A program made the translations under genes and the position numbers. Below are positions 1 to 64,000 of a stretch of 64,000 bases of DNA, piece after piece. Under the pieces are notes generated by a model. It was not told where the DNA came from. It did not search any database and worked only from the letters and a program-made list of their open reading frames with translations. Source of the DNA: Streptomyces sp. CB01635 (lineage in GTDB: Bacteria; Actinomycetota; Actinomycetes; Streptomycetales; Streptomycetaceae). Within the stretch, counting starts at the first letter, position 1; every line of letters begins with the position of its first letter. The DNA lies in assembly GCF_002803065.1 (NCBI RefSeq), contig NZ_NNBL01000009.1, forward strand, positions 73,131-137,130. Reading direction: 5' to 3'.

Positions 1-1030
1 AGCGGCGTCGCGGCTCAGTCGCGTTCACGGTCGTCCACCAGACGGTAGCCGCCGGTGGCGCGGTGGTCGAGGCCCGGACGGACAACCGGGGCTCCAGCAA
101 AACCGGTCGGCGGCCCGGCGCCGTGGCACCGTCGAGCCGGGCGACGAGGAGGTCCACGGCGCGTTCGGTGAGCGCGGCGGCGGGCACGGCGACCGAGGTC
201 AGTGCGGGGGTGCCCGCGGTGGCGACGACGTCCGAACCGAGCGCCACCACGGACAGATCCTCGGGCACGGCGCGGCCCATGCCGCGCAGCAGCGGGGCGA
301 GATGGGGCGTCGCGGCCTCGTTCTGGACGATGAGGGCGGTGGTGCGCGGGCGTTCGGCCAGGACCCGGGCGAGGGTGCCCGCCACGCTGTCCCAGTCCCC
401 CGCGACGGTCCTGTGGGTGAGCCGCACTCCGCGCGCGGCAGACCGTTCCGCGGCGCCCGCCACGGTACGCACCGCGAAACCGGCGTGTCTGGCGTACGCC
501 GCCTCGGGCGCGCCGAGCAGCACCACTTCGCGGTGCCCCAGGTCGGCGAGGTGATCGACGCACAGTGCTCCGGCGGCCCGGAAGTCGAGGTCGACACAGG
601 CCAGGCCCGCGGGTTCGCGGGGCAGCCCGATCAGGACGGTCGGCACGGGCAGTGCGCGGATCACGTCGAGGCGGGGGTCGACGATGCCGATGTCCATGAG
701 GATCAGCCCGTCGAGGAGGGCGGCGTCCAGGACGCCGTGCTCCTCGTGGTCGGTCAGGAGCAGCACGTTGCAGGCGTGCCGGCGGGCGGCCACGCTCGCC
801 GTGAGCATGAACTCGGCGAGCAGCGGCCGGTGCGCCCCGTCGTCAACGCGCACCGCGAGCCCGATGGTGCGCGAGCGCGCGGAGGAGGGCGGCCGGTAGC
901 CGAGCCGGTTCATCGCGTCGAGGACCTTGCGGCGGGTGGGCGCCGAGATGGGGCGCTTGCCGCTGATCACGTACGAGACCGTGCTGACGGCGACGCCCGC
1001 CTGCCGGGCCACATCCGTGATCGCAACCAT
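1..1030 (-). CDS. LacI family transcriptional regulator (3' end beyond window)
   Basis: The frame reads leftward from an ATG at 1030 and is open to the window edge (about 343 codons), so the gene is essentially complete but its stop is not seen. Residues 1-50 carry the LacI helix-turn-helix (ITDVARQAGVAVSTVSYV) followed by the hinge helix region. The rest is a periplasmic-binding-protein-like effector domain, with the family motif DHLADLGHREVVLLG near residue 165 and a C-terminal LEPRLSVRAST segment typical of the family end. It is a DNA-binding sugar-responsive repressor by family knowledge. The genes it controls are probably left of the window; nothing on the right fits as an operon partner. 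Effector unknown. Confidence 0.85.
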   Translation of the reverse strand, partial: MVAITDVARQAGVAVSTVSYVISGKRPISAPTRRKVLDAMNRLGYRPPSSARSRTIGLAVRVDDGAHRPLLAEFMLTASVAARRHACNVLLLTDHEEHGVLDAALLDGLILMDIGIVDPRLDVIRALPVPTVLIGLPREPAGLACVDLDFRAAGALCVDHLADLGHREVVLLGAPEAAYARHAGFAVRTVAGAAERSAARGVRLTHRTVAGDWDSVAGTLARVLAERPRTTALIVQNEAATPHLAPLLRGMGRAVPEDLSVVALGSDVVATAGTPALTSVAVPAAALTERAVDLLVARLDGATAPGRRPVLLEPRLSVRASTTAPPAATVWWTTVNATEPRRR

Positions 1031-1558
1031 GAGGTACTGCCTGACTCTTCGCCGGGGTCCGCCGCTGTCGTGTGGCCGCTCGGGTCGGCTCGTCGAAATC
1101 GTTCGACACGGTGCGTGGGGCCGCTCGTCCCTGGGCGGCCTCGGTGAGGTTAGGTTCGGCTCCCGCCGGGTGTCTACGGATTCCTCGGCTCTTCGACGAA
1201 TTTCGATGACGGGGCGTTTCACGGACGGGGCGCAGCGAGATCACCGTCGGCGACCGGTCCGTGCCATTCGAGCAGATCCACCCTCGGAGGGCTGATCAAG
1301 AAGTACCAGCGGGCCGCCCGACCAGACGACATCACCACAGCTCACGGCATCGAATCGTATGTCCGAGCGGGACACGCCACCCTGACCCCGGTCCCATAGA
1401 GGCAGCCCGGCCATGCCGGCGGCACCGGGAGGGTTTCTCCGCGGCTTCGGGCAGGCGCCGACGGCCCGCGGATCGGAAGATGGGCACCGGGGCACCGCGC
1501 CGTGTAAGCCCCGGGCCACGCCCTGGCATGTCCCGACCGGGGCACGAGAGGAGAAGCC
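1031..1558. other. Intergenic region with candidate operator and possible IS tail
   Basis: No convincing gene. At 1092-1107 there is an inverted repeat, GTCGAA-ATCG-TTCGAC, about 60 bp upstream of the LacI start and a candidate autoregulatory site. In one plus frame, 1258-1401 reads STLGGLIKKYQRAA and then on to a stop, which resembles the C-terminal LGGLIHEY tail of integrase-type transposases; this is weak evidence for an IS scar. Confidence 0.35.
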
Positions 1559-2101
1559 GTGAAGGACCTCGCCAAATCCACGACGACGCAAGAACACGGT
1601 CAACAGGACGGGGAGACGCTGCTGGCTCTGTACCTCAATGACCACCTGGCCGGGGCCACGGCCGGCGTGGCGCTCTGCCGCCACCTGGCCGAGGCCGAGC
1701 GCTCGGCGCCGCACGCGCTCGGCGAGACGCTGGAAGATCTGGCTCAAGAGATCGACCAGGACCGTTCCGCCCTCCTGGACATCATGTCCGAGCTGGCCGT
1801 CCCGGTGAAGCACTACAAGATCGGTGCCGGCTGGCTCGGCGAGAAACTCGCCCGCCTCATGCCCCACGGCAGCGCACTGGGCCGCACCCGACTGAACACC
1901 CTGGTCGAGCTGGAATCCCTGCAACTGGGAGTGGAAGGCAAAGCGTGTCTGTGGCGAGGCCTGGCCATACTCCCCGACACCACTGAAAACCTGACCCGCC
2001 AACTGCACAGCCTCCTGGAGCGGGCCGACAGCCAGGCGGCCACCCTGGAGAACCTGCGTGCCCGTGCTGCGGAAGCCGCCTTCGCCCAGGACGCACGCTG
2101 A
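1559..2101 (+). CDS. Conserved hypothetical alpha-helical protein
   Basis: The GTG start at 1559 is preceded by GAGGAGAAG, a good ribosome binding site. The 180-residue product is charged, lacks membrane segments and is almost wholly helical by composition (for example NDHLAGATAGVALCRHLAEA and LHSLLERADSQAATLENL), consistent with a four-helix bundle such as a ferritin-like or DUF892-like fold, although no metal ligands can be assigned with confidence. I know similar short proteins in streptomycetes only as hypotheticals. It stands alone: the LacI gene is divergent and IS debris follows. Codon use is like that of its neighbours. Confidence 0.7.
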   Translation: MKDLAKSTTTQEHGQQDGETLLALYLNDHLAGATAGVALCRHLAEAERSAPHALGETLEDLAQEIDQDRSALLDIMSELAVPVKHYKIGAGWLGEKLARLMPHGSALGRTRLNTLVELESLQLGVEGKACLWRGLAILPDTTENLTRQLHSLLERADSQAATLENLRARAAEAAFAQDAR

Positions 2102-2404
2102 GAAGTTCTTGATCCTGCCGCAGCGGCCGACTCCGGCCCACAGTGCTGCCCTCTATGCCCGACTGAACGTCAGCGGAGGCTGTCGGGCCGCCCTGGCAGG
2201 GGCTTGGCCGCCCCCATCCCGGCTTGCGACGACTCTTGTACAACCACACCCTGTCCATGACGCCTCTTGTGTTCGCTCCGCTTTGGCCCAGTCACGTGAT
2301 TCCGACGGCGTTGTCGAAGCTGCCCCTTGGGAACACGTAGCTGCGCGACTCGACGACGGGAGGCGGTGACACACAGGTGGACGACGGTTCGCGTCGTTCG
2401 CAGC
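2102..2404. other. Region without a supported gene
   Basis: No complete reading frame with a ribosome binding site. On the minus strand 2292-2370 reads VESRSYVFPRGSFDNAVGIT then stop, and looks like the tail of a lost gene joined to the transposase remnant at about 2400. Its family is not recognised. Confidence 0.3.
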
Positions 2405-2800
2405 GGCATCGACCAGGTCGATGTGGACGAAGTCGCAGGCGATGATGCCTTCGGCCTGCGCGGTCAGGAACTCGCGCCACGTCGGGCCGCTGCGGCGTGG
2501 AGCTGGATCAATGCCCGCTGCGGTGAGGATCTCCCAGACCGTCGTCGAGCCGACCACAGCCGATCCCGCCGGCTCGTAGCGCACCGGCTTCGTCAGCTGC
2601 CTGCCCAGCACCTCGCTCTCGTGCCGCAGCACCAGCAATTCCGCGTCCTTGGCCATGTCCCGGCCCAGCAGCACCGCCGGGACTGCGAGCAGCTTCCGCG
2701 CCACCTGGTAGACCGGTGGAACGCTCACCCGAACAGGGTTCCAGCAGACAGTGATGCCGCGCCAGACCGTCTCCGAGCAGTAGCGATGAGTTTCCGAACG
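2405..2800 (-). pseudogene. Integrase-core transposase remnant (IS3-like), internally deleted
   Basis: On the minus strand the frame reads VPPVYQVARKLLAVPAVLL, then MAKDAELLVLRHESEVLGRQL, then jumps to TVWEILTAAGIDPAPRR and PTWREFLTAQAEGII-ACDFVHIDLVD, where it breaks off. These are known N-terminal and mid-protein blocks of actinobacterial integrase-core transposases. The roughly 65 residues normally between the KPVRYEPA block and the TVWEIL block are missing, as is the whole C-terminal half with the last catalytic acidic residues. The 3' 108 bp (2408-2515) match another fragment at 56859-56966 with six mismatches. It cannot encode an active enzyme. Confidence 0.8.
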
Positions 2801-2905
2801 GCACACGGCCCGGGTGCCGACCGAGCGACGGACTGAGTGTCCCCGTATACGGCGCACTCGTACGTGGTCAGAACCCGCCCGAGGCCGAACCATGTCGCTG
2901 GCCAC

Positions 2906-3492
2906 GTGGCGACGTAGATCCCCTACCGGTCCGCCCGATCAATGCCCATCGGTTCCGCCTTCATCGACGTCACCCATGACGCAACGGACAAACCGATGGT
3001 CAGGCAGGCAGCGGTGTTCGCGCTGGCTGCGCAGACCCCTGTCCTACCGAAACTGACGATCATGGCTCCCCTCGCGACTCGACGGCTGAACTTCCACCGC
3101 CACCCACAAGGCGGCCATACGCATCTGGGGCACACACCGGGTCCTCACGTCCTCGTTCCGGTGAGAGCTGGCCGGTGGGCGTCGCGGCTACGGCCACGGC
3201 TGGAGGGCGTGCATCTGGGGCCGCCAGGACACTCGTCCCGTTTCGGATCGTAGCGGCGGGCCGCAGGCCGATATGCGGCAGGCCACGGCCCGGGCCTTCG
3301 ACCTGTTGGCCGGTGAGGCGCCGCAAGGAGCACACACGGCTGTCTTTCGCCGACATGACGGCCTGTGCTCATCGCCGCACACTCAGATGCCGCATAGCCG
3401 GATCACTCCTGGGTACTGGAAAGCGGACGGCAGTCTCCCACCCGGCGATCCCACTCCGGGCGGTCCAGCCGGAGCCACGAGGGGACAAAACG
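2906..3492. other. Region without a supported gene
   Basis: Open frames exist on both strands (for example plus 2942-3253), but none has a ribosome binding site with a recognisable protein. The segment at 2942-3060 reads MPIGSAFIDVTHDATDKPM and is the most protein-like piece, without a family assignment. I treat the region as IS-flanking debris. Confidence 0.3.
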
Positions 3493-3909
3493 ATGTGCGA
3501 CGACAGCATCCCCAAGGAACTGTTCGCGACCGTCGCCCAGGACGCCCTACGCGACCTCCACCAAACCCCCGACGACCGGACCGCGCTGGACACGCTGGCC
3601 GCCTGCGACATTCTCGTTCCTGAACCGACTGAGCCCGATACTCACGACCACCCGGAAGACGGCCGGCTGACCCTCCCCCTGATCGACGACCCACCACACC
3701 TGCGGGCCGTCCCCGTCTTCACGTCAGCAGAGCGAATGGGCCAGGCGCTCCCCGACATTCTCGTGAGTCACCCGGTACAACTCGGGCTACTGGCAGCCAA
3801 CTGGCCCACCGACGAAGATCTGGCGCTCCTCATCGATCCCGGCCACCACGACGGTCTGATCCTCACCAGTCAAGGCGTACGAGCGCTACTCGCCCCGCCT
3901 CGGACGTGA
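3493..3909 (+). CDS. SseB-like domain protein
   Basis: A 138-residue acidic soluble protein. The ATG at 3493 is chosen because GAGGGGACAAAACG precedes it, and because the longer upstream frame is arginine/proline-rich noise. The core VPVFTSAERMGQALP followed by LLAANWPTDEDLALLIDPG is the pattern of the SseB N-terminal domain (PF07179 family), in which a short strand carrying xPVFTS is followed by an Asn-Pro/Asn-Trp turn. Many streptomycetes carry several SseB-like proteins of unknown function; in E. coli SseB is linked to serine sensitivity. No operon partner. Function not assigned beyond the fold. Confidence 0.7.
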   Translation: MCDDSIPKELFATVAQDALRDLHQTPDDRTALDTLAACDILVPEPTEPDTHDHPEDGRLTLPLIDDPPHLRAVPVFTSAERMGQALPDILVSHPVQLGLLAANWPTDEDLALLIDPGHHDGLILTSQGVRALLAPPRT

Positions 3910-4065
3910 CCGCCACCTCACCAAGCGCGGATACCCGGCATCATGGTGGCTCGGCCGACGACCCCGGAAGCCCGGTGACCCACGACGACATCGTGAACGG
4001 GAACGTCCCGAGTTCCCGGGGCGGCACCAGGCCGGCCGCCCAGCAGATCCGATAGGCGACAACCA

Positions 4066-4572
4066 TGGTGACGTTCTCGGTCGGCGGCACGGTCAGTGTC
4101 GAGACGACGGGGCGTCCGTTGCGGTTCAGCCCGCGTTTCGACCTTCCCGGCCAACAACTGATCGTCGCCGGATATGCGGACGCGCGAGAAGCAGCTGGCT
4201 GACACCTTCGGCAGCATTCAGTGGCTGTGGTCGGAGAACGACTTTCTCCAGTTCGACAAGGACCGTCGGGGGCTCTGCAGCGCTGCGTTCTTCCTCCCGC
4301 TCCGGTCCGCTCCTTACGAGGCGGGACTCGGCGCGGCAGCACAGCCGCCGAGCGTGCCGGCCGGGCTGCGGGCCAACGCGCCGTCGGAGTTCGAACTACC
4401 CCAGGCGACCGTGTTCCGCTGCGCCCGGACGGCGCCGAGTTGGTGCGCCTGCGCGCCCCCGACCTGCTCGCCAGGCAGCCCGACGCCCGGATCGCCATCG
4501 CCCCCGACGTAGAACTGCTGGTCCACGAAGGCGCGTTGACCCGCTGGCGCCTCACCACAGCAGACCACACTC
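4066..4572 (+). pseudogene. Frameshifted conserved hypothetical gene
   Basis: Three successive plus frames read as one protein. The first is MVTFSVGGTVSVETTGRPLRF up to AGYADAREAA (4066-4195). The second is DTFGSIQWLWSENDFLQFDK up to LPQATVFRC (about 4200-4425). The third is PDGAELVRLRAPDLLARQPD up to HEGALTRWRLTTAD (about 4425-4565). The joined product resembles a streptomycete hypothetical protein of unknown function. At least two frameshifts break it, and the 3' end is replaced by a transposase fragment that begins at about 4573. Confidence 0.55.
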
Positions 4573-5166
4573 ACCTGGGCCGCCTTCCCCCGCTCCCAAG
4601 CCGACGCACTCCTCGCCATGGGCCTCATCGAGACCATCACCCTGACCGGATAGCAGCCGTGCACCCTCGCCGCCACCGAACACACCACACGCCGGCTCCG
4701 GACCCTCCACACCACGGCGCACCCCACAGCCGACCGGGTCACCCAGACAATCAGGAACCTCGTGATGGACTGTCAAGGTGCAGGCATCCGCGGGAAGTTC
4801 CTCATCCGCGACCGCGATGCCAAGTACCCCGCCCTCATCGACGAGATCCTCGCCGACGCCGGCATCCGCACCGCCTTCACCGGCGCACGCAAACCCCGCA
4901 TGAACTCGATCACGGAACGCTGGGTGCGCACCCTCCGCCGCGAACTCCTCGACCGCACCCTCATCTGGAACCAGCAGCACCTACGCCACGCCCTACGCGC
5001 CTACGAGCTCCATGACAACGAGCACCGCACCCACCGATCGCTCCAGACCACCGCTCCGCTCCACCCTCTCCCCCAACCGCTCGAACCCGAGCGAATCCCC
5101 AGTCTCCGCATACGCCGACACGACCGCCTCGGCGGCGTCCTCCGCGAGTACCGACATGCTGCATGA
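4573..5166 (+). pseudogene. Integrase-core transposase remnant, C-terminal half with internal stop
   Basis: The frame starts TWAAFPRSQADALLAMGLIE, hits an in-frame TAG at 4651-4653 and continues as CTLAATEHTTRRLRTLHTTA, then FLIRDRDAKYPALIDEILAD, PRMNSITERWVRTLRRELLD and the terminal IRRHDRLGGVLREY-RHAA. These are the central and C-terminal blocks of the rve-type transposase, including the Asp in RDRD and the ME/TERW block normally carrying the last acidic residue. The N-terminal helix-turn-helix part is absent. The internal amber codon and truncation show it is dead. Confidence 0.8.
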
Positions 5167-5693
5167 CCTGCATGGACCTACTTTCCGGCACCCACAGCGC
5201 GGGATCAGTCAGTCGGCCCTGTCCGTCGGCTGCGTGGACCCAGAACCTGCCGGCCACCGGGCGTCGCGTGGACGGACGGTGCAGGCGCCAGCCGACTGAG
5301 TGCAAGGTGAGCCGGTGAGCAGGCGGACGACCTCCAGCTCCGCGCCGACCAACCGTCCGGCTGACACACCGCGCGACGTAGTACCCCCGCAGCCGGCTGC
5401 TGGTCATGCCGGTGTCTTTCGGTCAGCGCACCACGGCCGTCTCGAGCGGCAGCCGCGCCGACGCCGCGATCGACTCGGCGTCGATGCCGGCAGCGTGCAG
5501 TTGCTCCGCCGGACTCGCCGAGCCGAGCATCGCACGGACGGCGAGGCGCACATCCTCTGCCACGGAGCCTGCACGCAGCGGTGAAGTACGCCCGGCCGTC
5601 TGGCGTTTCGGCACCGGTCCTGCGCTCCTGCGTTTCCTTTTGGAGCCTTGCTCATCTCACGGTCGATGTGCGATCTTAGTTTTGTTCCGTTCA
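5167..5693. other. Intergenic region, possible 63-codon frame
   Basis: The only frame worth noting is minus 5423-5614 (GTG start, with an AGGA at suitable distance), 63 residues ending AEQLHAAGIDAESIAASARL-PLETAVVR. It lies divergent to the LacI gene and resembles no family I can name; it may be a gene fragment. The rest shows no coding signal. Confidence 0.3.
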
Positions 5694-5707
5694 TGGAAAC
5701 GTTTCCA
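5694..5707. promoter_or_regulatory. Perfect 14-bp palindrome, likely LacI-family operator
   Basis: TGGAAACGTTTCCA is a perfect inverted repeat with the central CG step typical of LacI/GalR-family sites. It ends 16 bp before the TTG start of the LacI-type gene at 5724. Position and symmetry suggest autoregulation. I saw no second copy in front of the isomerase or transporter genes downstream. Confidence 0.7.
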
Positions 5708-5723
5708 CAAGGAGGTGGGGCGG

Positions 5724-6719
5724 TTGGCCACGATCAAGGACGTCGCGGCACGGGCCGGGGTCGCACTCGGTACCGCATCCCGGGTACTCAGCGGCAGCAG
5801 CCAGACCTCGGCCGACTCACGGTCCCGCGTGCTCGCCGCCGCAGCGGAGCTCGGATACATCGCCAACGGACCCGCCCGTTCCCTGCGGCGGGCCCGAACC
5901 GACGTACTGGGACTGCTCGTCTCGGACATCCGCAACCCGTTCTTCTCCGAACTGGCCCACGCCGCCGAACAGGAGGCACGCCACCACGGCTACACCGTGC
6001 TGCTGGCCAATGCGAACGAGGACGCGGAGCAGGCCGACGCCTACCTTCGCACCTTCGCCGCCCAACGCATCGACGGCCTGTTGTTCTCGCCGCAGGGCAC
6101 CGTCTCGCCGCAGGTCGCGGCCACGCTCGCGTCCGGGCTGCCGCTCGTGTTCCTCAATCGCACGATCGAGGGCGTCGACGCCCCGCTGTACGGCACCGAC
6201 AACGCTCAAGGCGTCCAGCAGGTACTCGCCTGGCTGCAGCGCCGGGGGCATCACGACGTCGCGTTCATCGGCGGCCCTGACACGCTCTCGACTGGAGCCG
6301 AGCGCCGCGCCGCCTACCTCGCCGGGCGCCAGGCGCACGGCATCAGTACCGACGACAGGCTGCTCGACGCCGGTGACTTCCTGGCCGGCGGTGCGGCAGA
6401 GGCCATGTGCCGCATCCTCGACCGCGAGGTCACGTTCACCGCCGCGTTCGGTGCGAACGGCCAGACGACCCTGGGAGCCGTGCGCGCGCTACGCGAGCGG
6501 CTCGGCGCAGAGCAGGCAGCCCGCATCGAGGTCGTCTCCTTTGACGACCTGGACTGGTTCGAGTTCACCTCGCCGCCCATCAGCGCGGTCCGCAACGACG
6601 CTTCGTCGATCGGCCGGCTCGGCGTACGTGGGCTCGTCGACCTCATCGCAGACCGCACCGCACCCGGACAACGTATTCCCACCACCTTCGTCGACCGGTC
6701 CGTGCAGGACATCCGATGA
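5724..6719 (+). CDS. LacI family transcriptional regulator
   Basis: A 331-residue protein. TTG at 5724 is preferred: AAGGAGGT lies 8 bp upstream and the LacI-family start motif ATIKDVAARAGVALGTASRV follows at once. Residues 1-55 form the helix-turn-helix and hinge (GPARSLRRARTDVLGLLV marks the linker into the effector domain). Residues 60-331 are a type-1 periplasmic-binding-like domain with SDIRNPFFSELAHAAEQEA and the FDDLDWFEFTSPPISAVRN block. The palindrome at 5694-5707 is its probable operator. The next genes are an RpiB-type isomerase and an MHS-type permease on the same strand, so a pentose, tetritol or related sugar/polyol effector is a reasonable inference. Confidence 0.9.
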   Translation: MATIKDVAARAGVALGTASRVLSGSSQTSADSRSRVLAAAAELGYIANGPARSLRRARTDVLGLLVSDIRNPFFSELAHAAEQEARHHGYTVLLANANEDAEQADAYLRTFAAQRIDGLLFSPQGTVSPQVAATLASGLPLVFLNRTIEGVDAPLYGTDNAQGVQQVLAWLQRRGHHDVAFIGGPDTLSTGAERRAAYLAGRQAHGISTDDRLLDAGDFLAGGAAEAMCRILDREVTFTAAFGANGQTTLGAVRALRERLGAEQAARIEVVSFDDLDWFEFTSPPISAVRNDASSIGRLGVRGLVDLIADRTAPGQRIPTTFVDRSVQDIR

Positions 6720-7001
6720 GGATCCGAATCGCCCTCGGCGCCGCCGTCACGAAGGCAGTGACTACCTCAGCCCCTCGCCTCGTCCCAGCCAATCTGTCGC
6801 AGCCCGATCGGCCGACACGCAGTCGGCCGGGCGGAGAGCACCCCTCCGAAGCGAATGGGTGTGCACCCTGATGGCGCCCGCGGCCGAGCAGGCAATGCCC
6901 CGCAAGACAGTCGTGCTTGTCGCCGGTACACACGCCCCAGTACTGCAACGCCCATCACCCATCAGGCGGAAGACAGTGCACCCATCTTGAAAGGACCAAC
7001 G

Positions 7002-7457
7002 ATGCAGGTCGCCCTCGGCGCAGACCACGCAGGATATGCGCTCAAGGCCGCTGTCCACGAAGCCATTGAGGCTCTCGGCCACGAGGTGATCGACTGCGGC
7101 ACCCACAGCTGCGACCCCGTCGACTTCCCGGACATCACCCGCACCACCTGCGAAGTTGTGCTCTCCGGTTCCGCCGATCGGGCCGTGCTCGTATGCGGCA
7201 CCGGCCAGGGCGCTGTCATGGCCGCCAACAAACTCCCCGGCATCCGCTGCGGCCTCGCCCACGAGCCCTACTCCGCCCACCAGGCAGTCGAGCACGACGA
7301 CGCCAACACCATCGCGATGGGGGCCTGGCTCGTCCCGCACGCACTCGTGCCCGACATCATCCGTGAGTTCCTCGGGGCCGTCTTCGACGACGACGAAGAC
7401 ACCCGCCGTCGCGTCTCAAAACTCAACGCGCTCGACGCCCTCACCTCGGCCCCCTGA
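7002..7457 (+). CDS. RpiB/LacA/LacB family sugar-phosphate isomerase
   Basis: A 151-residue cytoplasmic aldose-ketose phosphate isomerase. The start ATG at 7002 follows GAAAGGA. Family motifs are ALGADHAGYALKAAV at the N-terminus (phosphate-binding DHAG), DFPDITRTTCEVV in the middle, VLVCGTGQGAVMAANKLPGI carrying the catalytic-base Cys, and IRCGLAHEPYSAHQAVEHDD-ANTIAMG. RpiB interconverts ribose-5-P and ribulose-5-P; relatives act on galactose-6-P, allose-6-P or erythrulose-4-P, and the sequence alone does not settle which. It lies between a LacI regulator and an MFS permease, so it probably serves a catabolic pathway rather than the housekeeping pentose phosphate route. Confidence 0.85.
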   Translation: MQVALGADHAGYALKAAVHEAIEALGHEVIDCGTHSCDPVDFPDITRTTCEVVLSGSADRAVLVCGTGQGAVMAANKLPGIRCGLAHEPYSAHQAVEHDDANTIAMGAWLVPHALVPDIIREFLGAVFDDDEDTRRRVSKLNALDALTSAP

Positions 7458-7660
7458 CCAACCACTCACCCCCCCCAAGCAAGTGCACCCGCTCTTTCGC
7501 TGACACCGAACTCGCCCTACCCACGGACGACTACGCCGGGCGGCTCCTCGGCATGCCCGAAAACACTCACTCAATGGACCGGCCTGCCCTCGTGCGGCCC
7601 CCCATCCTCCTCGCTGCGTAGGCGCCGGCAACGATCCGGCGACCGATCAAGGAGAACCTC

Positions 7661-9046
7661 ATGTCCACCAGTACCCCCGCCGGACGACAAAGCGCGCTGG
7701 GTTCCAAGGACCGCTTCAAGACAGCGATCGCTGCTGCCTTCGGCACCAGCGTCGAGAACTACGACTTCATCGCGTACGGCACGGCCTCCGCGCTCTACTT
7801 CGGAGCGGTCTTCTTTCCCGGGAGCGACCGGTTCGTCGGCACTCTTCTCTCCTTCGCGACTCTCGCTGTCGGCTTCGTCATGCGCCCGCTGGGCGGCGCC
7901 ATCGGCGGCTACTTCGCCGACAAGTTCGGCCGTAAACCCGTCCTCGTCGCAGCGATGACCGTCATGGGCGCGGCAACGTTCCTCATCGGCGCGCTGCCCA
8001 CTTACGAACAAGTCGGTGTGCTCGCACCGATCCTGCTCGTGGCCATCCGCATGATCCAGGGCCTCGCGTTCGGAGCCGAATGGGGCGGAGCGATCACCAT
8101 GGCCTACGAACACGCACCGTGGCACCGCCGGGGCATGTTTGCCGCGATACCCCAGTCAGGCAACCCGCTGGGCATAGCCCTGGCCAGCGGTGTGTTCGCG
8201 TGGAGCGACACCCTCGACGGCAACTGGCAGTGGAGGACCCCCTTCCTGCTCAGCGCCATCCTCGTGATCGTCGCGCTGATCGTTCGCTCCCGGCTCTCCG
8301 AATCCCCTGAATTCCAGGAAGCCCAGGCCAGCGGCGAGACCAAGAAGAACCCGCTCCGGGCCACCCTGGCTGACGACTGGCAGGGCATCCTGCGCGTCAT
8401 AGCCTTGCGCGTCGTCGAATCCTTTGCCTACTACTCGACCGCCACCTACCTTCTCAGCTACATCACCGAACGCCACCCCGATCTCAGGCCCGTCGCTCTG
8501 GGCGCCATCACCGCCGCCAGCCTTCTCGCCATTGCAGTCACCTTTCTCGCCGGCGCACTCACGGACCGCATCGGACGCCGCCCGATATATATCGCTGCCT
8601 GCGTCGCGGCGATCCTCTTCGCCTTCCCGATGTATCTGCTCACCAACTCCGCCCGACCCGCCCTCGTAGTGACGGTATTCATCATCGGAATCGGCCTCAT
8701 CCACGCATCACTCACAGGAACCCAGGGCTCTCTGCTCACCGAGCAGTTCCGCACCGCGACCCGTACCTCGGGAGCCTCGCTCGGCTACCAAATCGCCGCG
8801 GCCATCGGCGGCTTCGCCCCACTGCTCGCGGCCGCCCTGGTAGGGGCCTTCGGTTGGCCAGGCGCGGCCCTGCTCTACCTCGGCGCGGCCGTGATCGGGC
8901 TCGTCGGCATCCTCGCAACCAAGGAAACCTGGGGCCGCCATGAGCGGGAGCGCGTGCTCCGCCTCGTCGCGGAACAAGGCCATGGCCAGACCACGTCTGG
9001 CGTGTCGGTGAATGCCGACTTGTCGTCGTCGTCAGAGTTTCGGTGA
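7661..9046 (+). CDS. MFS transporter, metabolite:H+ symporter (MHS) type
   Basis: A 461-residue inner-membrane protein with about 12 hydrophobic segments. The start ATG at 7661 follows AAGGAGAA. The N-terminus FGTSVENYDFIAYGTASALY and the loop GGYFADKFGRKPVL match the MHS (ProP/ShiA/KgtP) subfamily. The second half repeats the loop as GALTDRIGRRP, the usual MFS duplication signature. The motif IQGLAFGAEWGGAITMAYEH is also MHS-like. MHS members import dicarboxylates, shikimate, osmolytes or sugar acids by proton symport; the substrate here is unknown. It lies 203 bp after the isomerase gene and likely belongs to the same LacI-controlled unit. The C-terminal 25 residues are serine-rich and poorly conserved in character. 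Confidence 0.85.
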   Translation: MSTSTPAGRQSALGSKDRFKTAIAAAFGTSVENYDFIAYGTASALYFGAVFFPGSDRFVGTLLSFATLAVGFVMRPLGGAIGGYFADKFGRKPVLVAAMTVMGAATFLIGALPTYEQVGVLAPILLVAIRMIQGLAFGAEWGGAITMAYEHAPWHRRGMFAAIPQSGNPLGIALASGVFAWSDTLDGNWQWRTPFLLSAILVIVALIVRSRLSESPEFQEAQASGETKKNPLRATLADDWQGILRVIALRVVESFAYYSTATYLLSYITERHPDLRPVALGAITAASLLAIAVTFLAGALTDRIGRRPIYIAACVAAILFAFPMYLLTNSARPALVVTVFIIGIGLIHASLTGTQGSLLTEQFRTATRTSGASLGYQIAAAIGGFAPLLAAALVGAFGWPGAALLYLGAAVIGLVGILATKETWGRHERERVLRLVAEQGHGQTTSGVSVNADLSSSSEFR

Positions 9047-9520
9047 ACTTGGTCGCCCTCACGGTGCATCGTGGTGTGATCCCCAGCGCTCACCCACCCC
9101 GCAGACCACCGCCCGCCCGAGTGGGTGCCGGCGATCTGGGTCGTTGGGATTTCGGTCATGGTCACACTCGCGCGTAGGTGGTCGAACTCCGCGCGCGTGC
9201 TACTGGCGGGTGTTCACGAGTGGGTTTGGTCAGCACCGTCTCGCCACATCAGATGTTGCTTTCCCGTCCGCGCGCTGATCGTTTCCCGGACAGCGGCAGA
9301 CACCTGGCCTGCACCCGGTGTCAAACCTTACGAACCGGCCCTCGACCAGGGCGCAAAGGGGAGGGCGGCCTTCTCCCTTCCCGCCACGCTCCGAACGGGG
9401 CACCTATCCCGGGAGCTCCGTACGCTCCCGCCACTCGTAGACGGGCAAGAGGCCTTGCGAGGTCTCCTACTGACCCGTCGTGGGTGCTCGTACCCCCCCC
9501 AGCAACGGGACCTTGATGTC
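9047..9520. other. Region without a supported gene
   Basis: No frame here has both a start signal and a recognisable product. The right part borders the GH3 remnant and may be its scrambled 5' end. Confidence 0.4.
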
Positions 9521-10190
9521 GAGCCCGGGCATCGGGATGGAAACGATCCCCTCAGGGGGATCGTCAGGGCCTTCGGGGACTTCGAGGACCGCGGGCCGTT
9601 CGACCAGCCGAGCATGCAGGAGCTGTTCGAGCGGCACATCAGCCACGCCAACATCATGTTCGCCTTGACCGCCCTCGCGATCGCGCAGTGGTACAACGCC
9701 GTGCAGGAGGCGGCGCTCGCGCGGCCGCTGGGCATCCCGTTCACCATCTCCAGCGACCCGCGGCACTCCTTCACCGACAATCCGGCGACCGCACTGATGG
9801 CAGGGCCCCTTCGCGCAGTGGCCCGAGCCGCTGGGCCTGGCCGCCATCGGGTCGGAGGAGCTGGTGGAGCGGTTCGCCGATCTCACCCGTCGCGCGGACG
9901 TGGCGGTCGGCATCCGCGGCGCCCTGCACCCGCAGATCGACCTGGCCGCCGAGCCCCGCTGGGCGCGGCAGGCGCACACCTTCGGCGAAGACTCCGGCCT
10001 GACGGCCCGGCTCGGGGCCGCCTACGTCCGCGGCCTGCAGGGAGAGAAGTCGGGGAAGGAGTCGGTCTCGGCGATGGCCAAGCACTTCCCCGGCGGCGGG
10101 CCGCAACTGGACGGCGAGGACCCGCACTTCTCCTACGGCCGCGAACAGGTCAACCCGGGCGACCGCTTCGACCTGCGGCGAGCAGTCGGG
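9508..10190 (+). pseudogene. GH3 beta-glucosidase remnant, frameshifted and truncated
   Basis: The segment reads GTLMSSPGIGMETI in one frame and FDQPSMQELFERHISHANIM through IPFTISSDPRHSFTDNPAT in a second. It then shifts near 9806 to FAQWPEPLGLAAIGSEELVE, ADVAVGIRGALHPQIDLA and EPRWARQAHTFGEDSGLTAR, followed by VSAMAKHFPGGGPQLDGEDP. These are blocks of the N-terminal catalytic domain of a GH3 exo-beta-glucosidase. The protein stops making sense after GREQVNPGDRFDL, before the SDW nucleophile, so roughly half the catalytic domain and the C-terminal domain are missing. At least two frameshifts and two truncations make it non-functional. It lies just left of the regulated carbohydrate genes and is probably a lost member of that cluster. 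Confidence 0.75.
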
Positions 10191-10265
10191 GTGCTGCACG
10201 AAGGCGTTGCCGAATTCGGCCCCCTGCGTGACATGCGTGGCGCTCCTTCGCCTCACCCGATCACC

Positions 10266-10297
10266 AAAACCATACAGTGAATGGTTTTTGGTTGCAA
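10266..10297 (-). promoter_or_regulatory. Leftward promoter with inverted-repeat operator
   Basis: The inverted repeat AAAACC-N11-GGTTTT is at 10266-10288. Read on the minus strand, TTGCAA (10297-10292), a 17-bp spacer and TATGGT (10274-10269) form a sigma70-like promoter with the repeat overlapping spacer and -10. No intact leftward gene follows, so the promoter looks orphaned. Confidence 0.55.
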
Positions 10298-10381
10298 GGG
10301 GTGGGCTTCGGGCGGCCGCGACGCGAGACGGGCTTGCCACTGCTTCGCCGCTTGGCGCGTTGACGTTCTTCGGTTGGCGCA

Positions 10382-10413
10382 TTGACGTTCAGAAACCGAT
10401 CACAATATGGTTT
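10382..10413 (+). promoter_or_regulatory. Promoter of the ABC binding-protein gene with operator in the spacer
   Basis: TTGACG (10382-10387), an 18-bp spacer and TATGGT (10406-10411) lie about 100 bp upstream of the binding-protein start. The repeat AAACC-N11-GGTTT occupies 10393-10413, where a bound repressor would block polymerase. The same arrangement recurs at 19560. A direct repeat of TTGACGTTC (first copy near 10360) precedes it. Confidence 0.7.
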
Positions 10414-10515
10414 TCGAGCGCTGAAGAGCCTGGCGGTAGAGCGTGCCGTCCGGCTGCCGCATGACACCTTGCCGGGAGACGTCTGCCGCCCGGCCCTCCA
10501 GACGGAGAGAACCGC

Positions 10516-12054
10516 ATGAGGATTTCCGCCCGCATAGGGGCATTGACGGCTGGTGCCACGGCTCTGTCCCTGGTACTCACGGGCTGTGGCACGGACGGCG
10601 GTTCCGCCACAGCCGGCACGGCGGAACTCGACATCGCCACACTCACGAACACCCAGAGCCTGGACCCGGCGACCGCGCTCGGCAGCGCCCTGCCGTACTT
10701 CCAGGCGGTCTACGACACCCTCATCAAGCGGGCCCCCGACGGCACGTACAAGCCGATGCTCGCCACGAAGTGGACGTACGACAAGAGCCGCACGCAGCTC
10801 TCGCTCACCCTGCGGCAGGGAGTGAAGTTCAGCGACGGGACCGCCTTCGACGCCCAGGCGGTCAAGGCCAACCTGGAGCACTTCAAGGGCGGCGGAGGCG
10901 GCGGGGCCAAGTACCTCGCCGCGCTCAAGAACGTCAAGGTGGCCGACGCGACGCACGTCACGCTGGAGCTGACGAGCCCTGACCCGGGAATGCTCTTCTA
11001 CCTGAGCGACGCGGCCGGCCTGATGGCGAGCCCGAAGAAGCTGGCCGGCGGCTCCCTCAAGACGAAGCCGGTCGGAACCGGCCCCTACACCCTCGACAAG
11101 GCCAAGACGGCGATCGGCTCCAAGTACGTCTTCGACCGCAAGAAGGACTACTGGGGCGAGGAACTCCCGTACAAGACCCTGACGATCAGCGTCTTCGACA
11201 ACGAGACGGCCGTCGTCAACGGCCTCAAGACGGGCCAGCTCGACAGCGCTGTCCTCCAGGACGCCAATCAGCAGGCGTCCATCGAGCCCGACACGAACCT
11301 CACCAAGTCCAAGCACAGTTTCGACTTCCAGGGGCTTCTGCTCTTCGACCGCGGGGGCGTGCGGACACCGCAGCTGAAGGACGCGAGGGTGCGGCAGGCG
11401 CTCAACTACGCCCTGGACCGCGAGACGATGCTCGAGAAGATCCGCGGCGGCCGTGGCGAGATCACGGACCAGGTCTTCGGTCCCGAGACGAAGGCGTACG
11501 ACAAGAGCCTGGACTCCTATTACCCCCACGACCCCGCCAAGGCCAAGAAGCTGCTCGCGCAGGCCGGTTACGCGCAGGGCTTCACACTGAAGCTGCCGCG
11601 TATGTCCGCCATCGTCAACGACGCCTTGGCGTCGTCGATCGAGGCCGACTTCAAGGCCGTGGGCGTCAAGGTCAAGTGGGACCAGCTCGACGGCGCCACC
11701 GCCCTGCAGAAGATCTTCCGGGAGAAGGCCTACTCCGGCATGGTCATGAACATCGGCCAGTCCTCCATCGACTGGGTGACCATGAACGACCTCGTGGTGC
11801 CGGGGGCGTTCAACCCCTTCGCCACCAGCGACCCGACCGTGAAGAAGCTGCTTCCGCAGGTCCAGGTGGCCAGTGGTACCAAGGCCGGTGACGACGCGTC
11901 GCGCGCGCTCAACAAGCACTTGGTCGAGGAGGGCTGGTTCGCCCCCTTCTACCGGGCGTCCTTCCTGCTGGTGTCGAGCAAGGACGTGAAGGTCGTGCCG
12001 CAGTCCGGGATGGCCGTGCCCTCGATCTACAACTACACGCCCGCCAAGTCCTGA
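10516..12054 (+). CDS. ABC transporter substrate-binding lipoprotein, family 5 (peptide/oligosaccharide type)
   Basis: A 512-residue exported lipoprotein. The ATG at 10516 follows GGAGAG. The signal peptide ends in the lipobox LTGC with Cys24 as the lipidation site. The mature part has SBP_bac_5 features: TLTNTQSLDPATALGSALPY, LRQGVKFSDGTAFDAQAVKA and the KARQAL-like block DARVRQALNYALDRETML. Family 5 proteins bind peptides, nickel or, in several bacteria, oligosaccharides such as cellobiose. GH20, GH1 and GH3 neighbours and the shared promoter-operator favour an oligosaccharide ligand (inference). No permease is adjacent; the Dpp-like permease operon at 21591 lacks its own binding protein and is the likely partner. 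Confidence 0.85.
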   Translation: MRISARIGALTAGATALSLVLTGCGTDGGSATAGTAELDIATLTNTQSLDPATALGSALPYFQAVYDTLIKRAPDGTYKPMLATKWTYDKSRTQLSLTLRQGVKFSDGTAFDAQAVKANLEHFKGGGGGGAKYLAALKNVKVADATHVTLELTSPDPGMLFYLSDAAGLMASPKKLAGGSLKTKPVGTGPYTLDKAKTAIGSKYVFDRKKDYWGEELPYKTLTISVFDNETAVVNGLKTGQLDSAVLQDANQQASIEPDTNLTKSKHSFDFQGLLLFDRGGVRTPQLKDARVRQALNYALDRETMLEKIRGGRGEITDQVFGPETKAYDKSLDSYYPHDPAKAKKLLAQAGYAQGFTLKLPRMSAIVNDALASSIEADFKAVGVKVKWDQLDGATALQKIFREKAYSGMVMNIGQSSIDWVTMNDLVVPGAFNPFATSDPTVKKLLPQVQVASGTKAGDDASRALNKHLVEEGWFAPFYRASFLLVSSKDVKVVPQSGMAVPSIYNYTPAKS

Positions 12055-12105
12055 ACCGAACGGCAGCCGGATAGTTCAGACGGTTGGGACAGTTCAGACA
12101 GCAAA

Positions 12106-12142
12106 GGGGCGCCTCCACCGCAGTCCGCGGTGGAGGCGCCCC
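12106..12142. terminator. Strong hairpin terminator between convergent genes
   Basis: A perfect 16-bp stem, GGGGCGCCTCCACCGC, pairs with its complement around a 5-base loop. It lies 52 bp after the binding-protein stop and 14 bp beyond the GH20 stop on the other strand, so it can serve both transcripts. There is no long T run, as usual for high-GC actinomycetes. Confidence 0.8.
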
Positions 12143-12155
12143 CTGTTATGCGCGA

Positions 12156-13763
12156 TCACGCCCAGGGCACGTCATCGGCGGCGAAGTGGACGAGCCCGCG
12201 ATCGCGCCAGAGCAGCGCGTGCCGGGCGATGCGCTCGCGGTACTCGGCCCACAGAGGAGGCCGGCCCGACCAGGCCGTCTCGGCGACCGAGCCGAGCCGC
12301 GGCAGGAGCAGCGTCGTGAGGTCGTCGATGCCCTGCAGGGTCTCGCCGAACAGGGTCGCCTCGACACCCGCGACGGACTCGTCGGGGATGCCGTGCGAGG
12401 CGGGGTCCCAGGAAGCCGTGTGCCGGACGTCGCGCGGGCGGTAGTGGGGGAAGCCGAGGCGAGCGGCGACCTCCGCCTGGCCGGGAGGCGTCACCTCGGG
12501 TGCGTAACGCCGGTCGAGGTACAGGTGGGACTGCGGGGAGAGCAGCAGTCGGCCGCCGCCCGCGAGGACGCGCTCGACGTCGTGGTCGGACGGGGCGAAG
12601 AAGGACTTGAGCGCCGCGGCGATCTCCATCGTCATGCCGGACGCGGTCAGTTCGGGCCGGGCGGCGAGTTCCTCGGCGGAGCCGGGCAGATCCATCATCG
12701 GCACGTCGACCCAGAACTGTGCGATGTCCTGAGGTCCGGCGCCGGCCCGGGACGACTCCTGCCACGCCACCGGTCGCTTGCCCAACTTCCTTGTGATGCT
12801 TCGCAGTTCGTCCACCGCGACGTGGAACGCGTCCTCCATGATGCCCACCGCTTCGTCGCACCCGATGTGCACGAACGGGCCGTCCGTGAGGGCGCACACG
12901 TCGGCGAGAACGGCGGACACCGCGGTGTGCGTGGCCGCGTCGGCGAGGTCGAGCGGGGGCACGAAGGGGAAGCGGTCCGCCAGCCCTTCGGGGGCGGGCG
13001 CGGGCGGGAGGTCCGGCAGTGCGGCCCGCAGGGCGGCGCAGTGCCCCGGAAGGTCGATCTCGGGGACGATCGTGACGAAGTGCCGCGCCGCGTACGACTG
13101 GAGATCCCGGTACTCGTCCGCCGAGTAGAAGGCCGCCGGTCCGGAGGCGGCCTGACCGGCCGTCAGCGCGGGGAGCGACGGCACTTCGATGCGCCAGCCC
13201 TCGTTGTCGGTGAGGTGCAGGTGCAGCACGTTCAGCTTGTAGAGCGCGGCGAGATCGATGACCCGGCGCACCTCGTCCGGAGTGATGAAGCTCCGCGCGG
13301 GGTCGATCATCAGGCCGCGCCACGCGTAGTGGGGCGCGTCCCGCAGCTGCAGGGCTTCGATCGTGCCGTCGGGCGGTGTCGTCAGGAGCAGTTGGGCCGC
13401 GCTGGTCGCCGCGCGGAAGACACCTTCGGGCGTGCGTGACCGGCAGGTGATGCCGTCGGCCCCGGCCGTCAGGGCGTAGGCCTCGTCGGCCGGCTCCGCG
13501 GTCCCGGTCGGTGCGACGCCGACGGTCGTGCCGAGCGGAACACCGGTCGCATCGAGCGTCAGGACGATCTCGCTGCCGTGGTCCTGCGGGTCGCCTTCGG
13601 GCAGGAGCCGCATGCCGAGGTGCGGTGCCAGCAGCGCCCGTACGGTGTCCGCGACCTCGCTCAAGGAGCGGTCGGCCCGGATGCGCCAGGGCCCTGCGGC
13701 CGCAAGTGAACCGGCGCCGCCCTGGGCGGCTTGCTCGGTCGGGCTGGGGATGACGGCGTTCAT
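12156..13763 (-). CDS. GH20 beta-N-acetylhexosaminidase
   Basis: A 535-residue glycosidase releasing terminal GlcNAc or GalNAc. The ATG at 13763 is chosen because GGAGG lies just upstream on the minus strand; longer frames lack support. The N-terminal part is a GH20b-like domain, followed by the catalytic barrel: WRGLMIDPARSFITPDEVRR, LNVLHLHLTDNEGWRIE and the catalytic Asp-Glu pair in FVHIGCDEAVGI at about residues 300-301. The usual HIGGDE is HIGCDE here. WSGRPPLWAEY near the C-terminus supplies a substrate-stacking Trp region. No signal peptide is evident, so it should act in the cytosol on imported chitooligosaccharide- or glycan-derived sugars. The operator at 13917-13941 lies in the shared upstream region with GH1. 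Confidence 0.88.
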   Translation of the reverse strand: MNAVIPSPTEQAAQGGAGSLAAAGPWRIRADRSLSEVADTVRALLAPHLGMRLLPEGDPQDHGSEIVLTLDATGVPLGTTVGVAPTGTAEPADEAYALTAGADGITCRSRTPEGVFRAATSAAQLLLTTPPDGTIEALQLRDAPHYAWRGLMIDPARSFITPDEVRRVIDLAALYKLNVLHLHLTDNEGWRIEVPSLPALTAGQAASGPAAFYSADEYRDLQSYAARHFVTIVPEIDLPGHCAALRAALPDLPPAPAPEGLADRFPFVPPLDLADAATHTAVSAVLADVCALTDGPFVHIGCDEAVGIMEDAFHVAVDELRSITRKLGKRPVAWQESSRAGAGPQDIAQFWVDVPMMDLPGSAEELAARPELTASGMTMEIAAALKSFFAPSDHDVERVLAGGGRLLLSPQSHLYLDRRYAPEVTPPGQAEVAARLGFPHYRPRDVRHTASWDPASHGIPDESVAGVEATLFGETLQGIDDLTTLLLPRLGSVAETAWSGRPPLWAEYRERIARHALLWRDRGLVHFAADDVPWA

Positions 13764-13916
13764 ACAGTCCTCCACCGGCGGCTCGGTACGCCCGGGGTCC
13801 GGTCGCCGGATCGTCAGGTACGGCGATACAGCGCCCCCGGGCGATCGGGCCGGCCGGGCTGCGCGTTCGTCCCGGCGCCACTTCCTCTCCGACCAGCCCC
13901 ACCTGTACGCTAACAC

Positions 13917-13941
13917 GAAAACCGATCAACGAACGCTTTTC
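13917..13941. promoter_or_regulatory. Operator-like inverted repeat between divergent GH20 and GH1 genes
   Basis: GAAAACC-N11-GCTTTTC matches the locus operator with one mismatch in the second arm. It ends 12 bp before the GH1 start and about 150 bp from the GH20 start. No clear -35/-10 pair overlaps it in either direction, unlike the other four copies. Confidence 0.6.
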
Positions 13942-13953
13942 AGGGGTGGCCGT

Positions 13954-15204
13954 ATGACGTCCTCAGCGCAGTCCGAACTCGTCCTGCCGGATGGCTTCCT
14001 GATGGGTGCGGCCACCTCCGCCCACCAGGTCGAGGGCAACAACACGGGGAGCGACTGGTGGGCCTTCGAGAACCGGCCGGACACCTTCGTGAGCGAGCCG
14101 AGCGGGGACGCCGCCGACAGTTTTCACCGCTGGCCCGAGGACATGGATCTCCTGCGTGAACTCGGCTTCAACTCCTACCGGTTCAGCATCGAGTGGGCGC
14201 GCATCGAGCCGGTGCAGGGGCGCGTCTCGCGCGCCGCCCTCGCGCACTACCGGGACATGGTCCGCGGGGCGATCGAGCGCGGTCTCACCCCGGTCGTGAC
14301 CCTGCACCACTTCACCTGTCCCCAGTGGTTCCACGCGCGCGGCGGCTGGGCGGCGCCGGACTCCGCGGACGTGTTCGCGCAGTACACCCGGACGGCGCTC
14401 GAGGTCCTGCGGGCCGGGGTGAAGTACGTGGCCACGATCAACGAGCCCAACATGGTGGCCCTGATGACCGCCCTGTACCGGCGCGCCGCCGAAAAGGGCG
14501 CGGGCGACGCGGGCGCCGCGGCGGGCTTCGCCTCCGTCGAGCCGGCCACGGACGTCACCCAGGCCCTCATCCGCGCCCACCACGCCGCGACCGAGGTCCT
14601 GCACGAAGCCGGTCTGGGGCTGCAGGTCGGCTGGACCGTCGCCAACCAGGTGTACCAGGCCGAACCGGGTGCCGAGGACGTCGCGGCGGCCTACGCGTTC
14701 CCGCGTGAGGACGTGTTCCTGGAGGCCGCGCGTGGCGACGACTGGATCGGCGTGCAGGCCTACACGCGCCACCTCATCGGCGTGGACGGGCCGCTGCCCG
14801 TCCCCCAGGGCGCCGAGACGACGCTGACCGGCTGGGAGTGGTACCCCGAGGCGCTGGGTGAGGCCGTGCGGCACACCGTCGACGTGGTCGGCCCCGGCGT
14901 ACCCGTCATGGTCACGGAGAACGGCATCGCGACCGGCGACGACGAGCGCCGCATCGACTACACCACCCGCGCTCTGGAGAGCCTCGCGGCGGTCATGGCC
15001 GACGGCATCGACGTACGCGGGTACCTCCACTGGAGCGCCCTCGACAACTACGAATGGGGCACCTTCCGGCCGACGTTCGGGCTGATCGCGGTCGACCCGG
15101 ACACCTTCGCCCGCACCCCCAAGGAGTCGGCCCGCCGGCTCGGCGCGCTCGCCCGCTCGGGCCGCATCCCGCACGCCCCGGCCGCCGCGCTCAGCGCACG
15201 CTAG
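13954..15204 (+). CDS. GH1 beta-glucosidase
   Basis: A 416-residue cytoplasmic glycosidase cleaving beta-linked disaccharides such as cellobiose. The ATG at 13954 follows AGGGGTGG. GH1 hallmarks are FLMGAATSAHQVEGNN at the N-terminus, YRFSIEWARIEPVQG, the acid/base Glu in ATINEPN (about residue 165), the nucleophile Glu in VTENGIAT (about residue 322), and LHWSALDNYEWGTF near the end, which shapes the glycone site. At 416 residues it is slightly shorter than the typical 440-480. It is followed 10 bp later by a TetR gene, so the two are probably co-transcribed and co-regulated through the operator at 13917-13941. Confidence 0.92.
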   Translation: MTSSAQSELVLPDGFLMGAATSAHQVEGNNTGSDWWAFENRPDTFVSEPSGDAADSFHRWPEDMDLLRELGFNSYRFSIEWARIEPVQGRVSRAALAHYRDMVRGAIERGLTPVVTLHHFTCPQWFHARGGWAAPDSADVFAQYTRTALEVLRAGVKYVATINEPNMVALMTALYRRAAEKGAGDAGAAAGFASVEPATDVTQALIRAHHAATEVLHEAGLGLQVGWTVANQVYQAEPGAEDVAAAYAFPREDVFLEAARGDDWIGVQAYTRHLIGVDGPLPVPQGAETTLTGWEWYPEALGEAVRHTVDVVGPGVPVMVTENGIATGDDERRIDYTTRALESLAAVMADGIDVRGYLHWSALDNYEWGTFRPTFGLIAVDPDTFARTPKESARRLGALARSGRIPHAPAAALSAR

Positions 15205-15214
15205 GCTGGCTGAC

Positions 15215-15796
15215 ATGGCAAAACGGGGCCCGTACGAGAAGGGCGAGGCGAAGCGCGCCGAAATCCTGCACGCGGCACTGGAGATCTTCGCCAGCGAGGG
15301 ATACCGCGGCACGTCGCTGCGGAAGGTGGCGGCCAAGTGCAACCTGAGCCTGCCCGGTCTCATGCACTACTTCGACTCGAAGGAGGACCTGCTGACGCAG
15401 GTCCTGCGGATGCGTGACGAGGAGGCGCGGGTCCGGCACGCGGAGCGGGCGGACCCGAAGAGCTACCGAGAGATCATCCGGGAGGGCGCGAGCACGCCCG
15501 GACTCGTGGAACTGTTCGTGTCCATGGCGGCGGCCGCGAGCGATCCCGGGCATCCGGCGCACGCCCTCTTCGCCGAGCGCTATCCGACGATGCGCGAGCG
15601 CACGGCGGACTATCTGCGCAGGCGGATGGACGAGGGCACGCTCCGCTCGGACATTCCGCCGGAGCGGCTCGCGGTCCTGTTCCTCGCCCTGGCCGACGGA
15701 ATCCAGCTGCAGTGGCTGATCGACCGGTCCACCGACATGGAGCAGCCCATCGACGACGTGATGAGCCTGCTGGAGACGGAGCCGGACAAGGCGTAA
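15215..15796 (+). CDS. TetR family regulator, candidate controller of the carbohydrate locus
   Basis: A 193-residue regulator starting at ATG 15215, ten bases after the GH1 stop. The N-terminal helix-turn-helix reads RAEILHAALEIFASEGYRGT then SLRKVAAKCNLSLPGLMHYF. The C-terminal ligand domain (RLAVLFLALADGIQLQWLID) matches a TetR_C pattern found in streptomycete sugar-linked regulators. Being in the GH1 transcription unit, whose upstream region carries the AAAACC-N11 repeat, it is the best candidate to bind the five operator copies in this locus. This is inference from position; the TetR at 20634-21329 is the alternative. Confidence 0.85.
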   Translation: MAKRGPYEKGEAKRAEILHAALEIFASEGYRGTSLRKVAAKCNLSLPGLMHYFDSKEDLLTQVLRMRDEEARVRHAERADPKSYREIIREGASTPGLVELFVSMAAAASDPGHPAHALFAERYPTMRERTADYLRRRMDEGTLRSDIPPERLAVLFLALADGIQLQWLIDRSTDMEQPIDDVMSLLETEPDKA

Positions 15797-15819
15797 CGGT
15801 TCAGCGCCGCGAGATGTGA

Positions 15820-15855
15820 AGAGGGCCGGAGGCGGTGCACCGTCTCCGGCCCTCT
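15820..15855. terminator. Hairpin terminator between convergent tetR and serine hydrolase genes
   Basis: AGAGGGCCGGAG pairs with CTCCGGCCCTCT around an inner CGG-TGCA-CCG; only one base pair in the stem is mismatched. It lies 23 bp after the tetR stop and 26 bp from the opposing stop. Confidence 0.75.
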
Positions 15856-15881
15856 GTGCGTCGGCGCGTGGCCTCAGCCGT

Positions 15882-17087
15882 TCACCACGAGCCTGCGGCC
15901 AGGCCCGCGGCCCGGTGGATGGCCCGGGTCCACGGACTCCAGCGCGGGTCGGGGCCCCGGGATCCGTCCCACGTCATCTCCGTGCAGGTGTAGCCCACGG
16001 CCAGGCCGCTCTCCGGGTGCGCCATGCCCAGGCGGCCGCCCGCTCCGGCGTGGCCGAAGGAGCCCTCGCCGAGCATCGGCAGTCCGGGGCGCGGGAGTTC
16101 GAAGCCGAGGCCGAAGCGCGCGGGGTGCGTGTGCGCGGGGCGGCGCAGCGGCGCGGGCGCGGGCAGATGGTCGGTGCGGGGTGCCCGTGCCCGCTCCACC
16201 GTGAGCGGCGACAGCAGCCGCACACCGTCGACGTGGCCGATGAGTGCCGCGTAGAGCCGGGCCAGGCCGCGCGCGTTGCCGATGCCGCCTGCCGCGGGGA
16301 TCTCGGCGGCACGGCCCTGCCGGGAGCGCAACGCGGTGGTGACGGCGGTGAGTTCGGCCATGGACGCCAGGATCGAGCGGGCGAGCCGGTCGTCCGGTGT
16401 GAGGCCGACGGAGCGCAGGGCCGCGGTGATCTCTTCGGGCGTGGGCGGCGATCCGGGATGGTGCTGCTGCACGAACCTGTGCTCCTCGTGCGGTGGCAGC
16501 CCGATCCACAGGTCGAGTCCCAGCGGGCCGGCGACCTCGGCGGCGAAGAACGCCCCGACGGTGCTGCCGGTGACCCTGCGCACCACCTCGCCGACCAAGT
16601 GGCCGTAGGTGAGCGGGTGGTAGTGGAAGGCGCTGCCGGGCCGCCACACCGGCCGCGCGTCCGCGAGCCGGGCCACGCACCCGTCCCAGTCGAGCAGATC
16701 GACGGCGGCGGCATCGGCCGGGTCACCGGTGAAGGCCGGCAGCCCCGCGCTGTGGGTGAGGAGATCGGCGACCGTCGTCCCGGCCTTGCCGTTGCGTGCG
16801 AACTCCGGCCAGTAGCGGGAGACGGGGTCTGCGACATCGAGCTCGCCGTTCTGGCTGAGCATCTGGACGCAGACCGCCGCCAAGCCCTTGGTCACGGACA
16901 TCAGCACGCCCACCGACTCCGGCCCGAAGGGACGGGTACCGGCCGGTCCGACGGCCGTCCAGGCATCCACGACCAGACGCCCGCGCCGGTAGACCGAGAG
17001 CTGCGCCGAACCGGGGTCCCGCGCCTGGGCCTCGGCGAACGCGTCGAGCACCGGCTCCCAGCCGGCTGCCGCCTCACCGTCGATCAC
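15882..17087 (-). CDS. Serine hydrolase of the class C beta-lactamase/esterase fold
   Basis: A 401-residue protein of the EstB/LACTB-like penicillin-binding fold. The nucleophile Ser is in SVTKG (about residue 62, S-x-x-K motif). The second motif is YHPLTYGHLVGEVVRRVTG, where the usual Y-x-N is replaced by the Y-rich pattern seen in EstB-type esterases; GHAGAGGRLGMAHP near the C-terminus supplies the third motif. No signal peptide. The GTG start at 17087 overlaps the GH3 stop by GTGA, so it is translationally coupled to GH3. Substrate unknown; an esterase that deacylates an imported glycoside is a possibility (inference). Confidence 0.82.
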   Translation of the reverse strand: MIDGEAAAGWEPVLDAFAEAQARDPGSAQLSVYRRGRLVVDAWTAVGPAGTRPFGPESVGVLMSVTKGLAAVCVQMLSQNGELDVADPVSRYWPEFARNGKAGTTVADLLTHSAGLPAFTGDPADAAAVDLLDWDGCVARLADARPVWRPGSAFHYHPLTYGHLVGEVVRRVTGSTVGAFFAAEVAGPLGLDLWIGLPPHEEHRFVQQHHPGSPPTPEEITAALRSVGLTPDDRLARSILASMAELTAVTTALRSRQGRAAEIPAAGGIGNARGLARLYAALIGHVDGVRLLSPLTVERARAPRTDHLPAPAPLRRPAHTHPARFGLGFELPRPGLPMLGEGSFGHAGAGGRLGMAHPESGLAVGYTCTEMTWDGSRGPDPRWSPWTRAIHRAAGLAAGSW

Positions 17088-19414
17088 CGTGGGTCCCTCA
17101 TCCGGGGTTCCCCTCCGGCCGCCTCCGCCGCCACCTTGGCCGACAGCGTGATCACGTCCTCGGGGCCGACACTGCTCTGCGGGAAGTCGGCGATGACGTC
17201 GAGGGGAATTCCCGCGAGGAAGCGACGCATCACCGGATCGGCCAGGGCACCCCCGTTCCCGCCCGTGGCCGCGCGGCCACGGGCGAAGGCATCGCCCAAC
17301 AGCGGTCCCCCAACAGGGTGTTCCAGCCACTCCGCCAGAGTGTGTCGACCTGTCAGCAGAATCTGGGAAGGGTCTCCGTCGAGCGTCACCGGAACGGTGA
17401 GCCTGATGTCCCGGGACGAGGCCGCCGCCTCGAAGTGGTGGACACCGCCCTCCACACGCCACTTCGCCTCGCGCTCGCTGTAGTGGGCGAGGTCGGACCG
17501 GTTCACGCTCACGCGTACCTCTGCCTCCTCACCTGGCGCCAGCTCCACGGACGCGAACCCGCGCAACTCGCGCTCAGGGCGGGCCACTCGGCTGCCGGCC
17601 GGCCCCCGGCTGTAGATCTGTACGACCTCGCGCCCGGCCCGCTGCCCGGTGTTGGTCACCCGTACCCGCAGGTCCAGACGTGAGCCGTCGGTCCCCGGCA
17701 GCACCGTCAGGCCCGAGTACGTGAACGTCGTGTAGGACAGCCCGTGCCCGAAGGGGAAGGCGACCTCGCTGCGGCGTGCGTCGTAGCCGCGGTAGCCGAC
17801 GAACACGCCCTCCCCGTAACGGACATGTCCCTCCTCGCCGGGGAAGGACAGATGGGACGGGGAGTCCTCCAGGCGCAGCGGGATCGTCTCGGCGAGCCGG
17901 CCCGACGGGTTGACCGAGCCGAACAGAACACATGCGAGCGCCGCGCCGCCGCCCTGGCCGAGGAGCCAGCCCTCGACGAGGGCCGGCACCCGCTCGTGCC
18001 AGGGAGCGGTGCGGACCACACCGCCGTTGGACAGGACCACGACGGTCCGCGGGTTGGCCGCGACGACGCGCTCCAGGAGATGCACCTGTGCTTCGGGCAG
18101 GTCGATGTGGTCGCGGTCGAAGCCCTCCGACTCGTCCTGTGCCGGCAGTCCGAGGAAGAGCAGCACGGTGTCGCTGCGGGCGGCCAGCCGCTCGGCCTCC
18201 CCGACGAGATCCTCGACCCCTTCCGCGTCGACGCCCGGCATGACGTAGCCGGCGGCGAACGTGACATCCGTACCGTCCGCCGCCTCACGCAGGCAGTTCA
18301 GCGGTACGTCCAGCCGGGTCGGGGTGACCTGTGAACTGCCCGCGCCCTGGAAGCGCGGGGTGCGCGCCATCTCGCCGATCACGGCGACGGTCCCGGAGTC
18401 CGGGGCCAGGGGCAGGAGTTCGCCGTCGTTCTTGAGCAGGACGATGCAGCGTTCCGCGGCCGCCCGGGCCAGTTCGTGGTGTGCCTCGTACGACACCTCG
18501 ACGGCTCCGGTGCCGTCGGCCGCGGTGGCCCGGTGCGCGAAGCGGGCGAGCCTGACGGCCGACCGGTCGAGCGCCTCGGCGTCCAGCTCGCCGCTCTCCA
18601 CGGCCGCCACGACCTCGGCGTCGGTCCGTCCGCCCGTCCCCGGCATCTGCAGGTCGAGTCCGGCCCGCAGCGCCGCGACGCGGTCGCGCACCGCCCCCCA
18701 GTCGGACATCACGACGCCGTCGAAGCCCCATTCGGTGCGCAGGATGTCGGTCAGGAGGCGGTGGTTCTCGCTCAGCGGTACGCCGTTGAGCGCGTTGTAG
18801 GCCGCCATCACCGACCAGGGGCGGTCCCGGCGGACGATCCGTTCGAAGGCGCGCAGGTAGATCTCGCGCAGCGGCCGCTCGTCGATGTCGGCGCTGACCC
18901 GCATACGGTCGGTCTCCTGGTTGTTCGCCGCGTAGTGCTTCAACGCGGCGCCGACACCCGCCTCCTGCAGTCCGCGCACCATCGCGCCGCCCAGCTCGGC
19001 GGTGACGAGCGGGTCTTCGGAGAAGTACTCGAAGTTGCGTCCGCACAGCGGTGACCGCTTGATGTTGATGCCGGGACCGAGCACGACGTGGACGCCGTGG
19101 GCCCGTGCCTCGGCGGCGATGGCGGCGCCGACCCGTCCTGCGAGCTGCGGGTCCCAGCTGCTGCCGAGCGCGACGGCCGGGGGAAAACAGGTGGCGGGTG
19201 CCGCGCTGTGCAGGTCGACCTGGCCGCCGTCGCCCTGCTCCTTCGGCAGCCGCAGTCCGTGCGGCCCGTCGGACAGGGACACGGCGGGGACATCCCCTGC
19301 TGCTCGTGTGACGAAGTCACCCGCGCCGCTGGTCAGCGACGCCTTCTCAACGAGCGACAGTTCGTCGGCCGCGACGGGTGCGCCGGGTGCGGAGGAGTGG
19401 TGCTGGTGGGTCAT
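17084..19414 (-). CDS. GH3 beta-glucosidase
   Basis: A 776-residue glycosidase in the three-domain GH3 arrangement. The N-terminal barrel has VSLSDGPHGLRLPKEQG, LGPGINIKRSPLCGRNFEYF, LKHYAANNQETDRMRVSADI and the nucleophile Asp in VVMSDWGAV (about residue 236). The central alpha/beta sandwich begins after VAAVESGELD and holds the ECIVLLKN-type block RCIVLLKNDGELLPLAP. The C-terminal fibronectin-III-like domain shows VRVTNTGQRAGREVVQIY. No signal peptide, so probably cytosolic. The promoter with an embedded operator at 19465-19496 drives it leftward together with the coupled serine hydrolase. Confidence 0.93.
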   Translation of the reverse strand: MTHQHHSSAPGAPVAADELSLVEKASLTSGAGDFVTRAAGDVPAVSLSDGPHGLRLPKEQGDGGQVDLHSAAPATCFPPAVALGSSWDPQLAGRVGAAIAAEARAHGVHVVLGPGINIKRSPLCGRNFEYFSEDPLVTAELGGAMVRGLQEAGVGAALKHYAANNQETDRMRVSADIDERPLREIYLRAFERIVRRDRPWSVMAAYNALNGVPLSENHRLLTDILRTEWGFDGVVMSDWGAVRDRVAALRAGLDLQMPGTGGRTDAEVVAAVESGELDAEALDRSAVRLARFAHRATAADGTGAVEVSYEAHHELARAAAERCIVLLKNDGELLPLAPDSGTVAVIGEMARTPRFQGAGSSQVTPTRLDVPLNCLREAADGTDVTFAAGYVMPGVDAEGVEDLVGEAERLAARSDTVLLFLGLPAQDESEGFDRDHIDLPEAQVHLLERVVAANPRTVVVLSNGGVVRTAPWHERVPALVEGWLLGQGGGAALACVLFGSVNPSGRLAETIPLRLEDSPSHLSFPGEEGHVRYGEGVFVGYRGYDARRSEVAFPFGHGLSYTTFTYSGLTVLPGTDGSRLDLRVRVTNTGQRAGREVVQIYSRGPAGSRVARPERELRGFASVELAPGEEAEVRVSVNRSDLAHYSEREAKWRVEGGVHHFEAAASSRDIRLTVPVTLDGDPSQILLTGRHTLAEWLEHPVGGPLLGDAFARGRAATGGNGGALADPVMRRFLAGIPLDVIADFPQSSVGPEDVITLSAKVAAEAAGGEPRMRDPR

Positions 19415-19464
19415 TCGGCCTGCCCGGAGAGGTGTATCGACATGGCTGAAGAGTCAGCCAATTA

Positions 19465-19496
19465 AAAAACGTAAGGTGATCGGTTTTAGCTGTCAA
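19465..19496 (-). promoter_or_regulatory. Promoter of the GH3 gene with operator in the spacer
   Basis: On the minus strand, TTGACA (19496-19491), a 17-bp spacer and TACGTT (19473-19468) precede the GH3 start by about 50 bp. The inverted repeat AAAACC-N11-GTTTTT covers 19487-19465. Confidence 0.75.
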
Positions 19497-19559
19497 GGTG
19501 TCCCGGCAAGTGGTGCGGTGCGCCGGGCGGAGCCGCCCAAGGTGTCGCGCGCAGACGGA

Positions 19560-19591
19560 TTGACGGCCAGAAACCGATCACTCTATGGTTT
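19560..19591 (+). promoter_or_regulatory. Promoter of the SGNH hydrolase gene with operator in the spacer
   Basis: TTGACG (19560-19565), an 18-bp spacer and TATGGT (19584-19589) with AAACC-N11-GGTTT at 19571-19591. It is a near copy of the element at 10382-10413: same hexamers, same spacer length, same AAACCGATCAC core. It is divergent from the GH3 promoter 60 bp away. Confidence 0.75.
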
Positions 19592-19696
19592 TCAAGCTCG
19601 GTCGATCCAGCCCGAGCGACGAACCGGTGTACACGCCCAAGCCGCCGAAGACGTGCGCTCATGCCGCCCTTGCCGCTCACGAGAAGAGGTACAGCT

Positions 19697-20644
19697 GTGC
19701 CGCTGCACCGTTCGCACCATTCGTCCCTGAAGTCCTCATCCGCAGGAGGCGTCCGGCGCCCTCTGCTGCGCGCCGCCGTTTCCGTAGGCACCGCCGGGCT
19801 CGTGGGTCTGGCCCTCGTCCAGCCCGCGGCGGCCAACTCGGGCGACCAGGTGCGCCCGTCGCACGCCAATCGCGCCGCTGCCCCGGTGCGTTACGTCGCG
19901 TTGGGGGACTCGTACAGCTCCGGACTGGGCATCCCCGACGAGGTCGAGCCGAACTGCGGCCGCTCCGACAGCAATTACCCCTCACTGGTCGCCGAGGCTC
20001 TGCACGCCGCCAGCGTCACCGACGTGACCTGCGCCGGCGCCGACACGAGCCACATGGCCGGGCCACAGGAATCCGCGCCTCCCCAGCTGGACGCCCTGCG
20101 CCCGGACACGACCCTGGTCACCCTGGGGATCGGCGGCAACGACCTGGGCCTCCAGGAAGTCGGAACCCGCTGTGTCCTGGTCGCGTATCTCGATCCGAAC
20201 GGGTCTCCCTGCAAGACGAGTTACACCCTGCTCGGCACCGACGAGATCCGCTCGCGCATCAATACCACCGCGCCCAAGATCGACGCGATCCTCCAGGAGA
20301 TCCACGCCCGCTCACCGCAGGCGAAGGTGCTCCTGGTCGGCTACCCGGCGATCATGCCCGACGACGGGTCCGCGTGCCGCGACGCCATCCCCTTCGCGGC
20401 GGGCGACTTCGCCTGGTTCCGCGACAAGGAGAAGGAGCTCAACTCCATGCTCTCCCAGCAGACCTCCGTCTACGGCGCGACCTTCGTCAACACCTACTCC
20501 CCGTCGGTGGGGCACGACGCCTGCAAGGCCGAGGGCGTGCGCTGGATCGAGCCGAAGGAGACGCCGGAGGCCGCCGGCTTCCACCCCAACGCCGCGGGGC
20601 ACCGCAGCATGGCCGCCGAGGTGCTCGCGAGGATCAACCCGTGA
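19697..20644 (+). CDS. Secreted SGNH/GDSL hydrolase
   Basis: A 315-residue exported esterase/lipase. GTG at 19697 is preferred over the in-frame ATG at 19661 because GAAGAGG precedes it. The N-terminus has a basic stretch and a hydrophobic core ending VQPAAANS, a signal peptidase I-type peptide. Block I is RYVALGDSYSSGLGIP (catalytic Ser), the Gly/Asn blocks include LVTLGIGGNDLGL, and block V is EAAGFHPNAAGHRSMA with the catalytic His. This pattern matches streptomycete SGNH lipases/phospholipases of the SCO1725/SCO7513 kind. Its promoter-operator ties it to the carbohydrate regulon, so it may de-esterify polysaccharide-derived substrates outside the cell (inference). Confidence 0.88.
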   Translation: MPLHRSHHSSLKSSSAGGVRRPLLRAAVSVGTAGLVGLALVQPAAANSGDQVRPSHANRAAAPVRYVALGDSYSSGLGIPDEVEPNCGRSDSNYPSLVAEALHAASVTDVTCAGADTSHMAGPQESAPPQLDALRPDTTLVTLGIGGNDLGLQEVGTRCVLVAYLDPNGSPCKTSYTLLGTDEIRSRINTTAPKIDAILQEIHARSPQAKVLLVGYPAIMPDDGSACRDAIPFAAGDFAWFRDKEKELNSMLSQQTSVYGATFVNTYSPSVGHDACKAEGVRWIEPKETPEAAGFHPNAAGHRSMAAEVLARINP

Positions 20645-21329
20645 CCGGGCCCGGCGCGGAATCCTCGGCGGAGCCGGTCACGTGAAGGCCGTACCGGCCG
20701 AGGAAGTCACGTACCAGCGCTTCCATCGGCACCGCGTCGGGCTCGAGCAGCCACTGCGTCTGCAGGCCGTCCATCAGGGCGATCAACTGCACGGCGGCCG
20801 TGCCCGGTTCGGCCTTCACCGGGGGATCGGCCGTGGCGAACAGCGCCTCCAGCAGCGCGCCCAGCTGCTCCCGCAGCCGCCGGTAGCGCGCGACGAAGTA
20901 GGGGTGGGCGGGGTGGTCCGGTGCCGTCGCCTCCGCCGAGACTTTCGCGTACAGGGCCACGATGCCGTGGGCCCGGCTGTTGCGTGCGACGAACTCGACG
21001 AGCAGCCGCAGCCGCTCGGTGGGCGAGGGCTCGGGAGTCCCGTGTCCGAGGACGCGCGGGAACGCCTTCGCGGCATCGGCCGCGTCCCGGCGGGCCAGCA
21101 CCTCCAGGAGCAGCGCCTCCTTGCCCGGGAAGTGGTGGAGCAGTCCCGCGTGCGTGAGACCGGCGTGCGCGGCGATCTCCCGGAGCGACACGGAGCTGAA
21201 CCCCGACCTGGCGAACAGTTCGGCCGCCGAGTCGAGGATGCGGGCGCCGGTCCGCTCACCCTTGGTACGGGGCTCGTGGGGCGTACTTGGCTCCTGGGGC
21301 AAAGGACGTCCTTCCGGGGGGCTTCGCAT
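20634..21329 (-). CDS. TetR family transcriptional regulator
   Basis: A regulator of up to 231 residues, overlapping the 3' end of the convergent SGNH gene by 11 bp. The helix-turn-helix reads ARILDSAAELFARSGFSS then SLREIAAHAGLTHAGLLHHF. The C-terminal domain AAVQLIALMDGLQTQWLLEP resembles that of the TetR at 15215, so the two are paralogues. The ATG at 21329 has no good ribosome binding site; an in-frame TTG at 21302 with GGAAGGA upstream may be the true start. The palindrome ACCAGCTGGT at 21395-21404 lies between it and the permease operon and is its likely operator, suggesting that it controls the importer. Confidence 0.85.
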   Translation of the reverse strand: MRSPPEGRPLPQEPSTPHEPRTKGERTGARILDSAAELFARSGFSSVSLREIAAHAGLTHAGLLHHFPGKEALLLEVLARRDAADAAKAFPRVLGHGTPEPSPTERLRLLVEFVARNSRAHGIVALYAKVSAEATAPDHPAHPYFVARYRRLREQLGALLEALFATADPPVKAEPGTAAVQLIALMDGLQTQWLLEPDAVPMEALVRDFLGRYGLHVTGSAEDSAPGPVTG

Positions 21330-21392
21330 ACGTCACGGAGGGGAGGCAGGACGGTCGCTGTTGCGCACGTTGCAACCGACGGTCACGAAAAC

Positions 21393-21406
21393 TTACCAGC
21401 TGGTTA
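21393..21406. promoter_or_regulatory. Palindromic operator between tetR and the importer operon
   Basis: TTACCAGCTGGTTA has a perfect 10-bp palindromic core (ACCAGCTGGT), as expected for a TetR site, placed 64 bp upstream of the tetR start and 185 bp before the permease. A separate imperfect hairpin follows at 21423-21451 (CCTAC and GCGGT arms around an AAAA loop); its role is unknown. Confidence 0.6.
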
Positions 21407-21590
21407 AATCCCTCCCGGCGAACCTACTCGGCGGTAAAAACCGCAGGTAGGGTCGCCTCACGATCTCGTCCGCCGAAGCGGTGCGGGACGTCCCATGCGC
21501 CGCGCCCGGCCCTGCCCCAGAGCGGGGCCACCCCAACCCGGCGCGGTTCACGCCGGCCGATTCGGCCGCCGGTCACGGATACCGAGACAC

Positions 21591-22535
21591 ATGCTGACCT
21601 TCATCACCCGCAGGATCGCCGCGGGAGCGGTACTCCTGCTCGTCATCTCGTTCCTCTCCTACGTGCTTCTGTCGATCCCTGACATGGATGTGGGGCGCCA
21701 ACTCCTCGGCGAGGGCGCGTCGCAGAACGTCATCGACGCCAAGAACGCCCAGCTGGGACTCGACCGACCGGTCCTCGCGCAGTACACGGACTGGCTCTCG
21801 CACGCCGTCCGCGGGGACTTCGGCACGTCCTGGTTCTCCAGCGAGGACGTGTCCCAGGCCATCGCCAACCGGCTGCCCGTGACCGTGAGTCTCATGCTCG
21901 GCGTCACCGTCGTGACGGCCCTCGTCTCGTTCCTGCTCGGCGCGTGGGCCGGGGTGCGCCGCGGCGGCGCCGTCGACCGCGCCGTCCAGATCCTCGGCGT
22001 ACTCGGCTACGCGCTCCCCGGCTTCCTGGTGACGCTGATCCTCGTGCTGATCTTCGCGGTCCGGCTGAACTGGTTCCCCGCCATCGGATACATCCCGTTC
22101 ACCGAGTCACCCGGAGGGTGGCTCTCCACCGTCACCCTGCCGGTGATCTCCCTGTCGGTCGCCTCCGTGGCGGGCGTCTCCCAACAGGTGCGCGGCGCCG
22201 TCATCGACGTCCTGCGCCAGGACTACGTCCGTACGCTGCGGGCCCGCGGGCTGCCCCCGTCCCGCATCGTGCTCAAACACGTCCTGCGCAACGCCTCCGC
22301 GCCCGCCCTGTCCGTCCTCGGTATGCAGTTCGTCGGCCTGCTCGGCGGCGCTGTGCTCGTCGAGCAGATCTTCGGCCTCCCGGGCCTCGGCAGCATGACC
22401 GTCACCTACACCACCCGCGGCGACATCCCCGTGATCATGGCGCTCGTCATGCTCACCGTCATCGGTGTCGTCCTGATCAACCTCCTGGTCGACATCATGA
22501 TCGGCTGGCTCAACCCGAAGGCGAGGATCGCATGA
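21591..22535 (+). CDS. ABC transporter permease, DppB/OppB type
   Basis: A 314-residue membrane protein with six expected helices. ATG 21591 starts MLTFITRRIAAGAVLLLVIS, the classic DppB N-terminal helix, followed by the AQLGLDRPVLAQYTDWL extracytoplasmic region and the permease EAA-like loop DYVRTLRARGLPPSRIVLKH. It forms the first half of the membrane channel with the permease domain of the next gene, with which it overlaps by ATGA. The operon has no binding-protein gene; the family-5 lipoprotein at 10516 is the presumed partner. Peptide importers share this architecture, so an oligosaccharide substrate is inferred from context only. Confidence 0.9.
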   Translation: MLTFITRRIAAGAVLLLVISFLSYVLLSIPDMDVGRQLLGEGASQNVIDAKNAQLGLDRPVLAQYTDWLSHAVRGDFGTSWFSSEDVSQAIANRLPVTVSLMLGVTVVTALVSFLLGAWAGVRRGGAVDRAVQILGVLGYALPGFLVTLILVLIFAVRLNWFPAIGYIPFTESPGGWLSTVTLPVISLSVASVAGVSQQVRGAVIDVLRQDYVRTLRARGLPPSRIVLKHVLRNASAPALSVLGMQFVGLLGGAVLVEQIFGLPGLGSMTVTYTTRGDIPVIMALVMLTVIGVVLINLLVDIMIGWLNPKARIA

Positions 22536-24328
22536 GCGAGAAACTCCCTGCCGATCCGGCACCGACCGCGAAGACCCCGGCGGACCCCGGCCGTTCCCGC
22601 GGCATCCTCCGGCAGCTCGTCCGCAATCCGCTGGGCGCCGTCTCCCTGACGGTCCTTCTGCTCCTGGTCGCGGCGATGCTGCTCGCCCCGCTCCTCGCAC
22701 CCCAGGCCCCTGGGGACGCGTCGCTCGCCGACGCCTTCGCCGCGCCGAGCTCCGGCCACCCGCTGGGCATGGACTCCGCCGGCCGCGACATCCTCTCGCG
22801 GATCCTGTACGGCGGGCGCAACACCCTCGGCGGTGCCGTCATCGCCCTCGGTATCGCGCTCACGCTCGGCATCCCCCTCGGCCTGTACGCCGGCTACTAC
22901 GGAGGCCGCTTCGACTCCGTCGCCAACTGGCTCGTGAACCTCGTCATGGCGCTGCCCGCCATGGTCGTACTCCTCGCCTCCCGCGCCATCCTCGGCCCCA
23001 ACGTCTGGGTCCTGATGGTCGTCCTCGGCTTCCTGGCCTCCCCCAGCTTCTTCCGTCTGGTGCGAGGCATCGTCGCGAACGTCCGGGGCGAGTTGTATGT
23101 CGACGCCGCGCGCGTCTCCGGACTCTCCGACACCCGCATCGTGGCCCGCCACGTCCTCACCGTCGTCCGCGGCCCCATCATCATCCAGGTCGCCCTCGTG
23201 GCGGGCATCGCCATCGCCCTCCAGGCCGGCCTCGAATTCCTCGGCGTCGGCAGCGGTGACTCCGCGACCTGGGGCGCCATGCTCAACGAGGCGTTCCAGA
23301 ACATCCAGCGCCGGCCGGTCCTGCTGCTCTGGCCCGGACTCGCCCTCGGCCTGACCAACGCCGCCCTCGTCCTCATCGCCACGGCCCTGCGGGACTCCCT
23401 CGAGGACCGCGCGGGACAACCGCCCCGGCGTACCCGAACTCCCGGCCGCACGGCCGACTTTGTGGCACCCGCGGACACCGGCGAGGAGCGGGCCGGGCTC
23501 CTGTCGATCCGCTCGCTCGCCGTCTCCTACCCCGGACCCAGGGGCAGCGACAAGGAGGTCGTGCACGAGGTCGACCTCGATGTGCGACCCGGCGAAATCG
23601 TCGGCCTGGTCGGCGAGTCGGGCTCCGGCAAGACGCAGACCGCGTTCTCCGTGCTCGGCATCTTCCCCGAGGGCGGCCGGATCAGCCGCGGCAGCGTCCT
23701 CATCGCGGGCCGGGAAGTCGTGGGGATGCTCGAACGGGACCACCGCGCCCTGCGCGGCACGACCGTCGCGTACATCCCGCAGGAACCGATGAGCAACCTC
23801 GACCCGGCCTTCACCATCGGCAGCCAGCTCATCGAACCGATGCGCCACGTCCTCGGCCTCTCCCGCAAGCAGGCCGCGGAGCGCGCCGTCGACCTGCTCC
23901 ACACGGTCGAGATCCCGAACCCCGAACAGGCCATGCGCCGCTACCCGCACGAGATATCCGGCGGCATGGCCCAGCGCGTACTCATCGCCGGCGCGATGTC
24001 CTGCGACCCCGCACTCCTCATCGCCGACGAACCCACCACCGCCCTCGACGTCCGCGTCCAGGCCGAGGTACTGGACCTGCTGCGCCGCCTCCAGCAGGAG
24101 CGCAACCTGGGCGTACTGCTCGTCACCCACAATCTCGGCGTCGTCGCGGACCTCTGCGACCGGGTCGCCGTCATGAACAAGGGCCGCATCGTGGAGACGG
24201 GCACCACCGAGCAGGTGCTCCACGCCCCGCAGGACGACTACACCCGCACCCTGCTCGACGCCGTTCTCGACACCGCCCCCGCACGGGAGCCCTGGCAGCC
24301 CCGCGAGGCAAGGAGCACCACCGTATGA
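22532..24328 (+). CDS. Fused ABC permease-ATPase (DppC-DppD type)
   Basis: A 598-residue fusion. Residues 1-300 are a DppC-type permease: LVRNPLGAVSLTVLLLLVAA, HPLGMDSAGRDILSRILYGG and the EAA loop YVDAARVSGLSDTRIVARHV. A proline/arginine-rich linker at about 290-325 joins it to a DppD-type ATPase with Walker A GESGSGKTQT, Q-loop YIPQEPMSNLDP, signature SGGMAQRV and Walker B LLIADEPTTALD. The C-terminal oligopeptide-type tail (DDYTRTLLDAV) is present. Such permease-ATPase fusions occur in actinobacteria. ATGA overlaps at both ends make the three importer genes one translationally coupled unit. Confidence 0.92.
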   Translation: MSEKLPADPAPTAKTPADPGRSRGILRQLVRNPLGAVSLTVLLLLVAAMLLAPLLAPQAPGDASLADAFAAPSSGHPLGMDSAGRDILSRILYGGRNTLGGAVIALGIALTLGIPLGLYAGYYGGRFDSVANWLVNLVMALPAMVVLLASRAILGPNVWVLMVVLGFLASPSFFRLVRGIVANVRGELYVDAARVSGLSDTRIVARHVLTVVRGPIIIQVALVAGIAIALQAGLEFLGVGSGDSATWGAMLNEAFQNIQRRPVLLLWPGLALGLTNAALVLIATALRDSLEDRAGQPPRRTRTPGRTADFVAPADTGEERAGLLSIRSLAVSYPGPRGSDKEVVHEVDLDVRPGEIVGLVGESGSGKTQTAFSVLGIFPEGGRISRGSVLIAGREVVGMLERDHRALRGTTVAYIPQEPMSNLDPAFTIGSQLIEPMRHVLGLSRKQAAERAVDLLHTVEIPNPEQAMRRYPHEISGGMAQRVLIAGAMSCDPALLIADEPTTALDVRVQAEVLDLLRRLQQERNLGVLLVTHNLGVVADLCDRVAVMNKGRIVETGTTEQVLHAPQDDYTRTLLDAVLDTAPAREPWQPREARSTTV

Positions 24329-25179
24329 CCAGCGCATCGGCGTCCGAAGCCCTGCTGACCGTCAAGGACGTGCGGGTGTCGTTCCCCGGCAAGGGATGGC
24401 GTACTCCCCGCACCGAGGTGCTCAAGGGGGTGGACCTCGACATCCGGCCCGGTGAAACCCTCGGCCTGGTCGGTGAGTCGGGCTCGGGCAAGACGACCAT
24501 CGGCCGCGCGATCCTCGGCCTGGTGCCTGTTGCTTCGGGCACCATCACCCTCGACGGCGAACGCATCGACACGGCGACCACGGCCCGCCGACGGGCCCTC
24601 AGCCGTGACCTCCAGGTCATCTTCCAGGACCCGTACACGTCGCTGAACCCGACCCTCACCGTCGGCGACACCCTCGCCGAACCACTCCTCGCGCAGGGCG
24701 TCGACGCCCGGGAGGCGCGCGGACGGGTCGACGACCTGCTCGACCGCGTGCACCTCCCGTCCGACGCGGCGCGACGCCTGCCACGCGAGTTCTCCGGCGG
24801 CCAGCGCCAGCGCGTCGCCATAGCCCGCGCCCTCGCGCTCCGCCCCCGCCTCGTCGTCTGCGACGAACCGGTGTCGGCGCTCGACCTCACCACGCAACGG
24901 ACCGTGCTCGACCTCCTCCTGGAGATCCAGCGGGAGACCGGAGTGTCGTACCTCTTCGTCTCCCACGACCTGGCGGTGGTCCGCTGCATGAGCCACCGGG
25001 TCGCCGTGATCCACAAGGGCGAGATCGTGGAGACGGGCGACACCGACCACGTCACGCGCTCCCCCCACCACCCCTACACCCGCACCCTGCTGCTGTCGGC
25101 CCCCGTGGCCGACGTAGTGGAACAGCGCCGACGCAGGCAGCTGCGCCAGGAGCCGGATCAACCGAGGCAGGCTTCCTGA
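24325..25179 (+). CDS. ABC transporter ATPase, DppF/OppF type
   Basis: A 284-residue cytoplasmic ATPase starting at ATG 24325 and overlapping the previous stop by ATGA. It has Walker A GESGSGKTTI, Q-loop VIFQDPYTSLNPTLTVGD, signature FSGGQRQRVAIARALA, Walker B LVVCDEPVSALD and the switch His in FVSHDLAVV. The C-terminal HPYTRTLLLSAPV segment is the oligopeptide/dipeptide-type extension. It pairs with the ATPase domain of the upstream fusion to power import. Confidence 0.92.
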   Translation: MTSASASEALLTVKDVRVSFPGKGWRTPRTEVLKGVDLDIRPGETLGLVGESGSGKTTIGRAILGLVPVASGTITLDGERIDTATTARRRALSRDLQVIFQDPYTSLNPTLTVGDTLAEPLLAQGVDAREARGRVDDLLDRVHLPSDAARRLPREFSGGQRQRVAIARALALRPRLVVCDEPVSALDLTTQRTVLDLLLEIQRETGVSYLFVSHDLAVVRCMSHRVAVIHKGEIVETGDTDHVTRSPHHPYTRTLLLSAPVADVVEQRRRRQLRQEPDQPRQAS

Positions 25180-25426
25180 CCGCGGGCGTCGCCCGGAGCC
25201 CAGCGTCACTTCGGCTTCGTCCTCGAAGACGATCCAGCCTGACGTTCGCGGAGGGCGGCCCCGGACGCCGCCCGTAGCCCCTTACCCGCGGCCATTGTGC
25301 CTGCCGAGGACCTCTCGAAGATCACTGCCTTTGCATCGATGATCTACGCGATCTCGGCGTCCGTCTGTTCCCGGACGCCGAAAACGGCTTCTGGCCACCA
25401 CCATCCGTTGACTGGACTCGGCTGTG

Positions 25427-26836
25427 TCAGTCGGGAGACCTCGCCGGCAGCCATGGTTCGTGCCACCGCGGATATCCGGCGACGAGCTTGCTCGCTCCCT
25501 CCGGTCCCCAGGTCCCCGGCCGGTAGCGCTCCGGATCGCCGGGCGCCTCCAGCAGTGGCTGGACGATGCGCCACGTCTCCTCCACCGAGTCCTCCCGGGT
25601 GAACAGGCTCGCGTTGCCCTGCATTGCATCACTGAGCAGGCGCTCGTACGGTTCGGGTGCCTCACCCAGCTCGGCCGCGAAGAGGAGGTCAAGGTCCACC
25701 AGCTGCGTGTCCTGCTTGCCCGGCTGCTTGGCCTGGATGCGGAAGTTCACGCCAGGGCTCGGATCGATCCGCAGGATCCACTGGTCGGGCTCGGGCGCGA
25801 ACCGCTCCGCGAACGCAAGCCGCGGCGGGCGCTTGAACACGATCCGGATCTCGGTCACACGCTCGGGGAGCGACTTGCCGGCGCGGATGAAGAACGGCAC
25901 CCCGGACCAGCGCCAGTTCTCGACCTCCAGCCGCAACCCGACGAAGGTCTCGGTGCGCGAACGCGGCCGCACGCCGGGGACCTGCAGGTACCCCTCGTAC
26001 TGCCCGCGGACGTAGTGGGCCGGGTCGGCGTCGGGGATCGCCCGGAACACGTCAACCCGGCGGTCCCGGAGCGCGTCCGCATCGGCGGCTGACGGCGGCT
26101 CGGACGCCATCAGGGCGAGCAGCTGCAACAGATGGTTCTGCACGACGTCGCGGAGCGCGCCGACCGGGTCGTAGAAGTGGCCGCGGTCCTCGACCCCGAA
26201 GTCCTCGGCCATGGTGATCTGCACGCAGGAGACGTGGTCGCGGTTCCACACCGGCTCGAACACGGAGTTGGCGAACCGCAGGAACTGGATGTCCATCGCC
26301 GGCTCCTTGCCGAGGAAGTGATCGATCCTCAGCAGCTGATCCTCGTCGAGGAGTTGACGCAGCTCGGCGTTGAGGGCACGCGCCGACGCGAGGTCATGCC
26401 CGAACGGCTTCTCCACGACGACCCGGGCGCCCTTGGTCAGCCCGACGCCTGCCAGGCCCTCGACCACCCGGGCAAACAGCGACGGCGGGGTCTCCAGATA
26501 GAAGACCGGGTGCCGCTTGCCGTTGACCGCCCGGGCGAGGCGATGGAACGTCTCCGGGTCGGCGTAATCGCCCTGCACATAGCTGAGTCGGGCGGCGAAC
26601 CGGGCAAAGACGCTGTCGTCCAGCGGCTCGCCCGTTGCCTTGATCGCCGCGCGGGCGTGGTCACGCAGCGCGTCGTCGGACCAGCCGTCGCGTGCCACTC
26701 CGACGATGGGGCAGGTCAGCAGCTTGCGCCGCTCAAGCCGATAGAGCGAGCGGAACGTCATTTTCCGTGCGAGGTCTCCGCTGATCCCGAAAATGACCAG
26801 CACGTCTGCGGGAACGTTCGGCGAGTTCGAAGCCAC
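25427..26836 (-). CDS. zwf: Glucose-6-phosphate 1-dehydrogenase
   Basis: A 469-residue enzyme oxidising glucose-6-P to 6-phosphogluconolactone with NADP. GTG 26836 is preferred because GGAGG lies five bases upstream; a longer frame from 26866 would swallow that site. VIFGISGDLARKMTFRSLYR is the nucleotide-binding start; the substrate motif RIDHFLGKEPAMD is intact, as is VVVEKPFGHDLASARALN. The C-terminal domain shows FIRAGKSLPERVTEIRIVFK. It is last in a leftward set with ppgK, a broken pgi and gnd. Streptomycetes usually carry another zwf in the tkt-tal-pgi cluster, so this is probably a catabolic paralogue (inference). Confidence 0.93.
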   Translation of the reverse strand: MASNSPNVPADVLVIFGISGDLARKMTFRSLYRLERRKLLTCPIVGVARDGWSDDALRDHARAAIKATGEPLDDSVFARFAARLSYVQGDYADPETFHRLARAVNGKRHPVFYLETPPSLFARVVEGLAGVGLTKGARVVVEKPFGHDLASARALNAELRQLLDEDQLLRIDHFLGKEPAMDIQFLRFANSVFEPVWNRDHVSCVQITMAEDFGVEDRGHFYDPVGALRDVVQNHLLQLLALMASEPPSAADADALRDRRVDVFRAIPDADPAHYVRGQYEGYLQVPGVRPRSRTETFVGLRLEVENWRWSGVPFFIRAGKSLPERVTEIRIVFKRPPRLAFAERFAPEPDQWILRIDPSPGVNFRIQAKQPGKQDTQLVDLDLLFAAELGEAPEPYERLLSDAMQGNASLFTREDSVEETWRIVQPLLEAPGDPERYRPGTWGPEGASKLVAGYPRWHEPWLPARSPD

Positions 26837-26986
26837 CTCATCCTCCTCACGGAGCCGGCACGGCAATGGGGCCGGGCATCATGGTCCTGCTGGCGACTGG
26901 GCGCCGACGCGAGCAGGACCCGGCCGGCCGCCGCCGCGTCCGCGAGGACGAGCGACGCCGCCGCCTTGACCCGGCCGGCACAGCCC

Positions 26987-28018
26987 TCAGCCCTTCTTTT
27001 CGGCGTGCCCGCCGAACTCCGAGCGCATCGCCGAGAGGATCTTGTCGGTGAACTCCCCGGCCTGTCTGGACTCGAAGCGCTCGTAGAGCGAGGTGGTGAT
27101 GACCGGTACCGGGACGCCTTCGTCCACCGCGGCGAGGACGGTCCAGCGGCCTTCCCCGGAGTCGGAGACCCGCCCGGCGAAGCCGTCGAGGGAGGGCGAG
27201 CCGGCGAAGGCGTCGGCGATCAGGTCGACCAGCCACGAGCCGACGACCGAGCCGCGCCGCCAGACCTCGGCCACTTCGCCGACGTCGATGTCGTACTGGT
27301 AGGCCCACGGATCGCGCAGCGGCGTCGTCTCCGCGTCGACCTCTTGCCGGCTTGTGCCGGCGTCCGCGCGCTTGATGATGCTGAGGCCCTCGGCGATCGC
27401 GGCCATCATCCCGTACTCGACCCCGTTGTGGACCATCTTCACGAAGTGCCCGGCGCCGTTCGGCCCGCAGTGCAGGTACCCGAGCGGGGCGGTGCCGTCG
27501 GTCCGGGTCCGGCTCGGCGTCGGCTCGGCGCAGCCCTCGCCGGGAGCGATCGTCTTGAAGATCGGGTCGAGATGGGCCACGGTCTCATCCTCGCCGCCGA
27601 TCATCAGGCAGTAGCCGCGCTCCAGCCCCCAGACCCCGCCACTGGTCCCGCAGTCGACATAGTGCAGCGACTTGTCGGCAAGACGCTTGGCGCGCGTGAT
27701 GTCGTCACGGTAGTAGGAATTGCCGCCGTCGATGAGGATGTCGCCGGGCTCCAGCAACGGCTCGAGCTGGTCGAGGATGGAGTCGACGATCGCAGCAGGA
27801 AGCATGAGCCATACGGCCCGTGGCTTGTCCAGTTTGGCGACGAAGTCCTGGAGTGAGTCTGCGCCCGTCGCGCCTTCGCCGGCCAGTTCGGCGACGGCGG
27901 CCGCGTTGACGTCGGACACGACGCAATGGTGGCCGTCTCGCATCAGCCGACGCACCAGGTTCGCCCCCATCCGGCCGAGCCCGATCATCCCCAGCTGCAT
28001 GGGCTTGTCTGTCGCCAT
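26987..28018 (-). CDS. gnd: 6-phosphogluconate dehydrogenase, decarboxylating (short YqeC/GndA type)
   Basis: A 343-residue enzyme converting 6-phosphogluconate to ribulose-5-P and CO2. [20 protein letters not shown] is the NAD(P) fold; the glycine-rich and Asn motifs [17 protein letters not shown] and [20 protein letters not shown], and the catalytic Lys-Asn segment [15 protein letters not shown], are all present. It is much shorter than the 470-residue NADP enzyme, placing it in the short, often NAD-linked class. It is preceded (upstream) by a decayed pgi and followed by zwf 150 bp away. Together with zwf it forms the oxidative pentose phosphate route. Confidence 0.93.
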
Positions 28019-28019
28019 G

Positions 28020-28385
28020 TGGTGCCTCCTGGTTCTTGAGCGTGCGGTAGTGCCGGATCAGCGCGTTCGTGGACGAGTTGTGGCCGAACTCAGGCTCGGT
28101 CGCGCTCTCGAGTTCCGAGATGATCGCGACAGTGAGCACCTTGCCGAGCTCGACGCCCCACTGGTCGAAGGAGTCGATCCCCCAGATCGTCCCCTGGCTC
28201 GGGCGCCCGGCTTCGCGGTACGGCGTGAGCACCTCGGCCAGCGGCACGTTCGTCGGGCGGTTGCCCTCCAACACCCGATGCGGCGCCACGCCCTCCGCCG
28301 TCCCCCTCGGCGCGCACCTCGTCCTCGGTCTTGCCGGTGCGGAACGTGTTGACGGAAAGTGTTGCCAGGTCGTTGTTGCTCAACG
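28020..28385 (-). pseudogene. pgi: Glucose-6-phosphate isomerase C-terminal remnant
   Basis: On the minus strand one frame reads [20 protein letters not shown]. After a frameshift near 28300 another reads [20 protein letters not shown], then [20 protein letters not shown] and a short tail. GNRPTN and [11 protein letters not shown] are the hallmark C-terminal motifs of Pgi. Roughly 16 residues expected between LTP and QGTIWGI (the LYEH catalytic-His block) are missing, more than 400 N-terminal residues are absent, and no own stop precedes gnd. It lies exactly between ppgK and gnd, where a working pgi would link glucose phosphorylation to glycolysis. Confidence 0.85.
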
Positions 28386-28434
28386 CCAGCCTCCCTGAAG
28401 GTGCTGCCCGGGCCGTCATATCGACTGTGGAGGG

Positions 28435-29208
28435 CTAGGGTTGCCCTTCCCCGGCCGGGGCGAAGAGCGCCGCGCCGACAATGCCCGCATCATTGAACAG
28501 CTGGGCCGGCACGATCTCGGTCCTGAGCTCGATGTGCGGCAGGAACTTGTCGGCCTTCTTGCTGACGCCGCCGCCGATGATGATCAGGTCGGGCCACAGC
28601 AGCCGTTGGACAAGCTCGAGATACCTCTCCAGACGGTGCGCCCATTTCTTCCAGGACAGGTCGTCGTGCTCGCGCACCGACTCCGCGGCCCAGTCCTCGG
28701 CATCCCCGTGGTGCAGCGGCAGGTGCCCCAGCTCGCTGTTGGGCACCAGGAACCCGTCGGTGAAGACGGCGCTGCCGATACCGGTGCCGAGCGTCACCAT
28801 CACGACGACGCCCTTGCGCCCCTTGCCGGCGCCGAAGCGCAACTCGGCGATCCCGGCCGCGTCGGCGTCGTTCACCACCCTCACGTCGCGGCTGGTCACT
28901 CGTGCGAAGAGCTGGGCCGCGTCCGTCTCCATCCAGGCCGGGTCGATATTGGACGTCGTCTGGACTCTGCCGCCCCGGATGACGGCCGGGAGCGTCAGCC
29001 CGACCGGTCCAGGGACGCCGATCTGGGAGAGCACCGTCACGACCACGTCCGCGACTGCCCCCGGGGTCGCCGGATGCGGGGTCGGGATCCGAACCCGCTC
29101 ACCCATGAGGCTGCCGAGCTCGAGGTCGACCGCCGCTCCCTTGATACCGGTGCCGCCGATGTCGACTCCCAGCACGTGGGCCGCCTTGTCCTGAATTTCC
29201 TGCGCCAC
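28435..29208 (-). CDS. ppgK: Polyphosphate glucokinase
   Basis: A 257-residue ROK-family kinase phosphorylating glucose with inorganic polyphosphate or [23 protein letters not shown] is the phosphate-binding start; [19 protein letters not shown] plus [10 protein letters not shown] and [20 protein letters not shown] are PpgK-type, and [14 protein letters not shown] carries the catalytic Asp. [20 protein letters not shown] is the characteristic C-terminal helix. No DNA-binding domain, so it is an enzyme and not a ROK regulator. It leads the leftward sugar-oxidation set and would trap glucose released by the neighbouring GH1 and GH3 enzymes. Confidence 0.93.
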
Positions 29209-29675
29209 TGCCCGCTCCCCTCAGGGACTGGCCCAAAATGTGTTGTGTGAATCTTGGACGTTAGGCACCGCAAGAGCTTCGCCACGTAATTCCCAATTTT
29301 TACATATGCCCCTAATATTCGCTACGTCACCTTTATCGGGTTATATCGAAGATTAGGGGGTATATCCAATGCTTGCCTACTCGCAAGGGCATTAGCTTTC
29401 CCCTCCGTTCGAGAGGAACGCGACTGCGACTCACGCCAGTGAGGCTCAAAAACACGAATCGTCGTCCCGCATTGAAGCCCCTCGCCGCAAAGAACCGGGA
29501 GCACAGGACTCTGAAGGGCTGAGGTACGTCGACGGACCGGCCGGACGCCCGCACGTGGACGCATCCCCAGCGTCCAAGCGATCTGCGTAGGCCCGCCCCG
29601 TGGGCGGCGGGGAGCCACCCACCGCCCGGCGCGTAGGGCTGGTCGGGGTGGGTGTTCGGTGGAGTAGCCGGCGGC
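29209..29675. other. AT-rich intergenic region upstream of ppgK
   Basis: No gene seen. From about 29225 to 29420 the sequence is clearly richer in A+T than its surroundings (for example AATTTTTACATATG and GGGTATATCCAATG). It probably holds the leftward promoter of ppgK, but no single -35/-10 pair stands out. Confidence 0.45.
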
Positions 29676-31286
29676 TCAGGGACCGATCTCGAACTTGGGC
29701 GGTTCGAGGCTCTTCAGACATGCGGTCTTCGGTGCGGCCGGGGTGTCGAAGAAGGAGACGGTGATCTCCTGGGCGCACTTCGAGGTGGCGAACACCACGT
29801 GCGGCTCGTACGGGACCGTGACGACCTTGGCCTTGCTCAACGTACGGGCGACGTACGGCCCGTTGTCCGCCCCGGTCTGGGAGTCGAAGCTGCCCGACAG
29901 GGCGAGGGTGGGGATGTCGCCGCGGGTCACGTCCCGGATCGAGCGTGGTGCCGCGGGGACGTTCCAGACGTCGCAGTCCGGGCGGAGGAACGTGAGCTGA
30001 GGGGCTTGGGCCTGGACCGAGCGGGGGAAGGAGGGGAACGCGTCCTGTCCGCCTTGGAGCGCCTCTTCCTCGCTCTCGTACGGCGTCCACTCGCTGCAGA
30101 AGACTCCGTAGACGAGACCGTGCGCAACCCTGCCCATGGCCTGGGGGCTCAGCTTGCCGCCGGCCCACTGCTGAGCGATCCGCTGGGGCTTGCCGTGCGC
30201 CAGCTCATCGAGGGCGACGGGTACTTGGGGCGCCACGTGGGTGGCGGAGGTCATCCAGTTCACCAGTGCCCCGCCGTCCAGTACGACCTTCACCGGCTTG
30301 TCGCTCCCAGGGAGCTTGACCGTGGTGGTGACCGGCTTGGCTTCGAGGTCGCGGACGAGCTTGTCGAAGGTGGCCGACAGGTTCGGGTAGCGCTTGTTGC
30401 ACGCGGGCTGGTCCGCGCAGGCCTTGAACAGACCGTCGAAGCCCTGCCGGGCACTGCTCCAGGTCAGGGCCGACCCGCCCTTGGACGGCGGCAGTATGCC
30501 GTCGAGGCCCACCGAGCGGAGCCCGTCGGGGTGCAGGCGCATGTAGACGAGTGCCAGGTGGGTGCCGTAGGAGATGGCGTACAGGTTCCACTGCTTGATT
30601 CCGAGCGCCGTGCGCAGGTCGTCGTAGTCGGCGGCGCTCTCGATGTCGTTGTAGGCACTGAGGTCGATCCCACGGGCCGCCAGCTGGTCGTGGCAGGCCT
30701 TCGTGGCCTCGACGTGCAGGCCCTCGGTGGACGGCGCGTCGTAGACGAGACCGACCGCTTGCGCGTTGAACCTGTCGATGTTGGGGCACAGGAGGTTCGG
30801 CTCGGCCGAGTACGTGCCGCGCTGGGACATGAGGATCACGTCACGGTCGCGGTTCAGGCCGCCGTCGATCGCCATCTTCGCCTCCCCGACCGTGTCGTCC
30901 CCTGGTCCGCCCGCGAGCCACACGATGGGGTCGGGTTTCGGTGTGGCGGACTTGGCGGGCACGATCGCGACACCGAGTTTGATCGTTCTACCGGTCGACT
31001 TGGCGCGGTTCTCGGGCACGGTGAGGGATCCGCAGCGGGCCCCCTTGAGCGCCTCGACCGGTTCCGGCGTCTTGGGGCAGGGGCCCGGTTCGTACCTGGC
31101 GTCGCCCACCGTGCGTGCGGCCGTGCCGATCGGCGCCTCGGGGCCGGCGCTGGTGTCGGTGCGGGACTGTGCCTGAGCAGGCGCTGCGAGCAGGCCGGTG
31201 ACGAGGAGCCCGGTTGCTATGCCGACCGACGTGGCCTGAAGTCGTCGTACGGGGCGTCGACGACGGGGCGCGTGGTGGAAGGTCAT
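29676..31286 (-). CDS. Secreted alpha/beta hydrolase, tripeptidyl aminopeptidase-like
   Basis: A 536-residue exported serine peptidase of the S33/TAP type. The N-terminus has an Arg-rich start and a hydrophobic core ending LLAAPAQAQS, with a second Arg pair before it, so Sec or Tat export are both possible. The nucleophile is in LYAISYGTHLALVYMRLHPD (G/A-x-S-x-G), preceded by the oxyanion segment IVWLAGGPGDD. The acid is in LSGSFDSQTGADNG and the His in VVTVPYEPHVVF. The C-terminal TAP-like domain spans the last 110 residues with paired Cys. The next gene upstream encodes a paralogue. Streptomyces TAP enzymes release tripeptides from extracellular protein; the exact substrate is unknown. Confidence 0.85.
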   Translation of the reverse strand: MTFHHAPRRRRPVRRLQATSVGIATGLLVTGLLAAPAQAQSRTDTSAGPEAPIGTAARTVGDARYEPGPCPKTPEPVEALKGARCGSLTVPENRAKSTGRTIKLGVAIVPAKSATPKPDPIVWLAGGPGDDTVGEAKMAIDGGLNRDRDVILMSQRGTYSAEPNLLCPNIDRFNAQAVGLVYDAPSTEGLHVEATKACHDQLAARGIDLSAYNDIESAADYDDLRTALGIKQWNLYAISYGTHLALVYMRLHPDGLRSVGLDGILPPSKGGSALTWSSARQGFDGLFKACADQPACNKRYPNLSATFDKLVRDLEAKPVTTTVKLPGSDKPVKVVLDGGALVNWMTSATHVAPQVPVALDELAHGKPQRIAQQWAGGKLSPQAMGRVAHGLVYGVFCSEWTPYESEEEALQGGQDAFPSFPRSVQAQAPQLTFLRPDCDVWNVPAAPRSIRDVTRGDIPTLALSGSFDSQTGADNGPYVARTLSKAKVVTVPYEPHVVFATSKCAQEITVSFFDTPAAPKTACLKSLEPPKFEIGP

Positions 31287-31298
31287 CTGCCCTCACAG

Positions 31299-32846
31299 TC
31301 ATTTCGGGGTGATCGTGAACGGTTCGGGCTCGAGACCGTCCACGCACGAGGTGTCGGGGGCGGTCGGGCGGGCGAAGAACGACGCCAGCACGCGCTGCGC
31401 GCAAGGCGACTGCGGGACCACCCAGTGGCCGATCCCGGGGACCTGTATGGCGGTCGAGCGGGACAGGTTGCGGGCCACGCCCTTCGCCCAACTCGCCCCG
31501 GTCTTCACGTCGAACGTGCCGGAGACGACGAGCGACGGCACCGAGCTGACCGTGGCCACCCGCTGTACCTTCGCGCGGTCCGGAACCTTCCAGATCCCGC
31601 ACGCCGGGTACTGGAAGGGCAGCTGCGGCACCTGGGCCAGGACCGTGTCCGGCCACCCGGGGAAGGCCTTGCGCCCCGCTTTCAGCACGTCGGATTCCGA
31701 GTAACCCGGCGCCCACTCGCCGCACGCTATCGAGTTCGTCAGGCCGTGCGCGAAGGCGCCGACGTTCTGGACCGAGCCGGCCGCGCGGGCCTGCGCGAAG
31801 CGCTTCGGATTTCCGCGGCTGAGTTCGTCGAGCGCCGCCGGGATGTCCTTGGGCCGGGGGGTGAAGGCGACGACCAGGTTCAGCAGCGCGCCCCCGTCGA
31901 GGACGACCTTGACCGGCTTTCCTCCGCTCGGCGGCGTGACGTTCAGAGTCAGGGGGTGAGCCTCCAGTTTGCGCACCTGCTCCGTCAGCAGGCGGAGGAG
32001 GTCCGGGTAGCGGTCCTTGCAGGCGGGCTGCGCCGCGCACGCCTTGAAGATGTTGTGGATTCCCTCGGCGGCGCTGCCCCATCCCCACGGCAGGGCCGTG
32101 ACCTTGGGAGGTGTGATCGAGTCGATCGCCACCGCGCGGATTCCCTCGGGGTGCAGGCGCAGGTAGGTGAGGGCCAGATTGCTGCCGTAGGAGTACCCGT
32201 AGACGTTCCATCGGGGGATGTCCAGCGCCTTGCGCAGGTCGGCGAAATCCGCGGCGTTCTCGGTGGTGTTGTAGGCGCTCAGGTCGACGCCGGCGCCCGT
32301 CAGGCGGCCCCGGCAGTCCTTTACCGCCTTCAGCATGAGTTGTTCCGCCCGCTGTGCGTCATATCCCAGGCCCACGGCCTGCGCGTTGAACCGGTCGACC
32401 TCAGGGCAGGCGAGGTTCGGCTTGTCGTAGAGGTTGCCGCGCTGGGCCATGACGATCAGCTCGCGGTCCTTGTTCAGGCCGGAGTCCATGAGGAAGGGAA
32501 TGTCGTCGAACGTGTCGGCACCGGGGCCGCCCGCCATGAACACCACCGGGTCCTCGGAGGGCTTCTCCGCAGCGGCCGGAATGACCGCCACGGCCAGCTT
32601 GATGGTCCGGCCGCCGGAGCGGGAGCGGTTCTCGGGGACCTCCAGGAAACCGCACCGTGCCTTGCTCAGCGCTTCGATGGGCTCGGGCGGCTTCGGACAG
32701 GCACCGGGCACGAACCTGGGGGCTGCCGGACTGGGTTCTGCGGCCTGGGCACCTGCTGATGAGGCGCTGATCCGTGTGGTTCCGAATACTGCCAAGCAGG
32801 CCAGAGCGGCCGCGGCAGTCACCGCGTGGATGCTGCGCTTTGGCAT
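31299..32846 (-). CDS. Secreted alpha/beta hydrolase, tripeptidyl aminopeptidase-like (paralogue)
   Basis: A 515-residue paralogue of the downstream gene, 12 bp apart, so probably one transcript. ATG 32846 is chosen: GAGGAA lies upstream and the product begins directly with a signal peptide (MPKRSIHAVTAAAALACLA). Motifs mirror its neighbour: FMAGGPGADTFDDIPFLMDS, the nucleophile in VYGYSYGSNLALTYLRLHPE, the acid in VVSGTFDVKTGASWAKG and the His in VPGIGHWVVPQSPCAQ. C-terminal Cys pairs suggest disulfides. The duplication and shared motifs indicate a local tandem duplication with divergence. Confidence 0.85.
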   Translation of the reverse strand: MPKRSIHAVTAAAALACLAVFGTTRISASSAGAQAAEPSPAAPRFVPGACPKPPEPIEALSKARCGFLEVPENRSRSGGRTIKLAVAVIPAAAEKPSEDPVVFMAGGPGADTFDDIPFLMDSGLNKDRELIVMAQRGNLYDKPNLACPEVDRFNAQAVGLGYDAQRAEQLMLKAVKDCRGRLTGAGVDLSAYNTTENAADFADLRKALDIPRWNVYGYSYGSNLALTYLRLHPEGIRAVAIDSITPPKVTALPWGWGSAAEGIHNIFKACAAQPACKDRYPDLLRLLTEQVRKLEAHPLTLNVTPPSGGKPVKVVLDGGALLNLVVAFTPRPKDIPAALDELSRGNPKRFAQARAAGSVQNVGAFAHGLTNSIACGEWAPGYSESDVLKAGRKAFPGWPDTVLAQVPQLPFQYPACGIWKVPDRAKVQRVATVSSVPSLVVSGTFDVKTGASWAKGVARNLSRSTAIQVPGIGHWVVPQSPCAQRVLASFFARPTAPDTSCVDGLEPEPFTITPK

Positions 32847-33409
32847 GTGATCCCGTTCCTCTGCCGACATCGGCGGCGGCCACTGACGGGACCAGGCCGC
32901 GACGGATTGGGCGGAACGCGCGTTTTCGACGGTACCGGGTGGCGCGTTCGGGTGCACGCGGAGCGCTCACAACCCGTAACCCCCGGCTCGTCCGACACGA
33001 TGGGACGCGCGCCGCATCACCCGGCCCGACCCGCACGAATCGCCGGACCGCCCCGCGTCGGCGCGAGGTCTGCTCCCGGTATCGGGTCGACCGAGTCCGT
33101 CCCCCTTCCGCCTCGTCACAGTCACCATGGCCCCACCGTCGGATCCTCAGCCGGCAACCGGGTGGACGTGGAGGCCGTCGGCCGACGCGTCGACGCCACG
33201 GCCGACGAGCTGGTACCGCGCGTCTGGGGCACCCCACGCGGGGCGCCTGGGCGAGGCGGAGGGTCGTGATGTGGGCGCCGGCGGCGTCCGTGCTCCTCGG
33301 GGCCTGGTACCTGACCACCCGCACCAAGGGCCTGGTCTGGCCCTCCCCCGCCCCGGTCGGGCGCATCTTCCCCGATGGGAGCCGCCGCCGGGCCTGACTC
33401 CTCGGAGAC
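32847..33409. other. Region without a supported gene
   Basis: Several overlapping frames exist, none with both a ribosome binding site and a known product. One plus frame ending at 33397 finishes MWAPAASVLLGAWYLTTRTK and may be a gene fragment. The promoter of the two secreted hydrolases probably lies in the left part. Confidence 0.3.
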
Positions 33410-33523
33410 CTAGGGAAGCGCCTGTTCGGCCCAGATCACCTTGCCCTGGGGCGTGTACCGGGTGCCCCAGTGCTCGGCGATCTGCGACATCAGGAACAGG
33501 CCGCGGCCGCCCTCGTCCATCGT
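33410..33523 (-). pseudogene. C-terminal fragment of an RsbW/anti-sigma-like ATP-binding protein
   Basis: The minus frame reads MDEGGRGLFLMSQIAEHWGT then RYTPQGKVIWAEQALP and stops. GRGLFLxSQIA followed by WGTRYTPQGKVIWAE is the C-terminal end of the HATPase_c (SpoIIAB/RsbW-like) regulators abundant in Streptomyces. Everything N-terminal is replaced by a transposase fragment at about 33525. Confidence 0.7.
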
Positions 33524-33524
33524 C

Positions 33525-33730
33525 GCGGCCCGGGAGGCGGTGGAGCAGGCCAGCGAGGACGACGCGGTCGGCATCGTTGAACGCGGGCTTGCCGACCTGC
33601 CGCTGCAGGACCAGCAACTGGTGCCGCAGCGCCAGTATTTCGATGTCCTTCTCCCGGACACTCATAGGCACCAGGTTCAGGAACGCGACGGTGGTCGTCG
33701 CGGTGAGGTAGGCCAGGCGCGGCCCTGAAG
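33525..33730 (-). pseudogene. Integrase-core transposase remnant, N-terminal block
   Basis: The minus frame reads LAYLTATTTVAFLNLVPM then SVREKDIEILALRHQLLVLQ and RQVGKPAFNDADRVVLAGLL, then ends abruptly in the anti-sigma-like fragment. This REKD-EILALRHQL block is the N-terminal coiled region of the same transposase family seen at 2405-2800. No catalytic part remains. Confidence 0.75.
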
Positions 33731-33886
33731 CCGCAGCTCAGCGTGGGTGACCGGGGTTGTGGGTCGGCACCCTCGGGCTTCTCGCGTCGGCTCCTTCGCT
33801 ACCGGCGCATCAGGCTGCCACGTGCGCCGGGTCGTGCATCCGAGGCCCCGTACCGGACACCGTTCCGGGCCGTCTACACTCACTTG

Positions 33887-33894
33887 GTAGCTAC
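33887..33894. promoter_or_regulatory. Small palindrome upstream of marR
   Basis: GTAGCTAC within TTGGTAGCTACAAGCAA is an 8-bp perfect palindrome 36 bp upstream of the marR start. Its position fits an autoregulatory MarR site, and its TAGCTA core is common in such sites. Confidence 0.5.
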
Positions 33895-33929
33895 AAGCAA
33901 TAAAATGTGAGTGGAACAGGGGGCGGGTA

Positions 33930-34493
33930 ATGGACAAGGGGACGGTCCGTGACCGCGCAGCGGGGGAACACAGGACAACCGGGGACACCGGGGTCGCGAG
34001 TGCCGAGGAGGCCGGGGCGGGACTGGGGAGCCAGATCGTGCGCTTCACCCGGCTGGTCGCGGCGCGCAGGCACCAGACCAAGCTGGAGCAGGGCGCCGGT
34101 GAGCGTGTCCTGCTGGCCCGGCTCGTACGGGACGGGGAGCAGCGGGCTACCGATCTGGCCGCCGAGACCTTCCTCGACCTGTCGACGGTCAGCCGTCAGG
34201 TCCGCTCCATGGTGGAGCGCGGCCTGATCGAGCGGCGGCCCGACCCGGAGGACCGGCGCGGCACGCTGCTGCACGCGACCGAGTCCGGCAGGGCGGTGTA
34301 CGAGAAGAACCGCCGGCAGCGCGACGCGCAGCTGGCAGAGCTCCTCGACCCCTGGCCCCCCGAGGACCGGTATCAGCTGATCCGGCTGATGACACGCCTC
34401 AACGACGACCTGGTAGTGCATCAACAGCAACGCCACGGCGACGGGACTCAGCCCGAAGCCGGGGCGCAGCAGGGAGCAAGCAAGCATGAGTGA
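33930..34493 (+). CDS. MarR family transcriptional regulator
   Basis: A 187-residue regulator with a winged helix: ATDLAAETFLDLSTVSRQV is the recognition part and LIERRPDPEDRRGTLLHATE the wing. The first 35 residues are a flexible acidic extension, and the C-terminal 25 are Gln/Gly-rich. It overlaps the following efflux gene by 8 bp, so it is co-transcribed with it and probably represses it until a drug-like ligand binds. The ligand is unknown. Confidence 0.88.
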   Translation: MDKGTVRDRAAGEHRTTGDTGVASAEEAGAGLGSQIVRFTRLVAARRHQTKLEQGAGERVLLARLVRDGEQRATDLAAETFLDLSTVSRQVRSMVERGLIERRPDPEDRRGTLLHATESGRAVYEKNRRQRDAQLAELLDPWPPEDRYQLIRLMTRLNDDLVVHQQQRHGDGTQPEAGAQQGASKHE

Positions 34494-37053
34494 GGCCGTG
34501 TCGGCGCCGCGCCGAGACACCGCTAAGCACACGGAGGCGACACCCGCTTCCTCCGGCGGTGGCCTGAGCCACCGCCAGATCCTGACCATTCTGAGCGGTC
34601 TGATGCTGGGCATGTTCCTGGCCGCGCTCGACCAGACCATCGTCTCCACCTCGATCCGCACCATCGCGGACGACCTGCACGGCCTCAGCCAGCAGGCGTG
34701 GGCGACGACGGCGTACCTGATCACCTCGACGATCGCGACGCCGCTCTACGGCAAGCTGTCCGACCTGCACGGCCGCAAGCCCTACTTCCTGGGCGCGATC
34801 AGCATCTTCATCGTCGGCTCGGCGGCGTGCACGTTCTCGACGTCGATGACCGAACTCGCCGCGTTCCGCGCCCTGCAGGGCATCGGTGCCGGTGGCCTGA
34901 TGTCCCTCGCCCTCGCGATCATCGGCGACATCGTGCCGCCCCGCGAACGGGCCCGCTACCAGGGCTACATGCTCGCCACCTTCGCCACCTCCAGCGTCGC
35001 GGGGCCGCTCATCGGCGGCTTCCTCGCCGGTCAGGACAGCATTCTGGGCGTCGTCGGCTGGCGCTGGGTGTTCCTGGTGAACGTGCCGATCGGCATCATC
35101 GCGCTCTTCGTCGTCGCCAAGGTCCTCAACATCCCGCACACCCGCCGCGCCCGGCGGATCGACTGGTGGGGCGCGTTCACCATCGCGCTCGGCGTCGTGC
35201 CGCTGCTCCTGGTGGCCGAGCAGGGCCGCGAGTGGGGCTGGGACTCGTCCAGGTCCCTTTCCTGCTACGGCATCGGCGTCGTCGGCATCATCTCCTGGAT
35301 CCTCGTCGAGCGCCGGATGGGCGACGACGCGCTGATCCCGATGCGCCTGTTCCGCAACGCGATCTTCAGCAAGACCAGCCTGCTGTCCGTCCTCATCGGC
35401 GCGGGCATGTTCGGCGGAATGCTGATGATCCCGCAGTACTTGCAGATCGTGAAGGGCGCGAGCCCCACCAAGTCCGGTCTCGAGATGCTGCCGCTGATGC
35501 TCGGCATGATCATCGCGTCCATCGTCTCCGGCCAGATCACCGCGAAGACGGGCCGCTACAAGATCTTCCCGACCATCGGCACCGTCCTCATGGTCACGGC
35601 GCTGCTGCTCTTCCACTTCAAGGTCCAGTGGGACACTCCGCTGTGGGAGAGCATGGTCTACATGCTCGTCTTCGGCCTCGGCCTCGGCGGCTGCATGCAG
35701 ACCCTGGTGCTCGCCGTGCAGAACGCCGTGCCGCCGCAGGACATGGGCGTGGCGACCGCGTCGTCCACGTTCTTCCGGCAGATGGGCGCCACCGCCGGTA
35801 CGGCCATCTTCCTGTCGGTGCTGTTCTCGAACGTCGGCGACAAGATCTCCTCGGCGTTCAGGTCGGCCGCCGGGACGCACCAGTTCCAGTCCGCGCTGCA
35901 CGACCCGGCGGTCCTGTCCGACCCGGCCAACAAGCCGGTCCTCGACATGCTGCAGCACCCCGGCGCGGGCGGCGGCAGCTCCGACGTACTGAGCGACTCG
36001 TCGTTCATCCAGCACCTGGACCCGCGCCTGGCCGAGCCCTTCAAGCAGGGGTTCGCCGACTCCATGCACGTGGTGTTCCTTATCGCGGCGGGCGTGATCG
36101 CGGTCGCGTTCCTCATGGTTCTGTGGACCAAGGAGGTCCCGCTGCGCAAGATGTCGGGCCTTGAGGCGCGGGCGGCGGAGGAGGGCGGCACCGCTTCGGA
36201 TGCCGCCGCCGAGGCGCCCGTGACGGCGATGGCTGACACGGCGGAGGCGGTGGAGGCGGCCCCGGTCGCCTCGCTCGCCACCGCCCTCGCGGACGAACCC
36301 GCCTCAGGTGTCCGCGGCCACATCCGCGACATCGCGGGATCGCCCGTGGCGGGCGCCGTGGTCACGCTGATCGACCTGCGCGGCAGCCAGCTCGGCCGTA
36401 CGACGACGCAGGCGGACGGCCGTTACGCGGTCGCCGCGCCCGCCGAGGGAACGTACGTCCTAATCGCCTCCGGCGGTGCCCGGCAGCCGCAGGCCACCAC
36501 CATCACGGTGGCCGACGGCCTGGTCGACTTCGACCTGGTGCTCTCCGGCACGGCCGGCCTGACCGGCACGGTCCTGGCCAGCCCCGACGACCGGCCGCTG
36601 CCCGGCGCCCTGGTCACCGCGACCGACGTGCGCGGCGAGGTCGTCGCCTCCGCAGCGGCCGACCACACCGGCGAATTCGGCATCGCCGACCTGTCCTCCG
36701 GCAACTACACCCTCGTGGTCAGCGCCCCCGGACACCGTCCGGCGGCCCTGCCGGCCGAGGTCACGGGCGGCACCGCCAACCGCTACGAGATCCGCCTCGC
36801 CCCTGGCGCCCACGTCCACGGCACCGTCCGCAACCGCGCGGGCCACCCGGTCGACGACGCCCGGGTCACGCTCCTCGACGCGGCGGGCAACACGGTCGCC
36901 ACGACGGTCACCGACGCGCACGGCGCCTACGCGTTCAACGACCTGGACACCGGCCACTACACCGTGATCGCCAGCGGATACGCGCCCCAGGCCGTGCCGC
37001 TGCGGGTGAGCGGCGAGGGCGAGAAGGACGCGGACGTGAATCTGGGGCACTGA
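34486..37053 (+). CDS. DHA2-type MFS efflux protein with C-terminal carboxypeptidase-regulatory-like domains
   Basis: An 855-residue fusion. Residues 25-560 are a 14-helix drug:H+ antiporter (EmrB/QacA type): LDQTIVSTSIRTIADDL (motif D1), GKLSDLHGRKPYFLGAISIF (motif A) and LRALQGIGAGG-type motif B are visible. Residues about 605-855 hold three tandem beta-sandwich domains of the CarboxypepD_reg kind, each with a GxVxDxxGxPVxGAxVTLID start (RGHIRDIAGSPVAGAVVTLI, LTGTVLASPDDRPLPGALVT, VHGTVRNRAGHPVDDARVTL) and a DGRYAV/DHTGEFGI/DAHGAYAF turn. The long Ala/Glu linker at about 575-605 is cytoplasmic or external depending on topology; with 14 helices the tail should be cytoplasmic. Its role is unknown. 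Co-transcribed with marR. Confidence 0.9.
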   Translation: MSEAVSAPRRDTAKHTEATPASSGGGLSHRQILTILSGLMLGMFLAALDQTIVSTSIRTIADDLHGLSQQAWATTAYLITSTIATPLYGKLSDLHGRKPYFLGAISIFIVGSAACTFSTSMTELAAFRALQGIGAGGLMSLALAIIGDIVPPRERARYQGYMLATFATSSVAGPLIGGFLAGQDSILGVVGWRWVFLVNVPIGIIALFVVAKVLNIPHTRRARRIDWWGAFTIALGVVPLLLVAEQGREWGWDSSRSLSCYGIGVVGIISWILVERRMGDDALIPMRLFRNAIFSKTSLLSVLIGAGMFGGMLMIPQYLQIVKGASPTKSGLEMLPLMLGMIIASIVSGQITAKTGRYKIFPTIGTVLMVTALLLFHFKVQWDTPLWESMVYMLVFGLGLGGCMQTLVLAVQNAVPPQDMGVATASSTFFRQMGATAGTAIFLSVLFSNVGDKISSAFRSAAGTHQFQSALHDPAVLSDPANKPVLDMLQHPGAGGGSSDVLSDSSFIQHLDPRLAEPFKQGFADSMHVVFLIAAGVIAVAFLMVLWTKEVPLRKMSGLEARAAEEGGTASDAAAEAPVTAMADTAEAVEAAPVASLATALADEPASGVRGHIRDIAGSPVAGAVVTLIDLRGSQLGRTTTQADGRYAVAAPAEGTYVLIASGGARQPQATTITVADGLVDFDLVLSGTAGLTGTVLASPDDRPLPGALVTATDVRGEVVASAAADHTGEFGIADLSSGNYTLVVSAPGHRPAALPAEVTGGTANRYEIRLAPGAHVHGTVRNRAGHPVDDARVTLLDAAGNTVATTVTDAHGAYAFNDLDTGHYTVIASGYAPQAVPLRVSGEGEKDADVNLGH

Positions 37054-37123
37054 CCGACACAGGTGCCCGAAGCGAACGCGATCTGCGAGCGAGTCGTGGG
37101 GTACGTGCCGCCCCTGCCGTCAA

Positions 37124-37151
37124 CCTTGGCCGCCCGGCTGGGCGGCCAAGG
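37124..37151. terminator. Hairpin terminator between convergent efflux and aldo-keto reductase genes
   Basis: A perfect 12-bp stem, CCTTGGCCGCCC with its complement, encloses a GGCT loop. It lies about 70 bp after the efflux stop and 58 bp from the opposing stop. Confidence 0.75.
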
Positions 37152-37209
37152 GCATCGGCACAACCGATCAGGAAGCGTTGTCGACGGACTGTGCCTCGCC
37201 ATTGCTGCG

Positions 37210-38247
37210 TCAGTTCGGTGAACGGCGGCGCAGCGCGGAGTCGGTGAGCGAGGGCGGGGTGTAACCACCGTCGCGGGCCGAGAGGTTGGAGCCGGGTGGG
37301 ACGATCTCGTCGATCCGGTCGAGTACGTCCTGGCTCAGCCGGATCTTGTCCGCGCCCAGCTGGCTCTCCAGCTGTTCGAAGGTACGCGGCCCGATGATCG
37401 CCGAGGTGATCGCGGGGTGTTCCAGTACGAAGGCCAAGGCCAGCTGTACGAGGGTGACGCCGGCTTCCTCGGCGAGCAGGGCGAGGGCCTCGGTGGCCGC
37501 CAGCTTGGCGGCGTTCTCCGGTGAGGTGATGTCGAAGCGGGCCGCCTGGCGTTCGGCACGGCTGGACGCGGGCTGCCCGGCGCCCTTGCGGTAGCGCCCC
37601 GAGAGCCAGCCGCCCGCGAGGGGGCTCCAGGACAGCACGGCGAGACCGTAGCGCTGCGCCACGGGCAGGACCTCGCGTTCGATACCGCGCGCCAGCAGGG
37701 AGTACGGGGGCTGCTCGGCCACGACGCGTTCCCGGCCCCGACGCTCAGCGAGCCACTGGCCCTCGACGATGGAGGAGGGTTCGAAGGTGGAGGTGCCGAT
37801 GTAGCGGATCTTGCCCTGCTGTACCAGGTGGGAGAGCGCGCCGAGCGTCTCGTCGAAGTCGGTGTCGGGCTCGGGGCGGTGCACCTGGTAGAGGTCGATC
37901 CAGTCGGTGCCCAGCCGCCGCAGGCTGTTCTCCACCTCACGGATGATCCAACGGCGGCTGTTTCCCTGTTCGTTGGGGTCGCTGCCGAGGCTTCCGTGGA
38001 ACTTGGTGGCGAGCACGACGTTGTCACGCCGCCCGCCGGACAGGGCCTTGCCGACGATGGTCTCGGACTCGCCCTCGGAGTACACGTCTGCGGTGTCGAC
38101 GAAGTTGATGCCCGAGTCCAGGGCGTGGTGGATGATCCGGACGCTGTCGACATGGTCCGTGTTGCCCCGTGCTCCGAACATCATGGTGCCCAGGCACAGC
38201 GGGCTCACCTTGACGCCGGTGCGTCCGAGATTGCGGTACTCCGTCAT
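37210..38247 (-). CDS. Aldo/keto reductase
   Basis: A 345-residue NADPH-dependent oxidoreductase with a TIM barrel. Catalytic residues are visible as FVDTADVYSEGESE (Asp, Tyr), VLATKFHG (Lys) and LYQVHRPEPDTDFDET (His). The C-terminal cofactor segment AIIGPRTFEQLESQL is typical of the tas/YghZ-like family. It is last in the leftward organosulfur operon and overlaps the ABC exporter stop by ATGA. It may reduce an aldehyde released by the LLM monooxygenase; this role is inferred from the operon. Confidence 0.9.
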   Translation of the reverse strand: MTEYRNLGRTGVKVSPLCLGTMMFGARGNTDHVDSVRIIHHALDSGINFVDTADVYSEGESETIVGKALSGGRRDNVVLATKFHGSLGSDPNEQGNSRRWIIREVENSLRRLGTDWIDLYQVHRPEPDTDFDETLGALSHLVQQGKIRYIGTSTFEPSSIVEGQWLAERRGRERVVAEQPPYSLLARGIEREVLPVAQRYGLAVLSWSPLAGGWLSGRYRKGAGQPASSRAERQAARFDITSPENAAKLAATEALALLAEEAGVTLVQLALAFVLEHPAITSAIIGPRTFEQLESQLGADKIRLSQDVLDRIDEIVPPGSNLSARDGGYTPPSLTDSALRRRSPN

Positions 38248-41200
38248 CGTGCGTTCTCCTTGACGAGTTCATTGATCTTCAGGTGATCCACCGAGGCGGG
38301 GTGCCCGCCCTGCTGGAAGGCCTGCCACAGTTGGTGGTACGGACCCCGCGCGGCGAGGAGTCCGGCATGGGTGCCGTCTTCCACGACGGCTCCGGCGTCG
38401 AGGACCACCACCCGGTCGGCGCGGGCGGCGGTGGTCAGGCGGTGGGCGACCACGATGGTCGTACGCCGACGGGCCAGGGCCTCGGTGGCCGCGGCGACCC
38501 TGCGTTCCGTGGCCAGGTCGAGCGAGGCGGTGGCCTCGTCGAGCAACAGAACGTCCGGGTCGACGAGTTCGGCCCGGGCAAGGGCCAGGAGCTGGCGTTG
38601 CCCGGCGGACAGATTGCGGCCCCGCTCCCCCACGGGCTGCAGGTAGCCCAGCGGCAGCCCGGCGACCATCTCGTGGGCACCGACGGCGCGGGCCGCGGCC
38701 TCCACCTCGGCGCGGGTCGCTTCCGGCCACCCGTAGGCGATGGCGTCCCGGACCGTACCGCTGAACAGGTGCGGCTCCTGCGGCACCACCCCCAGCCTTC
38801 GGCGCAGACCGGTCAGGTCGAGGTCGCGCAGATCGTGGCCGTCCACCCGGACCGTGCCCGCTGTCGGGTCGTAGAACCGGGCGAGCAGCTTGACGACCGT
38901 CGACTTGCCCGCGCCGGTGGCACCGACCAGGGCAACGGTCTCGCCCGGTGCGATGCTCAGGCAGAGTCCGTGCAGTACTTCCCGGCCACCACCGCCCGGG
39001 TAGCCGAAGGACACTCCGTCGAACTCGATCTCCCCGCGCAACTTCTCCACCGGCAGGGGGTGTTCAGCGGGTGGGGTGCCTGCCGGGGTCTGCATCAGCG
39101 CCCGTAGCCTGCCGAGGCCGACGACGGCCTGCTGGTAGCCGTCGAACACCTGGGAGAGCTGCTGGATCGGCGAGAAGAACAGCTCGACGTAGAGCAGGAA
39201 GGCGATCAGGGTGCCCCCGCTCAGCTCTCCCGAGCGGACGTGACCGGCTCCGACGACCAGCACGGCCGCGGTCGACAGTGTGCCCAGGAACTCCACGAAC
39301 GGGAAGAACGTGCCCATGTAGCGCTGGGCGCGCAGCCGTGAGTCCCTGAAGGCCCAGGCCAGTCGGGCGAAGTCGCGGGCGTTGCGCTGCTCGCGGCGGA
39401 AGGCCTGGGTGACGCGGATGGCGGTGACGTTCTCCTGGAGGCAGGCGTTGACGGCGCTGATACGTTCCCTGGCCTCCCGGTAGGCGGGCACCGAGTAGTG
39501 CTGGAAGAGGACAGTGGCGCCGGCCAGGAGGGGCAGGACGGCGAGCAGGACCGCGGCGAGGCCGGCGTCGATGATCAGCAGGGTGAGAAGGACACCGAGG
39601 ATGGTCAGCAGGCTGACGACGGCGGTGATCAGTCCGGTCTGCAGGAAGTTCGACAGGGCGTCCACATCGGTGGTCATCCGGGTCATGATGCGGCCGCCGA
39701 GCTCGCGCTCGTAGTAGTCGAGGCCGAGGCGCTGGAGTTGCGCGAAGGTCTTCACGCGCAGGGTGTACAGCAGCCGTTCACCGGTGCGTCCCGTCGTGCG
39801 GACTTGGGCCACTCCGATCAGCCAGTTCCCGGCGACGACGAGACCGGCTGCCGCGGCTGCGGCCAGCAGGATGTCTCCGGCGTGCCGGGCGACGCCGTGG
39901 TCCACTCCGTGGCGTACGAGGACGGGCACCGCGATCTGTGCGACCGCGTCCAGGGCGACCAGGAGCAGGCCGAGGAGAAGCGGGAGACGGAACGGCCGCA
40001 GCAGGGTGCCGAGGTGGAAGGCCGGGTCGGCGGCCACGGCCTCCTCGGTGGGCACCCTCGGGTCGGCCGGGGGCAGCGGAAGCCGGGCGAGTGCGGCGAT
40101 CAGTTCGGGGCTGGGTGGCGCGGAGCTGAGCACTCCGCCACCGGGTCCACCTCGTCCGGGACCCGAGGTGGCTGCCGCCTCGGCCAGGGCCTGGGCGGCC
40201 CGGACCGCTGCGCCTTCGTCGGTGTCGCGGCCGAAGTGAGCGGGCCGCTGCCACAGGTGGGAGGTGACTTCGCCGGGCGGTGGTGCGGCGCGTGCCGCTT
40301 CCGCCGCCTCGGCCGCATCCGTCGCCGCACCGGTCGAGAGCAGGTCGCGGAACAGGGCCGACCGGTCAAGGAGTTCGTCCAGCGTGCCGGTGTCCGTGAT
40401 CCTTCCGCCGTCCAGGACGGCGATCCGGTCGGCGAGCTCCAGAGTCGATCTGCGGTGCGCGACGATGAGGGTGGTGCGGCGGCGGGTCGCCTCTCGCAGC
40501 CTGGTGTGGATCTCGGCTTCCACTCGGGCGTCGATGGCCGATGTGGCGTCGTCGAGGACGAGCACGGCAGGGTCGCCGACCAGGGCTCGGGCGAGTGCCA
40601 GCCGCTGCCGCTGACCGCCGGAGAGCGTGAGGCCCTGTTCGCCTACGACGGTGTCGTACCCGTTGGGCATCCGTTCGATGAACTCGTCGGCCCTGGCGAT
40701 CGCGGCGGCGGCCCGTATCTGCTCATCGGTGGCGTCCGGGACGCCGTAGGCGATGTTCGCCCGCACCGTGTCCGAGAGCAGCAGGCTCTCTTCGAAGACG
40801 AAGCCGATACGGGAACGCAGCGACTCCAGAGTGAGGTCGCGTACGTCGACGCCTCCCACCCGTACCGAACCGGACGGCACGTCGTAGAAGCGGGGCAGCA
40901 GAGCCGCGGCGGTCGACTTCCCGGAGCCGGCCGGACCGATCAGGGCGACCGCCTCGCCGGGGCGCACATCGAGGGTGAAGCCGTGCAGCAGCGGTTCGCC
41001 GTCCCCGTATCCGAAGGTGACGTTCTGCCAGGACAGTGGCGCAGGGCGGTCGGGCAGTTCCTGCGCACCTGGCGCGTCGGTGATCAGCGGGGCCTCGTCG
41101 ACGACCTCCAGGACCCGTTCGGCCCCGGCCCGTGCCTGTTGCCAGACGGTGAGCAGGGTCGCCACCTGGCGTACGGGCGTGACGAAGGAGCCGAGATAGG

Positions 41201-42080
41201 TGGTGAAGGCGAGGAAGGTGCCCAGCGAGATCCGGCCGTGCAGGGCCATCCAGCCACCGAGGGCCAGTACGGCGACCTGGCCGAGGGCGGGGACCGCCTG
41301 GAGGGCCGGGTTGTAGCGGCTGGTGAAGCGGACCACCCGCAGCCGGGAGGAGAACAGCCGGCGGGCGCGTTCCTCAAGGCCGGTCAGTTCCCGTGCCTCC
41401 TGGCCGAATCCCTTCACCACGCGGACGCCGGTCACAGTCGCCTCGACCCTCGAGGCGACCTCGGCGGCCTCCATCTGGGCGTGCCAGTTGGCGGGGAAGA
41501 GGTCGCGGCGGCTGCGCAGGGCGATCAGCCAGAGCACCGGGCCGACGATCAGCGCCACCACGGTCAGCGGCGGGGACAGCAACGCCATGAAGACCAGCGA
41601 GAAGAGGAACATCAGGGCGTTGCCCGTGAGGTTGGGCAGGAACTGCAGCAGGGTCTGGATCAGTGTGATGTCGGAGATGGACCGGCTCACCACCTGCCCG
41701 GTGCGCAGATCGTCCTGCTGTGCGCCGCCGAGGCGCAGCAGAGCCGCGAAGGCGTCGTTACGGAGGTCGTACTGCACACCGAGGGAGAGCCTGCCGGAGC
41801 GGTAGCGGCGGGTGAAAGCCGCCGCGAAGCGGACGGCGCCGAGTCCGGCGAGCAGGATGGTCCAGGGAGCGAGCGAAGCGGTGGTGCCCGCCGCCACCCC
41901 GTCCACCACATGGCGCAGGACGAGGGGCAGTGTGGCGGTGGCGACGGCGGCCACAGCGGCGGCGCCGAAGGCGAGCAGGAGGTCGGCGCGGTGGCGCAGG
42001 CAGTACCCCAGCAGCCGCCGGGCCCACCGGGCCCAAGGCTGCTGGGGCGTACTGGTTTCCTGGGATGGACAGTCCGTCAC
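38244..42080 (-). CDS. Double ABC exporter: two TMD-NBD half-transporters fused in one chain
   Basis: A 1278-residue protein with order TMD-NBD-TMD-NBD. The first half has six helices (residues ~25-320) and an NBD with Walker A GPAGSGKS (~385), signature LSGGQRQR (~487) and Walker B VLVLDDATSAIDA. A Gly/Pro-rich linker (~610-690) leads to a second six-helix domain and an NBD with Walker A GATGAGKST (~1058), signature LSAGQRQL (~1157) and Walker B VLLLDEATASLDL. In the first NBD the catalytic Glu after Walker B is Asp (LDDATS), so it is a degenerate, likely low-turnover site. GTGA overlap with the LLM gene and ATGA overlap with the aldo-keto reductase gene couple it to both. Substrate unknown. 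Confidence 0.92.
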   Translation of the reverse strand: MTDCPSQETSTPQQPWARWARRLLGYCLRHRADLLLAFGAAAVAAVATATLPLVLRHVVDGVAAGTTASLAPWTILLAGLGAVRFAAAFTRRYRSGRLSLGVQYDLRNDAFAALLRLGGAQQDDLRTGQVVSRSISDITLIQTLLQFLPNLTGNALMFLFSLVFMALLSPPLTVVALIVGPVLWLIALRSRRDLFPANWHAQMEAAEVASRVEATVTGVRVVKGFGQEARELTGLEERARRLFSSRLRVVRFTSRYNPALQAVPALGQVAVLALGGWMALHGRISLGTFLAFTTYLGSFVTPVRQVATLLTVWQQARAGAERVLEVVDEAPLITDAPGAQELPDRPAPLSWQNVTFGYGDGEPLLHGFTLDVRPGEAVALIGPAGSGKSTAAALLPRFYDVPSGSVRVGGVDVRDLTLESLRSRIGFVFEESLLLSDTVRANIAYGVPDATDEQIRAAAAIARADEFIERMPNGYDTVVGEQGLTLSGGQRQRLALARALVGDPAVLVLDDATSAIDARVEAEIHTRLREATRRRTTLIVAHRRSTLELADRIAVLDGGRITDTGTLDELLDRSALFRDLLSTGAATDAAEAAEAARAAPPPGEVTSHLWQRPAHFGRDTDEGAAVRAAQALAEAAATSGPGRGGPGGGVLSSAPPSPELIAALARLPLPPADPRVPTEEAVAADPAFHLGTLLRPFRLPLLLGLLLVALDAVAQIAVPVLVRHGVDHGVARHAGDILLAAAAAAGLVVAGNWLIGVAQVRTTGRTGERLLYTLRVKTFAQLQRLGLDYYERELGGRIMTRMTTDVDALSNFLQTGLITAVVSLLTILGVLLTLLIIDAGLAAVLLAVLPLLAGATVLFQHYSVPAYREARERISAVNACLQENVTAIRVTQAFRREQRNARDFARLAWAFRDSRLRAQRYMGTFFPFVEFLGTLSTAAVLVVGAGHVRSGELSGGTLIAFLLYVELFFSPIQQLSQVFDGYQQAVVGLGRLRALMQTPAGTPPAEHPLPVEKLRGEIEFDGVSFGYPGGGGREVLHGLCLSIAPGETVALVGATGAGKSTVVKLLARFYDPTAGTVRVDGHDLRDLDLTGLRRRLGVVPQEPHLFSGTVRDAIAYGWPEATRAEVEAAARAVGAHEMVAGLPLGYLQPVGERGRNLSAGQRQLLALARAELVDPDVLLLDEATASLDLATERRVAAATEALARRRTTIVVAHRLTTAARADRVVVLDAGAVVEDGTHAGLLAARGPYHQLWQAFQQGGHPASVDHLKINELVKENAR

Positions 42081-43522
42081 CGGGCCGCCGCCAGGGCGAT
42101 GCCGGTGTGCCCCTCGCCGGCGTCGACGGTGTCGAACAGCCGGTTGGCGGGGCGCGGGAGTCCGTAGTGCTCACGCAATGTGGAGCCGGTGTACTCGGTA
42201 CGGAACAGGCCCCGTTCCTGGAGGATCGGCACCACCCGGTCCACGAAGACCTCCAGGCCGGACGGGAGCACGGCGGGCATGATGTTGAAGCCGTCCGCCG
42301 CACCGCTGTCGTACCAGTGCTCGATGGTGTCCGCGACCTGCTCCGCCGTACCGGCGAAGGTGCGGTGGCCGCGGCCGCCGCCGAGCCGCCCGATGAGCTG
42401 ACGCACGGTCAGCCGCTCGCGCCTTGCCAGCTCCACGATGAGCGTGTAGCGGCTCTTGGCGCCCTCGATCTCCTCCTCGGTGGGAATGTCGTCGGGGAGT
42501 TCCGCATCGAGGTCCAGATCGTCGGGGGCGATCTTCAACCGCTGGGCGAGCTGCCGCTTTGCGTACTCGGGAACGATCAGCCGGTCGAGCTCGGCGTCCA
42601 GCTCCAGCGCCTGCGCCTCGGTGTCGCCGATGACGGGGACAATGCCGGGGAGGATCTTGATGCCGTCCGGATCGCGGCCGAGTGTCCGTGCGCGCTGCTT
42701 GACGTCCTTGTAGAAGGTGATTCCCTCCTCCAGGGTCTGCTGCGCGGTGAACACTGCTTCCGCGTACCGGGCGGCGAAGTCCTTGCCGTCCTCACTGGAA
42801 CCTGCCTGGACGAGCAACGGGTAGCCCTGTGGCGGACGTTGTACGTTCAGGGGTCCGTCGACCCGGAAGAACTCGCCGGTGTGGTCGATGCGACGGACCC
42901 GCTCGGCCAGGGCATGTACGCCGCTTTCCTTGTCGGCGATCACCGCGTCGTCCGCCCAGCTGTCCCACAGCTTGGTGGAGACCTCGACGAACTCCCCGGC
43001 ACGCCGGTAGCGGTCCGCATGCAGGGGCGTGTCGTCGAGGCCGAAGTTACGGGCCGCGTCGGCGCCCGCGGTGGTGACGATGTTCCAGCCGGCCCGGCCG
43101 CCCGAGACATGGTCCAACGAGGCGAACCGGCGGGCCAGGTTGTACGGCTCGTTGTAGCTGGTGGAGGCGGTGGCGATGAGGCCGATGTGCCGGGTGGCCC
43201 CCGCCAGCGCGGTGAGCAGGACTGTGGGCTCCAGCTTGGCCGCCGGCCGTCGGCCGGGGTCCCCCATCAGGACGGGGCTGTCAGCCAGGAACAGCGAGTC
43301 CAGCTTGCCGCGTTCGGCGATCCGGGCCAGGTTCTTGTAGTGCTCGATGTCCGAGTTCGCCTCTGCCGGACTCTCGGGAAGCCGCCAGGAGGCCTCGTGG
43401 TGACCGGTGGACATCAGGAACGCGTTCAGGTGCAGCGGCTTGCGGCCGGACTCGCGCCCCGTGTGCGGCCTGCTCTCGGATTCCGCCTGCGCTTCCGTCC
43501 GGTCTTCTGTCTTGCGTGCCAT
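42077..43522 (-). CDS. LLM-class FMNH2-dependent monooxygenase (NtaA/SnaA/DszA-like)
   Basis: A 481-residue flavin monooxygenase. ATG 43522 is chosen (GAGGAG upstream); a short in-frame extension exists. Family features are LHLNAFLMSTGHHEASWRLP near the N-terminus, LEPTVLLTALAGATRHIGLI, TSYNEPYNLARRFASLDHVS and GRAGWNIVTTAGADAARNFG in the middle, and PPQGYPLLVQAGSSEDGKDF. These place it with nitrilotriacetate, pristinamycin and dibenzothiophene-sulfone monooxygenases, which need FMNH2 from a partner reductase. The reductase gene at 46293 opens the same operon. With the SsuABC-like importer, oxidative C-S cleavage for sulfur scavenging is the most likely job (inference). Confidence 0.9.
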   Translation of the reverse strand: MARKTEDRTEAQAESESRPHTGRESGRKPLHLNAFLMSTGHHEASWRLPESPAEANSDIEHYKNLARIAERGKLDSLFLADSPVLMGDPGRRPAAKLEPTVLLTALAGATRHIGLIATASTSYNEPYNLARRFASLDHVSGGRAGWNIVTTAGADAARNFGLDDTPLHADRYRRAGEFVEVSTKLWDSWADDAVIADKESGVHALAERVRRIDHTGEFFRVDGPLNVQRPPQGYPLLVQAGSSEDGKDFAARYAEAVFTAQQTLEEGITFYKDVKQRARTLGRDPDGIKILPGIVPVIGDTEAQALELDAELDRLIVPEYAKRQLAQRLKIAPDDLDLDAELPDDIPTEEEIEGAKSRYTLIVELARRERLTVRQLIGRLGGGRGHRTFAGTAEQVADTIEHWYDSGAADGFNIMPAVLPSGLEVFVDRVVPILQERGLFRTEYTGSTLREHYGLPRPANRLFDTVDAGEGHTGIALAAAR

Positions 43523-43536
43523 GGGGCTTCGTCTCC

Positions 43537-44328
43537 TCAAGAGGTGGTGGGCTGGTGCTGCGCCACACCGAGGGCGGCGAGCAGCGTGTCGCGGTATTCC
43601 TGGAAGCGGGGTTCGCGCGGGGACCGCGGGGTGGGCAGGTCGACGGCGAGGTCCACGGAGATGCGGCCGTCGTCCAGGACCAGCACCCGGTCGGCGAGTT
43701 CCACTGCCTCGTCGACGTCATGGGTGACCAGCAGCACGGCGGGGCGGTGTCGCTCGTACAGCTCGCGCAGCAGTCCGTGCATTTTGATCCGCGTGAGGGC
43801 GTCCAGGGCGCCGAACGGCTCGTCGGCCAGGAGCAGTTCGGGATCACGGACCAGGGCGCGGGCGAGCGCGGCGCGCTGCTGCTCACCGCCGGACAGTTCA
43901 TGCGGCCAGGAGCGCTCGCGGCCCTCCAGGCCGACTTCGGCCAGGGCTGTCAGACCGCGCTCTTGGGACCCGGGACCGCGCAGGCCCAGGACGACGTTGT
44001 CCAGTACCCGGAGCCAGGGCAGCAGCCTGGAGTCCTGGAAGGAGAGCGAGACCCGCTCGGGGACGATGAGTTCGCCGGAGCCTTCCACCGTATGGTCGAG
44101 GCGGGCGACGGCCCGCAGCAGCGTGGACTTGCCCGAGCCGCTGCGGCCGAGGAGTGCCGTGAACTCGCCCGGCGCCAGGGTGAGATCGAGTTCCTTCAGT
44201 ACGATCCGGTCCCCGAACTTCCGTACCAGGCCGGTCGTCCGTACCGCGAGCCGGTCGCCGCCGTGGTCCTCGCTCCCCGATCCGGTCGCGGGCCGGATCT
44301 CGGTCAGCCCGCCAGAGTGCGTCGCCAT
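43537..44328 (-). CDS. ABC transporter ATPase, SsuB/TauB type
   Basis: A 263-residue ATPase starting at ATG 44328, overlapping the permease gene by 25 bp. It has Walker A GRSGSGKSTLLRAVARL, Q-loop LSFQDSRLLPWLRVLDNVVL, signature LSGGEQQRAALARALV, Walker B LLLADEPFGALDALTR and switch His LVTHDVDEAVELADRV. The LLPWLxVxDN pattern after the Q-loop is typical of nitrate/sulfonate/taurine importers. It powers the adjacent permease. Confidence 0.9.
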   Translation of the reverse strand: MATHSGGLTEIRPATGSGSEDHGGDRLAVRTTGLVRKFGDRIVLKELDLTLAPGEFTALLGRSGSGKSTLLRAVARLDHTVEGSGELIVPERVSLSFQDSRLLPWLRVLDNVVLGLRGPGSQERGLTALAEVGLEGRERSWPHELSGGEQQRAALARALVRDPELLLADEPFGALDALTRIKMHGLLRELYERHRPAVLLVTHDVDEAVELADRVLVLDDGRISVDLAVDLPTPRSPREPRFQEYRDTLLAALGVAQHQPTTS

Positions 44329-45194
44329 GACAGGACCCTCCTCTCGATCGCGCGTACCGCCGCGTCCGAGGCGAAGCCGAAGATCCCGTAGGCCACCAGC
44401 CCCACGATGATCACGTCGGACTGGGCGTACTGCTGGGCCTGGAACATCATGTAGCCGATGCCCTGGGTGGCGTTGATCTGCTCGACCACGATCAGGCCGA
44501 GCCAGGACGCTGTGACGCCGAGGCGCAGGCCGACGAAGAAGCCCGGCAGCGAGCCCGGGACGACGACCTTGCGGATGAACTGCCATCGGCTCAGGTCGAG
44601 TCCCTCGGCAAGCTCCACATACCTGCTGTCGATGCCGGTCAACGAGGCGTAGGTGTTGATGTACATGTTCACCGCGACGCCGAGCGCGATCACGGTGACC
44701 TTCATCTGCTCGCCGATGCCCAGCCAGAGGATGAGCAGCGGAAGCATCGCCAGGGACGGAATGGCCCGCTTGACCTGGAGCGTGCCGTCGAGGAGGTACT
44801 CCCCCGTACGGTTCAGCCCGGCCGCCACGGCCAGGATCACCCCTGCTGCCACACCGAAGAACAGGCCGAGCCCGGCGCGCTGCAGCGAGACGAGCACGTT
44901 GTCCTGGAGCCGGCCGGTGGAGACCAGGTCCGCCGCGGTGGACAGCACGGTCCCTGGTCCGGACAGGATCCGGGGGTCGAGATAGCCGACGGCCGACGCC
45001 GCCCACCACACGGCGATCAGCAGTGCCGGGCCGATCAGCCGGCCGAAGGGCACGGACCGGCCTGGGCCCAGGCGCCTGCGAGTACCACGGGCGGCTTGCG
45101 GGACCGTACCTTTTGCCGGCTTGAGACGACTCGTCGCTTCGGCGGTCGTTGCCACCGGGCTCTCCAGCCGTGCGTTCGACAGCATCTCCGTCAT
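44304..45194 (-). CDS. ABC transporter permease, SsuC/TauC type
   Basis: A 296-residue membrane protein with about six helices. ATG 45194 overlaps the binding-protein stop by ATGA. After a basic N-terminal tail come LIGPALLIAVWWAASAVGYL and the EAA loop ELAEGLDLSRWQFIRKVVVP followed by GSLPGFFVGLRLGVTASWLG, characteristic of sulfonate/nitrate importers. It works with the ATPase and the binding lipoprotein. Confidence 0.9.
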   Translation of the reverse strand: MTEMLSNARLESPVATTAEATSRLKPAKGTVPQAARGTRRRLGPGRSVPFGRLIGPALLIAVWWAASAVGYLDPRILSGPGTVLSTAADLVSTGRLQDNVLVSLQRAGLGLFFGVAAGVILAVAAGLNRTGEYLLDGTLQVKRAIPSLAMLPLLILWLGIGEQMKVTVIALGVAVNMYINTYASLTGIDSRYVELAEGLDLSRWQFIRKVVVPGSLPGFFVGLRLGVTASWLGLIVVEQINATQGIGYMMFQAQQYAQSDVIIVGLVAYGIFGFASDAAVRAIERRVLSWRRTLAG

Positions 45195-46255
45195 GACGCC
45201 ACCCGGTACGTGGCCGGTACGGCCTTCGCCGCCAGCCCCTCGAAGCGGCGGTCGAACAGCTCGGAGGCGTCCTGCTTGGGCACGAAACCGCCATCGGCCA
45301 GCAGATCGGCGGTCTCCTGCTCCCACTCGATCGCCTTGTCCCAGCTCACCGGGAACTGCGGCTTGCGGAGGGAGGCGACGATGCGTTTGCCGTCCTCCTT
45401 GGAGACGCCCTGGTCCTTCACGTAGTACGTGTCGATCCATTCGTCGGTGTTCTCCCACGCCCACACCAGTCCGCGGGACCACAGCGGGATGAAGTTGCGG
45501 ACGGCCGCGACCTTCGCCGGGTCGTCCAGCACCTCGGTCGGTGCCCACAGCACGGTCAGCAGGTCCACGACATCGGCCTTCACACCGCGGGCGCCGTCCT
45601 TGCCGTACTGGCCGAGGTACTTGGTGAGAGTCGGCTCGCCGAGTGGGGCCACATCGACCTGATTGGACTGCAGAGCGGTCAGGAACTGGGTGCTGGGCAG
45701 TGCGACCAGCTCTACCTCGCTGTTGCGCAGCCCCGCCTTCTTCAGGGCCCGCAGTACGACGACACCCTGCGCCTGGCCCTGGGAGAAGCCGATCTTCTTG
45801 CCGCGAAAGTCCTCGACCGCCCTGATGTCGGAACCCGCGGCGGTGGCAAAGACGTAGGAGGGTTTTTTCCGCACCTGTACCGCGACGATCTTCGCATCGA
45901 CACCGATGGCGTGGGCCTGGATCGGCGGAATTCCGGCATTGGTCGCCAGATCGATGGAATGCGCACGGAATCCCTGGATGACGTCGGGGCCGGCGCTCAG
46001 ATTGGGCCACTGCGAGACAGTGAACTTCAATTCCTTTTTGAGCCCGGCAGGTCCCAGCTGAAGTTGTGTGGAATGGACCGCGATCGACAGCTTGGTACCG
46101 GGCGGCGGTGACCCCGTAGGCAACCTTCCGGCAGGTTTCGCCTCGGCGGCAGTTCTGGTCTGCGGAGCGCAGGCTGCGAGGCTGAGTATCGTCCCGCCGG
46201 CGAGGGCCATGAATGACCTGCGCCCGACGGATGTGTGCGCGAAATTACGTGACAT
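45191..46255 (-). CDS. ABC substrate-binding lipoprotein, aliphatic sulfonate (SsuA) type
   Basis: A 354-residue exported protein. The start ATG at 46255 follows CAGGAA. The signal peptide carries a twin-arginine pair (VGRRSFMALAGG) and the lipobox LAAC with Cys29, so Tat export followed by lipidation is possible. The mature part is NMT1/SsuA-like: HSIDLATNAGIPPIQAHAIG, DFRGKKIGFSQGQAQGVVVL, RALKKAGL and VDVAPLGEPTLTKYLG. It begins 37 bp after the flavin reductase gene. A degenerate copy of a similar gene is at 51727-52328. Confidence 0.88.
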   Translation of the reverse strand: MSRNFAHTSVGRRSFMALAGGTILSLAACAPQTRTAAEAKPAGRLPTGSPPPGTKLSIAVHSTQLQLGPAGLKKELKFTVSQWPNLSAGPDVIQGFRAHSIDLATNAGIPPIQAHAIGVDAKIVAVQVRKKPSYVFATAAGSDIRAVEDFRGKKIGFSQGQAQGVVVLRALKKAGLRNSEVELVALPSTQFLTALQSNQVDVAPLGEPTLTKYLGQYGKDGARGVKADVVDLLTVLWAPTEVLDDPAKVAAVRNFIPLWSRGLVWAWENTDEWIDTYYVKDQGVSKEDGKRIVASLRKPQFPVSWDKAIEWEQETADLLADGGFVPKQDASELFDRRFEGLAAKAVPATYRVAS

Positions 46256-46292
46256 GGCAGATTCCTGATCGATGGGCAGCTGAAGGGAATGC

Positions 46293-46808
46293 TCAGACGG
46301 CGAGGTAGGAACCGTCGTGGAACAGGAGTGGGCTGCGCCCCTCGTCGAGCCAGGAGTCCACGACCCGGGCGATGACGATCCGGTGGTCGCCCGCCGGGAC
46401 GAGCTGCTCGATGTCAAGCCGCATCCAGCCGGCAACACCGTCGAGGACCGGCTCACCCTGCGGCAGTCGCCGCCAGTTGGTCGGCGCCGCGAACCGGTCG
46501 ATGCCGCTGGTGGCGAACGTGGTGGCCAGTGCCTGCTGGTCGGCGCCGAGGAAGTTGACCACGGCGGAGGCGGACCGCTCGACATGAGGCCAGGAGGAAG
46601 TGGTGGTCCCGATGGCGAAGGAGACCAGCGGCGGATCGAGCGACAAAGAGGTGAGTGAGGTGGCGGTGAAGCCGACCGGCCCGAGGCCGGCGTCCGCGGT
46701 GACGACGACGACACCGGCGGGATACCTGCGAAATGCCTGTTTGAACCGCCCCGGCGCAATACCCGTAGCGGAGGATGTCGCGGAATGCGAAGACACGGCG
46801 ACAGTCAA
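46293..46808 (-). CDS. Flavin reductase-like FMN-binding protein
   Basis: A 171-residue NAD(P)H:FMN reductase supplying FMNH2 to the LLM monooxygenase of the same operon. The TTG at 46808 is preferred, with GGAGAGAAG upstream. AFRRYPAGVVVVTADAGLGP, VGFTATSLTSLSLDPPLVSF and NFLGADQQALATTFA are the flavin_reduct motifs, and GDHRIVIARVVDS is the C-terminal block with the conserved Gly-Asp-His. It is the first gene of the leftward seven-gene operon. Confidence 0.9.
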   Translation of the reverse strand: MTVAVSSHSATSSATGIAPGRFKQAFRRYPAGVVVVTADAGLGPVGFTATSLTSLSLDPPLVSFAIGTTTSSWPHVERSASAVVNFLGADQQALATTFATSGIDRFAAPTNWRRLPQGEPVLDGVAGWMRLDIEQLVPAGDHRIVIARVVDSWLDEGRSPLLFHDGSYLAV

Positions 46809-47151
46809 CTTCTCTCCCGAGATGGATTGTCGAAAAATGGAATCGGCACGCGAACGGCAAAGCCAGAGCGGGCAGGCCGAGGAGACGAGGCGCGCAGGCG
46901 TAGAGAGGTACGCACTACGATGCGGAGCACCCGTGTGAATCAGTCGCTGTTTATCGGCGGCCCGGACAGGGGCGGCAACAGGAACGCCAAGCGAAGACGC
47001 CGACCGGCACAGCCGCCCAGCAGCGGCATGCCACTGAGGGCAGGCGCTGGGGAATCCGCTGTCGGCCGGTCATGAATCCATCTTCCCGTTCGGTTCAGGA
47101 GTCGGTCAATAATGCAACATTCTGAATTAAGTCGAGACCAGAAAATACTGC
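46809..47151. other. Promoter region of the organosulfur operon with a Cys-rich short frame
   Basis: The right part (47090-47150) is AT-rich and should hold the leftward promoter. On the minus strand 46951-47073 encodes a 40-residue frame with ATG, a GGGAAG upstream, and five Cys in the motifs VACRCWAA and RSCCRPCPG, ending 142 bp before the flavin reductase. It could be a cysteine-sensing leader, but chance cannot be excluded in such GC-rich DNA. Confidence 0.4.
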
Positions 47152-48408
47152 TCAGGAGACGGCGGGCAGCGCGGGCCACGAGCCCAGCGGGTCCCCGTAC
47201 AGCACCCCCAGCGCCACCGCGCCACCGGCGGTGGCCAACACCGATCCGGTGAAACTGCTGGGCACCACGGCTCGTTCGGGGTCGTCGCAGACCCAGGAGC
47301 GCTCGGCCACTTCCGCCCGCAGATCGGCGAGGCACTGTGGCAGTCGGCCCGCACCAGGTTCGACGACCACCAGGACCTCGGGGTCGAACATGTCCAGGAG
47401 CAGTGCCGCTGCTCTGCCGACGAGCCGCGCCCGACGACGGAAGAGCGCCACCGCCCGCGCCTCACCGGCCAGCGCCTGATCCAGCAGCTGCGTGAACGAT
47501 CCGGCCGGCAGACCCTGTTCGGCCGCACGCCGCACCATGGCGTGCTCCGACACCTCGGACTGCAAGCACCCGGTCTGCCCGCACGGGCACGGCTCCGCGC
47601 CGCCGGAGCCGGCCGACCCGAGCGGCAGGTGAGCCACACTGCCCGCCCCCGAGCGCGGTCCGAGGTGTATGGCGCCTGCAGTGGCGAACGCCGCGTCCAC
47701 GACCGCACCGACGAACAGGAGCACCGCGCTGGCCCGGGCGGTGGCCACGCCCAGCATCTGCTCGGCGCGCGCCAACGCCCGTGCATGGCTGTCCACTTGG
47801 ACCTGCAGTCCGGTCGCCGCAGCGAGAACATCACGCACTGGCACATTGCGCCAGCCGAGTTGCGGATGCTCGATGACCAGTCCGGCCTCCGGGTCCACCC
47901 GGTGTCCGGTGGCCACCCCCAAACCGAACACCGTCCGTCCAGCCGCATGGGCCGCCAGCAGCCGGGGAAGGCGAGCTGCCAGGTCACCGAGGATCAGCTG
48001 CGGTTCGGTGCCTCGGTGCGGCTGGCGGTCCACAGCCAGGATCCGGCCGCGCAGGTCCATGAGGGAGACGGTCGAGTGGGCGACCGCGATATGTGCGCCG
48101 GCCACCAGGTAACGGCTGGTGTCGATCTCCAACGGTATGTGGGGCCGCCCCAATCCCTTCGGCCCGGTGACCTGCGCACTCTCGCGGATGAGACCACGGG
48201 CCACAAGCCGGCCGGTGTGTCCGGTCACGGATGCGGGTGAAAGGCCGGTGAGCCGGGCGACGGTGGAACGGGCGACCGGGCCGTGGTCGAGAATGGCGCT
48301 CAGAACGGACCCAGCGCCGGAGACACGACGGGCCGGTGCAACGGCGGGGATGTCCGAGCGACGCAGCGATGTGGGACCACGACGGGCAGGCGCAGAGAGA
48401 CTCTTCAC
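47152..48408 (-). CDS. ROK family transcriptional regulator
   Basis: A 418-residue regulator. The GTG start at 48408 follows GGAAGACATCC. Residues ~35-95 are a winged helix (VARSTVARLTGLSPASVTGH). The rest is a ROK actin-like fold with the zinc-type cysteine cluster PCPCGQTGCLQSEVSEHAMV and DSHARALARAEQMLG in place of the usual kinase NDAN block, arguing against kinase activity. It is a close paralogue of the divergent ROK gene at 49100. A conserved cysteine-type leader peptide lies upstream at 48588-48668. It is probably the local controller of the organosulfur operon. Confidence 0.88.
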   Translation of the reverse strand: MKSLSAPARRGPTSLRRSDIPAVAPARRVSGAGSVLSAILDHGPVARSTVARLTGLSPASVTGHTGRLVARGLIRESAQVTGPKGLGRPHIPLEIDTSRYLVAGAHIAVAHSTVSLMDLRGRILAVDRQPHRGTEPQLILGDLAARLPRLLAAHAAGRTVFGLGVATGHRVDPEAGLVIEHPQLGWRNVPVRDVLAAATGLQVQVDSHARALARAEQMLGVATARASAVLLFVGAVVDAAFATAGAIHLGPRSGAGSVAHLPLGSAGSGGAEPCPCGQTGCLQSEVSEHAMVRRAAEQGLPAGSFTQLLDQALAGEARAVALFRRRARLVGRAAALLLDMFDPEVLVVVEPGAGRLPQCLADLRAEVAERSWVCDDPERAVVPSSFTGSVLATAGGAVALGVLYGDPLGSWPALPAVS

Positions 48409-48587
48409 GGATGTCTTCCAGGCTCGGTGGCAGCGGGCGATGCGGGTGCGTGCTCCTCTACGGAGCCTTGAGGACAGAACCTGCCGGACTCACGGTCGGC
48501 AGAATGTCGCTTCTCCCGATGGAAGGGCGCCCCGCGAAGAGCCGAGCAGGAGAGGTCCCTGGTGGCAGGCCCGCGCGGGCACGGCGT

Positions 48588-48668
48588 TCAGGCCCGGTGA
48601 CACGCCGCGGAGCACACACGCTTCAGGTCGACATGACCTCGAGTCGTCAGGTGTGCGGATCGCTGCAT
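48588..48668 (-). CDS. Putative cysteine-attenuator leader peptide
   Basis: A 26-residue frame from ATG 48668, beginning MQRSAHLTTRG and continuing HVDLKRVCSAACHRA before TGA at 48588. The LTxRxHVDLxRVxSAxC pattern matches the short leader peptides annotated upstream of sulfur and cysteine assimilation genes in actinomycetes. Two Cys codons (TGC, TGT) near the end would let ribosome stalling report cysteine supply. The next gene on this strand is the ROK regulator, 179 bp downstream. I see no other copy of this exact pattern in the window. Confidence 0.8.
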   Translation of the reverse strand: MQRSAHLTTRGHVDLKRVCSAACHRA

Positions 48669-49099
48669 GGCCCGGAACGTAGCCGGGACGCCGTTACCCG
48701 GTCAAACCACTGACCGCATCCTGGACAGGGATGGAACGGAGATGCCGACTCCGTCCAACTTCGCCTGATCTCTTGCTCCGAAGACGAGGATTCGAACCGC
48801 CCACTGCGGCGACGGAGGAGAACTCGCCGGTGACGCCAGTGAGGAAGTAGGTGTCCGTCAAGCGGCGCACGAACGACCTCGAAGACCGGCTGCCATCACG
48901 CCGCATGCTCTGGACGGCCGACCGGATTCACAGGACTGCCGTACGCCCGTAACGGAGCACCGTTGACCGCCAGGGGCGGAATTGCGAGCATCGGCGCATG
49001 GTCTCTCCGTTCCCGCTCCCGTGCTGTACGGACTCCCACCGCCGCTGAGCGTGCCTCGCTCCGCGGCTCTCTGCCGTCCTACCGTTGAGCGAGGGAGCC
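48669..49099. other. Divergent promoter region between the leader/ROK and the second ROK gene
   Basis: No standard gene. A 16-codon frame at 48998-49048 (plus) reads MVSPFPLPCCTDSHRR, with two adjacent Cys codons, 51 bp before the second ROK start. It has no clear ribosome binding site and may be chance. Promoters for both directions must lie here but are not resolved. Confidence 0.3.
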
Positions 49100-50332
49100 A
49101 TGACCGCCATCTCCGATCATGCCCGGCCGCCGCTACTGGTTGCTCTGCCCGCGCGACCGGAACCGCTGTCCGTCGAGGGCGGCGGCCCGGGCGCCCTGCT
49201 GCGTACGCTGCTGCGCGACGGACCCGCCGCGCGCACGGAACTCGTGGCCAGAACCCGGCTCAGCCCGGCCGCGGTGTCGCGCCACACGGCGGAGCTGATC
49301 GGGCTCGGGCTGCTGCGCGAACTGCCGCCGCGTGTGAGGCCGCCGCGCGCCGGGCGGCCGCAGGTGCCGGTGGCGATCGACCCCGTCCACCACGTCGCCT
49401 GCGGGGTGCACATCGCCCTGGAACACATGACCTTCGCCGTGGTGGATCTGCTGGGCCGGGTCACGGCGCAGCGGCGGCTGCCACATCCGGGCGGGCCGCG
49501 GCAGGTGCTGGAGGAGATCGGCAGGCTCCTGCCCGGCTTCCTCGGCCGTCACGCGGCGGGGCGCTCGGTGCTCGGCCTCGGCGTCGTGACCGGTGGTTGG
49601 GTCGACGCCGAGCAGGGAACGGTGATCGAGCATGCGCCCCTCGGTTGGCGGGATGTGCCGGTTCGGCGCGTGCTTGGCGCCACGACCAGGTTGCCGGTGC
49701 ATGTGGACGGGCACGCGCGGGCGCTGGCACACGCCGAGTTGCTCTTCGGCGCGGGGGCAGGGCGCTCGGACCTGGTACAGCTCTTCGTCGGCAATGTGGT
49801 GGACGCCGCGATCGCGGCCGGTGGCAGCGTGCTGCGCGGGCGCCGGTCCGGGGCGGGCGATGTGGCCCATCTGCCGCTGGGCCACATCGGTCAGGCCTGC
49901 GGGTGTGGTCGTACCGGCTGTCTGCAGACCGCGGTGTCGGAACTTGCCGTGGCCGAGCGTGCCTTCGAGACCGGGACCATCCCCGCGCCGGACTTCGCTC
50001 TGCTCCTCGACCGGGCCCGCCAAGGCCACCACGAGGCGCTGCGGGTGCTGCGCGAGAGGCTGCGCACCGTCGGGCGTGCGGCAGCGCTGCTGCTCGATGT
50101 CCTCAATCCGGAACTGCTGGTGGTCGTCGAGCGCACGGCGCTGACCTTCCCCGAGCTGCTGCCGGACCTGCACGAGGAGATCGCCGCACACTCGCATCTG
50201 TGCGGCGATCCCGAACGGGCCGTCGTCCCCAGCAGTTTCGGACCGCACGTGCTGGCGGTCGCGGCCGGATCGGTCGTGCTCGACGCGGTGTACCGGAGGC
50301 CGATGGAGCTGCGCACAGCGCGCTCCGCGTAG
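49100..50332 (+). CDS. ROK family transcriptional regulator (paralogue)
   Basis: A 410-residue protein. ATG 49100 is chosen over the in-frame TTG at 49085 because the GAGGGAG sits between them. It has a winged helix (ARTELVARTRLSPAAVSRHT) and a ROK domain with GLGVVTGGWVDAEQGTVIEH, VDGHARALAHAELLFG and the Cys cluster ACGCGRTGCLQTAVSELAVA. It aligns throughout with the ROK gene at 47152, for example EH-LGWR-VPVR-VL followed by VD-HARALA-AE. It is first in a rightward set with two TauD-type dioxygenases and a broken binding-protein gene, so it probably regulates these. Confidence 0.88.
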   Translation: MTAISDHARPPLLVALPARPEPLSVEGGGPGALLRTLLRDGPAARTELVARTRLSPAAVSRHTAELIGLGLLRELPPRVRPPRAGRPQVPVAIDPVHHVACGVHIALEHMTFAVVDLLGRVTAQRRLPHPGGPRQVLEEIGRLLPGFLGRHAAGRSVLGLGVVTGGWVDAEQGTVIEHAPLGWRDVPVRRVLGATTRLPVHVDGHARALAHAELLFGAGAGRSDLVQLFVGNVVDAAIAAGGSVLRGRRSGAGDVAHLPLGHIGQACGCGRTGCLQTAVSELAVAERAFETGTIPAPDFALLLDRARQGHHEALRVLRERLRTVGRAAALLLDVLNPELLVVVERTALTFPELLPDLHEEIAAHSHLCGDPERAVVPSSFGPHVLAVAAGSVVLDAVYRRPMELRTARSA

Positions 50333-50342
50333 CGCCGGCGAG

Positions 50343-50368
50343 GCGCTGTGCCGACGCGCTGTGCCGAC
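50343..50368. repeat. Tandem 13-bp repeat, two copies
   Basis: GCGCTGTGCCGAC occurs twice head-to-tail 10 bp after the ROK stop. Function unknown; probably slippage. Confidence 0.6.
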
Positions 50369-50784
50369 GCCCGGTCGCCGCATGCCGCTCGCCCGCGACG
50401 GCCCGTGCTTTCGCAGTGGCGGGCAGATCCCCGGACCGACACGGCCTGCCGCACCCGCAGTCCGTTTCTTCCACGGCGTCGCAAATTATTGTCGCCCCGT
50501 CAGGCAGCGCGGAGAATCACCCTATGGATGCGACAGGGAGGGCCACGGCGCGTGACGCCGCCGGACGGGAGACGGTCAACGCCTTCCGCGCCCACCACTT
50601 CGCCGGACTGGGCTGTAGTCGGCCCGCCGGCCACGCGCGCTGAGCCGAGCGCCACCGGCACGTTGTCCGTCTCCTGGTTGCTGTTTCCCTTTCCCGCCCC
50701 GTAGAGGGCTGCCTTCCTCGTACGCCTCGGTACACCTTCACCAGTCAGCGCACCTGCGTATGCGCCCATTGGAGCTGCCCTGCC
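50369..50784. other. Intergenic region upstream of the first dioxygenase gene
   Basis: No recognisable gene. A plus frame at 50524-50643 (39 codons, MDATGRATARDAAGRETVN ending RAHHFAGLGCSRPAGHAR) starts with ATG but lacks a good ribosome binding site and does not match the HVDL leader pattern. A promoter for the dioxygenase gene is expected here. Confidence 0.3.
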
Positions 50785-51729
50785 ATGTCTGCACCCGCCC
50801 AGATCGTCCTCGACATCGTCAAGGTCGCCGGGAACATCGGCGCCGAGATACACGGCGTCGACCTCGCCTCCGACCTGCCGGACGACACCGTCGCGGCAAT
50901 TCGCGCCGCCCTCCTGGAGCACAAGGTCGTCTTCTTCCGCGGTCAGGACCTCGACGAGGCGAGCCATGAGCGCTTCGCCCGCGGCTTCGGCACCCCCACC
51001 ACCGCGCACCCGACCGTCCCCGCCCTGGAGGGTGCCCCGGCCGTTCTCGACCTGGACTACGGAAAGACCACATCCCGGGCCAACCACTGGCACACGGACG
51101 TCACGTTCGTGCAGCGCCCGCCGCTGGGATCCATCCTGCGCGCGGTGACCATCCCGCCCTATGGCGGCGACACCGTGTGGGCCAACACGGCCACGGCGTA
51201 CGCAAATCTGCCGGAGGAGCTGCGTGCGCTCGCCGACCAGCTGTGGGTGGTGCACTCCAACCAGTACGACTACGCGGCCTACAACCCGGCAGACGACACC
51301 GAGGCGGCCAAGCGCCACCGTGCCGTCTTCACGTCGGTCGCGTACGAGACCGAGCACCCGGTGGTACGTGTGCACCCCGAGAGCGGTGAACGGGTGCTGG
51401 TGCTCGGCGGTTTCGCGCGCCGGTTCGTGGGCTGGTCCGCGGAGGACTCGCGCGAGTTGCTGCGGCTGTTCCAGTCGTACGTGACAGAGCTGGAGAACAC
51501 CGTACGGTGGCGCTGGGCCCCTGGCGATGTCGCCTTCTGGGACAACCGCGCCACGCAGCACTACGCGGTGGCCGACTACGGCACTCTCCCCCGCCGCGTG
51601 CAGCGGATCACGCTCGCCGGTGATGTCCCGGTGTCGGTGAACGGCACCCACAGCAGGGCCGTCACCGGTGACGACACCACGTACAACACCGCCCTCGCCC
51701 TGCCCGATGACGGGGGCGGTAATGCATAG
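50785..51729 (+). CDS. TauD/TfdA-family alpha-ketoglutarate dioxygenase
   Basis: A 314-residue Fe(II)/alpha-ketoglutarate enzyme. The metal triad is visible in NHWHTDVTF (His, Asp) and ATQHYAVADYG (distal His); the alpha-ketoglutarate Arg is in RRVQRITLAGD. The N-terminal IGAEIHGVDLASDL and VVFFRGQDLDEASHERFARG are typical of taurine and alkyl-sulfate (AtsK-like) dioxygenases. It would release sulfite or sulfate from an organosulfur compound with oxidation of the carbon skeleton. The neighbouring sulfonate importer and second dioxygenase support sulfur scavenging. Substrate not determinable from sequence. Confidence 0.9.
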   Translation: MSAPAQIVLDIVKVAGNIGAEIHGVDLASDLPDDTVAAIRAALLEHKVVFFRGQDLDEASHERFARGFGTPTTAHPTVPALEGAPAVLDLDYGKTTSRANHWHTDVTFVQRPPLGSILRAVTIPPYGGDTVWANTATAYANLPEELRALADQLWVVHSNQYDYAAYNPADDTEAAKRHRAVFTSVAYETEHPVVRVHPESGERVLVLGGFARRFVGWSAEDSRELLRLFQSYVTELENTVRWRWAPGDVAFWDNRATQHYAVADYGTLPRRVQRITLAGDVPVSVNGTHSRAVTGDDTTYNTALALPDDGGGNA

Positions 51730-52328
51730 GCCTACGAAAGAGCTCGTCGCCCCCTGGCGCTCGGGCTGTTCCTGCCGGTCGCCACGGCCGGTGGAGTGGA
51801 CTCCACCGCGGCTACGTCGTCGGACGGCGGCGGCAGCCGGGGCACGGTGACGCTCCGGTCGGCGACCAAGGGAAGAGTCTGCTGACCGCTCTCGAGGTGT
51901 CCGACGGCGAGCGCGACAGGTGAAGAACCTGCCGTACAAGGTGCTGTTCCACATCGACAGTGGGCCGGCAACGTTCTCGAGTCCGTGACGGTCGACGCCG
52001 ACCCGACCAAGCGCGAGGCGCTGCTGGACTTCACCGCACCCTGGGTGAGGGCAACGCGTAGGTCCGCTCCGACCCGGACGCGTGGGTCGACGCCTACTAC
52101 GTCGAGATTCGCAAGCAGACGCCCCTGGGCGAGCAGGTCTTCCAGACCACGGGCACGACCGCCTACGTCCCCATCGACGACGGCGTCGTCGAGTCCCAGA
52201 AGAAGCACGCCGACCTCTGCACCGAGAACGGCCGGCTACCGCAGAAGGTCGACCTCTCCAAGCAGTTCGACCCCTCCGTCGTCACCAACGACTTCAACGC
52301 GGCGCTCGCCGCAGCACAGAAGGGCTGA
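51727..52328 (+). pseudogene. Degenerate sulfonate-type ABC substrate-binding protein gene
   Basis: The 5' part, in one frame, reads RRPLALGLFLPVATAGGV then DSTAATSSDGGGSRGTVTLR, a signal peptide and start of a mature domain in which the lipobox Cys is lost. The 3' part, in another frame, reads DPDAWVDAYYVEIRKQTPLG, then VFQTTGTTAYVPIDDGVVES and LSKQFDPSVVTNDFNAALA and stops at 52328. The middle (about 180 residues) is missing or unreadable, and stops and frameshifts occur at about 51890-52060. It lies between the two dioxygenase genes and likely encoded the binding protein of a second sulfur importer. Confidence 0.75.
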
Positions 52329-52333
52329 CCACC

Positions 52334-53314
52334 ATGACCTCGACCATCTCGTCGAAGCCGACGACCTCCACCGCGACCGCACGCCCCGCCTCCGGCCACA
52401 CCGGCGCCGACATCTCCGGCGTCGACCTCTCCAAGCCCCTCTCCGACGGCGACCTGGCCGTCATCAAGGAGGCGCTGCACCGCTGGAAGGTCGTCTTCTT
52501 CCGCGGCCAGGACCTCGACCACGCCTCGCAGATCGCCTTCGCCCGGCAGTTCGGCGACCTGACCTATGCCCACCCGCACGACGACACCCCGCCGGAGGAC
52601 CACCCCGAGATCTTCACCATCGACCCGCGCCGCTACGAGGAGCGCTACGGCAAGGGGTTCCGCGAGGCCACGAAGAAGCGCCGCTACAGCTACTTCTCCG
52701 GCTGGCACACCGATGTCACCGCTTCCGTCAACCCGCCCGCCGGATCGATCCTGCGCGCCGAAACCGTCCCCGAGTTCGGCGGCGACACCCAGTGGACCAA
52801 CCTGGTCGCCGCGTACGAAGGCCTGTCCGCCCCGGTACGTGCCTTCGTCGACACGCTGCGCGCCGAGCACCGCTACGGCGGCGCCGAGAAGCCCACAGGC
52901 GACAGCGCCTACGCCCGCCGTGTGAACGACAACCTGCTGGTCGCCGTCCACCCGGTGGTCCGCGTCCACCCCGAGACCGGGGAGCGCGCGCTCTTCGTCA
53001 ACCCCGGCTTCACCAGCCACATCGTCGACGTGACCCCGAGCGAGAGCCGCACCATCCTCAACCTGCTCTACGAGGAGATCACTCGCCCCGAGTACACCGT
53101 CCGCTTCCGCTGGGAGCCCGGCAGTGTCGCCTTCTGGGACAACCGGGCCACCGCCCACCTCGCCCCGCGCGACATCGAGCACCTGAACGTCGAGCGCCGT
53201 CTGCACCGCGTCACGTTGATCGGTGAACTCCCGGTCGGCCCCGACGGGCAGGAGTCCGAACTGGTCGCGGGCAAGCCATTCACCGCCGACCACCGGGTGG
53301 TCGTCGGTACCTGA
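52334..53314 (+). CDS. TauD/TfdA-family alpha-ketoglutarate dioxygenase
   Basis: A 326-residue enzyme, 5 bp after the broken binding-protein gene. The Fe ligands are in FSGWHTDVTASVNPP (His, Asp) and RATAHLAPRDI (His); the co-substrate Arg is in RLHRVTLIGELPVG. N-terminal ADISGVDLSKPLSD and VVFFRGQDLDHASQIAFARQ match its neighbour at 50785, but an insertion (RYEERYGKGFREATKKRRYS) precedes the HxD motif, as in AtsK-like sulfate-ester dioxygenases. The two paralogues probably have different substrates. Confidence 0.9.
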   Translation: MTSTISSKPTTSTATARPASGHTGADISGVDLSKPLSDGDLAVIKEALHRWKVVFFRGQDLDHASQIAFARQFGDLTYAHPHDDTPPEDHPEIFTIDPRRYEERYGKGFREATKKRRYSYFSGWHTDVTASVNPPAGSILRAETVPEFGGDTQWTNLVAAYEGLSAPVRAFVDTLRAEHRYGGAEKPTGDSAYARRVNDNLLVAVHPVVRVHPETGERALFVNPGFTSHIVDVTPSESRTILNLLYEEITRPEYTVRFRWEPGSVAFWDNRATAHLAPRDIEHLNVERRLHRVTLIGELPVGPDGQESELVAGKPFTADHRVVVGT

Positions 53315-53399
53315 GGCGCTGCCGACCGTCGCCGCGCCGTCCTCCGTAAAGGGCGGCGCGGCGCCGCAGCCGCATCCGTCGGGACTGGTCGGCGTGGCC

Positions 53400-53607
53400 G
53401 AACTGCAGCGCGTGGTATTCGGACGCCGGTGAGCACGGTCTGGGTGCCGGCGGCGCACAGGATCTGGTCGAAAGCGATGAACCAGGCGGCGCCACTGCCC
53501 GCGGCGCCTCGAACCGATCACCGATCCCGAACAAGTCACCCGTCTCGACATACGCCGACAAGACCAGCTCGGCGGAGTGATCCACGCGTACCGGAATGAC
53601 GCCTGAC
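53400..53607. pseudogene. Two integrase-core transposase scraps in opposite orientation
   Basis: On the minus strand about 53420-53480 reads FDQILCAAGTQTVLTGVRIP, a known mid-protein block (DEILADAGI-TVLTGVRMP in relatives). On the plus strand 53508-53607 reads LEPITDPEQVTRLDIRRQDQ then LGGVIHAYRNDA and stop, the C-terminal tail of the same family. Both are far too short to function. Confidence 0.65.
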
Positions 53608-53747
53608 CTGGACGGATGCAATATTCGGCAGCCGCAGCGCTCCGGGGACGACCGGCATTCTCGATAGCGTGACCATCTGCTGCATGGAGTGTTCATGTGT
53701 CCGACTGGTCCGTGCGACGGCTTCCGACGGAGAGTGATGAGGCTGCA

Positions 53748-54155
53748 ATGAGTGAACTGACGAAGCCCGAGGTCGACGTTCCGGAGGGTGACGCTCCTAC
53801 CGAGCTGACCATCCGGGACCTGGTCGTCGGGGACGGGGCTGAGGTGAAGCCGGGCATGGTGGTCAGGGTCCACTATGTCGGGGTGACCTTCGAGTCCGGG
53901 AAGGAGTTCGATGCCTCCTGGGACCGGGGCCAGCCGTTCAAGTTCGCCCTGGGCGGTGGCAAGGTCATCAAGGGCTGGGACCGGGGGGTGAGGGGGATGA
54001 AGGTCGGCGGTCGGCGCGAGATCATCGTTCCGCCGCGTCTCGGCTACGGCAATCAGTCGCCCTCGCCCTTGATCCCGGCGGGCTCGACCCTGGTCTTCGT
54101 GGTGGACCTGCTGGACTCGTATTCCAGCACAACCGGGTGGAGCAGCGCCTGGTGA
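53748..54155 (+). CDS. FKBP-type peptidyl-prolyl cis-trans isomerase
   Basis: A 135-residue cytosolic prolyl isomerase. ATG 53748 is chosen with GAGTGATGAGG upstream; the longer in-frame version adds only unconserved residues. FKBP features: VRVHYVGVTFESGKEFDASW, FALGGGKVIKGWDRGVRGMK (the Val-Ile-Lys-Gly-Trp active-site core), VGGRREIIVPPRLGYGNQSP and LVFVVDLLD. The normal protein ends at about VVDLLDS; the last twelve residues (YSSTTGWSSAW) look like an extension from readthrough into flanking sequence. Stands alone between IS debris and the oxidase gene. Confidence 0.9.
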   Translation: MSELTKPEVDVPEGDAPTELTIRDLVVGDGAEVKPGMVVRVHYVGVTFESGKEFDASWDRGQPFKFALGGGKVIKGWDRGVRGMKVGGRREIIVPPRLGYGNQSPSPLIPAGSTLVFVVDLLDSYSSTTGWSSAW

Positions 54156-54928
54156 CCCTGGCCGCTCCTCCGCTACGACGTGCTGCGTCGTCCCCCGGGT
54201 TGGCGCCGCCGTGCTCCTCACTGCCGCTCCTGCTCCTGCTTCCGCCTCCGCAGCGTCCGAACGGTTCCGTTGCGACTCAGTGACCGCCGAAGGCCACAAG
54301 GCGACCGACTGCCTCAACGGCCTGCCCGGCGCCGCCGCCCGGACGTCTGAACTCGGCGGCCGCGCTCGGCAGACGGGGGAGGTCCCCGGCGGAATCCAGT
54401 TCGTCGCACTGCCGATCACAGCGCCGGTCCGAGAAGGCCCCGCCCAGCAGCAGCACATTGCGCAAGCCGATACGGACCAAGATCCGGACCATTTCCGGAC
54501 CAGCCCCCGCCAGAGAGCCGCACCATCTACTGTTTCCGCTGGTCAGCTTGGGTGCAACTGCTGTACCACCAGGAGACGAAGAATCTGCTGGCGGTCTGCG
54601 GAGCTGCGCCCCATCAAGGGATATGACCAGGTCAGAGACGAGATACGCAGAACTACGCGCCTTCAGCGAGCAGTGATGCACTCGGTTTGCCCGGCATCCG
54701 CGGTTGATCAGGCCCGCGGTCTCCGCATCCTCCGGATTCGGCGGATCCCAACCACAGGTATGCCCACACCTCAGTGGACCGTCGTCCCGCCCGCAGCCCC
54801 GGGCGACGTCCGTACATCGGGGGTGGCTGTGTCGCGCGAACGCTCCACCGGGGTAGCGCACAGGCGCGACCACGTGCTTGCTGGGAGTGAGCTACGTGCG
54901 ATGTGGGAGTCCCAGGAGTGGAGAGATA
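54156..54928. other. Region without a supported gene
   Basis: Frames on both strands (for example minus 54277-54873) have unusual composition with many Cys and Arg and no recognisable domain. One plus frame near 54211 begins like a signal peptide (LLTAAPAPASASAASERF) but leads nowhere known. I regard the region as decayed or non-coding. Confidence 0.35.
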
Positions 54929-56386
54929 ATGCGGTCTCGGTTCAAGCTGCCCGAACTGGCCACTGCCGTCGTTGTCGTCATCGCCCTCCTGGTCGGTGGC
55001 TGTTCCGGCGAGCAGCCGCCGGAGCGGGAACCGGCGCAGGCGCAGACGGTGGCTGCCCCCCTGCAGTCACCGGCGGTTGCGCAGGGCGCGCCGCTGAAGG
55101 AGCCGGCGCAGATGGTGAGCCGCAACGGGGTCCTGCGGGTGGAACTCATCGTGGAGAGGCGAAAGGTCGAGGTGGGCGGCCGCAAGCTGTGGGCCCTCAC
55201 CTACAACGGCAGTTACATGCCTCCCACGCTGCGCATCCGGCCGGGGGACAAGGTGGACCTGTCGATGAAGAACTCGCTGAACGAGTTCACCAATCTGCAT
55301 GTTCATGGGCTTCATGTGTCGCCGAGCGGCAACTCCGACAACATCTTCGTCCATATCAATCCCGGCCAGACGTTTCACTACGATTACCAGTTTCCGAACA
55401 CCCTGCGGCCCGGCACCTACTGGTACCACTCACATGCACACTCGATCTCGGCACCGCAGGTCGCCGGGGGCATGTCGGGCGTCCTGATCGTCGACGGGCT
55501 GCAGGAGTACCTGCCGGCGAAGTTGCGCCACATCACCGAGCACGTCATCGGGCTCAAGGACTTCCAGGTCCAGGGTGATGCGGTCCGGACCCAGAACCTG
55601 CACATCGGCGCGTCCACCAATCGCACCGTCAACGGTCAGCTGAACCCGACCATCCGCATCCGGCCGGGTGAGACCCAGCTGTGGCGGCTGGCCAACATCA
55701 GCGCCAACATCTACTACAAGATCCACCTGCAGGGTCAGCGGTTCCGTGTGATCGCCCACGACGGCACCCCCGTCGACCGGATCTGGACAGCCGACTCGCT
55801 CCTACTCGCGGCAGGCGCGCGCTTCGACGTGCTCGTACAGGGCGGTCCGACCGGCCGTACCCAGCTGCAGACGCTCGCCTACAACACCGGGCCGGCCGGC
55901 AACAAGTTCCCGCAGGCGACCCTGGCAACCCTGGTCTCCGAAGGACCCTCCACGCACCCGGCGGCCCTGCCCACCTCAGCCTTCGCGCCGGTCACGGACC
56001 TGAGCCACTCGGCGATCGCCGCCCGGCACACCGTCGTGTTCTCCGAGAACAAGGACGGCAGCAAGTTCTACATCAACGGCAAGCAGTTCGATCCGAACCG
56101 AGTGGACGTCCGGTCCAAGCTGAACACGGTCGAGGAGTGGACCGTGCGCAACGACAGCAACGAGGAACACTCGTTCCACGTGCACGTCAACAAATTCCAG
56201 TTGATGAGCATCAACGGCCGACCGCACAACGGCCACGGCTTGCAGGACACGGCGAGCGTGCCCGCCAAGGGGAAGATCGTCGTCCGGACCCGCTTCAAGA
56301 ACTACACCGGCAAGACCGTGCTTCACTGCCACATCCTCAACCATGAGGACGCGGGCATGATGGCGGTGCTGGAGATCGTCAAGTAA
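54929..56386 (+). CDS. Multicopper oxidase, membrane-anchored lipoprotein
   Basis: A 485-residue exported oxidase. The start follows GGAGTGGAGAGAT. The signal peptide ends in LLVGGC with Cys25 as lipid anchor. Four copper-binding segments are intact: NLHVHGLHVSPS, YWYHSHAHS, HSFHVHVNKFQLM and LHCHILNHEDAGMM; the last carries the type 1 Cys with axial Met, so types 1, 2 and 3 sites are all predicted. Cupredoxin domains lie at about 75-205, 215-360 and 385-485. Relatives oxidise Cu(I), Mn(II) or phenolics. The arsenic locus nearby suggests metal stress, but no co-regulation is seen. Confidence 0.92.
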   Translation: MRSRFKLPELATAVVVVIALLVGGCSGEQPPEREPAQAQTVAAPLQSPAVAQGAPLKEPAQMVSRNGVLRVELIVERRKVEVGGRKLWALTYNGSYMPPTLRIRPGDKVDLSMKNSLNEFTNLHVHGLHVSPSGNSDNIFVHINPGQTFHYDYQFPNTLRPGTYWYHSHAHSISAPQVAGGMSGVLIVDGLQEYLPAKLRHITEHVIGLKDFQVQGDAVRTQNLHIGASTNRTVNGQLNPTIRIRPGETQLWRLANISANIYYKIHLQGQRFRVIAHDGTPVDRIWTADSLLLAAGARFDVLVQGGPTGRTQLQTLAYNTGPAGNKFPQATLATLVSEGPSTHPAALPTSAFAPVTDLSHSAIAARHTVVFSENKDGSKFYINGKQFDPNRVDVRSKLNTVEEWTVRNDSNEEHSFHVHVNKFQLMSINGRPHNGHGLQDTASVPAKGKIVVRTRFKNYTGKTVLHCHILNHEDAGMMAVLEIVK

Positions 56387-56730
56387 CGTGCCGACGCCCG
56401 TCGCGCCGGGGCCAAGCGGTCAGCATCGGCGCCGACGTCGGAGGGGCGAGATCTCCGTGACGACGGCCCGCCACAACGTCAGGCGCGTGCCCGTCATTTA
56501 CGGGCTCGCCTCGTCCCGCATCGCGGGTTCGGTGTCCCTCGGGCCGTACGCATCATGCGCCGTTCGGAAAGTCATCACCCCTGGTCAGGCGGCCTATGTG
56601 TACGCGTTGATCACGCCGCCGAGTATGCGGGTGCGTAGCACCCGGTGAGCGGACGTGGCGACCATGGGCGTCGGGTGCTCCCGGGCTAGGGGGGAGGGGA
56701 CAAGAGACGCAGCGAGAGTCCGCCCGCATA
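56387..56730. other. Region without a supported gene
   Basis: No frame with both a start signal and a known product. The right part joins the transposase remnant. Confidence 0.4.
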
Positions 56731-56980
56731 CCCCACTCAACTGCAAGGTTTCTCGCCCGTTGGACCATCCAGGGTCCGCTGTAATGGGCAGTCACTCCTG
56801 CCATGTGCAGCCGGCGTGTGCCGTGCTCGAGGGACACGAGCGCATACACCCGGCGCAGATCAACCAGGTCGACGTGGACGAATTCGCAGGCGATAATGCC
56901 TTCGGCCTGGGCGGTCAGGAACTCGCGCCACGTCGGGTCGCTGCGGCGTGGAGCTGGATCAATGCCCTCTGCCAAGGGCA
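56731..56980 (-). pseudogene. Integrase-core transposase remnant, mid-protein block
   Basis: The minus frame reads EGIDPAPRRSDPTWREFLTA, QAEGIIACEFVHVDLVDLRR, VYALVSLEHGTRRLHMAGVT and then GPWMVQRARNLAVEWG before losing the family pattern. It overlaps in content with the fragment at 2405-2800 and extends it by about 45 residues. It abuts the stop of the arsO-like gene, so an insertion or deletion ended exactly here. Confidence 0.8.
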
Positions 56981-58354
56981 TCAGCCGCCCGAGGACGACT
57001 CCTCAACGGTGAGGGCAGCGCCTGCGCCCACACTGATCTGCACAACGGCGGGCGCGGGAGCACAGCAGCCTCCGCCCTCGCTCTGCTCTGCGGCGGGGTC
57101 GTCGAAGAGTCCGGCGCCGCCGCACACCCCGGTCTCGGGCAGGGTGAGTTCGACGTGGTCGGCGGACTCTGTGTCCCCGGCGATGGCGGCGACGACGGAA
57201 CGGACCTGCTCGTAGCCGGTCATGGCCAGGAAGGTGGGGGCACGGCCGTAGGACTTCATGCCGACCAGGTAGATGTCCTGCTCGGGGTGGGAGAGCTCGC
57301 GGTGCCCGTGGGGGTAGACGGTGCCGCAGGAGTGCTGGTTGGGGTCGATCAGCGGGGCCAGCTCGACCGGGGCCTGAAGGCGCTCGTCCAGGCCCAGGCG
57401 CAGCTCGGACAGGAACGAGAGGTCGGGGCGCAGGCCGGTCAGGACGATGACCTCGTCGACCGGGTCCAGGCGGCGGCTGTCCTCACCGACGAGGATCAGC
57501 CGGCCGTCCGCATCGCGCTCGACCGCCTCGGTGCGGAAGCCGGTGACCGCGTCCGCGTAGCCGTTGTCCACGGCGGCCTTCGCGGCCAGGCCGAGTGCGC
57601 CGCGGGCCGGGAGCTGGTCGGCGCTGCCACCGCCGAAGGTGGACCCGCTGATGCCGCGCCGCAGGATCCACACCGCGTGCGCGCCGGCGTCGTCCTTGGC
57701 GAGCTCGGCCAGGGAGGCCAGGGCCGTGAACGCGGACGCGCCGGAACCGATCACGGCGGTGCGCTTGCCCGCGTAACGAGCCCGCACGGCCGGGTCCTTC
57801 AAGTCGGGAACGCGGTAGGTGATCCGGTCGGCCGCGGTCGTTTCCCCGAGGGCCGGCAGGCCGCTCGCGCCGGCGGGGCTGGGTGTGGTCCAGGTGCCGG
57901 AGGCGTCGATGACGGCGCTGGCGAAGGCGCGTTCCTCGCCTGCGGGGGTGGTGAAGTGGACGACGAACGGCTGACTCTCACGGTCGGCGTCGACGATACG
58001 GTCACGCCCCGCGCGGGAGACACCGGTGACCGTGGCCTCGTAGCGGACCTGCTCGCCGAGGGCGTCGGCGAGCGGCTGGAGGTACTCGTCGGCCCAGTCG
58101 CCTCCCGTGGGATAGGCGGCGGCGTCGGGCTTGGTCCAGCCGGTCGGCGCGAGGAGCTTCTCGGCCGCCGGGTCGACGAGTTCGCCCCAGGTGGAGAACA
58201 GCCGTACGTGTGACCATTCGCGCACGGCGGACGCGGCGGCAGGACCGGATTCCAGAACCAAGTGCCCGATACCGCGCTCGTGGAGATGGGCTGCCGCGGC
58301 GAGCCCGGCGGGTCCGGTTCCGATGACGACGACGGGGAGCTGCTGCTCACTCAT
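56981..58354 (-). CDS. arsO: ArsO-like flavin-dependent monooxygenase
   Basis: A 457-residue FAD/NAD(P)-binding oxidoreductase. PVVVIGTGPAGLAAAAHL is the FAD Rossmann motif, VIDASGTWTTPSPAGASGLP the middle signature, and KRTAVIGSGASAFTALASL the NADPH motif. The C-terminal part has GVCGGAGLF and GGGCCAPAPAVVQI, a Cys-rich tail not needed for the fold and possibly metal(loid)-binding. The family is known from Streptomyces arsenic clusters (arsO beside arsB, arsC, arsT and arsR), though its reaction is not settled. It follows a 56-residue Cys-rich frame by 32 bp. The last four residues (ESSSGG) abut a transposase scar. Confidence 0.82.
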   Translation of the reverse strand: MSEQQLPVVVIGTGPAGLAAAAHLHERGIGHLVLESGPAAASAVREWSHVRLFSTWGELVDPAAEKLLAPTGWTKPDAAAYPTGGDWADEYLQPLADALGEQVRYEATVTGVSRAGRDRIVDADRESQPFVVHFTTPAGEERAFASAVIDASGTWTTPSPAGASGLPALGETTAADRITYRVPDLKDPAVRARYAGKRTAVIGSGASAFTALASLAELAKDDAGAHAVWILRRGISGSTFGGGSADQLPARGALGLAAKAAVDNGYADAVTGFRTEAVERDADGRLILVGEDSRRLDPVDEVIVLTGLRPDLSFLSELRLGLDERLQAPVELAPLIDPNQHSCGTVYPHGHRELSHPEQDIYLVGMKSYGRAPTFLAMTGYEQVRSVVAAIAGDTESADHVELTLPETGVCGGAGLFDDPAAEQSEGGGCCAPAPAVVQISVGAGAALTVEESSSGG

Positions 58355-58386
58355 GACGGTCGGTCTCCTGAAGTGGGTGGGAGGAA

Positions 58387-58557
58387 TCAGCGGGCGAAGG
58401 AGAGCGCGGACATCTGGGCGCGCCGCTGGTGGGCCGCGGCGCGGCAGGAGCTGTCGCAGACCTGAGCACGGCTGTCGCAGAAGGTGACGCCGGCCAGGTG
58501 ACGAACCGTGCGGCGGGCCCGGGCGGCGTTGAGGGCGGTGCGGATCAGTGCGGTCAC
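58387..58557 (-). CDS. Small cysteine-rich protein upstream of arsO
   Basis: A 56-residue frame beginning with GTG at 58557 (AAGGGG upstream). It starts MTALIRTALNAARARRTVRH and contains FCDSRAQVCDSSCRA, three Cys in a C-x6-C-x3-C pattern, a layout suited to binding a thiophilic metal or metalloid. No family is recognised with confidence. It ends 32 bp before arsO on the same strand and faces the divergent arsR gene, so it is likely arsenic-induced. Confidence 0.55.
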   Translation of the reverse strand: MTALIRTALNAARARRTVRHLAGVTFCDSRAQVCDSSCRAAAHQRRAQMSALSFAR

Positions 58558-58580
58558 GACAACCCCTTGTTTCGATGTCT

Positions 58581-58631
58581 GTCTATGTCTGGAGCTTGCC
58601 ACTCGTATCGACGAGTGTCAACATAGACGTA
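58581..58631 (+). promoter_or_regulatory. Divergent arsR promoter with operator in the spacer, probably leaderless
   Basis: TTGCCA (58596-58601), a 17-bp spacer and CAACAT (58619-58624) form a promoter whose start point would fall at about 58631, the arsR ATG itself; no ribosome binding site precedes that ATG. The inverted repeat ACTCGT-ATCG-ACGAGT (58601-58616) fills the spacer. An outer repeat, GTCTATGT (58581-58588) and ACATAGAC (58621-58628), flanks it. Confidence 0.65.
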
Positions 58632-58996
58632 TGTCGAATTCAAAGGTTGTCGAGCTGGCGGTGTTGGACGGCGAGGCTGTGGTGCCGTGCTGCCCGCCGA
58701 TCACCGCCGGGGAGCTGTCGCAGGCGGACGCGGAGAAGATGGCCGTGATGTTCAAGGCCCTGTCCGATCCGGTGCGGCTGCGGCTGTTTTCCAAGGTCGC
58801 CTCGCACGCGGGCGGCGAGGCGTGCGTGTGCGACATCTCCGACGTCGGCGTCTCCCAACCGACCGTCTCCCATCACCTGAAGAAGCTGAAGGACGCCGGA
58901 CTGCTCACGTCGGAACGGCGCGGCACCTGGGTGTACTACCGCGTCGCACCCTCGGTCGTGGCAGCGATGTCGGCCATGCTCGATCTGCGCAACTAA
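58631..58996 (+). CDS. arsR: ArsR family arsenic-responsive repressor
   Basis: A 121-residue winged-helix repressor starting at ATG 58631. MFKALSDPVRLRLFSKVASH is the family start, CVCDISDVGVSQPTVSHHLK the recognition helix and SERRGTWVYYRVAP the wing. The Cys pair in EACVCDIS is the classic metalloid site, and VVPCCPPI near the N-terminus adds another vicinal pair. It is divergent from the Cys-rich small gene and arsO and likely represses both directions from the operator at 58601-58616, being released by arsenite or antimonite. Confidence 0.9.
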   Translation: MSNSKVVELAVLDGEAVVPCCPPITAGELSQADAEKMAVMFKALSDPVRLRLFSKVASHAGGEACVCDISDVGVSQPTVSHHLKKLKDAGLLTSERRGTWVYYRVAPSVVAAMSAMLDLRN

Positions 58997-59062
58997 GCCT
59001 GCAGCCCAGGCAGTTGAATTCCGTCAGCACGGCCATGGACGGCCGCGGGCCGGCCCGGGACG

Positions 59063-59578
59063 ATGACGTGCATGCCTACTTGGACTATCAAAGCCGAACC
59101 AGTCCTCCGCGCGGGCGTCGACGAGGTGATGCGCGAGTACTTCACCGAGATGGGGCGGCGGGTACTGGGCCGTTCCGCCACCGATGCAGAACTTCGTGCT
59201 GTGCTGGCAACGGACCCGCACCTCACTCTCAGCCCGCCCGGCGGCGCGTTCCTCGTCGCACGAAATGAACGAGGAGATTTCCTGGGCTGCGCAGGGGTGC
59301 GGTTACTGGACTCGCCCACGGCCACCGCGGAGCTCAAGCGCATGTACGTGCGCCCTGCCGGACGCGGATCGGGACTGGGGCGCGGCCTGCTGAGGGCTGT
59401 CGAGGAGACAGCCGAGCGACTGGGTGCGACCCGGATCGTCTGCGAGACCAACAGCCAGCTCATCGAGGCTCGGGCGTTGTACTCCCGGCACGGCTATCAG
59501 GAGATCGAGCCATACGAGGGCCACGGCAAGGCGGATCACTGGTTCGGCAAGGAGCTTCCAGCGGCAGCACCTGGCTGA
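59063..59578 (+). CDS. GNAT family N-acetyltransferase
   Basis: A 171-residue acetyltransferase. Motif A is RMYVRPAGRGSGLGRGLLRA (the R/Q-x-x-G-x-G acetyl-CoA loop), with ALYSRHGYQEIEPY as motif B. Start could be ATG 59063 or 59072; neither has a strong ribosome binding site. It sits between arsR and the arsenite pump. GNAT proteins in ars operons (ArsN) acetylate organoarsenicals such as phosphinothricin analogues, but the sequence does not prove that role here. Confidence 0.8.
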   Translation: MTCMPTWTIKAEPVLRAGVDEVMREYFTEMGRRVLGRSATDAELRAVLATDPHLTLSPPGGAFLVARNERGDFLGCAGVRLLDSPTATAELKRMYVRPAGRGSGLGRGLLRAVEETAERLGATRIVCETNSQLIEARALYSRHGYQEIEPYEGHGKADHWFGKELPAAAPG

Positions 59579-59740
59579 CCCTCGCCTTGCGCCCGTTCAC
59601 CCCCCAAAGAGTCTCTGACGCGGCAGCCGCAGCCAGGGCCCGGGCGCGGAAATGGCGGAGCCCCGGCCCGGCAGCGCGGGCGGTGGCCGACGGCAAGCCG
59701 CCCGGGCCCGTGGGCCACCGCACCCCGATGTGCTCCAGAG

Positions 59741-60853
59741 TCATACAGGTGTACCGATCACGGACGCGGTGAACTTCTTGCGCCATGCCAAAGCGACGTA
59801 CACGAGGCCGATCAGTACCGGTACCTCGATGAGTGGGCCGACGACGCCCGACAGTGCCTGCCCACTTGTCACCCCGAAAGTGGCGATGGCGACCGCGATG
59901 GCCAGCTCGAAGTTGTTGCCGGCCGCCGTGAAGGCGAGGGTCGCGGTGCGGTCGTAGGCCAGGCCGAGGCCCTTGCCCAGAAGGAACGTGCCGAAGAACA
60001 TGACGGCGAAGTAGACCAGCAGCGGCAGGGCGATCCGCACGACGTCCACCGGCTGCGAAGTGATCGTCTTCCCCTGCAGGGCGAAGAGGATGACGATCGT
60101 GAAGAGCAGGCCGTAGAGGGCCCAAGGGCCGATCTTCGGAAGGAAGTCGGACTCGTACTTCTGGCGGCCGAGCTTCTTCTCACCGACGCGGCGCGTCAGG
60201 AAGCCCGCGACCAGCGGGATGCCGAGGAAGATGACTACGTTCAGTGCGATCTTCCACATGGAGATGTCCAGGCTCTGCCCATCGCCCAGGCCCAGCCACT
60301 TCGGCAGCAGGTCGAGGTAGAACCAGCCCAGCAGGCCGAAGGCGATGACCTGGAAGACCGAGTTCAGGGCAACCAGGACCGCGGCTGCTTCACGATCACC
60401 ACAGGCCAGGTCGTTCCAGATGATGACCATGGCGATGCAGCGGGCCAGGCCGACGATGATCAGGCCGGTGCGGTATTCAGGCAGGTCCGGCAGGAAGATC
60501 CACGCCAGGGCGAACATCACCGCCGGGCCGACGATCCAGTTGATGACCAGCGACGACACCATCAGCCTTTTGTCGCCGGTGACCGTGTCGAGCTTGTCGT
60601 AGCGCACCTTCGCGAGGACCGGGTACATCATCACGAGCAGGCCGAGCGCGATCGGCAGCGAGACGCCGCCGATCTCGACCTTCGCCAGGGCGTCGTTCAG
60701 ACCCGGGATCAGGCGCCCCAGACCCAGCCCGACACCCATCGCGATGAGGATCCACACCGCGAGGTAGCGGTCGAGAGTGGAGAGCTTGGCGACGATGCCG
60801 GCGCCGGACGCCGCACCCTGGCCGGTCTGCGGGATGGTGTCGGTGCGGCTCAT
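59741..60853 (-). CDS. arsB: ACR3-family arsenite efflux permease
   Basis: A 370-residue membrane protein with about ten helices. ATG 60853 is chosen; it overlaps the arsR2 stop by ATGA, and longer frames would run into arsR2. Family motifs: LSTLDRYLAVWILIAMGVGL, VMMYPVLAKVRYDKL, LARCIAMVIIWNDLACGDRE (the essential Cys) and TLAFTAAGNNFELAIAVAIA. It exports As(III) driven by the membrane potential. In Streptomyces ars clusters this gene is named arsB, though it belongs to the ACR3 family and not to the E. coli ArsB family. Confidence 0.93.
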   Translation of the reverse strand: MSRTDTIPQTGQGAASGAGIVAKLSTLDRYLAVWILIAMGVGLGLGRLIPGLNDALAKVEIGGVSLPIALGLLVMMYPVLAKVRYDKLDTVTGDKRLMVSSLVINWIVGPAVMFALAWIFLPDLPEYRTGLIIVGLARCIAMVIIWNDLACGDREAAAVLVALNSVFQVIAFGLLGWFYLDLLPKWLGLGDGQSLDISMWKIALNVVIFLGIPLVAGFLTRRVGEKKLGRQKYESDFLPKIGPWALYGLLFTIVILFALQGKTITSQPVDVVRIALPLLVYFAVMFFGTFLLGKGLGLAYDRTATLAFTAAGNNFELAIAVAIATFGVTSGQALSGVVGPLIEVPVLIGLVYVALAWRKKFTASVIGTPV

Positions 60854-61158
60854 CAGCAGGCCCTCTTGTTCTCGGCGGCGGTACGGGCCGATGCGGCGAG
60901 CTCGGCGAACTGCTCTGACAAGCCTGCCAGGACCTCGGGGCACAGCTTGTAGTAGGTGAAGCGGCCGCACGGCTCCGTCTCCACCAGGCCGGCTTCGCGC
61001 AGCACCTTCAGGTGGTTGGAGAGGTTGGTCTGCTTGGCTCCGGTCTCCTCCACCAGGTGCGTCGTACAGAGCGTCTCTTGGGCGAGCAGAGTGACGATTT
61101 TCAGGCGGAGCGGGTCGCCCAGGACCCGGATCACATCAGTGTCGACTGAAGTCAGCAT
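60853..61158 (-). CDS. ArsR family repressor, co-transcribed with the arsenite pump
   Basis: A 101-residue winged-helix repressor. VIRVLGDPLRLKIVTLLAQE is the start, TNLSNHLKVLREAGLVETEP the recognition region, and GRFTYYKLCPEVL the wing. Cysteines in ETLCTTHLVEE, EPCGRFT, YKLCPE and the C-terminal KRAC give several candidate metalloid ligands, arranged unlike the CVC motif of the other ArsR, so the sensing site differs. It overlaps the pump gene by ATGA. GCTGAT repeats upstream probably form its operator. Confidence 0.9.
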   Translation of the reverse strand: MLTSVDTDVIRVLGDPLRLKIVTLLAQETLCTTHLVEETGAKQTNLSNHLKVLREAGLVETEPCGRFTYYKLCPEVLAGLSEQFAELAASARTAAENKRAC

Positions 61159-61208
61159 GGGCTGATACTCTCACATCACTCTGCGCTGATACCAGTCGGT
61201 GCTGATCT
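61152..61208. promoter_or_regulatory. Operator repeats between arsR2 and arsC genes
   Basis: GCTGAT occurs at 61161, 61185 and 61201, the first two followed by AC. TCAGC-ATGG-GCTGA at 61152-61165 is an inverted repeat covering the arsR2 start codon. The position suits divergent control of the pump unit and the arsC genes. Confidence 0.5.
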
Positions 61209-61234
61209 CCTGGGACCCGCCGAAGGGGGTTCTC

Positions 61235-61870
61235 ATGTCCCCGTCCCCCGTCCTGCCCGATGAGCGTCTCGCCGCAGGAGCCGCCCGCCTGGCCACCTCG
61301 CACCGCGGCCGCTTCTCCGCGGAGACCGTGCAGAGAGTCATCACCGACTCCTACGAGCGCCTGGCCGCGACCGCCCGCGTCACCACCCACCTGGTCGTCC
61401 TGGCAGAGCGCCTGACGGCCGAACGCCTGGACGCACTGGCACACATCGAGGGATCGCCGGGCAGCGGACTGCCCCGGGTGCTGTTCGCCTGCGGCCACAA
61501 CGCCGGACGCTCACAGCTCGCCGCGGCCCTGCTCGCCCACCGCGCCCAGGGACATGTGACGGTGTCGTCCGCCGGCACCCATCCCGCCGCGGCCGTCGAG
61601 CCGACGGTGGCCCAGGTCCTCACCGAGGCAGGCGTCCCGTCCGGGGAGACCGCCTTCCCCAAGCCGCTGACCGACGAGGTGGTCCAAGCCGCCGACATCG
61701 TGATCACGATGGGCTGCGGCGACGCCTGCCCCGTCGTGGCCGACCGCCGCTACCTGGACTGGCCCGTCGCCGACCCCGAAGGCGCCCCGATCGCCGTCGT
61801 ACGCACCATTCGCGACGCGATCGACGCGCCCATCACCGAACTGCTCGACTCGCTGCCGAGCACCGCCTGA
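61235..61870 (+). CDS. arsC: Arsenate reductase with N-terminal helical domain (LMW phosphatase fold)
   Basis: A 211-residue protein; ATG 61235 follows GAAGGGGG. Residues ~1-75 form a helical domain (RFSAETVQRVITDSYERLAA) seen in some actinobacterial ArsC proteins. Residues ~80-211 are the low-molecular-weight phosphatase fold: nucleophile loop FACGHNAGRSQLA (C-x5-R) and the resolving-Cys region [20 protein letters not shown]. It reduces As(V) to As(III) for the ACR3 pump. The presence of two ArsC genes in tandem implies different reductant partners or a specialised first copy. Confidence 0.88.
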   Translation: MSPSPVLPDERLAAGAARLATSHRGRFSAETVQRVITDSYERLAATARVTTHLVVLAERLTAERLDALAHIEGSPGSGLPRVLFACGHNAGRSQLAAALLAHRAQGHVTVSSAGTHPAAAVEPTVAQVLTEAGVPSGETAFPKPLTDEVVQAADIVITMGCGDACPVVADRRYLDWPVADPEGAPIAVVRTIRDAIDAPITELLDSLPSTA

Positions 61871-61938
61871 AATCTCCCGTCATCCCCTGTCGTCACCGCC
61901 TGTTGAGCTACTCGCTCCACGTTACGAAGGAAGAACCC

Positions 61939-62358
61939 ATGCCCTCCTCGCCGCTCCCCTCCGTCCTGTTCGTCTGCGTCCACAACGCCGGACGCTCGCA
62001 GATGGCCGCCGGATTCCTCACCCACCTCGCGGGCGACCGGATCGAGGTCCGCTCCGCCGGCTCGATCCCCGGCGACCAGGTCAACCCCGCCGCGGTCGAG
62101 GCCATGAAGGAGGTCGGCGTCGACATCTCCGACCAGAAGCCGAAGATCCTCACGACCGAGGCCGTCCAGGCGTCCGACTACGTCATCACCATGGGCTGCG
62201 GCGACGCCTGCCCGATCTTCCCCGGCAAGAAATACCTCGACTGGGCCCTCGATGACCCGGCGGGCAAGGGCGTCGACTCCGTGCGCCCGATCCGCGACGA
62301 GATCAAGACCTGCATCGAGGCCCTGATCACCGAGATCGACGCGAAGCAGGAGGCATGA
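61939..62358 (+). CDS. arsC: Arsenate reductase (LMW phosphatase fold)
   Basis: A 139-residue single-domain reductase; ATG 61939 follows [30 protein letters not shown] holds the nucleophile Cys and Arg of the P-loop; [20 protein letters not shown] holds the redox Cys pair of the thioredoxin-linked class; and [19 protein letters not shown] completes the fold. It overlaps the truncated thioredoxin reductase gene by ATGA, which fits thioredoxin-dependent arsenate reduction. Confidence 0.92.
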
Positions 62359-62540
62359 GCGGCGTGACGGAGCCCGGCATAGGCGACGTCATCATCATCG
62401 GCTCCGGCCCCGCCGGATACACCGCCGCCCTCTACACCGCCCGCGCCCAGCTCAAGCCCCTGCCGTTCGGCAGCTCCATCTTCGTGGGCGGCTCACGGAA
62501 CATCCTGACACCTGGACCCCGGAGCGCCAGGACGGCCTGA
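62355..62540 (+). pseudogene. arsT: Truncated thioredoxin reductase of the ars operon
   Basis: Only the first ~45 residues are recognisable: [20 protein letters not shown], then [17 protein letters not shown], the FAD-binding start of TrxB. A full protein needs about 310 residues including the CxxC centre. After GGS the sequence changes to an unrelated tail and stops at 62540. A second frame, 62503-62626 ([20 protein letters not shown] then an Arg-rich end), looks like a fragment of another gene joined at the break. The operon therefore lacks its own thioredoxin reductase, and a housekeeping TrxB must serve. Confidence 0.8.
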
Positions 62541-62693
62541 TCGCCCGGTCGAGGGGCGCGGAGAGCACGGCCTTCGCGGTGGCCCGCTCCTGGGCGAACC
62601 GACGTGCGAGCCTGCTGCCGATATAGCCTCGGCGGATGCCCGCTTCGCAGCGGGTCCGACCCGGGAACAGTGCGTAACAGAGATGGGAAGTCG

Positions 62694-63065
62694 ATGGCTC
62701 TCAAGGAAGGCCAGCGGGTGGAGCTGGCAGCCGACACCAGGCTGACCGATTCGGTTGAGGTGTCGGGGGTCATCATCGGGTTCCTGTCCCTGGCGGCGGG
62801 CACCAGCGGGATCATCGAGCGGGTGACCGACCACCAGGACGAGAGCGAGGACGTGCGCGAGCACGAGCGGCTCAAGTCGCTGCTCGACGCCTTCGGACTG
62901 GACATGCCCACGGAGAGCAGGAGGCAGCTCGAAGAGAAGGTTGCCTCTCTGGAACCCGCGTGGACCGCCTTCCAGGAACGGGTGCCTCACGTGAGCGTAC
63001 GGGTCCGCTTCGACAATGGGTTCATCCTCGACGGGGCCGACGAGGCCGTCTTCGTCCCTGTGTGA
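62694..63065 (+). CDS. Conserved hypothetical protein
   Basis: A 123-residue soluble acidic protein; ATG 62694 is chosen (GGGAAG upstream). An N-terminal beta-rich part (GQRVELAADTRLTDSVEV, VSGVIIGFLSLAAGTSGIIE) leads into a helical middle (QLEEKVASLEPAWTAFQERV) and a C-terminal strand region (VSVRVRFDNGFILDGADEAV). The repeated beta elements around a KOW-like or SH3-like GxxG turn suggest a small binding protein, but no family is assigned. It stands alone between ars and IstB debris. Confidence 0.6.
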   Translation: MALKEGQRVELAADTRLTDSVEVSGVIIGFLSLAAGTSGIIERVTDHQDESEDVREHERLKSLLDAFGLDMPTESRRQLEEKVASLEPAWTAFQERVPHVSVRVRFDNGFILDGADEAVFVPV

Positions 63066-63084
63066 ACTGCGCCTGGACGCAGTC

Positions 63085-63370
63085 CTCATGTTCCGGGCTG
63101 CGGCCGCCGACGAGCAGGAGCTGAACACGTTCATCGCCCGCTATGGCCGCGTCGATCCTTTGCATCGATGAACTCGGCTACATGGAACTCGACCGCCACG
63201 GCGCCGAGTTCCTTTTTCAGGCGCTGACCGAACGCGAAGAGAACAACAGTGTCGCCGTCGCCTCCAACGTGACCTTCGGCGGCTGGACCAAAACCTTCAC
63301 CGACCCCCGGCGCGTCGACCGCCTGACCTTCAACGGCACCTCATCGAGACCGGCACTGACTCCTAATTCC
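63085..63370 (+). pseudogene. IS21-family IstB helper ATPase remnant
   Basis: One frame reads DEQELNTFIARYGRVD and, after a frameshift near 63156, another reads LCIDELGYMELDRHGAEFLF, QALTEREENNSVAVASNVTF, GGWTKTFTDP and VDRLTFNGT. LCIDELGY is the Walker B and the following lines are IstB hallmarks. The N-terminal part with Walker A is missing, and about five residues are deleted after FTDP. The 3' end frameshifts again at FNGT. Non-functional. Confidence 0.8.
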
Positions 63371-63942
63371 TTGCTCACGGGTCGTGGGAGTCAGGGTGCT
63401 GCCCGTGGTCCGTTCGAATGCCGGAGCAGCAATGCCTTTCGCCTGTCGAGATCGTCGAGGCTCCCTACTTATCGGCACGCAGTCACGGCACTCGGAGCGC
63501 TGGTGGCGTCCCGTGGGCGCCGGACGAATGGGCCTTCGCTCGCCCTTCCGCTGATCAGCGTCAGCGCGGCGGGCCGGGTCGGCGAGGCCTGGCCTGGCCT
63601 GGCCTGGCCACGACGAACGCTTCGTCCATGGCCCGTCCCCTTGGGGTGAACCCGGCATATGCGTCCGATACCTATCCGTGCGACAGATGCGCAGTTGGGC
63701 TACCAGCCCAGCAAGTGCATGCACCGGACTCACAGGCGCCCGAGCAGTGAACCGCCAGCTGACCCGGGCGGTGAACCAACACGGATGACGCGCGCCGGGT
63801 GGCCACGGGCAGTTCGGTCCGCTCGGTTCACTGATGCAGACGGTGTTTCGTACCGCGCCGGACGGGGATGGCCGCGACCAGCCCCACGGCGACAACCACG
63901 GCGGACACTCATAGCGAAACAGCACGACGGAGGGTGCAGGGG
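63371..63942. other. Region without a supported gene
   Basis: No convincing frame. A short tandem repeat of GGCCT (four copies plus a variant) lies at 63586-63609. The remaining sequence carries no motif I can support. Confidence 0.45.
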
Positions 63943-64000
63943 ATGACGCGGACACCGAGGTGGCTGTGGGCGCGGCGGAGGAGCCCGCAGCCCCCGGGGT
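63943..64000 (+). CDS. Possible start of a gene running off the right edge
   Basis: ATG 63943 is preceded by GGGTGCAGGGG and opens a frame (MTRTPRWLWARRRSPQPPG) to the window end. Only 19 residues are seen, basic in character like the cytoplasmic start of a membrane protein. Identity cannot be judged. Confidence 0.3.
   Translation, partial: MTRTPRWLWARRRSPQPPG

Follow-up and report, generated by a model that had tools for sequence, protein, structure and literature searches.

The question raised by this locus is which protein reads a 21-bp inverted repeat (OP1) that occurs five times between 10.2 and 19.6 kb of the window, the window being the whole 64-kb stretch of Streptomyces DNA that was analysed. 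Two genes for TetR-family regulators, TetR1 (15215) and TetR2 (20634), lie in the same gene cluster, and the best overall explanation, to which we give a probability of roughly 0.8 from comparison of related clusters, is that TetR1 reads OP1 and represses the cluster promoters, with TetR2 acting separately on a second operator, OP2. The genes concerned are as follows.

10516-12054, plus strand: family-5 solute-binding protein (SBP_bac_5; SBP)
12156-13916, minus strand: GH20 beta-N-acetylhexosaminidase-like protein, start codon unsure
13954-15204, plus strand: GH1 beta-glucosidase-like protein
15215-15796, plus strand: TetR1, the putative OP1 binder, 10 bp behind GH1
15882-17462, minus strand: beta-lactamase-fold serine hydrolase, homology beginning near 17110
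17084-19414, minus strand: GH3 beta-glucosidase/arabinopyranosidase-like protein
19661-20644, plus strand: SGNH/GDSL hydrolase
20634-21329, minus strand: TetR2, the putative OP2 binder
21495-25179, plus strand: Opp-type ABC transporter genes (permease; permease-ATPase fusion; ATPase), putative OP2 target

Both regulators contain the TetR_N domain (PF00440; 51.4 bits for TetR1 and 60.2 bits for TetR2, cut-off 24), are 33% identical to each other and are surrounded by the GH1, GH3, GH20, SBP and Opp genes. The GH20 start is placed differently among relatives, with tblastn matches beginning at residue 1 in 5 of 16 related clusters and at residues 10-77 in the other 11. The nearest match of GH3 is 5wab, with a score below the arabinopyranosidase cut-off, and GH3 and the serine hydrolase probably form one operon. 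The five OP1 copies, with their scores in the matrix described below, are:

10267-10287, minus strand: copy 1, over a minus-strand promoter, score 34.8
10393-10413, plus strand: copy 2, in the SBP promoter, score 31.1
13919-13939, plus strand: copy 3, between GH20 and GH1, score 30.0
19466-19486, minus strand: copy 4, in the GH3 promoter, score 32.9
19571-19591, plus strand: copy 5, in the SGNH promoter, score 32.5

The original prediction placed five repeats of the class AAAMC-N11-GKTTT here, always in intergenic DNA. Four of them are exact matches, the only ones in the 64 kb and all inside 10266-19591, with no match in any of 100 shuffled sequences; the fifth, at 13919-13939, is one mismatch away (arm GCTTT). 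The intergenic position holds with respect to intact genes, but the end of a decayed GH3 frame (9864-10280) runs into copy 1. Across the whole 10.06-Mb, 61-contig genome, the loose pattern was found at nine places, four of them in this cluster. A sharper pattern refined from relatives, AAACCGWWCANNNNAYGKTTT, gave 15 places at up to three mismatches, comprising the five cluster sites (0-1 mismatch), one site with two mismatches and nine with three, and the same pattern reversed, used as the control, gave four places per strand. The five cluster sites are thus the sole genome places within one mismatch, indicating that the OP1 regulon is local. This also bears on the reading that some other regulator uses OP1, either a global one or, for example, the LacI-family protein encoded at 5406-6719. 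LacI proteins are frequent sugar regulators, and this gene lies only 3.5 kb from OP1 copy 1; however, the sequence retrieved around related clusters contained no homologue of it above 32% identity, on which ground it was rejected as the binder, and a global regulon was rejected because OP1 is confined to the cluster, with no further genome site within one mismatch. Such a reader is therefore highly improbable.

Four OP1 copies overlap sigma70-like promoters, with hexamers and spacers just as had been described from the window. The SBP promoter (TTGACG 10382-10387, TATGGT 10406-10411; copy 2) and the SGNH promoter (TTGACG 19560-19565, TATGGT 19584-19589; copy 5) share both hexamers and the spacer, each being TTGACG-N18-TATGGT. 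On the minus strand, the GH3 promoter reads TTGACA (19496-19491), N17, TACGTT (19473-19468) at copy 4, and a further promoter at copy 1 reads TTGCAA (10297-10292), N17, TATGGT (10274-10269). In all four, the -10 hexamer (TAYGGT or TACGTT) falls within the right arm of OP1 and the spacer between -35 and -10 takes in the left arm; the embedded hexamer can explain why the two arms, AAACCGATCA and AAACCGTA, are unlike. Copy 3 sits just behind a TACGCT hexamer (13906-13911) that recurs at this position in the GH1-side flanks of most orthologous sites; on this sequence arrangement, copy 3 may lie at the GH1 transcription start point. The promoter at copy 1 faces no intact gene. Next to it, at 9425-10280 on the plus strand, are the remains of a GH3 glucosidase gene, frameshifted and cut off at copy 1, of which the open piece 9864-10280 matches Glyco_hydro_3 (1.2e-13) and the piece 9425-9745 matched no family. 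Since the decayed gene ends at copy 1, this copy is probably an orphan that formerly belonged to a lost gene.

The repeat is conserved in front of orthologous genes, which supports the original reading of a shared operator and a local carbohydrate regulon. Of 392 genomes belonging to the genus, 12 contain the refined pattern exactly, and it is these 12 that also carry both a close TetR1 (at least 74% identity; next best 47%) and a close TetR2 (at least 63%; next best 51%). In 11 of them, the sites share a contig with both TetRs, the twelfth (G116) being too fragmented to tell. One further genome among the 392, G010, has a close TetR1 and lacks TetR2. Within the divergent GH3/SGNH region of 15 clusters (window included), identity is 0.88 in the operator columns of either side, compared with 0.39 and 0.38 in the upstream flanks, 0.52 and 0.44 in the downstream flanks, and 0.87 and 0.83 in the -35 columns. 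Being as conserved as the -35 and overlapping the -10, OP1 could be taken for a promoter element of an alternative sigma factor and no operator at all. This reading is scarcely credible: OP1 has two-fold symmetry, stands at either of two distances from TTGAC that differ by one base (N17/N18), follows the -10-like hexamer at GH1/GH20 and tracks a repressor-type gene.

The two OP1 sites of the GH3/SGNH region (19466 and 19571 in the window, plus those of 14 related clusters) are spaced by 93, 102, 104, 105, 113, 115 or 126 bp. These spacings tend towards whole numbers of helical turns (R 0.80 at 10.5, reached by 0.2% of random sets), in a post hoc comparison of related genomes whose broad peak is highest near 11.0.

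Related clusters were collected by a TetR2 scan and by whole-genome searches, and since most Streptomyces clusters hold both TetRs, the informative ones are those with only one. Sites were scored with an OP1 matrix built from 22 distinct exact sites of 18 loci (16 with both TetRs, L015 and G010, locus L055); the best background score was 12.0 in 441 kb of unrelated loci, and the threshold of 15 was chosen once the scan had been made. Of the 18 clusters with both TetRs, 16 are among the matrix loci; the held-out loci are L065-L068 and L109-L144. OP1 was found in 18/18 clusters with both TetRs (score at least 34.2) and in 3/3 with TetR1 and no TetR2, namely G010 (29.4), Embleya sp. NBC_00888 (32.3) and Arthrobacter sp. 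ERGS1:01 (32.3; TetR1 49% identical), where the lack of TetR2 in Embleya and Arthrobacter refers to the cluster stretch. In Arthrobacter, OP1 lies 51 bp before tetR1 itself. By contrast, none of the 11 clusters with TetR2 alone has OP1 (best score 1.9). OP1 thus occurs in 21/21 clusters with TetR1 vs 0/11 with TetR2 alone (Fisher p 8e-9, kinship of clusters ignored). Left out of these counts were L015 (OP2 present, but the contig stops short of the OP1 region), the fragmented G116, L061-L063 (same contigs as L014, L012 and L019) and the loci with TetR2 relatives of 38-46% identity (L020-L030, L120-L124); in none of these last loci was OP1 seen. Searching for TetR1 elsewhere in the TetR2-only genomes gave no match at E 1e-38 among 394 genomes, and the best match in Nonomuraea, which is TetR2-only, was 39% identical.

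A tree of 81 TetRs, from which 11 rows (near-identical copies, one double) had been dropped beforehand, placed TetR1 (14 members, 100/100) and TetR2 (25 members, 100/99) in separate clades, together with a neighbouring clade of 10 (100/96) whose exact relation to TetR1 is not settled. Members of this neighbouring clade are 39-47% identical to TetR1, and 8 of the 10 have OP1-like sites scoring 15.5-31.1 within 400 bp upstream, a level of 15 or more that was reached by 0/1015 background windows; of the two exceptions, L142 has no site, and the only one of L126, scoring 14.1, is elsewhere in its locus. Among ten remoter relatives (L068, L129, L132, L134, L135, L139-L141, L143 and L144), only L132 passes 15 upstream. 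Because OP1 follows TetR1 and not TetR2 across clusters, and because of the neighbouring-clade sites, the original choice of TetR1 as the best candidate binder is supported by these sequence comparisons.

Weak best sites with a AAACCTAGC half were seen at L129:2967, L132:13878, L143:12004 and L144:7978, all of one TetR clade, and only that of L129 is upstream of its own TetR gene. In the TetR alignment, the recognition helix ends in HYF in TetR1 orthologues and in HHF in TetR2 orthologues; this is possibly a specificity position, yet several HYF relatives are without clear OP1.

The main competitor for OP1 within the cluster is TetR2, alone or as a TetR1-TetR2 heterodimer. TetR2 was the leading candidate after the genus tally, which ties both TetRs to OP1, since G010 with TetR1 only had no exact site; it was dropped once drifted sites were found at the same places in G010 and OP2 was recognized. 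The G010 sites score 25.2, 16.3, 29.4 and 26.2, against a lowest score of 28.2 in the other loci of the matrix scan, and its SBP, GH20 and GH3 genes are each split in two frames, by either decay or assembly errors. That OP1 drifted where TetR1 was kept and TetR2 was lost is unexpected if TetR1 is the sole reader, and counts mildly against it. The unlike OP1 arms would likewise suit a heterodimer, for which the 33% identity of the two proteins also speaks, although the -10 hexamer in the right arm can explain the asymmetry more simply, and the argument from the arms was rejected on that ground. Against any part for TetR2, OP1 persists without it in Embleya, in Arthrobacter and before 8/10 neighbouring-clade TetRs, it is absent from 11/11 TetR2-only clusters, and TetR2 has a putative operator of its own. 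We therefore consider a TetR2 or heterodimer reader unlikely and retain TetR1 as the probable reader of OP1.

The putative operator of TetR2, OP2, is a palindrome (YTACCANNTGGTTA) between tetR2 and oppB that the original prediction had missed, with a second copy recognized by eye:

21393-21409, no strand assigned: OP2 (TTACCAGCTGGTTAAAT), the only genome match within one mismatch
21424-21437, no strand assigned: degenerate second OP2-like copy; 9 of 17 aligned loci have CCTACCAAGTGGTTAATT there

No OP1 was found in the tetR2/opp (or tetR2/SBP) region. By a strict pattern, OP2 is present in 17/17 aligned loci, six of which have two copies 31-33 bp apart. With a matrix built from these loci (match at a score of 16 or more), OP2 precedes tetR2 in 27/29 clusters with TetR2, the misses being L117 (11.5) and L119 (0.6), and is found in 0/3 clusters without TetR2 (best 12.3), giving a Fisher value of 0.002 with kinship of clusters ignored. 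The background of 6/1015 windows of 430 bp indicates that OP2 is less specific than OP1. The SGNH-opp region of G010 has neither tetR2 nor OP2, and no OP2 was seen in five remoter TetR2 relatives (L120-L124, 44-46%).

Among seven TetR2-only clusters that show GH1, OP2 lies before GH1 in five (L066, L109-L112; not L114 or L118) and before GH20 in four (L109-L112; not L066, L114 or L118), the GH20s of these clusters being only 36-40% identical to that of the window. Like genes thus stand under OP1 where TetR1 is present and often under OP2 where it is missing. SBP is behind OP1 in the window and, in most relatives, beside opp and behind OP2. A fuller picture, in which paralogous TetRs with mutually insulated operators split the cluster, GH1, GH20 and SBP swap operators in evolution, and the GH3/SGNH pair of OP1 sites is bridged by repressor, is offered here only tentatively.

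Around these sites, we infer an operon structure, TetR1 binding, repression and a ligand as follows. TetR1 would be made from a GH1-tetR1 operon and bind OP1 as one dimer or two, blocking the core promoter at four sites and covering the transcription start at GH1. Its predicted targets are SBP, GH20, GH1-tetR1 (autoregulation), the GH3-serine hydrolase unit and the SGNH hydrolase, and it would be released by a ligand, the probable candidate being a beta-glucoside-type glycoside or a product of it. TetR2 would separately bind OP2 and control itself and the Opp transporter.

On the substrate side, the nearest solved relative of the cluster GH1 is SGR_2426, a sophorose-specific GH1 of S. griseus (PMC12369401). 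The window GH1 is identical to it at Trp291, Gln229, Met171 and Asn228 (alignment positions counted by eye), and so keeps the subsite +1 residues of that enzyme. SGR_2426 differs in sitting in another cluster, SGR_2422-2427 with GH193, and the term TetR is absent from the main text of PMC12369401. The likely substrate is a beta-glucoside, which may be beta-1,2-linked or may be a decorated plant glycoside. Saponin or tomatine degradation was considered on account of 39% identical TetR1 relatives on plasmids of Sphingobium strains named Tom, and was rejected after the one record examined, TomMM7A, proved to lack a matching cluster, with one beta-galactosidase at its edge.

The analysis provides a two-regulator map for a glycoside-degrading cluster that is common to Streptomyces and other actinomycetes. 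It also provides a set of natural variants of the cluster (with both TetRs, with TetR1 only or with TetR2 only) whose operators changed along with the regulators, which is useful for the study of operator exchange between paralogues, and two repressor-operator pairs that are probably orthogonal. It alters no general idea of gene regulation, and it would extend a predicted kind of sugar regulator, as the comparison with known families indicates.

By E-value, the best NCBIfam match of both TetRs is the ScbR-family autoregulator-binding factor model (NF041196); however, their scores of 52.0 and 56.9 bits fall short of the 150-bit cut-off, and their neighbours here are glycoside hydrolases and transporters. 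The original prediction assigned the operator to no named regulon. Nothing on an operator or regulator of such a cluster was found among the literature matches listed, but the kind had been predicted: BgrT proteins are TetR-family beta-glucoside/beta-galactoside regulators predicted in bifidobacteria and other actinobacteria, with 18-22 nt palindromic operators and local regulons (Khoroshkin et al. 2016, PMC4746261). TetR1 and TetR2 resemble them in family, in the position of their genes among beta-glucosidases and transporters, and in having a small local regulon. Both TetR genes lie beside such hydrolases and transporters, and OP1 is a 21-bp palindrome with a local regulon; OP2, modelled over 14 bp and conserved in its flank to about 17 bp, is borderline in length for TetR2. 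Further likenesses in PMC4746261 are the several BgrT paralogues with different operators per genome and the sharing of one regulatory region by BgrT2 and BgrT4 sites. On the best reading of these sequence features, OP1/TetR1 would be a new member of the predicted BgrT kind, both TetRs looking and being placed like BgrTs.

The tree, which had no labelled BgrT among its rows, joins three TetRs of one Bifidobacterium genome to the TetR1/TetR2 part on a long branch whose position is not settled; the TetR of another Bifidobacterium locus, L033, was set aside as unrelated. Two of the three are beside GH3 genes and are preceded by TTACCGACCGGTTGGTAA and TTACCAAACGGTAA, palindromes much like OP2 that lie between the TetR and GH3 genes (L145:2221-2238 and L146:2145-2158). 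These suggest that OP2 is an old BgrT-type motif. The comparison with the BgrT motifs is by description, and the BgrT regulons were predicted in bifidobacteria, whereas the cluster of Streptomyces and its relatives combines two paralogues with two dissimilar operators, and the -10 hexamer is part of OP1.
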